64,000 nucleotides of DNA. It comes from Saccoglossus kowalevskii (Eukaryota; Hemichordata; Enteropneusta; Harrimaniidae). The position numbers and the translations under genes are program-made. Position 1 is the stretch's first letter. Every line of letters begins with the position of its first letter. The stretch is from assembly GCF_000003605.2 (NCBI RefSeq), contig NW_003119427.1, positions 456,206 to 520,205 on the forward strand, given 5' to 3'. Positions 1 to 64,000 of this stretch are shown here, piece after piece. The notes beneath the pieces were generated by a model that saw only the letters and a list, made by a program, of their open reading frames with translations, was not told the DNA's origin and made no database searches.

Positions 1-83
1 TTTCCTTTATAAATAGTAAACTATTTTCAGATTTATTCAGAGATTACTTCTAAATCGAAATCATTTTGTTTTGTTGTTTCCAG

Positions 84-641
84 TTGACCTTTTATTACCA
101 TATGTGGGGCGAACATTTAGGATTATTTAGTGTATACACACGGACTGAAATCAACGGACCGATGAAGCATTACTGGTCTTGGGCAGATAACATTGGAGAT
201 TACTTTGTCAGAAAGAGTATGATGTTGTCAGAAACCAGCAACTTTCAGGTACGTACCACTTAAAGTAGACTCACGAGATTTACGGTCACGCGTGTAGCTG
301 CGCTGTAGTCAATTTGTCACACTTCCTAAATATTAATCGCATGAACATTATTATTTCTGATTAAATTAATTAAAACCGATGGTTTTTCTCCTTACTGCAG
401 ATTGTTTTTGAGGTTATTATTGGTGTGGGTCTTAAAGGTGACGTGGCTCTTGATGACATAATAGTAGCACCTGAGTGCCTGGAATATAGTGGCGATCTAC
501 CCGTTGGTGAACCAGAACCAACGGAACCATCACCATGCGATGCAGGATACATTCATTGTGGCGATGACTACTGCATACCAATAAATGAGATGTGCGATTT
601 CAAAGAACAATGTCCCAATGGTATCGACGAACAAGTATGTG
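84..641 (+). CDS. Gene A: C-terminal part of MAM 5 plus LDLa
   Basis: Exon 84-248 (phase 0 to 0) encodes the FYYHMWGEHLG strand region and a TRTEI segment shared with gene B exon 23254-23418, which is also 165 nt. Exon 401-641 begins with the last MAM strands (GDVALDDI), then a Pro/Glu linker, then an LDLa with six cysteines, CIP after Cys3 and acidic residues before Cys6 (GIDEQVC). The acceptor for 401 is CTTACTGCAG and the donor at 642 is GTATGT. The N-terminal half of this MAM lies before the window. Numbering follows gene B. Confidence 0.88.
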
Positions 642-3600
642 GTATGTGGTGAATTGCTATTAGATAGCACGTTTTTTTTTATCACTACACAAAATGTTCC
701 AAAAAACACAGCTATGATTGAAAACAAAAAAAATCACTCTCTTTTGCAGGTACTTGTAATTTTGAGGATGGTCAGTGTGGATGGAGGGATGCAAGTTCAG
801 GGGGATACCGATGGGAAAGGTATCACACGACCGAACATACATCGGAACACGCACCGGGTATTGATGGTGCAGGCAGAGAAGATGGTCAGTTTTGTATTTA
901 AATCAATATTAAAATTCTTTTTACCGCTTCATTTAAAAAAATGAAAGTACCTTACATGGTGGACAGGCCTTGTCATATTGTCATCAGTCTAAGAAAGTCT
1001 ACCAAACTAAGCGGACAGACGACGAACTTATTGAAGTATTTGACGTCGCACTCAATTTAAATGTTTGAGACAATAGACTGGTCCTACTCGATTGTGACAG
1101 ACTGTCGGCTAGATAAAAATAGGCATTGACGAGCGATGGGATGAGGTGGAATAAAAAATAGTCCAAAAGAAACCTACAACGACCGACTCTTTAAAAACCA
1201 CCAGTAGGAAATGTGTTTCGCCTGATATTTAGTTTTACAAATTACAAACTTGAAAATCTAGTATGACCCCGATGTCCTTTTGATTGTCATTACGTTTGGT
1301 CATCTACGTTACGTATACGTCACAGGAGCGATTCGTCGCTTGAGGGCGTATGACATTTAAAGGGCTGTGGTCGTTGCGCAACGCATGCGAAGATATGGAC
1401 CCCATATTTCAATTGAAATAGCGCATTAGAATGTTTATTAGTCAACGTTTATCAACGCAAACCAGAAACATGCGTGGCGACGACCGCCGCCCTTTAATTA
1501 TATACTTTCGTGCCATACCGCGTTGTTCGACAAGTTAGTGCATATTGCTGTTCGTGTTCGGGGTTCGTGCACACCCCGACAGAAATATTTACATATATAC
1601 AGTATATATACAGAAACTTTACCTTTTACTAGATCGGCATTAGTGTACTCCAATAGTTGATGCCAACCAGGAACAGTCTGAAAGATATTAGACCAGGCGT
1701 ATATATACTTATAAACTCCACACATGCGCTTTAACTAATCAATTGTTTTATTACGTATTCACAGGTTACTACATGCTTATAAGGGGACAGTCGTCTCTAT
1801 TTTACCTCGCTGCGTTCATGGTCACCGACATGAGCGGTGAAATTGGACAAAGCTGTAAAATTAGTTTTATGTATCACATCAGCGGCGAAGAGGTGGGCAT
1901 AACGTCGCTTCATTTGGCCGACCCTGAAGATGCCCTGAGGCTGTATATTTTGTGGATACGTCAAAACGATCAGGGATCTGAATGGAGAAGGGCCGAAGTT
2001 GTGGTCGGTAGCCACGGCCCTGGATGGAGATTCGATTTCGAGTCTTATCCACTATTGGGCACCTTCACCGGAGACACTTCAGATATCTGTGTGGACGAAA
2101 TTGAGTTCATCGACTGTCACCCTGACGACAATGACGAATCTGCCAGCGGTAAGTGAACTGACGCCGAAAAACACTTATGCCGACATCATTTGTGATACGA
2201 ATTCGAACGCGAGTAATGTACATTTCGTTGCTATGTTTACCTCGTAGAACTTACGTGCGACTTTGAAAGTGGTACATGTGGATGGTTTCAGGAACCAAAC
2301 GATATTGGAATAGACTTTTTTGACTGGGAGTTGAGATCAGGGAGAGGACCTCAAAAAGCCACAGGACCAGACGCTGACCATACTCTAGGAACATCTAAAG
2401 GTTAGGCTACTCCCAGTAACTGTAAATGATGACATACGTTATAATTATGGAACGATGGGAAGAACAAAAAATGGCATTTTATAAATGATAACTTTGTAAA
2501 TCTATAATTCAATGTATAATAACTTGTCGCTATTTACGACAAAGACCATCGAGAGTTTTCAAGAAACCATCTTTTCCTAGTCATTGGAATACTTTCAGTA
2601 GGGAAACAGTGCACGACATGATCAGATTAGTGTTAAGCTAATATGAAGCAAGTCGTATAATCCAATGTGGATGATGAGATGTAATTTATTGTTGTTTGGT
2701 ATTGCATATTAAATATTATTTTATCTTGTTTCAAACAGGAACCTACTTCGTTGCTCCTGGTATCGGAAATACGCACACATGGTCGTTAATCAGCACGTAT
2801 CCACAGCCAAAATCGTCACCCATGTGTCTCGAGTTTTACTATCACATGTATGGCGCTACTGTTGGCACACTAAATCTATTTCAACGCCGACTCGGTTTCG
2901 TTCCCACCGTGGTGTTTTCAAAGACCGGAACCTTTGGAAACCAATGGCATAAATATCAGAAAACACTGGGCATAGACGATATTCAGTACCAGGTCAGGAC
3001 CCACTTTCTAAAAATAGTGGTTTTATCTGATTTTATTCTAAATTGTTATTAAAACAATTTGTCGGAGAGGAATTCTCCGTAACTTACAAAACTTAGGCAT
3101 TAACTTACTACTGTTATTTATCTTATAGTTTCACTTTGAAGCCGCGATCGGCAGTGGTGATTCCAGCGACATCGCTATTGATGATATCTCATGGACAGAA
3201 GGAGAATGTCCCCCTTCACGTTAGTCAACATTTTTTCGATCGTAATAACAAAATAGCGTATTTTATGACGTACTTGTTCAAAGATATCACGTGACAATGA
3301 GACCCACAAATAGTATATTAATGATGTGTCTTTTCCTCTACAGTGGTGTGCGATTTTGAAGGACGCGAGTGGTGTGACTGGACGAACGATGATGATGCAA
3401 ACATGAGATGGCGTAGAGGGCGTGACGGCACAATGTCGGACAATACTGGTCCTAAAGTAGATCATACGACGGGCACGCCAGAGGGTTAGCGCTTTCTCAC
3501 TTTACATTCACAAATTCAATGCAAAACGACGGCCATATTTTCAATGTGACATACATACATTGAACTTTACCAAACCAGCAATGTAATAACAGTCCTTGTG

Positions 3601-6600
3601 AATGCGTTTACTATTTTACTATCATACAAAGTATTTTTCGTTTCTTTTTGTCTATTCGTAGGTTGGTACCTGTACATTGAAACATCCTTCCCACGACTTC
3701 CCGGCTGGAAGGCAAAACTGCTTAGCATGACCATAGAGGGAGGAACCACGGAGTGTCTGGAGTTCTGGTACCACATGTATGGCGACGATATTGGTGCCCT
3801 ACGCGTGTATGCTAGAGATGTTGAAACCGGCGGAGAAAACCCGATCACATGGGAGAAGTCGTGTAAGATTTCTATTGTTAATTTTCATTAATATTGTTAC
3901 ATATCAGTCATTATCAGTTCTTAGCGTTGCCTAAAGGCATCGTTTGGTGTATCATTAAAACTTATTCATTAATCCTAACATCCTAACCACTGATACTGCT
4001 TAGTCACTGACACATACTAACCATGGATACTTCTTAGTCATTGTTACAACTCAACCATTGTTATTTCTTAGTCATTGATACATTCCAACCACCAGTACTT
4101 CTTAGTCATCGATGCAACTCAACTATCGATACTTCTTAGACATTGATTACAACTCAACCATTGTTACTTATTAGTCATTGATACAACTCAACCACCAGTA
4201 CTTCTTAGTCATTGATACAACTCAACCATTGGTTTTTCTTAGTCATTGATAAAATCCAGCCACCAATACTTCTTAGTCATTGATACAATCCAACCACCAA
4301 TACTTTTTAGTCATTGATAAAATCCAACCACCAATACTTGTTAGTCATTGATGTAACTCAACCACCAATACTTCTTAGGCATTGATACAATCCAACCACC
4401 AATGTTTCTTAGTCATTGATGCAACTCAACCATTGTTACTTCTTAGTCATTGATAAAATCCAACCACCAATGCTTGTTAGTCATTGATGTAACTCCACCA
4501 CGAATACTTCTTACTTAGGCATTGATACAATCCAACCATCAATGTTTCTTAGGCATTGATCCAACTCAACCATTGTTATTTCTTAGTCATTGATAAAACC
4601 CAACCACCAATACTTCTTAGTCATTGATACAATCCAACCACCAATACTTCTTAGTCATTGATGCAATTCAACCACCAATACTTCTTATGCATTGATACAA
4701 TCCAACCACCAATATTTCTTAGTCATTGATGCAACTCAACCATTGTTATTTCTTAGTCATTGATAAAACCCAACCACCAATACTTCTTAGTCATTGATAC
4801 AATCCAACCACCAATACTTCTTAGTCATTGATGCAATTCAATCATCGATACTTCTCAGTCATTGTTACAACTCAACCATGTTACTTCTTAGTCATTGATA
4901 AAATCCAACCACCAATACTTCTTAGTCATTGATGCAACTCAATCATCGATACTTCTCAGGCATTGATAAAATCCAACCACCAATACTTGTTAGTCATTGA
5001 TGTAACTCAACCACCGATACTTCTTAGTCATTGATACAACTCAACCACCAATACTTCTTAGTCATTGATACAACTCAACCATTGTTACTTCTTAGTCATT
5101 GATGTAACTCAACCACCAATACTTCTTAGGCATTGATACAATCTAACCACCAATACTTCTTAGGCATTGTTGCAACTCAACCATTGTTATTTCTTAGTCA
5201 TTGATTAGATCCAACCACCAATACTTGTTAGTCATTGATGTAACTCAACCACAAATACTTTTTACTTAGGCATTATTACAATCAAACCACCAATACTTCG
5301 TAGACATTGATACAATCCAGCCACCAATACTTCTTAGGCATTGATGCAACTCAACCATTGTTACTTCTTAGTCATTGATAAAATCCAACCACCGATACTT
5401 CTTAGTCATTGCTACATTCTAACCGTTGGTATTTTTCAGTCATTGATACATCATAACAATTATCACTTCTTCGTAACTACTACTATTTCTTAATCATTGT
5501 TACTTCCTAATCACAAATGTGGATATTATGATTACTTTGACACTGATATATTGTTTCATTGCTATTGTTTTTCTTTAGCCATTGCTTCGCCAAGACAGTT
5601 TAAGACAAGTTCAACTTGTCATTATGTAACATGCATATAACGATTTGGTTGGTTGTAGTTAATTGCGGGATGTCCCGGCAATGTAAAACAAGAAAACCAA
5701 CACAGATTGTAAGTCTATCTTCACTATATATTTTTGTTGGCAGCTAATCAGGGTAATATGTGGCGTTATGGTACAGCCGAATTATACAGCGACTATGATT
5801 ACCAAATTGTGATAGAGAGTGAAAAAGGAGATGATACGAAAGGCGACATTGCGATTGATGATCTACTTCCTAAGATTGGTTCCTGTGGAATTCCGGGTAA
5901 GAAAAAAATGACGCATGAAATAATAAAGAAATGTCCTTTTACAAAATGATAAATAAACAAATCAATTGGCGAAAAAAGACTGCAAATAGTTGAAATGTAT
6001 TTGTCTGTTTCTATGGCAACTGGATCTAGATTGCTTGCATACTCCAATCGGTTGGATTTTGTCTGAAGGACAACCTTCTATATTTTTCATCAAACTTTGT
6101 CGGTAACGTACTAAGTTGTCTGGTGAACAATTCTTCAAACTATTTCTGTTCCTTTGGCAACCGGATTTAAATTCGGTGATTTGCGATAAAATCCCTCTTA
6201 GACAAGTCTTGGCAATTCGTCCACTTTTTTTTAGTTGTCACGCTCAGAGAGCACTAGCATTCTTGTTTCTTTAAAAACACAGTTGATGGGTCCGTTTCTA
6301 AGATATCACCGGCGATATTAATTTATTTATTTATTAATGTTATAGGACACTGTACATTTGATGACGGCAATATGTGTGGATGGACGAATGCCCGATCCAA
6401 TGACGAATTTGATTGGCAGCGTGATAATAAAGACACACCTACTGACGGAACTGGACCAGACAGGGACCACACAACAGCCTCCGATAAAGGTAATACCCGA
6501 TTTTCTATCGTGCGCGGTATAGCAAAACCCGAAGCTATTAACAAATTTCAATAAAACTTGGTACATAAATGCTCTGGGATAATGCATAGACCTGATTCTT

Positions 6601-9600
6601 TTTTGGTTAAAATCCGTGCATAATAATTTGCATTTTAATTGATTAATTAATTAGTCCATTTTATATCTTTTCAATGATGCATATATAAGCTCGGATAATG
6701 CTCGGATAATGCTCAGACCTGATTAGTTTTTGGTTGAGATCCGTGCATGATAATGATCAAATTAACATAATGATTAGTCATTTTCAGCTTATCCATCAAT
6801 ATCCCAACCACTTGAAATGAAATTTCAATAAAAATTACTTTGATTTTATTTTATTCGTAACAGGATATTACATGTACACGGAGTCTAGCAGCCCAGTGAC
6901 CCAAGGTTGGTCGGCGTGGCTGATTAGTGAACATTTCGATCCGGTGGACGAGGAGGGTTGCTTCGTTTTCTACTACCACATGAAAGGCGCAGGTAATGCT
7001 ATTCACTTTGAATCATTTACAGTGTGAATTATGAATACATTATAGATAAATCGTATAACAGTAGCAAACGTTGTTATAATTATATTAATAATAATGCAAT
7101 TATTTTTTGTAGACATGGGAGTATTGAGAGTTTATATAATATGGCCAGAATTACCAGAGACGAAAGAAGAAATATGGAGTAAGAGTGGAGATCAAGGGGA
7201 TGACTGGAAGGAAGTGCGATTGCCGATAAAAAGTCAATACGAGTTCCAATTAATCATTGAAGGCGTCAGAGGAAGTGGCGATAAAAGCAACATGGCGATT
7301 GATGATACCGAAATGTTTTACGGAACCTGTGATGGCAAGTACTGTTAATGTGCTGTCAGTTTGTGCCAACCTTCATCAAACTAAAAATCGCCCACGTGTA
7401 TTTGTGTAATTAATGTAATTACTGACTTATTTAAACAATGGCATAATAGAACGCAATAAATGTCTGGAAATGTAAAAGTACGCATGCGTTCACTGAATTG
7501 AACGCAAAGATCGCCATATTCAACAGCAACTAACAAAACAAAAACACGTAATACGAAGTGACGCACACTAGCAGAATTAGATCAAACCATGTCTTTTAAG
7601 GTATATGCTCAAACGTACACTAGCCAGTTCTTTGAAAGAAACAATTTCTTTGTTCGCTTGACATTGTATTTGCATATCACTCAACAACTCATTATCAACG
7701 CAACATAGACATTGAATTTGTCATGTGAACATGCATTTAATGACTCATTGGGTTTAATCACTCTTGAGTTTTACGCAATTCGGTAGTGGGGAGCTTTTAT
7801 CTTTTGTTACCTGGGCGATATATTGTCAAAATAATAACTCGATCAACCAGTCTGAAATGTGTGAATTGTTAATTAAAATAATAAATAAATAAATCGTATA
7901 TTATTTAACGTATGCGCAAAGATTGACGGTTGCTTATTGTTGAATGCTAAACCGTTGGAAACTCTCAATTACGTAAGTTGGCCGAGTGATGTCAACAATC
8001 CTTTTCTTCTTAGCTGACAGTTGAAGACCCTAACCATCGTCACTTGATAGTCATTGATGCATACTAACCATCGTCACTTCTTAGTCATTGATGCAACCTA
8101 ACCATCGTCACTTGATAGTCATTGATGCATACTAACCATCGTCACTTCTTTGTCATTGATGCATCCTAACCATCGTCACTTCTTAGTTATTGATGCATCC
8201 CAACCATCGTCACTTCTTAGTCATTGATGCAACCTAACCATCGTCACTTCTTAGTCATTGATGCATCTTAACCATTGTCACTTCTTAGTTATTGATGCAT
8301 CCTAACCATCGTCCTTTCTTAGTTATTGATGCATCATAACTATCGTCACTTCTTAGTCATTGATGCATCCCAACCATCGCCCTTTCTTAGTCATTGATGC
8401 ACACTAGCCATCGTTATTTCTTAGTCATTGATGCACCCTAAACATCATCACTTCTTAGTCATTGATGCATACTAACCATCGTCACTTCTTAGTCATTGAT
8501 GCAACCTAACCATCGTCTTTTGATAGTCATTGATGCATACTAACCATCGTCACTTCTTAGTCATTGATGCATCCTAACCATCGTCACTTCTTAGTTATTG
8601 ATGTATCCTAACCATCGTCCTTTCTTAGTTATTCATGCACACTAACCATCGTCACTTCTTAGTCATTGATGCATCCCAACCATCGCCCTTTCTTAGTCAT
8701 TGATGCACACTAACCATCGTTATTTCTTAGTCATTGATGCACCCTAACCATCGTCATTTCTTAGTCATTGATGCATCCTAACCATCGTCCTTTCTTAGTT
8801 ATTGATGCATCATAACCATCGTCACTTCTTAGTCATTGATGCACACTGACCATCGTTATTTCTTAGGCATTGATGCATCCTAACCATCGTCACTTCTTAG
8901 TCATTGATGTATCCTAACCATCGTCACTTCTTAGTCATTGATGCATCCTTACCATATATCACCACACACTTGTTTTGCTGCAAATAATCGCAGTGAAAAT
9001 ACTACCTTATTAGAGCTATTGACTTGACTGCCGTCAGTTGAATTACAAATATACACACACACACAAAAGCATACCCAGGATGCACTACTTGCAGTCTTTT
9101 GTGGCACAATACAGGATAAAAAGTACATTTTTTTTTTCAAATTTCAGACTATGTGCCACCAGCATACCCATCATACTCATCATCAAGTAAGTAGTTTATG
9201 TTAGGGATACCGTGACGGTTTCAATTGCAATTTTAAACTTCTAGATAATAAGTACATGGCAACTGTCGTACTATGGACTCGAATATGTGTTGGTCGCCCT
9301 TCAATGGGTATAGTTGATGTGATTGTATTTCTAGTTTTGAAATAAAATCACCTGCCAGGAATCGTGAACAGTTTATCGTGTGCATTGCATTACGCGCCGA
9401 ACCTGCATACATAAGTTAGTAACACTATCAGTGTGTCTTGTTATTTCCCACCATCTCTGTGACAGGGCTTTACAATTGCATCACGCTATTCTGTCGTAGG
9501 TTGTATTACAGTTAACATTTTCTGGCGCGATTAGTTACTGTAAAATGACTAATTTTCACTGGGTTTAAATTTTGCTGATTTACCATTTAGGAATATTCAG

Positions 9601-11216
9601 TGGGTTTTATCATTTAGATAATGTGTTTTATGCTAAATTTTACACATTCACTGGATGTTTATTTAGCACATTTTCCAGTCAGCGAAAAAAGCAAAATTAA
9701 AATAATTATCCCTTTTACAGTACATTGTACATGCTGGAGATGAGAAACAACTTTTTCTCGCAAAGCCACCTGTTCACCTAAACCACGAGCATATTTAGCG
9801 CATATGACAAGAATATTCAAGAAGTATGATAACTTCAATCTAAATTGGCATGTTTCTATCAACCCGGAACACAATTTGTATAAATAAACCAATACATTGA
9901 ATATTTGTTATTCGTGTACAGATACGGGTGCTATTATATTTACTTGTATTCTACTGGTCATACTTATTATTGGTATTCTTGCTGGAGTCTGGTATTATTA
10001 CCGTAAGAAGGAAAACAAAGCTCTTGTTCCTGAATCTGTATCTAGAACATTCACCTCCATTAAAACGTAAGTATACAACTAATATTTTAGTAGCCGAGTC
10101 AGGGTCAAAATTGAAAATGTAATTCACCCCCCTGTTCTTTCGAAATTAAATAACTATCACCCATAAATTCTTAAAACTTTATTTTTCTATTGAATATAGG
10201 GTGAAATCTGTATTTAATTATGGTTTCATTTATGGGAAAGCTACAACACGTCTTTCGAAACATACGTTTCACGAGTTTGAATATCATAATTATATAAAAT
10301 TGTAGTTATAGAACAGGAACATTATGTCTTGTCTTTACGTTGAGCACAATCAGCCGACGCATATCTAAAAAAATATGGGTGAAGACAAGCGGAAATAAAA
10401 ACAACATAGCCGACATTTGGCCATTTTGAACCACACCGCAAAGCAAATGCATGCATACGCGTGCATTAGTCTCCCATCGTGAGTGATAACAATATTAAGT
10501 TTGAATGAAATCGGTTCAGGCTTGCCCGAGAAACGGCTAATCACATGTTCAAATGTTAATTTTCCACGTAAATGGCTACCAGTCGGTTAAATGTTAAACG
10601 AAAGTAAAACTAATCGGCGTATACAAATCTAACACTACATAGTAATGCACCAATGGTGAGCAAAATCAGTCCAGGCATGTTTGAGAAATGATGTGGGACA
10701 GACGCACGGAACCTAAAACATGGGGCCTCGTTTCGGAATTTGTCCGACGGGAACTAACAAACAGAGCACAATTTTATAACACACACATGCCCTTCCCCTC
10801 TTAACAGAGTGTCCTTCAAAAAAGATAAAGCACCCGCACATGTACCGATGGATAACCCAGGATACGAGGCATCAATTGAGGTAAGTACAAAGTATACAAT
10901 TGTCTTTTTTAATGACGTAATAATATATTCTGTGACACTGGCAGTATCGTGATTAATGTTGTTATCCGATATTTCTTTTAAACAACTATCACAGATGCCA
11001 GCAACGCCGAAAAGCACTCGTGACACAACAGTGTTGCATACAGTAAGTATTAATTCCATACAATTTGTGAAATAAATCTTTTCATTTTTCGTTACTAATT
11101 ATACAAATGACAGTTCAGTGATATGCGTTTGCTTAGAAATCGTAATTACTATATATAGTTATTAAAACGATTAATGGGCGATAACGGTAATATTTTCTCT
11201 ATTACAGAGTGCTTAA
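84..11216 (+). CDS. Gene A: MAM/LDLa multidomain type I membrane protein (3' part)
   Basis: Spliced gene that enters from the left edge; its signal peptide and first modules lie outside the window. Exons: 84-248, 401-641, 750-884, 1765-2148, 2248-2400, 2739-2992, 3129-3219, 3344-3484, 3662-3862, 5744-5896, 6346-6489, 6864-6992, 7113-7334, 9148-9186, 9922-10066, 10808-10880, 10995-11042, 11208-11216 (TAA stop). Phases agree across all junctions. The visible part encodes the rest of one MAM, one six-cysteine LDLa, four full MAMs, a short stalk, one transmembrane helix and a tail. MAM hallmarks recur: C(D/N)FE near the start, GP..DHT, F(Y/W)YHMYG, W..G..G..W and IAIDD. MAM domains are extracellular adhesion or oligomerisation modules; LDLa domains bind calcium and ligands. 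The exons match gene B from its fifth MAM to the tail. The nearest known architectures are MALRD1 and MAMDC4; the ligand cannot be told from sequence. Confidence 0.9.
750..2148 (+). CDS. Gene A: MAM 6
   Basis: Exons 750-884 and 1765-2148. The first has CNFEDGQCGW and is 135 nt, as is its gene B counterpart 22282-22416. The second reads from GYYMLIRG to CHPDD and is continuous where gene B has an intron. The module is divergent: it has a GSHG(P/S)GWR insertion before the FD(F/V)E strand and DEI in place of DDI. Gene A has cysteine (codon 2088-2090) where the motif normally has alanine. The intron 885-1764 shows no coding segment on either strand. Confidence 0.88.
2248..3219 (+). CDS. Gene A: MAM 7
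   Basis: Exons 2248-2400 (CDFESGTCGWFQ, GPDADHT), 2739-2992 (FYYHMYGATVG, QRRLGF) and 3129-3219 (SDIAIDDI, then ECPPS). The last two are 254 and 91 nt, exactly the lengths of gene B exons 20335-20588 and 19549-19639. This is a complete canonical MAM with the usual three-exon plan: phase 1, phase 1, phase 0, phase 1. Confidence 0.9.
3344..5896 (+). CDS. Gene A: MAM 8, split by a minisatellite-bearing intron
   Basis: Exons 3344-3484 (CDFEGREWCDW), 3662-3862 (FWYHMYGDDIG to WEKS) and 5744-5896 ([19 protein letters not shown]). The codon for the serine after WEKS is split by the 1.88-kb intron 3863-5743, which holds minisatellite 1. Gene B encodes the first two exons as one (19107-19445), so the intron 3485-3661 is absent there. 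The third exon is 153 nt in both genes. Confidence 0.9.
3970..5515. repeat. Minisatellite 1, 34-bp unit, in gene A intron
   Basis: About 1.5 kb of head-to-tail copies with a 34-bp period, roughly 44 copies, with substitutions and a few short indels. The commonest unit contains CTTCTTAGTCATTGATACA followed by a CTCAACCACCAATA-like segment. The edges decay gradually. The matching gene B intron (18223-19106) has no array. Confidence 0.93.
6346..7334 (+). CDS. Gene A: MAM 9
   Basis: Exons 6346-6489 (CTFDDGNMCGWTN, GPDRDHT), 6864-6992 (FYYHMKG) and 7113-7334 ([23 protein letters not shown]). This is the membrane-proximal MAM. The third exon is 222 nt, as in gene B 16175-16396. Its donor is GC rather than GT (GATG followed by GCAAGT at 7335); the gene B donor at this site is GTAGGT. 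Confidence 0.9.
8029..8955. repeat. Minisatellite 2, 34-bp unit, in a second gene A intron
   Basis: About 27 head-to-tail copies with the same 34-bp period and the same core, CTTCTTAGTCATTGATGCA, followed by a CTAACCATCGTCA-like segment. The copies are more uniform than in minisatellite 1. The array sits in the intron before the stalk exon; the gene B counterpart intron (15995-16174) is only 180 bp. Confidence 0.93.
9148..11216 (+). CDS. Gene A: stalk, transmembrane helix and cytoplasmic tail
   Basis: Exon 9148-9186 encodes a Pro/Ser/Tyr stalk. Exon 9922-10066 encodes about 22 hydrophobic residues (from GAIIFTCILL to GVW), then YYYRKKE as the stop-transfer edge, giving type I orientation. 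Tail exons are 10808-10880, 10995-11042 and 11208-11216. The second tail exon contains NPGY (10854-10865), which matches the NPXY motif read by PTB and clathrin adaptors. The protein ends in TSA. DTTVL in the tail is shared with gene B. The introns 9187-9921 and 10067-10807 hold no recognisable exon. Confidence 0.88.
9537..9660. repeat. Possible fragment of the same dispersed repeat
   Basis: TACTGTAAAATGACTAATTT, then a CACTGGGTTTAAATTTTGCT-like stretch, resembles the first 45 bp of the repeat at 18481. Beyond that the match fades. Confidence 0.35.
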
Positions 11217-11533
11217 AATACCTGATCTTCCTGTGATATGGTACTCACAACTTCAGCGCAAACAAATGGCAAAAAACAACTATAAACAACCACATAATGT
11301 ATTTTTATTCGAATGTTCACATTCAGTATACAACCGCTTGCCACAAAAGAATTCGTGACCAATCGCGGCCAGCGCCTAATGATCAAGAATTATCGTTATA
11401 ACTTATCACTTAACATACTTTTTCATCCTTTTGAGTGTTTATGATTTTATCAATGTAAACGCGAATACGCCACCGTTGTCCCTTTTGACATAAACAAATA
11501 GTGGTTACATTTACATGGATGCATTAGCCAAGC

Positions 11534-11539
11534 AATAAA
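11534..11539 (+). other. Candidate polyadenylation signal of gene A
   Basis: AATAAA about 320 bp after the gene A stop codon, the first canonical hexamer seen downstream. AT-rich DNA makes chance matches common. Confidence 0.4.
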
Positions 11540-13585
11540 AGACGTGACAATTGACAGCCACCAAACATAAACCACGAATATTCGATATTACATATCACGA
11601 GACACCCGTTAACCCTTTTGACCGTTTTGATGTTCGCATCACATAGATACGAGCGGCGATATTTCTTCTAACAGGGTTTGATCATTACATTTACGGGGTA
11701 GATTTGTGTCAATTGATGCAGGGACAATTTCAAATATTTTTTTTAAAAAATGGCACAAATTTCATCCTGAAAAATTCCAGCTGAAAACTGAAGAACAAAG
11801 TAATATACTTGTTTTTACCATCTTGCCGCCCAACATTTCTGTTGGTGAAACCCATATTTTTTTATAAGGTCTGTGTCCCCCACAATGACTCGGCCAGACA
11901 AATTGTGTGGTTTTAAAATTTACCTAACCTCCAAAATTTACTTGTAGCCCTATCACGGGTTATTCTCACATTTTTACAACGTATGGTGCCGTTTTTTGTG
12001 ATAAACTGTCCAATTCCGCATCTCGCCGTGGAGAAACCATATGCGTTCGAAAAGACGCTTAAATCTCCGGGGCTCAGCCAAAATTCTGGGACATAAAATA
12101 TGCCATGCTTAGAATAGGAGCAAAATCAGAGGATGTCTTTGATTGTCGGGTCGATACAGATAATTCAAACTTATTTGAAAGAGCAATTAAAATATATGGT
12201 GAAATGTCCCCGGGTTGCGCTTGGTGCGTCGAGGGCGTGTAAACCATGTTGAAATGATCGGAGACTCAGAGGGGTCAAAGGGTGTATATGTAACATTGAT
12301 CATAATGACAACTACTTGGATATGATTACTCACCCACAGATCCGTATAGACGATGGACTTCATGTTCAACAGATACACACTGATTATTTGCAATATTATA
12401 ATTAGAATTAATACAGAAGGAGTACATGGGCGCGTATTGTTATTTCTTTTACTGATGTTCAACGCGCTCAAATCACGTGAAGGGTGCGTTAGGCGATATT
12501 TAGTCTTAATTATTCTCGATCCCCACATGATGGCGGCCGCGATTGGCTATGAATTCAACAGACAGATTCGAGACTGGTATCATTCTTCTCTAGTCTTGAA
12601 ATCTAGTCTAGAAATTTACATCACATTTACCCGAGGTAAATACAACATCATGTGATATTCGATCGAACAGACACATTGACACAAATAGCAGAACTTGTAA
12701 TTAATACGTTTTATTAACATAATAAAAAAGTTAATTTTACTCAATTTACATTTTCAGTACGTAGTAATAGTAACATTATGTATTATCAAAACTGATATGG
12801 CATATTTACAGTGCAAGATTGCTCAAACAAAATAAGAAAAAATCAATAAAATGTACTTTAGATGATATATATAAAATGGTCTGGGACGTGGTACGGTTTA
12901 ACACCGTTATTTGATATGTTGGGGTTTGGTATTCATTGTACTTTATCAAATACGAATATCGTAAATAATACATTTCTTTACATGCAAAAATACAAACCAT
13001 TTTCTACGTATTTTAAAAAAGTTTATCTGAATTAAATTATGAATGTAATTAAAAATTTCACAATTGACTGGTTTTTTTTCGCAACTACCAAGTATAGTAT
13101 AGCACTTGTGTGGTGATATTTTAATATTCAGTCAGACTTGGCTTCGTGAATATAGTGGATACAAACATCAGAATACATTCACAAATACATTTGCATACTT
13201 AGATGTAATTTCGTAAAACGACACGATGGCGGGAAATATTATTTACAAGCGTCGGAAAAACAATAATTACGCGACTTAGGATAGTTTAAAGTACCTGGAA
13301 CAGACGGAATATCATTACAAAATTAAAGAATTTGATGTTTGTTCCGAGTGATCAGAAACCTACATTTACGTACTCATTTTGAACCTGCTTCATCATTTGC
13401 ATATTTGACTGTTCAATGGGTTTCTGAAAATCTGTCGTGTTATTATAGAATTCAGGCTAGTTGTCGCAGTACTCTTTTTCAAACATTCCCATAATGCGAT
13501 AAAGACAACATGACTTGCGGTGTACGTACCATGTGTCAAACATTCATACTAATCAGTTTGAAAATGTAAAAAAAAGAATACTTGC

Positions 13586-14145
13586 TTAAGGTAGATGCCT
13601 ACTCATGATTTCAAAAACCCAGAATTTATTCATTTTTTTAATATATTTACTTCCGGGTAATATAAGAATATTAACTTTGAAAAAAATGTGGGTCACCAGG
13701 TTAATTTACGAGAAAATCATGGTTGTATTTTAGTGGATAGCGTCCATTTTGGCAGTATTATAGTGCTTTTACTATAGGTTCCCATGGCAGAGATATTATG
13801 CCATCTCTCAAATTGTAGGCTGGTGACATGCTGCAAAAATAATATATTGTTAATAATGGCCTTCGTTTTGTTTTCCAGAATTTTTTCAAAAATCTGGGTT
13901 TTAAAAAGTGTTGAAAAATGCAATTTTTGTTTAAAATTGCGCTCTATGGAATTGTTCTAAAAATAGCTATTTTTGAAAAAGATTAGGACAAGTTTCTCAA
14001 AATACGTCACTGTAACACACAATAGAATGCTATTTTATGGTGCCATGGGACAATAGCTCCATGATTTTACATAATAAACCAATGAACATTGTCATGTGAT
14101 TTATGAACAAATTTCTCAAAAAATATGAGTAGGCTTCTACCTTAA
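13586..14145. mobile_element. TTAA-flanked non-autonomous inverted-repeat element
   Basis: A TTAA at each end flanks terminal inverted repeats: GGTAGATGCCTACTCAT on the left, and its complement with one mismatch on the right (ending 14141). The element is about 550 bp, AT-rich and has no transposase. TTAA duplication is typical of piggyBac-type transposition; family assignment is inferred from the target site only. Confidence 0.75.
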
Positions 14146-15425
14146 GTTGGAGAAATAGCATCATCCAAACTCATTTTATGTGTTTTGTGGTTCACAAAAT
14201 CAGATAATATGCATTCAATTAAATGTAGAAAAATTGTCGGCGATATTATGTCGATCAACGCTTTGGTTGATTGAGAGATTCAGTAGCAAAATTCTCGAAA
14301 CAGATAAAACCAACTATTAATTTATGTAACACTTTGTCAAATATAATGTTCAGTTATCATTATTTAATACATTTATGTTTTATTCATGAGAAGATTCACT
14401 GTTATAACCTCGATAGGTCGTCACTGATATACAATTACACTGTACTTCACTGAAATATTAAGAAATCACGGGATCCAGACCGTTCAGAAAAAGAGGTGTG
14501 GTTTTATTTTAGAGAAAAAAAATAGTCAAACAATATAAATTCCCCAATAACCTCGGTAACAACGATAAAGGTATATATAATAAATAGGCTTGTATATCTT
14601 GGCTGCCCGGAAGTGACGTTATTAGCACCTAAACATGCCATCAAAGAACTAGATCTTTATGTCATCATTCTGTGAAAAGAGGTACATATATATTTATACA
14701 TGGCAATAAATTGTATCACATAATTTGTATATGAACGCTATGAAGCCGTTTAACCTATACCAAGTATTATGCCAGCAATGATACCGTGGGATGTCAAAGT
14801 ATTTTTTGTCTTTAATTGTTGAATCGCAAAGCATATGTCATAGGTAGGCATCTAGAACGTCAAGTGATATTATAAATTAAACTTAAATGAGTAATTGGGT
14901 TAATTTTAAATGATGTTTGAAATATCTAAATATTATTTACCACTGATAGTTGCAGTAACTTTTTTAATGTTGTTCGAAGGTTGATTAACACTAGTTTACC
15001 ATAACGTCACAACGAGCAATTAGTTTCAAGTATATTCGTGACCAAGCAGTTACAAAACGCCATTATTTCAATTGCAACCGAATTATTATTATAATTATAA
15101 TTATTAACCTAGTTTTTTCGTGACTAGAACAGAATCCATACACAAATGATATTGAAGCGTGACTGGTTAGTTAACCCTACATCCATTTTGCCACATATCA
15201 GTGACCAATGCTGTAAACGTACAATCCAAGTCATATACAAGAGAAAATATTAATTTCTTAATTATCGAAATGAAAGCAATTGGAATGAAAAAAAAATATA
15301 TATAAATATCACGAATGGAATCAGCATTAGCATGTCAGGTGAGTGGCCGTTTATAATGGAAACAACATTATAAGGCTAAATATATCGAATGCAATAAATG
15401 TTTAACACACTATGATGAAACGTAC

Positions 15426-15994
15426 CGAGAACAAAACCGTTGTATCTCTGTCCGTTGACATCTGGAAGATAATTATGTATACGTTATGATGGAAAAATAT
15501 TTTTGGGGGAGGGGCGAAGGTATGTATCATTGATCTAAAATGTTCATTCGAATAAAAAATATACTCACCCCAGCATTCGATTTACCAAAGCTGAAATGGA
15601 ATAAAAAAAAAGTCTTAAAAACGTCTTAAAACAGTAAAAGTTTGCACGAATCGTCACATTAATTTAAAAAAACAACAATAGTAATTCATACCTGATATTT
15701 TGAATAAATGACGGAATGACAGATTTTTGTTCTCGTCTTCTATAATAATACCACAAACCACAAAACACTGTTATCACCACGGCCACCAAAATGATGCTGG
15801 CAAACACGATAGCTCCGACACCTAAAACGAAATGACAATAGTTAGGGTGCGTTTCTTTGAATGGTAGATACATAAATTCACGACATCTTCGAAGTATCAT
15901 ATGTATCGCAAATTATATTCGGTTGGTAGGTACTTACTGCTGGAATCATTGTCCTGCTCTTGTGGGGGATCTGGATAGACTGGCGACACGTAGT
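15426..15994 (-). CDS. Gene B: stalk, transmembrane helix and tail exons
   Basis: Exons 15938-15994 (acidic, Pro-rich stalk), 15692-15821 (about 22 hydrophobic residues from GAIVFASII, then WYYYRRREQ), 15569-15590 (22 nt) and 15426-15461 (DRDTTVLFS). The third exon replaces the 73-nt gene A exon that carries NPGY, so the motif is absent here. The exon that supplies the stop codon after GTACGT at 15425 was not found. Confidence 0.8.
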
Positions 15995-18900
15995 CTAAAA
16001 GCAAAACAAAACCGCGAAAGTTAGTTTGATGATCATATATTTTTTATTTAGGTTTTGGAAACAAGCCTCAAATAAAACTATATTGCAAAATTTACATTCG
16101 ATTCTTTGTTTTAATAGTAGCTATTTACAACTTACATAAAATTTGTTTGGCTGCGAATGTAAGACAACACCTACCTGCACATGAGCCATTGTATAGCAAA
16201 GTGTCATCTATAGCCATATTACTCTGCCGTCCAGAGCCAATTACTCCCTCGATAATCAGCTGGTATTCATACGAGCTAACTATTTCTACCCTGGCTTCGT
16301 TCCATTCATCTCCGACATTACCGTCTCTTCTCCAAATGTCAGACTTACTAGAAATGTCCTCAGCTTTCATTAAATAAATAACCATACTACCCATTTCTGA
16401 AAGTAAATTAAGAAAATACAGGACTTTATCTTCGATGGGGAGTGGAATATTATTTTCTCGACCGTTAAAATGAAATTTTATAAAAGGGAATCTTAACGAA
16501 TATACGCAATATGGTTTCGCATTGGGAGACTGTCCTGTATTTGATTATCTGGGTATAAAAGAACACAATTCATTGTCACTTTACACAATACATAACCATT
16601 GACAAGAGTGTTGTTCCGATATCAAACATACAGATGTTTTCATTGAGCCCAATGGCTCATGCCTTTGCATAGTTATTGACAAGTAATCGATCCAATTCTT
16701 GTCATGTGATTATTAACATTGAACTTTCACAGCACCACGTACACACAAATTGACTACAGTTTTGTAACCACAACATTTCACACATTTTGACATCAGTGGC
16801 ATAAAAACATCTCAAAAATCAAAATACTCTGACCTGGATTTCACTCATCCCGATAACCGACAACCGGAACCGGAATTGTTCGCGTACCAAATGTTGTGAT
16901 GACATTACCTTACACACCGTTGACGCTTCTCCCAGAAAGAACACTGGGACATACTTAGCGACATGCTATCAAAATTATCGTATAATAAAACTAGGGTGCG
17001 CCTAATTGCCAAGCCGCTGTACAGTGTATTAAACTACTATTCAGATTTTCAAGTATGTACGATCACAATTAGTTTGAAGCTTAATTTGGGTACAAGGAAT
17101 TTTCCTCTCCGAAGGCAATGTATACAGTTTATGTGCACCCCTTCATGCAGAATTGTGTTTTTACTATTTTGATATACTCAAAATAGTGTGTTTCTGATTT
17201 TAGTCACCACGACCCCCATGGAATGTCATGCTTACCATCACCGTACATGTGGTAATAGAAAATAAAACAGGATTGGTCGGTTGCTTCGAAGTGTTCGCTT
17301 ATCAGCCACGATATGTCACCCTCGACCACAGGTATGCTCGACTCAGTGTACATATAAAAACCTGTAACGCAAATGATGAGAACAGTATTTAGTGAAGTTA
17401 ATAATTCACCCTGAACGATGTTACATCTGAACGCATTGTACTGTTAGACGGGAAGAAAACTTTAATGTGTGAATACCTTTGTATGTGGCAGTTGTGTGGT
17501 CATATGACGGTCCAGTGTCACTGGCAAGCGTTGTACCATAATTGCGCAACCAGTCAAAGTCATCATCGTCCATGTTATTTGTCCATCCACACATTCCGTT
17601 ATCAAAATTGCAATAACCTAGATAAATGTATAACACATAATACATTCTTAAAATTGAAATTAATATTTAAAGACACAGTGTGGAATATTTTCATTATTGC
17701 ATCATTATTCCATCAAGGGCATACTGATATGTTTGTTGCCATGGCAACACTGTTAATTTATACCTAATCACATCATGCTGTTTTATTGCGATTTTATATC
17801 AAGAAGAAGATTTAAATTGTCGACATATTATGACATATTTTCTACGAGCACACATGGTAATCGTCTGGATGTCGCACACTATACTGGATCTAATGCTTGC
17901 TGAATGGAACTCAACGTAGTTGGACGAGTAGCATAATCAATCAATTAATGTAATCGTAATTTAAATGACAATTATTTACAGCTGACTATTTTTTTGTAAC
18001 ATATGGTGGCCTACAGCCAGACCCAAATCGTTACGGGTAACACATGTCAACGGTACTAAACGTGATTACCTGGTAGTCCACACGCCCCTTCCACTGCGCG
18101 TAGGTCATCAATCGCAATGTCACCTTTCGTATCTTCCCCCTTTGTTCCTTCTATCACAATTCGGTAATCTTCGTCACTGTACGCACTGTAATGAGCGTAA
18201 CGCCAGATCGAACCTTGGTGAGCTGCGTACGAACAAAATATCTGGTTACCGTATTATAATTTCATATAATTACTTCCTGTCCAGCAAAATGTATTGAAGG
18301 GGGGGGGGGTCCAAGCTACGCTTAAGATATACGGACCGTAAATCGCAGAGAAGCTATGCGTAATCCAGATGATACGAATCGTCATGCGTTTGGGGGGACT
18401 ATGTAGAGGAGATAAACTTGTGTTGTCTATGGGCAGTATGGCACAGTACGTGATCAAAACATTCCTAGATCATTGTAGTATACTGTAAATGCATTAATTA
18501 TTCACCGGGTTTTAATTTTGCTATTCTCCGCTGATACGCAACCTCCGCTAAATTAAATCTTTGTGAACATGTACGATAACAATAAAACTCGCTGTTTCCT
18601 TGACAAATTCGTGAAATTTAAACACAGTGAATATGCTCAAAACATCAAAATAGTGAAATTAAATGTCAGTGAAAATAAACGGTTTTACAACAACACTGAT
18701 CCGATCGTATCTAAATAATACCATGAGAACTTTATGTTTTGTTTTTATTTGACTGAAACTAAATTGAATAAAATGTAATTTATCTGCTTTTCTCAAGTTG
18801 TGTAAAAGCGTTACTTTGAAATGAATGCTATTATAATATTTATTCTTTGTTTGGGTCTCATAATCTCGACACATAGAAATGTCAGTCACTGACCGTAAAT

Positions 18901-21900
18901 CTTTTTCGTTATTTTCCATGCGGAAAAGGCTACTAGCCGATAGAGATCGTCTGATAAACTATCACATACTTTTTATATATGCGCAAATGACATATATTTC
19001 ACATTACGTCATATTGCATAGAGATCGATGTTAAAGACGTTATTATCTTAAAATGCCAATTTTACATAGTTGTGGCATAAACTACCTAGTAGTTAACTTA
19101 GCTTACTCGATTTTTCCCACTGCTCTCCGACTTGTTCTTTGGATGCCACATCTTGTGTGAATACCCTGAGCGAGCCGATGTCTTCTCCGCTCATGTGGTA
19201 CCAGAATTCCAAACACTCTGATGTGCCACCTGGATAGACGGGACTCAGAAGATGTGCCCTATCACCGGCCCGCCGTGGCTTTGAAGTTTCAATGTAAGAA
19301 AAGTAACCATCTGATGTTCCCGTCGTATGGTCATTCTCAGGACCAGTGCCACTAGAGGGCGTTCCGTCGTTCCCCCTTCTCCAGTCCATGTCATCATTCT
19401 CGCCGTTCACCCAGTCGCAGAAGTCAATCTCAAAATCGCACACGACTGATTAAAATAGTAATAAAAAGGATTTTCGTTGACGTTTTAAATACATTTTTTA
19501 TACTTATTCGTAAGAGGATATATCCATGTATATTTGATTTATACATACCTGTGGTTGGACACTGGCCGTCTTCATATTTAATATCATCTATTGCAATGTC
19601 ACTGGCCCAAGCATGACCCGTCACCCCTTCTATGTGGATCTAACAAAAGAGATAGAGTTTCAGCGCACTGTGACGTCTTTGGTGTCAGGCTTAAACCATG
19701 CCAATTGGTCATAACACAAGAAATGTAAAGGCAATGAAAAGATCCATGTAGGCAATATGTTAAACACCGGATGGCATATTACCCGCCTTTTATGTAGGAA
19801 GGTGTCTGGTGTCCGGGGGTCATTCGTGACTGAGTGAAGGTGAACTCACTATCGTAGATTTGATTTATTGGTGGTGAAACTTATCCTGGTATTTTGAAGA
19901 ATTGTCGTTTTGAATCATGTGACATGTCAATTCGGATCATTTGATTAACCAGACTCAAGGAAGTTCGTTGGCCATCGTCCTGATAGAAACATTGTATTTA
20001 ATTGTATGTATAAGTCTTCATTGGCCCCATATCGTCAGTCAGTACATCCATCGCTATTGTGATAAATCTATGTCATGGTGCGGTAAAGACTATAGGTTAT
20101 ACTGATTTGCAAAAATACTTTGATTTGCTTAAATATGCACCTCCAGTTGACGAGTTTTAAAAAAAAGGTCTCCCCTAGTGACATTTGATAAAACAACAGA
20201 TAATTCAACTTCACGCATGTACGAAATGCATTGTGTGTAATAATAGTCATCAGTCAAAAATTTAAAAGTGATACTCACCTCGTAACTGCAAATACGAACA
20301 AAATTAACATAACTTAGATTAGTAATTTGTTTACCTGGTACTGATTATCGTCATGAGAGACTGTTTTCTGAGCATAATGCCACTCATTACCCCACGTACC
20401 ACTACGAGTCCAAATACTGGTCTCGGGGAAACCCAGACGTTGTTGGTATATCGTGAGTGAGCCAACAGTGCTACCATACATGTGATAATAGAATGATATA
20501 CAGGACATCGACGTGGGAGGCTGGGGATAGACGGTCAGTCGCGCTGTTTTCTCGAAATCTTTGGTCGCCTCGGTGTATAAGTAATATCCTTGTTTTAATT
20601 GGATGAAACAGGTATTATTATTATTAGATTTTTTATAGTAGTCTGTGATATGCGCTATGGTAATAAATTATCAACCAAGTATACACATTGCTATGACAAC
20701 CATGAATATATGAAAGCATTTTGAATTGTACATGTACATTATACATGCAAATGACAATCTACATTTAAATATTAAGTTGCGTATTACATGTATCAAGATT
20801 GTAAACACGATGAATGTTATGACATAGAAGGACGCCGCGCTAAAACTCAAAGGCCGTTTAAACAATGGAAATAATAAAGCAATACAAATATAACAGCGCA
20901 TATGTAGATTTAGGATAATTTACAAAATACAACACTAAACATTCTGCAAACACTCAAATAATGTAATTGATAAGTTATATAACTATCGAGTTATGAGAGT
21001 TCCCCTATTTGTCAGCATATTAAACAGAACTGACCTTCCCCGTCTTTGCCTTTAGTGTGGTCGTGATCGGGCCCCGTGGCTCTCGATTCCGTTGGCCCTG
21101 ACATTCTTGTCCAGTCAAAACTATCATCGTCGGTATCTGACGCCACCTGCAGCCAGCCACAGAAGTCTTCTTCAAAGTCACAGCTGATGTCTGGGACAAT
21201 GACACACATTTTCTCCCGTAAATTAATAATCGATAGCAACTTTGAATAAGTTGCAAAGATTTATAAGCGATTTATAATTCACAAATTTATATGTGAGATT
21301 TCGAAATGAATTCTGTGTAAGTCGTAATTATAGCACGCCCTATTACAGACGTTCAAGACGATAGTCAGGTTTTAGTGGGAAGTAGTGAATGACCGTTTGA
21401 TGAAATACCGACGATTGTGCCAAACTTTACGGAGATGATTTTATATAGAGCAGCATCTTATATTTTTGAATAAGAGCAATGATTTATTCAATGTTGGGTG
21501 CAGCGATTGCCATACGCTCTAGTTTTACAAATGTTAAGGTACATTGAAACCAGTACGCTCCTTACCGTAAACGTTCTCCTTGGTTTGATCCGGATGGCAG
21601 TCTATAAACACAATTTCATCAATGGCAATGTCTACATAGTCTCCAGTTAACGTGCCTAATAAGGGATATGCCTCGACGTCAAACTATATAAAAAACACAC
21701 AGAACAACCATATGTGAGCCTAGTAGTTCAAATTCACTTCACAGAATAAATTTGATGCAATATGGCCTCATCCTCATCATATGTTATACATAATGAACAA
21801 ATATCCTACCCGCCATCCCGACCCGTGTGATCCAACAAACACCTCTGCACGTTTCCACCTAGATCCTTGATCGCCCTGTTTTGTCCACAGCAGCGCTAAG

Positions 21901-24900
21901 TTAAGATTGTCGTTTGGATCCTGCAAATAGAATGCCATTGCCCCAGAATCCTGCCCATCCATGTGGTAATAGAAGCTAGCAACACAGCATCTACCGATCC
22001 TACCAGTCACGTCTGTCTCCAGGTAGGCGCCGATATATAAACGTGAGTCATCGCCTTCTACAACCATGTAGTAACCTTTGGGATAGTGATATACAACTTC
22101 TGAGCTACTTTTATTTCCTATACTATTTGGCCGGTTTTTGAATATGTGGGTTCTCATCGTTAACACGAAAATATCATCGGTATTGAGTTCTGGCACACGC
22201 ATTCTAACCGTACGTGGAGTCACGACTCTCACTAATCCTCAACACGTGGGTAATCCCCAACACGAGTTATCAATTACTTACCGTCGTTTCTACCAAGCCC
22301 ATCTGTTGCAGGCGCATGTTCGGAAGAAGACTGGCCTACTTGCATTCTGTCCCAAGTGTATATCCCAGAACTGGTATCAATCCAACCACATTGCGAAGTC
22401 TCGAAATCACACGTACCTTGGGGTGAATGTGTGCATGTTAGAACATAATCGAATTTCTAAAAAAAAAACGCCTGATAAGGAATATCATGTTTGGATGTGT
22501 TCGATGTAAGAAGATTGTCAGTATGCTGTATTACATATCTTACTTATTGTAATTAATGGCTAAAAATGACAAATTTGCAAATATGGCAGTTATCATTGGA
22601 TTCTTTTTGTTTGTCAACATTACAAGATAGTATTACTTACAGTCGATCTGACGTAATCATAGAATCTGATACAAGCCGTGAAACAGATCAAATAAAGACA
22701 ACGTATGGAAGTACTGGAGAATTATCACAGCGCCACAGCAGTTATAAATATGTTGTGATTTTTTTAGTTTTTGTTTACTCATTTTTTTCCCCAAATCGAA
22801 CGTCTTCATGAAACAAACGCTATTCGGTAGTACGAGAACCACTGGGCAATGTCATTCACTATACACGCCAAATATCACAGGACGTGCAGGTAAAATTATA
22901 CGTACCACATATGCTTTCGTCACTTCCGCTTGTGCAGTCGCTTTTGAAATCACACTTCTGTTGTATGGAAATACATTCGGGCTGACCGCCATCATTGCAG
23001 TAAAACTCACTCTCAGTACATGGAGTCGGCATCCTAGTAACGGGTTCAGGGGTCACGATAGGTAGTTGTTCGTCTGTTGGCGGACACTCAGGCGAAATGG
23101 ATATGTCGTCAAGAGCGATATCACCATCGATGCCGTCTCCGACTGTTGCTTCAAAGACAATCTAATAAAATAAACACATTTAGGTGTTCAGTAATATATG
23201 TTGCTTTTTCAAATTAATTCGGCATTATCATAGAAAAATCTACAATACATTACCTCAAAGACTTTCACTTCTGAAAGGTCCAGTTCGATGCTGACCCAGA
23301 CGTCGCCATATGGTTCATCCTCCCACCATATGTTCTTCATGGGTACACCTATTTCTGTTCTGGTGTACAGGACTAGGGACCCACAGCTTGATCCATACAT
23401 ATGGTAATGAAACAATAGCTATGGAAACAGGATAAAATAAATCAGTCATCTGAGGTCAGGAGTCATGGGTCAAATGTCAGGGTTCAGATATTCAGTGTTC
23501 CTATGTTTATAATGGCCCAATAAACACTTAGATCAATATTGTTTCCATGGAATCGAATGTAATGATCTATTATCTGCTATGTTTAACCTATTACGTTCGC
23601 TGCTTATCTCGGCATTTAAAGCAATCTGCAATAAATCATTTTTTTTATCAAAATCTAACAACTTGATTAAACAATATGAACATACTATCAAACTTGAGTA
23701 GGGATGTATACCTTGCAATTTCCGGGCGAAAACGTTCCACTGATAAGACGCGCTTGTTCATTGGCTCGTTTTGGAAGCCGTGTGTTAAGTAAGACGTAAT
23801 GACCTGCCGCTGTGTTCACTGTATGGTCTCGACTGGGACCAGTCTCTAAGACAGACGCAGATCTTCCATTTTCTAGGTCCCAATCCCAATCGTCTGTATG
23901 ATCCTGTCGAAATCCACACACACCGAACTCAAAAGTACACCTGGTATAGCTGCCTATCGAGATAAAATATGTTAAGTAGGTTTGGGCTTGTTGACAACTC
24001 CAGCTTCAGAAATGTAAAATTTGTCAGTTTCCCCGGGTATTAATCATGAGTCGGTGGATAGGACAAAATATATATCAAGTATTGTGGACAAAAATTAGTT
24101 TAAACAATTTTCAATTTCCAATCTGAAATTAACGTCGTTCGCGAACATGGCGGTAAAACTGGCCCAGATGAAATTGGCAAGGGTAATAATGACACAGATA
24201 ATAGAGTGACACTGTGACATCTGTGATACCTATGGCACGGTGCCTTACTGCAAAGAACAGTATGAAACTGGAGGCGTTAAGTTCAGTTTCCACACAATAC
24301 TAACGCCTTAGAACCTTTTTGTTCTGTACTTTTGTTCAGAAAATGCATTATTCAAAAAAAAACAATAAACACAATATAGTGATAGGAGTGGTTAACTTAC
24401 CACAGTATTCATCAGATTCGTCTGTTGCATCTCCACAGTTATCCACAAAATCACAGAGCTCATCGCTAGCGACGCAGCTGCCTCTGTCGCATTGGATCTC
24501 ATCATCAACGCACTCACGTATTTCTGAAATATGCAATCATGCAGGATTTATTTATCCATAAGTGACAGGGAAATTGACTTCACTATATATAATTTTACAT
24601 ATGAATGAATGAACAAAATATATGTTGTACATTATTGTCTGCTTAAATATGAAATAATGTCCCATCATTGTTTTCCATAGAAACTGTCCTCAAAACACAA
24701 AAATTACATCACATGTCCCAATGTTATTTCATAATTTACTAATTTAAATATTAATTATATTCGAATCCATTTTTACTGATTGATTAAAGAATTATGAGTA
24801 ATGATAAATTATCTGCGTTTCGTAGATTAGCAGATAATTGCTCTATATTTGTATGTAAATTATTCAGGTGCCATTACACCTGCTCCGATTGGTTAGTGGC

Positions 24901-27900
24901 TAAGTAGCCAGGTGCTCATGAGTATATAGTGAGAAGAGTATTCTATTGTGTTCAGTCTCGGTTGCAAACAACTCACGATATATTTTTCATTTTTATAAAT
25001 ATATAGTTTTCTTAATATGGATGACGCCGGACGCCCACCCCTAGTACATCTGACATTGCGTCGGGTACAGGTTTCCAGATGTTTTTCTCCCTTGACTGTT
25101 TTTTTATATCTGTTTTTTCCTAGGCGGTCGATGTATTCTCGATGGGGCTTTGGCATCCATTTCGTGTATATTTACATATGTAAGAGGGGGGGGGGGGTAA
25201 ATACACGTTGTAATAAACGCGTGTGACTCATGGGTGCTGTAACCAGCGCATATCGCATTTCATGCTTGTTGTGTAATTTGTATGAATAATTGAAGTTAAG
25301 TATAGATAGACTTCTTGTGACCATACTATTCATCAGTGCATACTTTGCATAGGGCGAGGGTATACAATCATCCTACATGCATTTCACACGTGTTAATAGA
25401 ATTTGTTATGCGTAATTCACATCCGAAAATTTCCCTTCGTTTACATCATACACAAAAGCAGCATAAACGAAAACGACCGTAATTTCAAATACTTTTCGAT
25501 TGTAATTTGGCTTGTTCTATCTCACTAGATTATGGCTACAATTAGAAAAAAATATAAGTATTAGTTTACCACTATAATATCACAATGTATAAATCCATGC
25601 AGTCCGGGGGTAGCATAGACACGATCGCCACAATGATACCTCCGGGCATAATAAAGTGCTCAGTGACCCTTAGTTGCATATACTAGTATACACGACGTAC
25701 CTGGCAATGCACAGTTATGCATGATAATATCATCGATTGCTATGTCTCCTTCCTCTCCAAATGAACGATCGCATCTAAAGAATAACTAAGAATACAAACG
25801 TATAACATTGATATACGTTGCGATTTATTTATCAAAGTGATTACACTGCTCATGCGCCACAGATTCGCCCGCACATTCCCCAGTTGCCAAAACAATGTGA
25901 TCTGAAGCATCCAATTTCATGAGAAAAACTTGCTGTTCTATATTAAGTGATAAATATTTTGCAAAATAGCTTTCTCTATTTCTACTTAAAATTGATGATA
26001 ACCAGCGGCACACTTTAATACAATCCATCTAGTTTCTGTGAGTTAAATGGTTGTAAGGAAAGTCGTTTAAACGCAGGCATGGTTTTAAACTAAAATCGAC
26101 GACAGAGAAGAAGCTCATCGCTAAAGGACGGTACATTGCAAATATTAGACGCTTTGTGAATCGTACTTGCCAGTCTGTGTATATGCGACCAATAGGAATC
26201 CAAGCCTGGTGCCATTCATCGCCTTGGTTTTCCTGAATTATCCATAATCTGGTTTCCAAACCATTTTCCAATATGAAAGCTTCCAACTTGCCAATATCTG
26301 TACATGAATCAGTCAAGAATTATCTAACAATAACAGTCAAACATGTACATTGCTGATACAGTCGTTATATAACCTTAACAACATTATGAAAACACGGTAA
26401 AAAAGGAAAATGTCAGTGGAAAATAAGTAAAAATGTCTCGAAAACAAATCACAGTTAAGTCATTACAATTCTTTGTTATTAACAGCTTAAAAATATATCG
26501 AATTTTTTTTAAAACTTGATGAAATAAAATAGCATGTACTATATACCGGTACATATTTTTTCATGCAGTTCATCTTATTTCAGTAGGTGTTCATAAATAA
26601 GTAACTTGTACGAGGTTCACTGTCATATTTATTTTAGAAAATGGGGCGAAGTATTCTTTGTGACATGGTTTAGGACAGCGACTTTTTGTCTGTGTCTCTT
26701 TCTTGTACCTTGTTGTTCTTACAATATAGATATAACACTGCAAATCTCTACATGGTTGTATTTATAGTTTCTTCTCGCTAGCTTCCACTACTATGAACGG
26801 CACAGAGACACACGTCAATGCTACTCACATTGCACATTGTACTATTATATACGTATTTCGAATTTTACAAACACAACCGTACCTGAGCCAAACATATGGT
26901 AATAAAAGACGACTTGACAGGTGGAATGGCATTCGCGCACTAACGGTCCATCTAAGGTTGCGGCACTGACGAATCCACCTTTGGTCGATGCTGCCAGCAT
27001 GTAGTAACCTGCAATGATATTGACATGCAATTGACGAGAGCTCCCAAATTAAACAGCAAATCGCGTCATCGTCCGCATACATAATTCTTCGAATATGTTC
27101 ATATAATATAAAAAAAAAACTTTCATACACTATGTATAAATTTACGTTCAATTGATCAGTGGCCCGGTTAGTGGCTCCTAAAATTAACCTTTTATACACA
27201 AAACACATCTTCCATTGCTGTATTTCTTCTATTGATGTAGTGGTTCATCCAATCGGTAGGTATATATATATGTATCGGTATAAGTCGGTAGAATCACGCG
27301 TGAGTTTGTGGGGGTTGCGGGGTATGCTTACATCGAATTTACAAAAGCATGCTACGAGTATTCAGATGATGACGAAAACACGAAACATTGAGACTACATT
27401 CTAGCAGTCTGTCTGCATGTCCGGTCAACGACTTACACCAGTTCAATCGACTCGATCTTCATGTGAGTTACCTGGTTGTTCTCCGCTCCATGTATGGTCA
27501 TGTGAAGGACCAGTGTTTGGAGTCGGTGTCGGTCCGCTCCATCTCTCCCACCTATATTCACCTCGACTGTTGTCATTATATTCACATGTACCATTTTCAA
27601 ACGTACATTCCCCTGTTATTAAAACAAACGAATAGACTTTAAAAATGTAGTAGATGAATAATTGTATTCTTTTGTAATTGTATGTATCGAAGAATTGTTT
27701 TATTGCAAATTATATATTGTTTATTATTTATTATTCGGTTCTTCTCTGTACATCCAGGTGCAAAGTTCAACCGGTCACGTGATTGATAGGTAAAGACAAA
27801 TCATTTTTGAGGCTTCAAATTGGTACTATGAATAAATTAAAAGGAATGTTCAGTAATATTTGGCGAGCTTCTAAAAATGTTTTACTAGTATTTCAAACTT

Positions 27901-28201
27901 GACTGGGTGGATTATTATCTATAATTCTCACCGCTGTTTCATGTATTTCGCATGTATGACATTTTTATAAATCCATTAACCATAGCTAAGGATTTCATAA
28001 AGTAAAATGACCATTATGATCAACATTAGCCATGAAAGGTCTTACTACTATAGTGTACTATCGGGGCCAAAATACAGCAATACTGGAAGAATAAATAAAA
28101 AAAAAAAAAATAAAAAAAAAAAAAAATAAAAAAATAATAATAAAAAAAAAAAATAATAATAATAATAGTAAAATATAAATAAAAAAATAATAAAAAAATA
28201 A

Positions 28202-28300
<99 letters not shown>

Positions 28301-31300
28301 AAACATGAAAGAATAGATAAATGAATAAAACAATGAATACAAACGTATAAGCATAAATAGAAACATAAAATAGTGATTACAAGAATAAAAGAAAGAATAG
28401 AAAAATAATTAAAAGCATAGAAGATAGNNNNNNNNNNNNNNNNNNNNNNNNNNNNNNNNNNNNNNNNNNNNNNNNNNNNNNNNNNNNNNNNNNNNNNNNN
28501 NNNNNNNNNNNNNNNNNNNNNNNNNNNNNNNNNNNNNNNNNNNNNNNNNNNNNNNNNNNNNNNNNNNNNNNNNNNNNNNNNNNNNNNNNNNNNNNNNNNA
28601 TAAATAGAAACATAAAATAGTGATTACAAGAATAAAAGAAAGAATAGAAAAATAATTAAAAGCATAGAAGATAGAAAAATAATTCAAAGTATAGAAGATA
28701 ATCAAGTAAATCATCGTTACTCGGCAACGAGGCTAAAAATTAAACCGCCGTTGCTTTGCACCGCGGCTTAAACTTTAACCTCAACCTTTAACCCCAAAGC
28801 CACAACGCACGTGGGAAAAAAAATGTTAAGAGAAGTTCAGCGTCAGCAGTGAGGTGGTGATCACTAGGTATTCATGCAGTTGAATTGGAGATTATGAACT
28901 TCTGTAGATATGCATAGTGTGATATTAAAATGACATAAAAGTGACACCAAAACATGACTATAGAGTTCTATGCATACATCTATAGTGTGAATGATAATTA
29001 GACGTCGTTGCACATTTTGATTTTGATCAATAACATACAGTACAACTAACCACAGTTTAGCTCGTCTGATGCATCAGGGCAATCGACAACCCAATTGCAC
29101 TTCTCTTCAGAGGCAATTTCAGTACCATTACTGCAAGTAAAATTGTAGCTTGGTGGATTACAGCTGTAGTTAAACATTTTGGTATCGTCTATGGCCAGGT
29201 CACTAGCGAATTTGGCGTCAACTTCACCTTCTATCGCAATCTGAATCAACAAGAAATTAAAGTTATATATCATTAGCATATTTTTAGATTAATATTGTAC
29301 ATTGATGTAGCTACGCCATTTTAGCGATTTTGGTACAACGCCAAACCACAAATAACTTTACCTTGAAGCAGTGTTAACAAATACATTATTTTCAGCAGTT
29401 AAAAATGCAATTCGTTGGTGAAAAATCTAAAATATAGTTATCCCAGTTTGAAGCCACGGTTGCAATAAAGGCGTCGTGTTATATACAAGCCCGTGCAATA
29501 TATCCAACGCGTGTAAAACATATTGTTTGTCTTCACATACACCGAACACGCTGCGCAAAAAGAATGTCGCTCTAACTTGAAAAAAAGTGATGCACATACA
29601 ATGTCGAATAAAACTACAGTTACAACATGTCATGTTAAACTCTCAAACTTGTCAAAGGAATTGACAAATACAGTTCGAATTAGGGATCCCGAGAAAACTA
29701 TTCACCTACTTAGCGAGTATATTTCACTTACTCTGAATGCTTTGGTTGAAAAGATATCAATATACTGTTCTTGCCATCGATCACCTTTGTTTTCACTATC
29801 CCGCCATAATTCTTGCTCTGTTTCGTCTGTATATTCAATAACGATCTGACGTAATAATTTGATATCAATGAAAATATTAATTCAAATGATGATGCAAATT
29901 ATCGATAATCATACTGAAACCAAAATATATTGAGAGAATCATTTATCTAGCGTTGTTTTGCGACAATAATTACGACTGATGACTGGTCTAATCCGGAAAT
30001 TATTTTGGTCTTTAATTATTGTCTGGGTCAGATATGGTCACGTGCATTCAATTTGCGACAGTATTACGGCTGCACTGAGATGAGAACGTGTATATTCATT
30101 TTATTACATATGGCATTCAATAGTCCAGATACATTTTTTGTTGAGTAGTGGTTTTTAGACATTGACTTGTTTGTGTTTTTCGTCTCAATAAATCAAAACT
30201 ATTTATAGCTTTTGACGTGTGGTAATTCTGTGATGAAGTATGCTATTTAAATGTCAGTAGCTGCGAGGGGTGTTGATAACGAGTTACACGCTAACCTATG
30301 CGCTCTTTCATTAGCATGCATTACTCAAAACTGAGAGAATACAGTTGATTTAGAATTATTCAAGTTATATCGATTACCATTTAAATTTTTGTATTATTGA
30401 ATCACTACACTACAACAGGGGAGACTTATTGATCGTCGATGATATATTCAACATCCTGGAACGAAACATACCCGGATGGTGCCAGGCGATTCCTCAGTCA
30501 ACCCATACATATGATAATAAAATAAAAAGCAGTAATTCTGGTTCGGCATGAATACTTCAGATACCAGCCGGGCTTTATCGCCGGATGAACTTGGCGGGCC
30601 ACTCTCAATGAACATGTACCAACCTACAATTGAAAATAAAGCAACGATTAGGTATTCCAATATATGGTAAATAATACAATATGTCTCTGTCTCGCCCAAG
30701 CTTAAAGCTAGTGACAAATAAAACAGCTTCAAAACGGTTATACGCAAAGAGAAGTATGAAAGAGAAGGAAAAAAGTGAGATAACAGGGAAGAATGTGTTC
30801 CCTGAGTTGAAACGCACCGTGAATTGATCCAGTTGTATGATCCTTGGTTGGACCACTTAGGTATGGCAGAAACGATGTCGAACCACTGTACCTTATCCAG
30901 TCAAAATCATCGTAGCCAACATTGGTCCAGGTACACATGTCATATTCAAAGTTGCAGGTTGCTGAAGTACAACATTATATATATATATATATTAGGTAAA
31001 CAATCAATAAATCTCTTGTAAAGCCCCACATATATCTATTACTACGTTGTAACGAGTTCTTAAAACACTATTTATTTGAATTTATTAAAACAATTAATTC
31101 TGATTTTCAGCGAACACGCTTTATTATATATAGTATATATAAATATTTTGGTTGATCTCTATTATGTGGGTGTCAAGCCCCACGTTATTCTGCGTGTTGT
31201 TGTTTTGTCGAATTTATGCATTAATTTGTTTTCCTATCGTTTAAGCCAAGTATATGAAGTATTGAACAATTTACCGTGAAGCCCAGTGCAACCGCCAACG

Positions 31301-34300
31301 GGGATGTTCACACTAATGTCGTCGAGCGATATATCATAAACTCCTTGCTGGTCGACGGATCCTTCAAACACCACTTGATACTCGGTTTGGGGTATGAACT
31401 CCGCAGATGCGATGTGCCAGAAACCACCCTGGTCGTACTCTGTCTCCCATATAGGGGTGCCAAGATCGTCGTTTTCTTTGATGTATACTGATAATGTAGC
31501 ACCCCCGCTGCCACCTATATGAGCAACATGTGTATTCGCAGAAACACTCAATGACATTTCAAATATTCTAGGGGATGATTTTATTTGGACACTATTCCGT
31601 ATAACATTCAGAAACATTCATCTTAAACCGATATGGTCAATACTCAATTTATATGGGTAGCTAGAGTAAGCCAATAGAAACTCGCGTCTGGTTCATTAAA
31701 TATACATAATTTATTCACACAGCAAGTGTACGCCCCAAGCCTATTTCTATCTTCCTGGGCAGACCTAACACACATGAGTTCGTAACGTTGTTATTTTATA
31801 ATTTAACAAACAATTTAACTAAATATAAATATTAGAACTACAACTATCACATCATATATACACACAGATAACAGTTGGACAATGGTTTAAACAAATCACG
31901 ACATTTGGCTGTAGTTATTCATTAAATCAAAACTGAATAGACCAATTGCGAGAAAATGTGTGTGATTTATCCCGTGTCCACAGTAGGCTAAATGAAATAA
32001 GAGTGTTTCATGTTTCACAAATTCTCTTCTATTGAGGTCAATCTACGTGATTACAATACAACTTGCCTAGTAGTAATAATTTGAAGTGAAGGACATACTA
32101 CCGTATTTTCGAGTGGCTGAATCGGTATAAAGCAATTAGGGAACTTTCACACACAAAATCGTCAAATTGCATTCTATCAACTAAATTATGACACGATATC
32201 TTTCAGTGTTAGATCAAACTGTTCTGCTGGTAAAATGTGTCTCGCGGTATTTATGTCGACGTCGGGATCGGCTCGTCATTCACTCATTTTTTTTTTGTAT
32301 TCAATTTACTGATGCATAATTTACTCTGAAATAAGAACAATTTATGTTAATTTATTTGGTTGTTGTGTGCATACTTACCGTGTATATAATACCAGAACTG
32401 CAAACAGGTTGACTCATATAAAGAACTGCTGTATAGAGGACTCAGAAGTCGTGCATATTTTCCCGTCTCCATTCCATTGGTATCCATATACACATAATTC
32501 CCTATACAAAATATGAAGAGTGGATATTAATTCTCAACTAAAGTTCAAATTGACGTGTTTAACATATACATTAAAACCTGTGCCATTCCACTCTGTCTTA
32601 AGGTGCTTACCTCACATGCTATGGCTTTGACTGTATAATACATAAAATAAAACATATCACTAACAAGTCTTCCATTCAACTCTCATACACTAAAACTTCT
32701 GTTGCAGTCGCACCTCTATGTCTCCACTACAGCGTATCTTATGTGATGTGTTCACCTGTGCACCTTTAGAGATAAGTCTATAGGGTTTCCCACTTTGTAA
32801 CTTGAAATATTTGACCCTGGAAAACTCTAGATACTTTAACGCGACAGTATGCCTACAATTTGCAAATTCTACCCCAAAATATAGCAATCTGCTAACGCGA
32901 TGTGCAGTGGTTGTGATAATGACCGAGTAACCCATTAACCTTACCCTGTGATGTTCCAGTAGAATGATCATAATCAGGACCATTTACGTGATTGTCGGCT
33001 TTTGTCCTGTTCCATTCGGCGTCTGCATTCTGGTCATTGGTGTATTCACACACACCATATTCGAAATCACAAATATCTAAGTAGAACAAAAAATACAGAT
33101 TGTGTATTTGAATCATATGAATATTATGCTTTCTTGCACGTGATCGAACTTCGAAATATATATAATAGATACATTTCATTCGCAGTAATTCTTAATATAT
33201 TATATTAAATGTATTCCTTAACCAGAATGCACTGCGTCTCGTATTTCATTTACGTGTAATATCAACAGAATCACTTATTTACGACTCAGAATGTTTCGGT
33301 ATATTTTGAAGTTTGTTTTCTAAAACATGGCGAACTCATGGTATCTTAATATTAAGAAAAACAGAAATACCCAGCGGTGGACAATCGTCTTCGTCGTACA
33401 CGATGATATCATCCAGAGCTACAACGCCGATGTTCAACAGCGTGGCTCTGGATTCGATAATGACGTTATAGGTACCAGTTTCTTCGATATGTACTTGGGC
33501 GTAATTCCAGTTAGAACCAACATTACCACTCCGAGACCAGATGCTCTCATGTACTGTCAAATAATATCATATCATATCATATCAATATCATATTCAATAA
33601 AAAAATACATACTGCACATTTATGAAAATGTGAGTAACATGTAAATATATCGCACACATTTGTTCACACATATGCTGTGTGTTTCTAAATCATATATATC
33701 GACGGTTTAAAGTCACGATTTCGATCGTATATATTAGAATGTACTAATGACACCATGCGTGTTGTCCTGCTCCTGTTATATGTATAAAACGTATACATTG
33801 GTTATGCAAACAACATGTCGATTTCTCAATATAATGTAATACTGATAATATTTACAAACTTACTCATCTGACCTGTATCAAGTAGTACTGAGAGTGACCC
33901 CAGACTACTACCATACATATGGTACCAGAATGTCAGACATTTTGGTCCGGTCCAAGCAGGATTCGTGAGGCTTGCTTGAACGTTCAACCCAATGTGAAGT
34001 GTTTGCTGTACATATGCGTACCAACCTGTAAGCGACAACAAGGCGATGTTACGACGTCACTATGCATCTACTCTACCGTTAGCGTCCGAGTATTTCATTT
34101 TAGTACTTTACTGTGAACGATTTAAATATTTAAAAAGACCTATAGAGGGCGTTTTAAGATCCCACGTGGGTGATCCCATTGTATATATTTTTTTAATTAA
34201 AAACACACTGTGAATATCTTTATTCTTTGAGCATATTAAAATAAGTTCTTGAAAAAAAAATATGGTATGATTTATGGTACAAAATAATGTTTTTGACTGT

Positions 34301-36828
34301 AAAATATTGCATATTATTCAATAAAATACTGAAAAGCCGAATTCGAATACTTGTATATATAGGTATAGCCGTATTTTATTTTATGAACAATTATTTAAGG
34401 TAGAGTTGCAGTTTACCTGACAGGTATTTTAATTAGTTAATTAGGAAACCAAGATGACCTCCCTTGTCCACAAAACTATATATTTTCGAAAAGCTTATTG
34501 TATGAATTTTAAAGTTTTGTGAGTATTTTATTTTTATGGACACTGTAGTTTGAAATATGCACAAAAATGTGCTTTTTTGGTCAAAAGTGATTTAAAAAAA
34601 AAAGCTTCTAAACCATGCTTCTGTTTCTTGTCAAAGTGGTTTATTGGTACATCTGTTTACTATGAAGAAAGTGCCGTCTTGAAAACTGTCTACCAGTTGT
34701 CAATTTTGTAGGGCAGGAGCTCAAATTTCACTACTTCAAGTTTATGCGTAAATTAACACACAGGCTAGTTGTCTGTACGATTGCTGTAATACTATTAAAC
34801 TAAAAACAATGCCCCGACAGTTCTGGAATGTGCACTAAAAAGAAGCTAGGATAATTGCTAATTTGCATAACAATTCACTCAGTAAGAAGTTTGCTCATGC
34901 TCATAATTAAAATGGCTGTTACAGTTTCAAATTTAAATGTATTATCGTTTTGTAAAAAGTTAAATACAGTGCATATTATGGATATACCGTCATTTCTTTT
35001 TATCACCATGTTTTTTTTATTATTTATGTATAGCCTTGCTAAATCTTACTAAGCATTCAAAAGAAATAATGTTTGCACCTGTTATTTATATTTTGAAATC
35101 GTGTTTTGAGTATGTTCCACTATTAACAATTCTACAAAATTTCAACAGTCTATAGCGAAGACTTTTTGAAAAATAATAAGCAAAAAAAAAATTTCTCTCT
35201 CAAGTGTCCACGAACCTGCATCTCTACCTTAAGCAAGATGCAATATAAACAATATTTAAACAAGCTCATTATTACTTGTCATTCGTATTATCTTGTTAAA
35301 CCTCTCTCTATAAAAAAAAGTGTTTATTATTTTTACAGAATTTTGTTTACTGGGGTGATTTAGCTTTCAAACGTCAGTTTCCCAGCATATTCTTTAATTG
35401 GTATTGAACTAAATAATTGTTCTTATCCAAAATTTTACTTATTATTATTTTTGCTCAGAAACACACGGGGCAGATGATTGACACTTGAAATATCTGACAC
35501 GATGTCTGACAGGTGTAATAACTGAAATGTTTGGTTGTTCTAACAACTATTTTTGACAGAAAGATTACTAATCGCAACTCATGCCTTAATTAGTTATTGA
35601 TATGTTATGAATTCCAACGTATTGTGCGTAAATATATCACAAACACTGTACAACAGTTACTACTTAGTTTATATGATAGGAAATCGTTGTTTCTTGACAA
35701 CTCAAATCATGAACAATTTCTGTTCACCATACATAATACAAAAAAAACAAAACATCAGTGTCCTTTAGATTATTATATTAATTTAAGGCGGGCTAGTTAC
35801 TTACCTTCCTGTGTGCCAGTGGTATGATCGGCTGGCGGTCCAGTTTGCGTTCGGAGTCCAGTCGATCCTTGCTCTCGTAGCCATTCCTCGCCCGCTTCTG
35901 GGTCATTCATCCAGGAACAAAAATCGTTCTCGAAATCACAATCATAAGGACCGTTTTGGCTTGTTACTTCGTAAGCTGGTGGTGAATATTAATTAGCACA
36001 TTAATGCAGCAGAACACATCAAGAAGAAAATATGTTAGTTACACCTGACTAATGTTCATAAACGAACTCATCGAATGGCACCTACACTGTATAAATCTCA
36101 CGCCGTTCATCGTAACACTAATTCCAAGAAAACGACCACCATTATTCTCATTGCCCGAGATACTATCGGTAGATCCGTGCAGTTAATCGTTATTCATTTA
36201 ATGTCACATAGATACATGTTCTTAACCACTCAGAGCAAACAGAGCTACCGCAATCACTTCTTAGAGTACTACTATAATTATTACGATTTATTATTAATAT
36301 GCAAGTTGGCATTGTATTTGACTGTTATAGCAAGTTCCAATCGTGGTCAAGTTCAGAAATTTTAGTTGGAAGACAAGTATGTTGGAATATAAAACAAAAC
36401 GCCGAGTACCCACAAATCTATAAACTTAGAGATAGGAAATGTCGAGGCGTTAAATAACAGTGTTTGTTTATCAATCATTAACATTAATTGCGTGATTTAG
36501 GTTTATATGTACCCTGACACTGATACGAAACATCTGACTCATCAGACAAACTATTGAATATTCAAAGCAGGGTTCACAGGTAAACCAAATACCAACGGAC
36601 ACCGAATATTTTACAGTGTTTCCTGTTAACACGTATTATATTCAGCTATAACAATAATAAGAACGAATGAGAGACGTGTGGGCATTCACATTATTTGAAG
36701 GCATACGATTTTCACGTATTGTAATAATTTTGCGGTAAATGAGAATCAACTTAAATGTAATCATAACTGTTCTAACCTGGTATCGTTAGAAGCACTAGCG
36801 CGAACCAAACTGTGTGCACACTAATCAT
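15426..36828 (-). CDS. Gene B: nine-MAM, three-LDLa type I membrane protein
   Basis: Near-complete spliced gene on the minus strand. Exons in transcript order: 36777-36828, 35805-35975, 33864-34025, 33371-33553, 32945-33076, 32379-32501, 31275-31514, 30818-30961, 30472-30623, 29732-29845, 29051-29240, 27472-27612, 26883-27008, 26167-26297, 25701-25785, 24401-24523, 23712-23953, 23254-23418, 22906-23161, 22282-22416, 21810-22075, 21566-21683, 21035-21190, 20335-20588, 19549-19639, 19107-19445, 18070-18222, 17477-17617, 17236-17361, 16175-16396, 15938-15994, 15692-15821, 15569-15590, 15426-15461. They sum to 5178 nt (1726 codons) with phase kept throughout. Order: signal peptide, MAM1, MAM2, MAM3-LDLa (four-cysteine), MAM4-LDLa, MAM5-LDLa, MAM6-9, stalk, TM, tail. 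It is tail-to-tail with its paralogue gene A and head-to-head with gene C. MALRD1 and MAMDC4 are the nearest known architectures. The final coding exon after 15426 was not identified. Confidence 0.9.
16175..17617 (-). CDS. Gene B: MAM 9
   Basis: Exons 17477-17617 ([19 protein letters not shown]), 17236-17361 (FYYHMYGD) and 16175-16396 ([25 protein letters not shown]). This is the membrane-proximal MAM and is collinear with gene A 6346-7334. The intron 16397-17235 holds nothing recognised. Confidence 0.9.
18070..19445 (-). CDS. Gene B: MAM 8
   Basis: Exons 19107-19445 ([12 protein letters not shown] to WEKS) and 18070-18222 ([13 protein letters not shown]). The first exon runs straight through the point (after SDG) where gene A and most other modules have a phase-1 intron; no splice sites are seen there. 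The intron 18223-19106 contains a dispersed repeat at 18481-18675. Confidence 0.9.
18481..18675. repeat. Dispersed repeat, copy 1
   Basis: Starts TGTAAATGCATTAATTATTC and ends in an AAATAGTGAAATTAAATGTC segment. The same start, middle (GTTTCCTTGACAAATT) and end recur at 43212-43404. No coding capacity. Probably a short non-autonomous transposon or SINE-like element. Confidence 0.7.
19549..21190 (-). CDS. Gene B: MAM 7
   Basis: Exons 21035-21190 ([19 protein letters not shown]), 20335-20588 ([18 protein letters not shown]) and 19549-19639 ([13 protein letters not shown]). The lengths of the second and third match gene A exactly (254 and 91 nt). Confidence 0.9.
21566..22416 (-). CDS. Gene B: MAM 6
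   Basis: Exons 22282-22416 ([12 protein letters not shown]), 21810-22075 ([19 protein letters not shown]) and 21566-21683 ([21 protein letters not shown]). A phase-0 intron of 126 bp (21684-21809) separates GWR from FDVE; gene A lacks it. There is an extra cysteine (RCC) just before the FYYHM strand. Confidence 0.88.
22906..23953 (-). CDS. Gene B: MAM 5 plus LDLa
   Basis: Exons 23712-23953 ([17 protein letters not shown], to NCK), 23254-23418 ([10 protein letters not shown]) and 22906-23161 (GDIALDDI, Pro-rich linker, six-cysteine LDLa). Unlike the other modules, the N-terminal half is a single exon ending in phase 0. Gene D exon 60393-60637 has the same plan, so this is an old feature of the module. 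The acceptor of the first exon is the TAG ending at 23954; the nearer CAG does not keep frame. Confidence 0.87.
24401..27612 (-). CDS. Gene B: MAM 4 plus LDLa
   Basis: Exons 27472-27612 ([19 protein letters not shown]), 26883-27008 ([15 protein letters not shown]), 26167-26297 ([11 protein letters not shown]), 25701-25785 (GDIAIDDI) and 24401-24523, a six-cysteine LDLa ending [10 protein letters not shown]. The CHSTC pair before the YHM strand recurs as CSSTC in gene D. Long introns 24524-25700 and 26298-26882 hold nothing recognised. Confidence 0.88.
28086..28310. repeat. A-rich and (AAAT)n simple repeat
   Basis: Poly-A with interspersed T, followed by about 100 bp of nearly pure AAAT units (about 28199-28301), in the gene B intron 27613-29050. 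Confidence 0.95.
28428..28599. other. Assembly gap (172 N)
   Basis: Run of N inside a gene B intron. The 75 bp on its left (28353-28427) and right (28600-28674) are identical, so the gap may be false. Confidence 0.95.
29051..30961 (-). CDS. Gene B: MAM 3 plus four-cysteine LDLa
   Basis: Exons 30818-30961 ([21 protein letters not shown]), 30472-30623 ([11 protein letters not shown]), 29732-29845 ([10 protein letters not shown]) and 29051-29240 (SDLAIDDT, then LDLa). This module carries an extra phase-0 intron after the GTIR strand. The LDLa has only four of six cysteines: those normally numbered 1 and 3, which pair with each other, are missing, while the acidic [11 protein letters not shown] end is kept. 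Gene D has the same loss at the same place. Confidence 0.87.
31275..33076 (-). CDS. Gene B: MAM 2
   Basis: Exons 32945-33076 ([22 protein letters not shown]), 32379-32501 ([10 protein letters not shown]) and 31275-31514 ([24 protein letters not shown]). The hallmark reads ISLDDI instead of IAIDDI. Gene D exons 51935-52084, 52232-52357 and 53220-53474 match it. The introns hold no other recognisable exon. Confidence 0.87.
33371..35975 (-). CDS. Gene B: MAM 1
   Basis: Exons 35805-35975 ([22 protein letters not shown]), 33864-34025 ([15 protein letters not shown]) and 33371-33553 ([21 protein letters not shown]). The first intron, 34026-35804, carries the TTAA-flanked element at 34395-35232. 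Gene D exons 50516-50701, 51093-51248 and 51622-51804 are the counterpart. Confidence 0.88.
34395..35232. mobile_element. Second TTAA-flanked inverted-repeat element
   Basis: TTAA at 34395-34398 and 35229-35232 flank inverted ends: GGTAGAGTTGCAG on the left and the complement of GGTAGAGATGCAG on the right. About 830 bp, AT-rich, no transposase frame. It shares the GGTAGA terminus with the element at 13586-14145 and lies in the intron before gene B exon 33864-34025. Confidence 0.7.
36777..36828 (-). CDS. Gene B: signal-peptide exon
   Basis: Begins ATG at 36828 (reading down) and encodes [17 protein letters not shown], with a hydrophobic core typical of a secretory signal. It ends in phase 1 at a GTTAGA donor. 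The next exon starts AYEVTSQNG, so cleavage near that junction is plausible. The start is chosen because it is the only methionine ahead of a hydrophobic core that joins in phase to the first MAM exon. Confidence 0.85.
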
Positions 36829-39103
36829 GTCTGTCAATGTCTGCAACTAGTTACCACTTTCGCCACGATCCGCAGATCTTCTTACTGAATAAGTCTTAGT
36901 GGTTGCAGTTGTCGTTTTTAGTTGAGCACAAACAAAACGAAGGAACCGCGAGTAACTCAGGATTGGACGTGTGGATGGTACGGCGCAGTGTTACGAATGA
37001 CAAAGGTCGTTCGCAAGTATCATCGGTTAATAACCAACTAGTTATAATATGAATTGGCATGGTCATCTAGTCCACGCCCTTCTATTTAATATATTAAACG
37101 TGTAGGAACCGACGTGAAGTCAAGGTCAACGAATATCAAAGTTCCGTGATTGACAAGGTGCGCAACGATGTCATGACTACTATATTACGCCCATTGTTCA
37201 GTCAAAAGTATGAACTTGAATAGAATAATAAATATGTATCTCGGGCAAACAATACTCTCTACGTAATTCACAAACTGAGCGAGTGCACACGTGGAAACAT
37301 CTTTTTCTATTTCATCCTCTACTCAATTCGTTAACATTGAATATTCTATCTATTTAAATAAACAAACTGCGAGGCAAATTTACACTGTGCCATTTTGAGG
37401 AATGGCGCGGATTGGGACTGTTGTTTTAATAATTAACTTTGCTGGATTTATGTTAAAATTACTCAGTTAATTATAGTTGAAAAGGAGGTATTAACGGGTC
37501 AGAGACGTGTTCGATGCAACACATACCACGCGTTTGTAATCAAGGGCGGTAGGCAACTTGCTTGGGTCAGTATAAGACTAGAGATAATAAATAAATATTG
37601 TGTATACTGAATTCTTGCCTACAACAAGTTCTTATTGACATTGCAGTCCGAAATGGAAAATAAACAGTACTACACGCTGTGTTGTGTTGACATGTGTTGA
37701 CTCAAAAACATACCAGTTTTGTGCCTTGCTCAGACTCTTCGTTTTATAAACTCTCAGCGCAACAAAGGCATTCTTTTCATCTTTATAAATTTCAATAGCA
37801 GTTGAATCAAACCAGCCAATGAACGGAACGCAGCGACGTCATTTTAAAACATTCCAAAGTTTTCCAATCAGCCAATAGAAACCCCTCTTTCAGTTTGATT
37901 TGTGAAATTTAAAAATATGAAGGCAATGTTTTGTTATTATTTTCAGGGAAGGAGAATGGAAAGTGTGAATAAGGAGTGGGTTCTTCTATTCAGTTTGTTC
38001 ACCTTTTTACACAGCGTTGATTCGGAGAGACAGAAGGCTGCACTCAAATCTCGACAACAGAAACTTTATTTTCTGCGATTCAAACAGCGTCGAAGACGAA
38101 CACATTTTCTGTATCATTCGTCAATTTTATTATGACATAAAAAGTGGTTATATACATACATATTACACCAGAATTCCTTCTTTTGAACAATTTAGCTCAT
38201 TATTGCAAACTGATCAAACTGATTATATAAGCATGCTAGGTAAAAGTTTATTTTCTGTGCTACCAAGAAAGTTCATTGGCAGATAATAAATTATTATTAT
38301 AATTTTTAATTTAACTTTTCCACTATATACGCGTCCTCGGTATATTGTAGCGACATTGAAGCTGGTGACATATTGTAATGAAATAAAATAAATAAATAAT
38401 CAACTTATACTATTCAGTTTAACGCGACACTTGCGCCACTTCTTAGCAATTTCCACATTTCCATAATCGAATATGTCATAATGTTTGTTGTTTCGGGTAA
38501 AACCTATTTCTGTCACAATATTCCAATAGTTATTTTTTGTTCAAGCCCTCTTTGCTATTACTATATAACTCTACAACCACATCCGGAAACTAATGTATCA
38601 TATAATTGAAAGACATACATTTCTACCCCCTTGTGCATATTCTCTCACATTGTTAATGTAATTAAAGAAGGACCCGCCACACATACCTCTATCCCTTCTT
38701 CAGCTAGTAAGTGTATCGGTAATGGCTACACGCGAGATATACTATATATTAATGTCGTGACCTAGATGTATGATGACATCATTGGACCATAAATATCGAT
38801 GGTCACATGATTCAGAAACGAAGTCCTCACGGTTGGATCGGCAAACATTACACCAGCTAACCATCACGTACCAACGGGACTGGTATTAGGTAGAGTGTTT
38901 AGCATTATTGAGCACCTTATTGTGGCGCTGGGAAACGCTCAACTGTTTCTTAAGAAGCGATTCTAAATCTACTTTAACTCGGAACAGCGGAACTACTGGA
39001 CCGTTTTATTGTAAAGCAGACGGTCAACAAATACGCCATATTTGTTTGTGCTGTCATCTTTACCGCTGCCGCATTTCAAATATCTCACGTAGCCCTGAAC
39101 ATC
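36829..39103. other. Head-to-head intergenic region between genes B and C
   Basis: Must contain the 5' UTRs and promoters of the divergent genes B and C, which start 2.3 kb apart. No TATA box or other element could be assigned with confidence. A short frame with a signal-peptide-like start lies at 37956-38135. Confidence 0.5.
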
Positions 39104-42100
39104 ATGGATAGAAACTCCTGGACGATATTTTGTCTTTTGCTGGCGGTTGTAGGTGAGTAATTACCGGGGCCGAACCCGTACTTACGAAGAAGAGTGGTAC
39201 GTGGTGCGTCTTTTGATAATCAACGCAAACAACCATGTCAACACGTCTCTACATTCCAAACAGGAACCGGTTATCACTAAACTATTCAACTATGGGGTGT
39301 AATTATACCAGTTAGAAAACTTGAATGTAAAAACGTATTCACAAATAAGTGTGGCGTATTTTACGTATATTTTTAAATATTTATCATGATACGATTCAGA
39401 CACCTGTTGCGCTGTACACACGTATTCCTCTGATGAATATATCTTATGAACGATGACGGCGACAGTTCGTGACAGATATCAATGCCGCCGGGGTCATGTT
39501 GGTTAGCCGTGGCAGGCAGACGAGGACTGTACTGTACATATATGTACAAATACAAGTTCACCCATACAGCTGACGTTATAGTTATACCATTTCATGTCAT
39601 TTTACGTTTTCTTTATGGATTTTTTAAAGTTATTCGAAGTTATTAATTGTGTTGCCCACACTTAAATAGCTGTTGAGTTAGATGTAACATTGGTCGGATA
39701 CGCATCACCAAAACATATAAAACTAGGTATGACTGGTTTCAGGTCAAAGGTTGAATAATATGCCATCCACCAAGAGAACATATTTTCTTACTTTTTGAAG
39801 CAGTTTAGAAACGACTACACTACTCATACATTTCAGAGATTATGTGAAATGTCCGTGTAGTGGGCTTTGTCACCATAGCAAGCATAACATCCAGAACACA
39901 CCAGATACTTGCTCCACAACTGTTGCCATATTTACAAACTGAATTGAGAAATGAGACGTGACGTCACATCCGGTTATCCACTTGTTATTAAACTTGTTAC
40001 AATAAATAGAAAACTAAAATTCAGCTAATACTGTAATAATATGAACTAAAATACGAAGGCAAAAACGAAGCTGGTATCAGCTAATACAAAAGTCATGAGA
40101 CTAAAATAAATACTGTCGTAAATAAAATAATAAAAAACGGACCAACCTTTGTTAAAATACAATTCAATGTCTCAGTAACATTTTTTATGAATTTAGCCAT
40201 TAGGATGAATAGTGGAAAGTTCTTTTATTATTTCAGTCTAGCTGATTGCTACTTGCTAATTATTATACAATTGTTCATCGTCAGTTCTGAAAATTTTACA
40301 CATATCCTTTTCTCTTCTGGGTTTGTTTAAGCTATATGTTTAATTACGTAGTAGTAAGATCAGTTTAATTTGTAAGTCTGTAAGTCATCTAAAAACGCAT
40401 TCACACTTACGAACACCATGTAATTCAATACTTCAAATTATATTTAAGTCATAAATAGATTCAATTAATGGAGTGTGATACATTAGACACAAACAGCATC
40501 CAATAGAAAACCGGCATTTCTGAATTAGTTCACAAAGTACTATGTAGATGAGACAGAGAAACTAAGAGACCCATGACCATACTGGTATTACACACATTTA
40601 GAGATCACGGTGCACTGCACACCATTGCGCAATATCAGATACACCAATTAGTAATATCATGCGAATACATTTCCGGCCCCCTTTAAGAATCAAAAAGACG
40701 AATACAATTACTAAATTGAAAATAATAATATAATATGAAAGTAGGACCTATATCAACGTACTTTGTACTTAGGAAGTTTTTTTAAACGTAAATTCAGACT
40801 TTGTCTCCAACGTTAGCGTAGGGTATATTGTATTTTAAGATTAATTACAATATTCTATAGCAAACTTCTGTCTTTGAGGGGGTCCTTGTCCATGATATAC
40901 ATAACACCCCGGATGTACGAATAACACACATGGCCAATGTACACTGCACGTGTTGTACACATGAACGAAAATGGCCACCACATTGTGTAGTTGTTTGTGT
41001 TTTCACTTAAATTTACAAATAGTCAGTTATCAAACTCAACGCAAACAATCGTAACAGCGAATAATATTGATGTTAATCAATGTAATGGTGAGCATGTTTC
41101 AATGTTATTCGTTTACAACATATCTCGACCTTGGTTTATTTGTTAACTTCTTTTAATAATTGATTGCCAACTACTGTATAACCATTAATCTCTATATAAA
41201 CAACCACATGTCAGTACCACACACCTACTGTGTTATAACGTTTGTCGATAACCTAAGGGGTACCATCAACAGTTCAGTGCAGGATAAACAATTTATTTAT
41301 ATTTAGTTTTACTTCCAGCATCCTCACCCCCTAACTCACGTGTATTTTAAGATTTCAAAATGTATTATGCAATTTTGTTTTTAATCGTTCATATTTGTTT
41401 TAATTGAAGTTGAAGATTGTAGAGAGCAAAGTGCTGTTCCACTTCATATTGAGTTGTATCTTGCATATTGAATGTCATTATAGGGTGTATACGTGAGAAT
41501 TAAATATATTATTAATATGATTATTATATATATGTCAGGTACGCATCACAACAGCTTGGATACAATTGATCTAGTAACACGTAGTCAGACTGGTTTGGAG
41601 GTCAAAGTTCAACTATGCATATATAGCCTTGACGCCATAAATTGTTAATTTAGGAGCGCATGCCTTTGTTAGAATTACGTTCCAGAATTATGTAATGCCA
41701 TAGTGATATGAGACAGTGTGGTGCGTATGCGTAATATTCGTCGGCGCAAGTAAGGTACATTTCACAGACTATGTGTATTAGTATGCGATCATGATTTCAA
41801 TGGCATTAGTCATGTGATACGTGACAATTATATCTTTCATCACATTTTGCAACGAATTTAACTTGTTAAAAAAAATTGGAGACTGAGATTATATCCGGAG
41901 TGACAGTAGCAATATCGTTGTTTTCAGGGGTCAGACTATTGTTTTTAGGTCATCGTCATAATTACCATAAATTCCCACTACTGCATGGAAACGCATGCGC
42001 ATTAGCGGCTTGCAGGCTTAATTTGTATTGTGTAACCTATTAACGATCTGTTTGTTTTCATATGTGCAGCGGAAGTATCTACACAATGGAATACAACACA

Positions 42101-43950
42101 GTCAGAAACAACATTTCCGAGAACAACGCCATTAGATTCAACAACAGAAGTAACGACAGCATCACCATCAACACAGAAAACACCACCACCATCAACGACA
42201 AAAACAACAACAACACCAACAACACCAACGCCACCCAAAAATACTTCACATACAAATGAGACAACAACATTTGAGTCGTCTACTATTGAATATTCAACCC
42301 TGAACACTACGCAACCAGAACAATCAACTAATGCTACCAAAGGCACACTGAAAACCACAGAAAGCACTGACTATCATAATTCAACCGTCACCGAAGAATA
42401 TCTATCTACCACTAAACCGGCATCGGACGAGAGTACTCCATTCAATGGTAAGAAATAAAACCACTCATTTTTGTTATTATGTGAATAACTAACGTGTATC
42501 GTACTTCATGTATACATGACTTATGATTATTTACTGTGATTGTGCTGGGAGTAAAATCTATATATTCTAACTTGTTTAATTTAATTTAATTTTAAACACA
42601 ATCTACTAACACGTGTCTTTGTTTGTTCGATACGATTGTAGAGGACGAAGATGGCGAAATAGGTGAGAACAATTTACATCAGATACGTGTTTACGTGAGA
42701 ACGTTTTTGTTGTTGTTGTTATTGCCGCTGTTGCTACTATTATTGATCGCATTATTCAATTGCTTATTATATTTTACAGTTTCCAAGTATTTTATTGCTG
42801 CACTTGTTGGTGCAGTTGTGGTTGTTATAATTATTGCTGTTATTCTGATTGTTCTCTCAAGAAAACGCCTTGTCAGCAGGTATGTCACAACCTCCCTCTG
42901 AATACCGGGTAATCATTTATGAGCCGTATGTTTATAACCAAGTCCATTTATACGTTTTGTTTGTCATTCATTTTAGCCGATTTCGACGTCTTATCGACGA
43001 TAATGAAACTTTAACAAGAAACATGGAACATTATGATTTCGCTGGCGATTCGGAACCCGCAGAGGTAGGTTTCAATACAATACAGTGCAGTGCTATGCGA
43101 TGCGCCATACGATGTAATACGACAGGGTACGATACACTTACAATACAATGCAATGTACCATCCTATGAGAGACGATATGATAATGATGCGAGTGATCATA
43201 CAACAGTAATGTTGTAAATGCATTAATTATTCACTTGGTTTAATTTAGCTACAAGTATTTCCGTTGATAATTAAAATCCTCTAAATTAAACGAACGTGAA
43301 CCTGTAAAATAACAACAAAACTCATTGTTTCCTTGACAAATTTGTGAAATTAAAACTAAGTAAATTTGCTAAAAACATCAAAATAGTGAAATTAAATGTC
43401 ACAGTATATATATATATATAAATATGCTGGTATTTGTAATTAGCTGAAACCTGAATGAGTGTTTACGTTGTAGCAACATTTCTGACAGAGAACGTCACAG
43501 TCTTATAATTTTACTTTTTTTTTTATTAGATATCAATTAATAGCGGCGGTGATGCCAGGGTCACTATAATGGACGACGATGATGTAGTCGGGCGAGTCAG
43601 GTTCGATGTAGTAAGTAACCGTATTCAACTATTTAACTGTAGTCTTTCATTAATGAATTTTAGTATTAGGTTTTCACCCTAAGTTGCTTGTTTTTTAGAG
43701 CTAGTTGACATTCAATGTGAATACGCACATGTCACATTAACGACGATCAAGTCGACGTACGAGTGTAATTATTTACGCAAAGCTCACATTCTTGCTCTGT
43801 TCCGTTCCTGATATGAGATATGACAATTATGAATACGACGTATCATGGTCATGTGAAACTTAAAATGATGCGAATCAAGTTCATTATTTTTCATTTCAGA
43901 GCCAGCACAGAGATCATCGCGGCGATGGACGCGGAGAGTCCAATGCTTAG
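39104..43950 (+). CDS. Gene C: short mucin-like type I membrane protein
   Basis: Seven exons: 39104-39152, 42070-42447, 42642-42662, 42780-42879, 42977-43064, 43530-43610, 43900-43950 (TAG stop); 768 nt, 255 residues, phase kept throughout. Exon 1 encodes the signal peptide MDRNSWTIFCLLLAVV. Exon 2 encodes about 126 residues dominated by Thr, Ser and Pro, with six N-glycosylation sequons and no cysteine. Exon 3 is an acidic spacer (EDEDGEI). Exon 4 encodes a strongly hydrophobic helix from FIAALVGAVV to LIVL followed by SRKR. The last three exons form an acidic cytoplasmic tail of about 70 residues. A heavily O-glycosylated, rod-like cell-surface stalk is the natural reading. Exon plan and phases match the first and last exons of gene D, so it is probably a family member without MAM or LDLa modules. 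Intron 1 is 2.9 kb with no recognised exon. Confidence 0.82.
43212..43404. repeat. Dispersed repeat, copy 2
   Basis: Second copy of the 18481-18675 element, same orientation, inside a gene C intron, diverged by substitutions and small indels but collinear for about 190 bp. Confidence 0.7.
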
Positions 43951-43984
43951 CATGTGATACCAGTGGATGCGTTATACATGTTAT

Positions 43985-43990
43985 AATAAA
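43985..43990 (+). other. Candidate polyadenylation signal of gene C
   Basis: AATAAA 35 bp after the gene C stop codon. The 3' UTR would be very short. Confidence 0.5.
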
Positions 43991-46900
43991 CAAAGCGGAG
44001 TCGACATGTTTCGACGTCTATAACAACGCTGATTTCTTTCTTTATAATAAAACAATTGAAAATGATAATAATAAACCAATCATCCAACCATCGAATTAAT
44101 TATCGTTAAAGGGATGAAAACGCACAAGTAGTAATAAATGGGGTCCGCAATGCTACACAGATTTTCACCTGTTTTTTAAAGTTGTCTGTTCAAACAAATA
44201 CGCTACTTATATTGAGAACATTCGTTCAATAATTCGGATTCCGTTTCTAAACAAAATAAATTCATTTTTTGTGTGTTTTTTAACCTTGCAAGCTATGTTT
44301 CAACATTGATTATTTTTTGCTTACGTATAATACATGTAATACATTTAATACACATATGTTATTCTATCATCATAATGTAACTTTGTAACTGCACGGCTGT
44401 GAAGGCTACTGTAATCATTAATACTGTATTGTACATTCAATGCTTCTGTGATATGCATAGACTGCACATCCATTGATTTGTAGAACTGAGTGTATAATGT
44501 ACCTCTCCTAGTATTTCGTTTTAACTGCTGGTCGGTTCAATATAATTGTTGACAGTGATTTGCATCGGTAATTGCTGATATGCTATGCTATGCGTGACAT
44601 ATAAAACTAATAACAACTGTATCCATACATAGTCTTATTATCTCATTGTGACATAGAACGATTCGGCTGTGCCTTACGCCTTCTTTCGACTTCGATAAAT
44701 TTATCGATATTTTTTGACCGTTTTCTATGACATGTATATTTGACCATTGATTCATATTATTTTAGCATTATCTCGCTAACAGTTAAAATCAGGGTTTTGG
44801 GTATTTTACGAATGTCACATTTGTTTTCAAACGGATTTACTGTAAAAAGAGTGAAATACACCACTTCTATAAATCCCGCCCTCCAGTGATGGATCGCTTC
44901 TGCGACGTCACTGTGTTTGTTTGAATGATCCTTCGTGACCTAAACCACAATAAAATCTCTTTCTAAAACTACAGATCAAAGTCACTGTGATATCGACGAT
45001 TTGAGCTGCCTCCGTGGTATCTATTTACGTCATAGAAGCGATTCGTCGTTCGATGACATCAATGATTTATAGAAAGGTAAATTAAATCATAATGTGCGTT
45101 CTGGTGCATGATACATAATCTGTACTTTATTATTCAGAGACGAAATTGACTGCACATGTATAATGAATCATTTGACGACTTGATGTAGTTTTATTCCATG
45201 TACATCCGATTCAAGCATGGAACTACAAAAAGGAGAGTAAAGTCCAATTGATGCTATTGTTATCTTAAACAATATTGAATAATCTTGAATATTTCCCATG
45301 AGAATTCATTGTAACAACAGAACGTAGAAAAATTCTGTTGGAAACTCTGATTTGCTCTTTAAAGCACCAGAAACAAGTGTGTTTATCAGCGATATTTGAA
45401 TTTAATTCAGCAACTTGCTAAAATGATGTTGCCAGCTTTACTATGAGGCCGCTACTAGCAGACAATATAATATACACAGCTCAATTATGGAATGCATAAT
45501 TATGAAAAGTGCATATGTTGATTGCGATATTTCGAGTGTTTTTGCATATAACATATATAAAATGTTTTATCCAGAAACACAAAGTGAAAAGTATTCATTA
45601 TCATAACACTTTTGAAAAGTGCTTTATTAGATACGCATTTTGTAATGTCAACTGGGGTCATGTTTTAATGAAGTGTTTGCTACCACAACGCTTTGAAAAG
45701 TGCTTTCAGGCAAAACAAATATGGAAAGGTGCTTGTATCAGACACATTTCAAAATGTGTTTCTGCTAATAATATGGTTCTAAATTCGTCATCAATACACA
45801 TTATCAGCACTTGAAATATAATTTTGAATGTGCCCCTGAGCAGAATATATCAAATGATTCATTTTGTGGGCGAGCACTGTGAACAGTCATCACAACATGC
45901 AATGAACTAATCACATAACCAAGTAATTATTTATTACTAAAAATAAACATTAATAAGGTAAGTTTGTGTATAACATTTTTTTGTAAAGAATAATCATAAT
46001 CGTACGGAGTATGTTTTTAAAACTAATTAAGTTCTCGACTTATGTGCAACAGAAAAAGTGTGTTTACTGAAATTGAAACTTTTCGTAAAAGTGTAAAAAT
46101 AATACCGAATAATTGTAAACATCGAACAGCTGAATAATAAATTGAAACACACAATAACATCTTTATTAATTATTATAATTCGTTGATATGAATGAACGTG
46201 TCTAATTTTCTGTTCTGCGTTATTTTTGTCTCGAATGCAGTCAATCCAAGCACATCAAAGATCTGGGAAATAAACAAATAGTGGAACAAATAAAAAAACC
46301 ATTAATTTCAGAGAAATTTCTCACGAGAAATAAACTAATTGTATTCTAATCCACGAATCTGCATCTATGCCAAGTTAAACTAAACAAAGTTATGTGACAT
46401 CAATGCTATATCCAATAGTAATTCTATTCCACTAATGTCTTTTAGCTGATTGCTGATTTATTACCAGCAATTTTTAGCATTTATTCCAAAATTAGAAAAA
46501 AACAAATATTAATACACCAGCAGAAAGTATTTTCTCGAACAGCTAGAAACCTGAAAGCAAGACAAAAAGTGTACTTAGTATTTCTGTAAAGAATAGAAAG
46601 TTGAACAAATCTTTTGAATCATCAACAAATTATACACACAGCAGTGAATTCTGTCTAGGTAGCAAATTAGAGATTTCAAACTCACCGAAAATTCTGCGTC
46701 TTTTAAAATATAGTTTTTCGCACTTTTTGTTTTTACATTTGTTGCCGTTTAACTATTCAATGCAACGTTTGTGGTACCTTATATTAACTCATGTAACATT
46801 TTTATTATAATAGTATTCTACATTCCAAGGGTGCGGTGGAATTCGTGGTAACTGTATTTCATAGCTGGTAATGTACTCTCTACATAAGCTTTGCACTCCT

Positions 46901-47006
46901 ATTAACAAATGTGCTTCAAATTGATACCACAGAAGACATTTTAGTATTACATATAACGAATGGAAAAACAATATTATTTTTGTCTGACAATAAATAAATT
47001 TAATGA

Positions 47007-47777
47007 NNNNNNNNNNNNNNNNNNNNNNNNNNNNNNNNNNNNNNNNNNNNNNNNNNNNNNNNNNNNNNNNNNNNNNNNNNNNNNNNNNNNNNNNNNNNNN
47101 NNNNNNNNNNNNNNNNNNNNNNNNNNNNNNNNNNNNNNNNNNNNNNNNNNNNNNNNNNNNNNNNNNNNNNNNNNNNNNNNNNNNNNNNNNNNNNNNNNNN
47201 NNNNNNNNNNNNNNNNNNNNNNNNNNNNNNNNNNNNNNNNNNNNNNNNNNNNNNNNNNNNNNNNNNNNNNNNNNNNNNNNNNNNNNNNNNNNNNNNNNNN
47301 NNNNNNNNNNNNNNNNNNNNNNNNNNNNNNNNNNNNNNNNNNNNNNNNNNNNNNNNNNNNNNNNNNNNNNNNNNNNNNNNNNNNNNNNNNNNNNNNNNNN
47401 NNNNNNNNNNNNNNNNNNNNNNNNNNNNNNNNNNNNNNNNNNNNNNNNNNNNNNNNNNNNNNNNNNNNNNNNNNNNNNNNNNNNNNNNNNNNNNNNNNNN
47501 NNNNNNNNNNNNNNNNNNNNNNNNNNNNNNNNNNNNNNNNNNNNNNNNNNNNNNNNNNNNNNNNNNNNNNNNNNNNNNNNNNNNNNNNNNNNNNNNNNNN
47601 NNNNNNNNNNNNNNNNNNNNNNNNNNNNNNNNNNNNNNNNNNNNNNNNNNNNNNNNNNNNNNNNNNNNNNNNNNNNNNNNNNNNNNNNNNNNNNNNNNNN
47701 NNNNNNNNNNNNNNNNNNNNNNNNNNNNNNNNNNNNNNNNNNNNNNNNNNNNNNNNNNNNNNNNNNNNNNNNNNNNN
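47007..47777. other. Assembly gap (771 N)
   Basis: Run of N followed by a (TAA)n microsatellite at 47778-47803, which may explain the break. Confidence 0.95.
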
Positions 47778-47803
47778 TAATAATAATAATAATAATAACA
47801 TAA
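47778..47803. repeat. (TAA)n microsatellite
   Basis: Pure TAA units directly after the 771-bp gap. Confidence 0.9.
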
Positions 47804-49459
47804 TATCATTCTGGAACTATAAATGTTTACACAATTGGTACCGGATATTGGAATATAAAGCCATGGCACACTTTATCAAGACGCTGCAACTTTTGTTGGC
47901 ATCAAAATTTGAACAGTGTATCATGGCATCAAGACTCCAACTGAAAACAAGAAGTTGAAACATAAAAATTAGATTCTGAAAATGGGGAAACGTGAACTAT
48001 ATTGGAATCCTTGACCCATAATGGAGTCAATGGCGTAATTACCAAAACCAATACTTGATAACCAATAACACATCTAAAATTTGTAAAGAAGAGGAGGTTG
48101 GATAATGTGAAACCAAAGTAGACAATTTGGATTTCCAGTAAAAATTAGTATTATTTCTAAATAGCTACATATCCGGTTGTATGAATTAGATTAGTGGATC
48201 GTGAAATATTGGTAGTTAACATGATCCATATATACATGCTTCACAAAAAAAATGCATCTGAAAACTAGGTGACCATTTGTTTTACCTTACTGCCCTATTG
48301 TGGCTTGGTGCGCCATGCCTTGTATCATTCTTCAAGCCTCGACTGATGTCTACCGTTGGTGGCGTGGGTGAGGGTCCAGAATCTCTGCCACAGGCGACTT
48401 TTTAAACAACATTTCCTCAAGTCAAAATTCAACAACTTTAATAAATATCCATGGAAACACTGCCAAACTCAAAAGGTAGGTCCGCTTTTGATGAATGTCC
48501 GAACGGAACAACACCGTGAAGCGGATGATGAGTGAGGTCGTAATGTTCTGTTCATCTTTCTATAGTGTCTTGAGTGTTACTATATATGTTGAAGCGCGCG
48601 TTCACCGTGCGCGCGCATTAAGAATACAAGAATATTCAGATTCACCTGTGACAGAGACTGATTCAGAGCGTTCAGTCGATACTTGGAGAATGGCCTCGTA
48701 CATAACATGTCTGGTTCCCGCCCCAAATGTTATGGCGCATCAAGTAACAAACGGCCGGTAACTTGTAGTGATTCCGGCATTCTGATCGTTCTCATTCTTT
48801 GTTCTATTTTCCTTGGATACCTGACATCGTCGCTTATGCTCAAAGTCCGGATAAGCAGAATTTTTACTTAATTTTTAAAAAGTTAAAAAAATGTGTATTG
48901 TACTTTTCTTGTACGAGCCAAAGTAAGAAAAAAGGGCCATGATACATCTAAATACATCCCAAGTTATTATTATACATTTCCCTCACCCGATTTTAATTTA
49001 TATCGCTATTACAATTACAAAATGCAGTAATCTTGCGTAATATTTCTAAATTTATTTTTCTCGCCACAAAAAAACGTTATACCATTATTTTGGTCTGACA
49101 GGTCATTTTTTTCATATTTTCTTGTTCTTTTTCAGTCACTGTAAAATGACATTGTCCTCTGTAAAATGTTATGTAATTACAATGAGTATACCTTGAGGCC
49201 GGAGGCCTACAGTATTATGAATAAATTTATTTATAGAAGGGTCATGAAATCATGATCGGTTCGTATCACTGCGCATATACGGTGCGCAGATGCATTGTAT
49301 GCGTGTAAATTGAGATTGAACCAACACAGCTAACTAAGTCAACTTGAACTTCGACTCGAGCTTTATTCACTTATCTAGCCAACAACCATCGCACGGGCAA
49401 TGTACACAACGACAACTGACTCTTAATTCTTTTCAATCATCTTGGTAATATCATAAACT

Positions 49460-49508
49460 ATGACGAAGAACCTTAGAATATTGTTGACGGTATATTGTGC
49501 TATATCTG
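49460..49508 (+). CDS. Gene D: signal-peptide exon
   Basis: ATG at 49460 encodes MTKNLRILLTVYCAIS, a typical short secretory signal, ending in phase 1 at GTGAGT. The exon is 49 nt, the same as in gene C. It joins in phase to AYIEPV of the next exon; gene B also has alanine-tyrosine there. Confidence 0.85.
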
Positions 49509-52500
49509 GTGAGTACTATTTGTATATTTAGAAGTGTGGTCAGAAATATACTAAATTTAGAGGCAAAACTAAACACATCAACATTTTTATTTTATCATTT
49601 TACCCGAGAAACCAAAACCAAAAGGAGTGTTATCGTTTTGTGAAGGTCATTTAGAGTATATACATTACACATTTAACATTCGTTTCATATCCATAGCGGA
49701 AACAGAAATTTCCTTTCATTGAAACAAATGAATATTATTCGTCAGAATTCCACAATAATTCATGACAACCACAAGTACTAAGTATCTCATATGACTATAT
49801 GATACATTGATTTTTTCGAATGAAATTTTGGGATCTGATATTTATCGTAGAAATCAGTTGTCACTGGCTGGAACATCATCGTTTATTTACTACGAATTTA
49901 CACATATTTTGTAGGAAAAGTATTTCGCGTACTTATATTTTAGTTTTGTTTTGTTTTGTGAAAACATATTGTAAAAAGCCAAGGAAATTCGAAATGTTTT
50001 ATTGGTCTTCAACTACTTTAAAGCAGTTCACTGAAAATGCTTCATTAAAAAAATAATATGTTTTGTTAGAGACGCCCTAATCTGTAATCTGTAGATACAT
50101 ATAGTGAACACACATCTCAAATGTATTGACCGTTTAGCCAGCATACAATTAGCTGTGAGGGGATTCCCCTAAGTCGACGGGACAATGTTGTGATCACCAT
50201 GTCGTTGATACCGAACTCATATTACAATGCACACAAAAATATTCAATGCTGTATTTTAAATTGAGTTTATCGCTAACAGATTACAAATACCTTCATCAGA
50301 ATAAATATACCAGCAATTTATCAGTTAGATAGCAACATAGATAGTTAGATGGTACCGTGAGCACTGTTTACTTGGCAACTATCTTTACTCGAGAGACTCA
50401 TGTGTCTGAATCACAGATCCCAAATGAGTCAACAATTGTGTTTATTAGTAAACTAAATGTGCCCCAATATATGCGTGATAATTGAAATGAGATGCTCTTG
50501 AATTCGTTGTTACAGCGTACATTGAACCAGTTACAAGTATTGGAGCATCACTAGACTGTGACTTTGAAAACGGCGATGCATGTGAATGGACACAAGTCGG
50601 TGACGACGACGATGGCGGCAACTGGAATTTTACACAGGGTGCAGTGTACCCTATAGCGAGCTCGGGACCATCAGCTGACCATACATGGCAAACACAAGAA
50701 GGTGGGGCATTTCGATTATGACATGTAGCGTTGTTTGTTATAGCTAGGGATCTAGTTATATTTCGATATTAGAGAGATACGCACTAACTAAGCCAAGATA
50801 CAGGCTTAAATCTGTCGACTACAATTTTATTGCCGTCTTGAATACCGCCTGAGAGATTCATGGAGATGAGCGGGGACCTAAAGCCAATTAAAATGAAATT
50901 ATTGTATGTGATTTTTGATTAGACGATGCAAACATTTGAAATTTGCGTATTGCAAAAAAGTATTTTTACATTAGCCAACTTCATTTCGTCTTTTTTAGTG
51001 TTTTGATGGGTTATCCCCCACCACGGGAAGCATAACGCCAGTACCATGATTCAATTGTATCTGTTAAACATGTTTTTAAAATTAAACTACAGGATGGTAT
51101 GCATTCGTGGACTACAGTCCAGACCAGACCACACAGTCACCACAGCTTAAGAGTCCTACTATACGCAAACTACTAACTGGTTCATGTTTAACATTCTGGT
51201 ACCATATGTACGGAGAAATGCAAGGAACGCTCACAATCCTAGATGACTGTATGTATTACATATAAATTGTCAATGTGTATTGGCTCGTTAAAACGAAACG
51301 AAAGTTATGTACATATTTATTGAAAACGAGGGTGTCGTCACCTGCGCATGCGTCAGATGGCCATAACGTGTCATTGTTTACTAACAAGCGTCCACCCATG
51401 AGCCATTGCGTTTTAAGTGTGCGTTATTATCGTCGGTTTGAACTCAATTCCCGCGCGTGTGCAGGTGACAACCCCTCCACTTTAATTATGTGTTTGTTGG
51501 TTTGTTCGTTTATACACAAATAAATTACAATGTACAGTGGTATGCCTTGTTATAATGATATATAAACATAGATATTTAAAAATATTGTTTGTCTAAATTT
51601 TTACTTAATTTTTACTCGAAGCAAAAATTCTGAGCAAAATAGAATCTGTGACTGGCAACCATGGTTCAACGTGGAGATACATGCAGGTGTTTGTAACAAA
51701 TGAGATAGAACACGTGACCATTGAGGCCAGTGGCAGTGAAGACACATTGGGTGTTATAGCTATCGATGACGTAGTGATGTTGGATGGACAATGTCCATCA
51801 CTGAGTGAGTAACTAGAACTAATTATAACATACGAGCCAGGCTCTAGTGTAACACGGTTGACAGATTCGCTGCTTTTAGATAATGCGTACGTGGAATAAA
51901 ATGTAATTGCAATACTCGTTGTCAATGTTAACAGAGTTCTGTGGCTTTGAGCCTGCGTTGTATGGGGAGTGCGATTATGACGTTGGTGGCGAAGACTTGC
52001 CAGGACGCTTCAAGTGGGAGATGAAGGAGGCTGACAAGCACAAGGAAGGACCAGGATATGACCATACTTTAGGAAGTCAATATGGTAGGTAACTTCTGGA
52101 TGATTTGATCAACTCAGTACCGTTGTTAACGGCATTCATGCTGCCTTAAAACAAGTGATTGTCATCTAGTTAATATCGAAATGTATTTTTGAGTTTTTAA
52201 CAATTAGGTCATGCTATTTTTGACGTTACAGGAAGCTATATGTTTGCTAGTGTGACAGCAGACGGTCTGGCAGGGACACTGAAAGCACAATTGCGTAGCC
52301 CTACCTACAGTGAATTCGACACTTTGAAGTGCTTAACATTCTGGTACAATATGATAGGTTAGTATAATATATTATTATTATACCTCATAGCCCTATTCGC
52401 CAATCAGACTCGCGCATTTGGCCGTCGATATGTTTGCACCTGTCAACGGTCAAAGATGTTATACTAGGCGTCCGCGCTTGCGCAGACGTTCTGATTGATC

Positions 52501-55500
52501 TAACGAAATGCTGACTAACCGTTTTAAATTAATTTGTGAACAGGTAGAACAACTGTATCTTGGTATCTTGCTTTACTTGGACCGAGTTATTTTCTATGTG
52601 ATTACTTGTAACCAGGTGTAATCATGGAAAAACACGACTTGTTGATTTGACGATTTACGATTTGTTGACGTTGTATTTCGGCGTATAGTGCTTATATATA
52701 CTTCATCAAGTTGATTTTATTGCTTATTAAGTATCGTACACACATATGAGTTTAATTAATTGATTATTGAACCGGAATTGTGTTGTTATATTGCGTTTTA
52801 TTTAGGTCAGAGTAACTGTTTTGTTTGTATGCGTGCGTCATGTGTAACCATAGCAGCTTCTGAAATGTCAGCTAGTTCATACATAAACAAATCTTGCATG
52901 TAAATTTGACAATAATTTTGGAAGGGATTATGAAAAATAAATACACACGAACCAAAAACGACTACTTGAACATTCTGTATGCTGTCATTGAAAACTTTGG
53001 CGGCAAAGATTTCGCAATGCGGCCATTTACAAAATGTTTGTTTTATTCGATATAATAATACAAATATTGACCCCAATCGATCGATGTCGATATTGATAAC
53101 TTTGAAAACTTGGCAATGTACAACTTGCAGTGCTTTCTTTTACACTATATTCGGTAAATACAGATATTCGGGTTGTGTAAATATACCAAGGTGTCACTTC
53201 AATTTAAACTTCTTTGCAGAGGAAGATGATGGAGTGCTCTCTGTGTACGTAGATGACGGTAACTTGTTTGATGACCCATGGGAAATCTGGACCATGGACT
53301 CTGTAACGCACAACATATTCTGGAACATTGGCTACGCCGAATTTACACCATCTGCAGCCTATGAGCTGATATTCGAGTTCGAAGTCGATCGCGATATGAT
53401 AGGAAATACTTATTATTATGACATTGCAGTTGATGACATCATGATATCAGATGGAGAGTGCAAGGATGTGTCAGGTGAAGTATACTGCTTCTATAACTTG
53501 TTATGGTGTTCATTGTTCACTTATGTGACTTTTTCCGTGACATAACACTCCTACTTTGTTACGTTCTGGCATGGTATACGTCAAAATATGTACGTCATAC
53601 GTCATTGCCTCCTTTAATTTATCCCAGGCAGATTATATCCTGCTCTTGAGAAATCATACACTTATCATATACAAGTGAAAAAAAGCTGAAACTAGTAGAA
53701 CACTGTAATAACATACAAATGTCCATGTTTGGATATTGAATTTAGCTATTACTCAGACGACTACGTTCCATCGGCTCTGCATAACATTAGTCGTTGGTGC
53801 AAACTTTCCTTCAGGTTTTGGACGTAAAACTTGGGGATCTTAATTCTAAATTTCTACTTGTAAGGAAAAAATAACACAATTGGAACTATTTCGGAATAAC
53901 TGGATTCGCTTAAAATGTGTTACTGTGATGGTTTGTTTTCACAAAAATATTTTATTTGTTCGTTTTAGATTTTTTTCTGATAATTTCTTGTATTGATATC
54001 AGAAATGAGGAAATTAAGAACAATACTACCCTACAGGAGCACATTTTATGCGAATCCAATTATCTCGAAATAGTTCCAATTGTGTTAAATTCAATATGAT
54101 CCTCTGACAAGTGAGAGATTAATTTTACAGAATGCTGAAAAAAAGAAGATTTCTACAAAATGTGAAAAAGTTGTATTTTTTTAACAGCGGAGCTACTATT
54201 ATTTTGTACTCTCCTGGTCTTCAATAGAATACTTTGCTTTCTTGGGGTGGTACTACTTTTACTATTATATAATACTATTAACCTTCAAACATCGCTGTAC
54301 GTCATACATGTACTAAGCCTCAGTTCTTCCACCTATAGATTAGTTGCTCTCTGGGTGATAACACGTTCGTTATAACCAATGACGACTACTCGTAATATAC
54401 ATATCGTCTAATTATACCGTGCAGATCCCATACTATCAGCATGAATGTATAATTTGGCACCTTTTGGAAGTCATAAAGCATAAGGCCTAAACGAAAAAAG
54501 TATATTTCTGGTCAACTGAACAATATTTCGCAATTGGACAGCGCCCTCTGTACGACCAGAAATATTTGTTTTTGGATGTCTGTATACAAGCCACTAAAAT
54601 TAAACTAGCCAATCATAATGGGCATTGTATTATTTGTAAATGGAACTAAAGCTATCCAATAAAAAATTACTTCTCAATGATTTGCTCAATTTATAGTTTT
54701 ATATATCAACCTCAACCACGGTTACTAACTCCGATGGCAGCCCCATTCTTCAGGTCGAACGAGGACAATTATGAAGTAACTAGATTTGATTCCCAAAGGA
54801 TATCCCCGGCTTCAAAAGCGTGTGTATAATGCTCTGTCTTTTGAGAGAAATTTGCAAATAAATGTTTTTCCATGCATGTGGGATATAGGATGTAACAGAC
54901 GACCATCTCTTGGAGTTTCAGCTGTTTCACTTTCCGATCGTGAGATGATCAAAGTGACAAGTAATTTTACCCTCGTTCGACCTCATCAAAATGGCTGTCA
55001 CTAGATCCGGATAAAACAACTTCAACTTCATTTTTGACGCGGTTTTCGCGCTAGTTAGTGTTTGATAAACATACTGTCGATTGGTGATAGTTTCGATAAA
55101 AACGTTATTGCGTAATGTGAGGAAATTGTGTACGTTTATCGAGCGTTTTAAGCACATTTGAGCTATTCGAGTTTATGGGAGGAGCCATGGCTCTTCTGTG
55201 TCGGTACTAGTAACATTTCAATATCCAAAAAAAAAGGACACCAAATGTATCAGAAATGACTAAAATGCCATTACAAAGACAAAGGGCCGTTACGGAAAAA
55301 ACTATATGGATCCACAGCACACATATAATACTATATAATATTACACATTCTATATAATTTTTGTGATACTTTACTTTGTGTTGCATTATCGTGTGTGTAC
55401 TCTTGGGGAGTTCGTTTATACGTTTATAGCTGTCGTTATCAAATTATTTTATAGAATATGCATCAGCTATACTTCAATTGACAGAACGGTTGGCGTAGCT

Positions 55501-58500
55501 AAAAATGACCGAATAAACAAAATTGTCTCTGGTTTCTTTGATGTTTCGTTTGTTCCCGACACTCCACATGTAGATTAATTATAAATAACATTAGTAGGCC
55601 CAATAGAACATATTTTAGTTTCAGTCTATCTGATTCAAAATAATCCCCACCCAGTTACAACCTGTATGACCCCGTTGTGTATACTATGTTGATCTAAAAC
55701 AGACTTGGAATTGGTGGTTAAAGCGAGAGAGTCGTCATCTGCGCATGCGTCGGATGACCATAGCGTGTCATTGTTTACAAACAAGCGTCTACCCATGAGC
55801 CTTTGTGTTTTAGCGTCTGCTGTTATTGTCGCTTAGGACCCAATTCCCGCCGTGAGTGCCCAGGTGACGACCCTCCCGTTTTAACTCTGGTGTTGTTCTC
55901 ACTGTATTTACGTTATTTTACATTTAGTTAGGCAAAAAAAAATTAAATTTTATTTAAAAACTGATACGGTGGTGTGATTTTGTTTATGAAACACCAATCT
56001 GTGCATGCGTAATTTGGATATTGCGCAACCAACGGCAAGCACATTACCTTTCCTTTTTTCTTTGTTTTGTTTTTCCCTTGGCCATATTCTTGGTTACATC
56101 GCAGCAATGGTTCACGGACCAATACGTGCTGTTTCACTTCCAGGTATACCAACAACTTTTGGATGAAACTGTTGTGCCTGTGTGGTCCATTGAAGGTAAC
56201 CAAGGAGACGAGTGGAATAAGGCTTTGATTGACTTGAAGGCAACTGCCGACTACAGGGTGAATGATTTATTTGGCTATTGGATTATATATATTTGTTAAA
56301 TGTTTATGAAAACTAAACTGCGTATTCCAAAGAAAAAATAATAAGTTTCGTCACTTCATAGTAATACTATAAAACAATTTATGCCTGATTTTGTAAACTC
56401 CATAGATCGTAATCAAAGCTAAGGTCAACGTAACATTCTCAAGTGATATTGCAATTGATGATATCCAACTACTGAACCAAGCTTGTGAACATAGCACAAC
56501 GCTTATGCCGACAACGACTACTGTCACTTCAACGCCAACGAATGTTGCCACTTCAACACCAACTCAACGAACTACTGCATCAACAGGCAGTACTAACACT
56601 GATCTGCAGACAACGGCGATACCACCATTACAATCATCAATCATGACAACACTTCGTATTGTGGATCCATCTTCTACACGTGTATCAAAAGAGACGGAAA
56701 TTCACACTTTTAGTACCACTGATGAGGCCACCATTACCCATTATTTTACTGGTCAAACTACCAAGTTACTAACTGATGCACCAATAAATCCAACAACAGA
56801 CGGAGGTGCCCGGTCCACTTTGAGGTCAACTGTAAACAAACCAGTAATTACTACCAGTGAATCTCCAAGCGACGGAACAATAGAAAACACAATAAGTCCA
56901 ATAATATCTACAAATATACCTGTATCAAAACAGACGGCAAATTCTACTCATAGTACCACCCATGATGCAGTTACTCCACCTTACATTAGTGGTCAATCTA
57001 CCAAGTTCGATGTACCAATAAACCCAACAACAGACGAAAGTGCCCAGTCAACTTTGAGGTCAACTATAAATAAACCAGTAATTACTACCAGTGAATCTCC
57101 AAGCGACGGGACAATAGAAAACACAATAAGTCCAATAGTATCAACAACTATACCCGTATCAAAACAGAAGGCAAACTCTACTTATAGTACCGCCAATGAT
57201 GCAGTAACTCCCCCTTACATTAGTGGTCAATCTACCAAGTCCGATGTACCAATAAACCCAACAACAGACGGAGGTGCCCAGTCCACTCTGAGTTCAACTG
57301 TGAATAAACCAGTAATTACTACCAGTGAATCTCCAAGCGACGGAACAATAGAAAACACAATAAGTCCAATAATATCTACAAATATACCTGTATCAAAACA
57401 GACGGCAAACTCTACTCATAGTACCACCCATGATGCAGTAACTTCCCCTTACATTAGTGGTCAATCTACCAAGTACGATGTACCAATAAACCCGACAACA
57501 GACGGAGGTGCCCAGTCCACTTTGAGGTCAACTGTAAATAAACCAGTTATTACTACTAGCGAAACCCCAAGCGATGGAACAATAGAACAAACAACAAGTC
57601 CAATAATATCTGCAACCATACTTGTATCAAAACTGACGGGAACCTCTACTTATAGTACGACCCATGATTCTACCACCAATTCTTACATTACTGGTCAATA
57701 TACTAAGACACACACGGAGGTACCAATAAATCCAACAACCGATAGAGAAGCCCAGTCCACTTTGAAATCAACTATGAATAAACCAGTAATGACTACTAGT
57801 GAAACTCCGAGTGACGGAACAATAGTAAATACGATAATATCCACAACTCAACCAGTGTCGACATTTACTACAGACCCTGAGTTTAGTATCAGTTATAGCA
57901 GCCCCACTCAGAAACATACTACAGATCGTCCACCCGAGTCAACCAGCGACGTACCACTGTTTATGTGCGGGGATAACAGTACATACATTCCATTGTCTGA
58001 AGTGTGTGATTGGAAAGACGATTGTCCATATGGTTCTGACGAGTTCGACTGCGGTAGGTTTATTTACGGATTTTGTCTTTTAGGCAAGAATAATATTACT
58101 CGGTATCCAGTCCTGATAGTAAATTTTAAATGTGTATGAGTAATGTAGGCGATAATTAACTTCATAAAAATCATTGCGCCCTCTATTGTTTTATTTTATT
58201 TCTCACAATGTTATTCAAAATAGTTAGAATGATTGACCTTTAACAAAATACAATCATATATTGATGTATTTAAAAATATATCTGTGAAGTAGTTTCTATG
58301 AATGCATTCCATCGATATTATGTTATGATCGGATATATACAGTACATAGAGTTTTACATGAATCTGAATACGAATATAACCTAAGTAATAATACAATCTG
58401 CGTAAAAACAGAGTCAAGTGTGGGTACACCGAAATAAATGTACGATCCAAACGCTGGGTCACATGATCAAATTTCTAATTATAGCAACATTTTCTTATGT

Positions 58501-61500
58501 CTAGGACGTTGTTCGTTTGAGGAAGGATCGTGTAGGTATGAGGAAACTAGTGTTGGTTCGTATCACTGGATGGTTACTAATGGAAACAGTCACTCGGGTC
58601 CTCTCCTGGATCACACTCTCAATTCCCCAAACGGTAAAAATTAAAAAAAAAATATATTCTGTACAAAAAAATCATCTTCTCAAATCAAGTAACTTGCAAT
58701 TGTATAAGTCATAAGGCGTGTCAATAATAATCTGTATTCAATACGCAAACATAACTGTTCTTTTTTTTCAGGGTATTATCTTGTAGCAGACGCTTTCAAC
58801 ACCGACGACGCGCGTGGCAACTTTAGAAAAATGTCTCCTGCCACAGTAGAAACGTCATATCTTGGAGCATGCAGTTCGACTTGCACTTTAGTGTTCTGGT
58901 ATTTTTTAAGTCAATCAGGTAAAAATGATCCACAACAAATATTGTTTCTGTTCACATATTTAAATCACCGCAAAAACACATTATAAGTATATGCATCTAA
59001 AAAGCAGCAACCAAAAATGATAATAATAAACACAGATATGTAAAGATTTATTATTATGTTGCTAGATAATTGGGCAGTTTTTCTTCCGGTGTACGGAGGC
59101 GTAATTAATTGTGTTGCCTTGGCAATGCACATTGTACTGTAGCAACTCCTCTCAATAACTATCGTGACGTCAACAGATGTATTTTGTAGAGCTCTCGGCT
59201 ATGGATGGTTTGGTCAAACAATTGTTTATATTAATTATTATACATGTTTTTTGTGGCTCGCGTGTCACGTGGTTGTGATCTATATCTGGCATAACTGTCT
59301 GTATATAAAAAAAATATGCTACATTGCGTAGATTCTAAATTTATATTTAGTCGTTAATGTCAATTGCTGTTTATATTTCGATGTCATGCGATTTTGTTTC
59401 TCTTATTGCAATTAGATGGCTTATTGACTGTATACACCATGCAAAATAATCTGCGAACGCGAGTGTGGCAAATGAATTTTAATGACACTGAGATAGGAAC
59501 GTGGAGTAGCGCCCTCATACAAATAGGTCGCATACAAACTAAATACAAGGTAGGTACGTTTTTATCTTTGAGCAACTTTAATGTTTTCTCAAACCTGACG
59601 GCCTGAATAAAGTTGTAACCCCACTATATTTCTAGTGATACATGTGTTGATTGACAAACAAATGTCCGGAAACAAATAATCTATCTTCAAGTGAAAAACA
59701 AGAGTTCCTATAACTCATTAGTGTATCCAGATAAAGTTTAATTTGCTATGTGGCTTTGGCTGCAAGATTTTAATTTAGTTTTGCTGGTTCCGTTCCAACT
59801 AGTACGTTATTGGGATTAATATGAACTCCGGCTTAGTAAAGAGAGTTAATTCACTACGAACAATAACATGTCGGCCGGCAGTAGTTTCGTACAGCAATCG
59901 TGACGAGCTTGTACCAAAAAAAGCGTATAGTAATTGTATGTATGTTAACACCTATACTTAAATCATAATTACAGCTAATTTTCGAAGCAGTATCACCGTC
60001 AGGATTTGTTGCTGTTGATGATATATTAATGGTGGATTGCGGATTCGAAGGCAAGTTCTACATCGCAAAGTTGACTAAAATTAATTTGAATAAATCGCTG
60101 CTCAGTTTTCAACAACAACAACACCACCACCACCAAAAACACATTTAATGTAAAATTTCAACATTGCAGAATCCACAGATAATTGTATATCCGGAAAGTT
60201 TCACTGCTTGTCTGGCGGATGTATATATATAAACCAAGTATGCGACTTGACAGACGACTGCGGTGATGCGTCTGACGAAGACACCGAACTTTGTGGTAAT
60301 TTAAGACATATTTTGAAGTCAAATTAGCCTAAAACAACTTAAATAATAAAATACGCAAGATTAAACAGGCGCATTGGTATTTTTTGCAATAGGAACTCAC
60401 GACTCATGTGACTTTGAAGAAGATTTATGCCAGTGGATGAACGACCCATCTGGCGAGTATGATTGGCGGCGTCACCAAGCGTTGAATTCTACAAACGGAC
60501 TTGGTAGAGATCACACCAAATGGACTAGTGAGGGCGTTTTCATGTTAGCTGACCATTTCGCCAGCGACGTGCCGACTGTTGCATCTCGGCTTGTCACCAG
60601 TGTGGTGTTTTTAGCAACGACATCTTACGAGTGCAAGGTATCTTGAATCGAACATCGGTTCTAACATGCCCGATTGATACAGATCGAACCATGTGGTCGA
60701 ACGTTATATCCACTACTTTGCCGAATGTCAGAATTGAGGATATACGGTAGAGCAACATATCCCTCACTGTTAACTAGAAAATGTTTCGCGAACTAAATAA
60801 TATATAATTATATTTAATTAAGAGTACGACTCTGAACCGATAATAGAAGGTCTCGTATTTAGCTATTACCAAGATGAACCAGCCAAGTCTCTACTACGGG
60901 ATTGGGATGAAAACAGATTACTAAAATAAAGCTCCGCGCCTTATGCATGGATATTTTGTAGGGCATTTCAAAACGTTAGTAAATCATGTGCGAGTTCTTA
61001 GCCCGTCTTTTTATGCACGTTTAATTACGTCCGTACTTAAATAACAGCTGTTATACATATTTGCAATGCTTTTTTTGAAGATACGGTTCTACTTTTATAT
61101 TTATGGGACACAATCAGGAAAATTGTCTTTATATATCCAACCTGAAACTAACGACGATGAGATGAATGCCATCATAAATGTCTGGACAAACGTGGGAGAC
61201 GTAGGTCAGTATTATAAGAAAGCTGACGTAACGTTAGTTCACCACCACGACTTTAAGGTGAGTGTAATTGAAATGTGTACGTGAATATGCGTATGTTTTT
61301 AATTGGTGCCTGGGAAATATAATTACCCAGGATGTCGGTTGTTTTGATTCCATTTCGCCCGAGTGGAATGCCACAAGACGAGACAAAGCTGCTTGGAAAT
61401 GTGTACGCGTATCAGATGAATATTTTTGCCCGAATCAGACAAGTGTCCTGTTACTAGCAATACGAGTCTCCTTTATCAAAGGCGCATGTTCACCACTCTA

Positions 61501-63783
61501 AAAGGAGGACGCGATAATTCACGATAGTCTGCCGTTGGTTTTTATATGAACATTTTTGGATGCATGGACATATTCTCCATATATTGGCAATTTACATATT
61601 ATTACAAATTATTAAACACGTGTTACTATGACAGCTTGAGAAGATCGATTCATCTTATTCAGACTTCTGACACATTACCTCAAACGATGAAAATATTGCA
61701 TGGGAAAGGATTTGTTTGTGTTTCCAATAATCGAATTAAATAACCATGTGACCAAATGTTGACACACAATTGACGAAATGCTGACACTCATGTGGTTTGA
61801 CAATCATGGAAATATCACGCCGAAACGGTTACGATGAAAGTCAAATACAATTAAGAATACCAACTTGTTCCAAGTGTATATTTTCTTTTGTGATATCGTC
61901 ATTAACTTATTTTTATTTACGTATGGACATCACATTCTTGTAAATATCATGATTTATATTTCAGTCAGTTTGACAGTGGTTGTCATGACCTATACTGATA
62001 AAGGTTAATGACAAGACCAGATGGCGAGCTGGTCGAAATCAACCAAAAACATCTCATGACTCTGCAGTTTTTAAGATACAAGACAGTAGCTGTAATTCTA
62101 AACCAATGTTGTTTGCGAGTTTAAAAAAGGTAGTATCATGGTGGAATGTTAGTGCGAGATTATTACCCCATCAATATTAGTTAGTGTTGACAATATATAG
62201 TAGTGTTTTTTCTAGACAGCTTGACGAGTAATTAATTGATTATGATGTGTAAAACTTTCATGTGATTGGTTGTTTGTTGGAAGGAAAGGCCTTGGAGTCT
62301 CTTATACTGATTGTAATTGGTTAAGGGGTGACAAGAAATAAAGATGGATTTAATGCTGTCTCGGGTGAAAACCAGGGACTTGGCAGAGAATCGTTTTGGG
62401 AACATGAACGAAACTTGTGTGTGTCTTTTGTTAGCCTAGCGTGGAAACGACCGAACCCCGGTTACCTAAGTGAAAGGTTTTAACCATCAAAAATACCTAT
62501 CACATAAAGTTCTCCTCGGGTGAAATGTGTTAATGAGCCAGTGGGCTCCTCGGTAGTGTAAACTCGATTGCTCGAGCAAACGGTTCATGGTTGGCTATTA
62601 ATCACACGAGCTGCATCGTCTCAATTTTAATCAGGCATTTGAATCGACCACACGTATCAACACGTTATGTAATTACATTGCAATTACGTTAGAAACTTCT
62701 TAATATATAATAAACAGGTCATTATAGAAGCTGCTGACATATCTCTGCCGGCCGGGTAAATAGCTATTGATGATGTAACTTTCACACCAGGCTGCATCCA
62801 ATCAGGTACTACGCATTTTTCTTGTATACAATTATTCATTCAGTTATTGATTCAGAATTATTTTAGCATTGTATTAACATTTTATGAAATTTACTGTTTT
62901 TTTATTTACCGAAATGCGCTAGCTGGCACTGAGAAAGACAGCGAAGTAGGTAAATATTTTTTTTATCTCAAGTCTATTTAAATGTTTCTCGCTAAAGAAT
63001 TATAATTGCAGCGTACTTGCACTATATGTTTTTGCCTGTACACGTATCTGAGTCTATGCATTAGAAATTGGAATTTGTCTTTCAAACTAAACTTTTCATA
63101 CTTATGACAATACTCTCCGCTGACTCCTATCATTATAATTGTCATGTTAATATCAAATTGTAATACACTTATACACGGTCCTTCTATTGTCTATACAGGT
63201 ATCGGATTGATCGTGCTGGCTTCAGTGCTGTTATTTATAGTAATTCCCATTATACTTGTCTTAGCCATCTGTCGAATATGTCAGAGCAATATTTTCAAGT
63301 AAGTCGCCATGTTGCTATAATTTTAACATTCAAAAATCACTACTTACAGAAGTACATGATTTGGGTAAAAAAAAATAAGATCTATATCAATTCTATATGT
63401 TAAACCTGTATTTAGGAAATCTGCAGTAACACACACAACCGGTGACAAAATACATGCATACGATAACGACGTGTACGATGCCTATGGAGGAAGTCATGTC
63501 ACAGACACGTCATTACAGGTAATTGTTTTTGCACAGTTAAAATGTTACATACCGTCTTATCTATTATATAATGAATGACAATAGAACGTTCATCATTTCT
63601 GTGGTTTGTGTGTTTTATTCATTTCATTTACTGTATTCATATTTTATTGTTTTGTTTCAGATTCAGACAAGACCGTTTAACCCAGATGTGAAAAGCCGTA
63701 CCGAGACTGACGATCTCAAATATACCAACTACTGGTTGCCCATAGACAATAAGAAAGCACCAAGTGTCAATATATATATTTAA
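49460..63783 (+). CDS. Gene D: MAM/LDLa/mucin membrane protein, apparently damaged
   Basis: Exons: 49460-49508, 50516-50701, 51093-51248, 51622-51804, 51935-52084, 52232-52357, 53220-53474, [two missing], 56144-56257, 56406-58053, 58505-58633, 58772-58918, 59416-59549, 59975-60050, 60170-60295, 60393-60637, 61081-61257, 62718-62805, 62923-62949, 63199-63298, 63416-63518, 63661-63783 (TAA). Order: signal peptide, MAM1, MAM2, C-terminal half of MAM3, mucin repeats, four-cysteine LDLa, MAM4, LDLa, MAM5, stalk, TM, tail. Each module aligns with the gene B module of the same number; MAM6-9 are absent. Phases agree except across 53474/56144, where the counterparts of two gene B exons were not found. 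An in-frame TAA lies at 62757-62759. It may be an intact gene with sequence errors, a secreted-form allele, or a decaying copy. Confidence 0.82.
50516..51804 (+). CDS. Gene D: MAM 1
   Basis: Exons 50516-50701 (CDFENGDACEWTQ, GPSADHT), 51093-51248 ([14 protein letters not shown]) and 51622-51804 (IAIDDV, GQCPSL). Complete MAM matching gene B MAM1. The intron 51249-51621 carries a dispersed repeat at 51331-51490. Confidence 0.88.
51331..51490. repeat. Dispersed 160-bp repeat, copy 1 (gene D intron)
   Basis: Contains CTGCGCATGCGTC, GTGTCATTGTTTAC, ACCCATGAGCC and CAGGTGAC in the same order and spacing as at 55725-55895. GC-richer than the surrounding intron. No coding frame. Confidence 0.8.
51935..53474 (+). 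CDS. Gene D: MAM 2
   Basis: Exons 51935-52084 (FCGFEPALYGECDY, GPGYDHTLG), 52232-52357 (CLTFWYNMIG) and 53220-53474 (GVLSVYV, YDIAVDDI, GECKDVSG). It matches gene B MAM2. The acceptor for 53220 is TTTGCAG. The last exon ends in phase 1 at GTGAAG. Confidence 0.87.
53872..54087. mobile_element. Fold-back (inverted-repeat) element in gene D
   Basis: The left arm begins TAACACAATTGGAACTATTT and the right arm ends with its complement. The arms are about 50 nt with a few mismatches and flank a spacer of about 110 bp. No coding capacity. Probably a small non-autonomous DNA transposon; no clear target duplication was seen. Confidence 0.65.
55725..55895. repeat. Dispersed 160-bp repeat, copy 2 (gene D intron)
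   Basis: Second copy of 51331-51490, same orientation, collinear along its full length with scattered substitutions. It lies in the interval where two gene D exons appear to be missing. Confidence 0.8.
56144..58053 (+). CDS. Gene D: C-terminal half of MAM 3, mucin repeats and four-cysteine LDLa
   Basis: Exon 56144-56257 (VYQQLL, GNQGDEWNKA) is 114 nt, the length and phase (0 to 0) of gene B exon 29732-29845. Exon 56406-58053 is 1648 nt. It starts with the last MAM strands ([12 protein letters not shown]), continues as about 480 residues rich in Thr, Ser and Pro, and ends in an LDLa (CDWKDDCPYGSDEFDC) that lacks cysteines 1 and 3. In gene B the same exon is 190 nt, so the mucin segment is an insertion within the exon. 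The N-terminal half of this MAM is not found upstream. Confidence 0.87.
56778..57840 (+). repeat. In-frame tandem repeat coding for mucin units
   Basis: Five head-to-tail units start at 56778, 57012, 57246, 57480 and 57720; the first three intervals are 234 bp (78 codons), the fourth 240 bp, and the last unit is partial. Each begins (A/V)PINPTTD and contains NKPV(I/M)TTSE and PSDGTI. Units 1-3 are almost identical in DNA; 4 and 5 have diverged. Confidence 0.95.
58505..60295 (+). CDS. Gene D: MAM 4 plus LDLa
   Basis: Exons 58505-58633 (CSFEEGSCRYEE, GPLLDHTLN), 58772-58918 (CSSTCTLVFWYFLSQ), 59416-59549 (GLLTVYTMQ), 59975-60050 (GFVAVDDI) and 60170-60295, a six-cysteine LDLa (CDLTDDCGDASDEDTELC). 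It matches gene B MAM4 plus its LDLa exon for exon. The donor at 60051 is GC (GAAG followed by GCAAGT). The YHM motif is lost (WYFLS). Confidence 0.86.
60393..62805 (+). CDS. Gene D: MAM 5 with in-frame stop
   Basis: Exons 60393-60637 (CDFEEDLCQWMND, GRDHTKW, to YECK), 61081-61257 (FYFYIYGTQSG) and 62718-62805. The last reads VIIEAADISLPAG, then TAA, then IAIDDV and GCIQS. The stop falls at the variable position just before IAIDD. An alternative donor (GTAAAT at 62756) would leave the wrong phase for the next exon. The intron 61258-62717 is 1.46 kb with nothing recognised. Confidence 0.8.
62923..63783 (+). CDS. Gene D: stalk, transmembrane helix and cytoplasmic tail
   Basis: Exon 62923-62949 encodes the stalk AGTEKDSEV. 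Exon 63199-63298, exactly 100 nt as in gene C, encodes a helix from GIGLIVLASV to LVLAI followed by CRICQ. Tail exons 63416-63518 and 63661-63783 encode about 75 residues with several tyrosines (YDNDVYDAYGG, KYTNYW) and end in VNIYI. The tail does not resemble those of A or B. No polyadenylation signal was seen before the window ends. Confidence 0.85.
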
Positions 63784-64000
63784 TACTTCGTACTAAAATA
63801 TTTTAAGAAACAATTTTGTCGTGGTTTATGCTTTGGGAATCCGAGTTTACACCACTGCGTACTACTTTATATCGCCGATTATATTATACCAGTATATTGA
63901 TGGTGTTAATCCATTGATTTGATTGGTCCAAACACAAAATTTGCATATGCAATCCATGGTATATTGGCTGATAATGCACGGCTAAACCAAGTGGCCCTGG

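Follow-up and report, generated by a model that had tools for sequence, protein, structure and literature searches.

A probable orphan membrane mucin gene within a cluster of MAM/LDLa receptor genes in Saccoglossus kowalevskii

The window analysed here, a stretch of 64,000 nucleotides from Saccoglossus kowalevskii (C1212:456206-520205), contains genes for receptors built of MAM and LDLa modules and, in the 14.5 kb gap between the MAM parts of two of them (genes B and D), a gene of quite different composition, gene C. The initial annotation described gene C as a member of the receptor family reduced to a mucin stalk and a membrane anchor, and suggested that a receptor that lost its folded modules had become a new surface mucin. 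The locus raises the questions of what kind of protein gene C encodes and whether this gene was derived from the receptor genes that surround it or is a mucin of separate origin that lies among them.

The exons of gene C and its neighbours were placed by eye together with splice signals, using the genomic sequence (Table 1). Gene C has seven exons whose introns (2917, 194, 117, 97, 465 and 289 nt) all have GT-AG ends and whose phases are consistent, giving a product of 255 aa. The coordinates, lengths and phases assigned to its exons initially proved right on re-reading, and exons 6 and 7 are tail exons beyond those already described. A second donor in exon 6, after position 43607, is also frame-preserving. 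The start codon has A at -3 and G at +4, the signal peptide has the hydrophobic core WTIFCLLLAVV, and a scan for signal exons at the gene C start returned exon 1 as the sole candidate.

Table 1. Positions within the window of gene C and of features of the neighbouring receptor genes.
Feature	Position	Strand	Length (nt)	Phase	Description
Gene A, 3' part	54..11216	+			MAM/LDLa receptor; MAM pieces to 7345
Gene A TM exon	9922..10066	+	145	1-2	Transmembrane (TM) exon
Gene B	15194..35988	-			MAM/LDLa receptor; MAM pieces 16128-35988; tails 22 and 36 nt
Gene B TM exon	15692..15821	-	130	1-2	TM exon
Gene C exon 1	39104..39152	+	49	ends in 1	Start codon and signal peptide
Gene C intron 1	39153..42069	+	2917		Intron
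Gene C exon 2	42070..42447	+	378	1-1	Mucin-like Thr/Ser/Pro-rich ectodomain
Gene C repeat	42156..42229				Short imperfect repeat in exon 2
Gene C exon 3	42642..42662	+	21	1-1	Acidic stalk, EDEDGEI
Gene C exon 4	42780..42879	+	100	1-2	TM helix and basic stop-transfer
Gene C exon 5	42977..43064	+	88	2-0	Cytoplasmic tail 1
Gene C exon 6	43530..43610	+	81	0-0	Cytoplasmic tail 2; contains RVRF
Gene C exon 7	43900..43950	+	51		Last coding exon; stop = TAG
Gene C AATAAA	43985..43990	+			Candidate poly(A) signal; starts 35 nt past the stop
Gene D	49460..63783	+			MAM/LDLa receptor; signal exon 49460; MAM pieces 50491-61281
Gene D signal exon	49460..49508	+	49	ends in 1	Better of two candidates
Gene D mucin-like stretch	56406..58139				Open reading frame
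Gene D TAA	62757				In frame, inside the last MAM exon
Gene D stalk exon	62923..62949	+	27	1-1	Stalk
Gene D TM exon	63199..63298	+	100	1-2	TM exon

Several lines of sequence evidence indicate that gene C is very probably a real gene. In a scan of the contig from position 326206 to its end (210 kb), the TM exon of gene C was the most hydrophobic among 12 TM-like exon rows, and five runs of order-3 Markov sequence produced 0.8 phase-1 TM-like exons per 210 kb, counting both strands, none of which was 100 nt long. Of the six reading frames of exon 2, a single one is open. None of 2000 randomly chosen local non-coding slices was open over the same length in one frame, and 37 of 2000 composition-matched sequences were. 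When candidate exons were scored by codon usage taken from the MAM domains of the cluster, exon 2 was the sole candidate of its stretch, with a score of 9.5 (a gene D MAM exon, for comparison, scored 18.0), and two control stretches yielded one candidate (1.9) and none, respectively. Exon 2 is also compositionally simple, which counts against its coding evidence.

The predicted product is a type I protein with a signal peptide, an ectodomain, a tiny acidic stalk, a TM helix and an acidic cytoplasmic tail of ~75 residues. The ectodomain (exon 2 plus the stalk, 132 residues) consists of 32% Thr, 12% Ser and 10% Pro, and the single cysteine of the protein lies within the signal peptide, in agreement with the Thr/Ser-rich, cysteine-free ectodomain that had been described. 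It contains six N-glycosylation sequons against an expectation of 2.75, a number equalled or exceeded in 61 of 5000 shuffles. Three features of a membrane mucin, a signal peptide, a PTS-rich ectodomain and a single TM, are present. A Pfam scan of the whole protein returned no family above its cut-off, no SEA domain and, up to E 10, neither MAM nor LDLa, and a comparison of the TM and tail with the PDB gave no significant match (best E 0.2). There are no long tandem repeats in gene C, the only repeat being the short imperfect one in exon 2; neither these nor a SEA domain are known to be obligatory in small sialomucins. The RVRF in the tail resembles a PP1-docking motif, although a four-letter match carries little weight.

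Searching the genome (572 Mb in 4830 contigs) gave at least 156 MAM matches, a good part of them on the contig that carries gene C. Runs of these matches mark genes A' (+), A (+, entering the window), B (-) and D (+), and a further run on the minus strand, from 391.4 to 337.4 kb on the contig, belongs to the gene or genes ending in E. Pfam MAM matches above the cut-off fall at the loci of A, A', B, D and E, and Pfam LDLa passed its own cut-off in parts of genes A, B and D, the LDLa of gene E falling just short (23.6 versus 24.1 bits). Gene C therefore does lie between two MAM/LDLa genes, as first described, with B (-) on one side and D (+) on the other.

The likeness of gene C to these genes lies in the arrangement of its end exons. 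Genes B, C, E and A' have a common 3' plan, in which a stalk exon of phase 1-1 is followed by a TM exon (1-2), a first tail exon (2-0), a second tail exon (0-0) and a last exon (in gene B, the last was placed by its acceptor only). Gene A fits this plan from the TM exon onward, its stalk exon not having been identified, and gene D departs from it by having one tail exon fewer. Within the plan, the lengths vary: the stalk exon has 39 nt in A', 57 in B, 21 in C, 27 in D and 33 in E; the TM exon 145 in A and A', 130 in B and 100 in C, D and E; the first tail exon 73 in A, 82 in A', 22 in B, 88 in C, 103 in D and 76 in E; and the second tail exon 48 in A, 63 in A', 36 in B, 81 in C and 36 in E (gene A also has a tail of 9 nt). 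At the 5' end, C and D both have a 49-nt signal exon with a GTGAGT donor, the candidate signal exon of gene A has 43 nt, and the signal-exon scan found none for A', B or E. The initial annotation had pointed to four of these features in C and D, namely the 49-nt signal exon ending in phase 1, the tiny stalk exon, the TM exon of exactly 100 nt and the phase 2-0 tail exon, and all four are correct for both genes. The argument from a shared plan gained strength once A, A', B and E were added. The value of the 100-nt TM exon as a family mark was weakened, given the longer exons of A, A' and B and the presence of a 100-nt exon in a gene on another contig. Taken singly, a phase-1 signal exon, a 1-1 stalk exon and a 100-nt TM exon are weak evidence, none of them being specific.

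The outside comparison for the exon plan comprised four TM genes from other contigs. The gene on C2121 has a TM exon of 100 nt and phase 1-2, and this contig has no MAM match among those listed; the gene on C446 has one of 129 nt and phase 1-1, if GTGAGT is its donor; and in the genes on C4441 and C2953 the TM is unsplit from the following sequence in the stretch read. A TM exon was found neither in the 3' flanks of four further MAM loci (L029-L032), so that the exon plan is drawn from the C1212 cluster alone, nor in an Eph-receptor control (L045).

Sequence similarity was less informative. The TM of gene C scored z 3.7 against that of A and 4.3 against that of A', and the corresponding values for the outside genes were 6.4 and 6.2 (C2121), 5.6 and 4.3 (C2953), 3.4 and 2.4 (C4441), and 1.9 and 1.3 (C446). 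The scores of gene C do not stand out, two of the four outside genes matching or exceeding them and the other two falling below, and we consider TM similarity unusable as proof of kinship because gene C falls within the range of the outside genes. The high-scoring outside genes may be distant kin of the cluster, and C2121 is perhaps no clean control. When short TM segments were compared, the observed score was reached in 1 of 1000 shuffles for B-D, 41 for C-B and 143 for C-D; with longer segments, the counts per 1000 were 3 for A-C, 1 for A'-C, 25 each for C-E and B-C, and 110 for C-D. The signal peptides of C and D gave 55 of 1000, and their mucin stretches 64 of 300. The tails of gene C were at chance level against all five cluster genes, as were those of gene D, the closest to an exception being tail 1 of A and D (67 of 1000). 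A resemblance noticed by eye between MEHYDF in gene C and MDNPAF in gene E, at equal distance from the exon end, was rejected as not significant, since 382 of 1000 shuffles reached the score of C-E tail 1. Genome searches with TM plus tail retrieved A, A' and B for gene A, E and a weak match on C2953 for gene E, and only the query itself for genes C and D. Because the search with D likewise returned only itself, the self-only match of C is neutral. Judged from these comparisons, the tails of the cluster diverge too fast for sequence to settle kinship.

The relic check that had been proposed for intron 1 was negative, with no convincing trace of MAM or LDLa recovered by tblastn (131 queries) or by a scan for hidden exons. 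The best tblastn match (E 0.008) lies in a hydrophobic frame interrupted by a stop, and a 10-residue LDLa match (E 0.017) came from a search with 16 pattern-picked LDLa-like stretches; both were taken as chance. Two candidates for a hidden phase 1-1 exon in intron 1 scored below 0, and neither is plausible. A genome search found no copy of intron 1 elsewhere, and a local MAM profile run over 36.0-50.5 kb of the window gave nothing better than E 3.1. The Pfam scan, the local profile and tblastn thus agree that gene C is MAM-less, as originally stated.

The reading that best fits these data is that gene C encodes an orphan membrane mucin, possibly built on the exon chassis of the cluster, and we lean slightly toward its 3' chassis sharing descent with the cluster genes. 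The idea of a receptor minus its modules is partly supported, by cluster location and phase plan, and module loss itself is no more than possible; a TM within the range of outside genes and tails at chance level do not add to its support. Those same two results also fit a small membrane mucin of separate ancestry that happens to occupy a gap in the cluster, its phases reflecting a generic type I plan, a reading to which we give somewhat less than even odds. The placement of phase-1 introns close to signal cleavage sites is a general feature, according to PMC1626468; most mucins are said to have arisen independently, as "orphans", in PMC12776774; and the gene on C2121 has the same 100-nt 1-2 TM exon. 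An unrelated origin would have to accommodate an ordered match that spans the stalk, the TM and three tail exons and that occurs within a cluster of the same plan, and the similarity of the C2121 TM to that of gene A (its z of 6.4) makes C2121 a less certain control.

It is doubtful, in our estimate, that gene C arose from a MAM/LDLa receptor by deletion of the phase 1-1 cassettes that separated signal exon and stalk, with mucin stalk, TM and tail left behind. The MAM and LDLa modules of gene D are bounded by phase-1 introns (boundaries read by eye), and whole modules could therefore be deleted with the frame kept and no scar needed. The place of gene C inside a tandem cluster, the phase plan that it has in common with B, E, A' and (from the TM exon) A, the 49-nt signal exon that it shares with D, and the mucin-like stretch of D are in keeping with such a deletion, yet intron 1 holds no convincing relic, the TM and tails give the values discussed above, the candidate signal exon of gene A is of another length, and the genome search with the TM and tail of gene C revealed no intermediate gene. 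A gene that lost its modules and one that never had them would look alike. Less probable again is the proposal that gene C is a receptor shell that shed all of its phase 1-1 binding cassettes together with an NPxY-type motif and would now, as a surface mucin, shield or tune the receptors of the neighbouring genes, displayed by the same cells. It is very unlikely that gene C is not free-standing and instead contributes alternative 5' or 3' exons to some longer transcript, or that it is a pseudogene fragment, since gene C has its own signal exon, stop and AATAAA, seven exons without any frame break, and a next MAM gene that begins 5.5 kb downstream with a signal exon of its own.

If gene C has its chassis in common with the receptors, the locus would illustrate how swapping out class 1-1 exon modules can turn a ligand-binding receptor into a mucin within one locus, a route to mucins other than repeat gain. 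If the chassis is not shared, the case cautions that common lengths and phases of end exons in genes for secreted proteins say little about kinship.

With regard to the protein itself, we put the probability that gene C is genuine, is present in a single copy and encodes a small, sialomucin-like type I membrane mucin, acting as a surface spacer, shield or glycan carrier, at roughly 0.65. Its ectodomain is predicted to be densely O-glycosylated and would form a stiff, negatively charged brush projecting off the surface, such that the protein might space or shield the membrane locally or present glycan ligands, rather than act as a folded-module receptor. NPxY/F-type motifs, which are endocytosis or adaptor signals, occur in tail exon 1 of A (MDNPGY), A' (IDNPGY) and E (MDNPAF), and gene C has MEHYDF in place of such a motif. 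The absence of this motif from its tail exon 1 suggests that the protein probably stays at the surface and is not taken up rapidly; the tails of B and D are also without NPxY, and its absence is thus not special to C. The kind of protein encoded is ordinary, and mucin domains are assigned to ~2% of human proteins by one algorithm, according to PMC9209528.

Among the papers listed by searches on MAM/LDLa genes and their expansions, none gives an account of gene C in its title or abstract opening. Several known systems nevertheless resemble parts of this locus. Endomucin, podoplanin and CD43 are orphan or small membrane mucins or sialomucins, a group that does not depend on kinship in sequence. 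Like them, gene C encodes a type I protein with a short PTS-rich ectodomain lacking a folded domain, a single TM and a short tail; unlike them, it lies inside a receptor cluster and has a 3' exon plan resembling that of its neighbours, and Pfam and PDB searches showed no sequence relation. MALRD1 (Diet1), which contains nine MAM and nine LDLa copies according to PMC8804323, is similar to the cluster in that A, B and D likewise combine MAM and LDLa, whereas gene C has neither and shares the end-exon phases of these genes. The human genes MUC3A and MUC3B are described, in PMC9578598, as clustered genes for membrane-bound mucins whose PTS domain is coded by one exon, exon 2. The PTS exon of gene C differs in its length of 378 nt, its sole repeat is short and imperfect, and the Pfam scan gave no SEA match, yet in gene C, too, the PTS domain is encoded by a single exon, exon 2, of a gene for a membrane-bound protein that is located in a gene cluster.

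An NPxY/F-type motif is present in tail exon 1, the first cytoplasmic exon after the transmembrane (TM) exon, of three MAM genes of the cluster, A, A' and E, and tail exon 1 of MAM genes B and D and of the membrane mucin candidate, gene C, contains no motif of this type.

NPxY/F-type motifs in tail exon 1 of the cluster genes
Gene	Motif	Position of tail exon 1
A	DNPGY	window 10808-10880
A'	DNPGY	C1212:435145-435226
E	DNPAF	C1212:335548-335623

TM sequences were also seen on other contigs of this genome. At C2953:397143-397349 (L044), a TM segment and a tail containing IDNPA lie in a single frame, and the tail weakly resembles that of gene E (E-value 5e-4). At C2121:62330-62560 (L047), a 100-nt exon (phase 1-2) encodes a single TM pass; CNAGCIAGC precedes the helix, and the TM resembles that of A (z 6.4 in the TM-segment comparison).

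The Thr/Ser-rich stretch of gene D, located between the end of one MAM module and an LDLa module, is a tandem array of 4.5 copies of a 234-nt unit (window 56775-57837; 87% matches). As assembled, the last MAM exon of D contains an in-frame TAA (window 62757-62759), upstream of the stalk, TM and tail, which could reflect a pseudogene, a polymorphism or a sequencing error. Read by eye, GCAAGT seems to follow the end of the exon after D's MAM piece (window 60045-60056), where the sequence suggests a possible GC-AG intron.

The fifth intron of gene C carries a dispersed repeat (window 43213-43401); a copy at 18484 shares 81% identity with it, and two further sites on the contig are more weakly similar.

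Another contig, C4830 (L013), carries mitochondrial ND1 and COX2 on one strand and COX1 on the other. The features of these genes speak against an echinoderm origin: AAA occurs at Lys sites and ATA at Ile sites that we take to be conserved, and AGA occurs once and AGG not at all.
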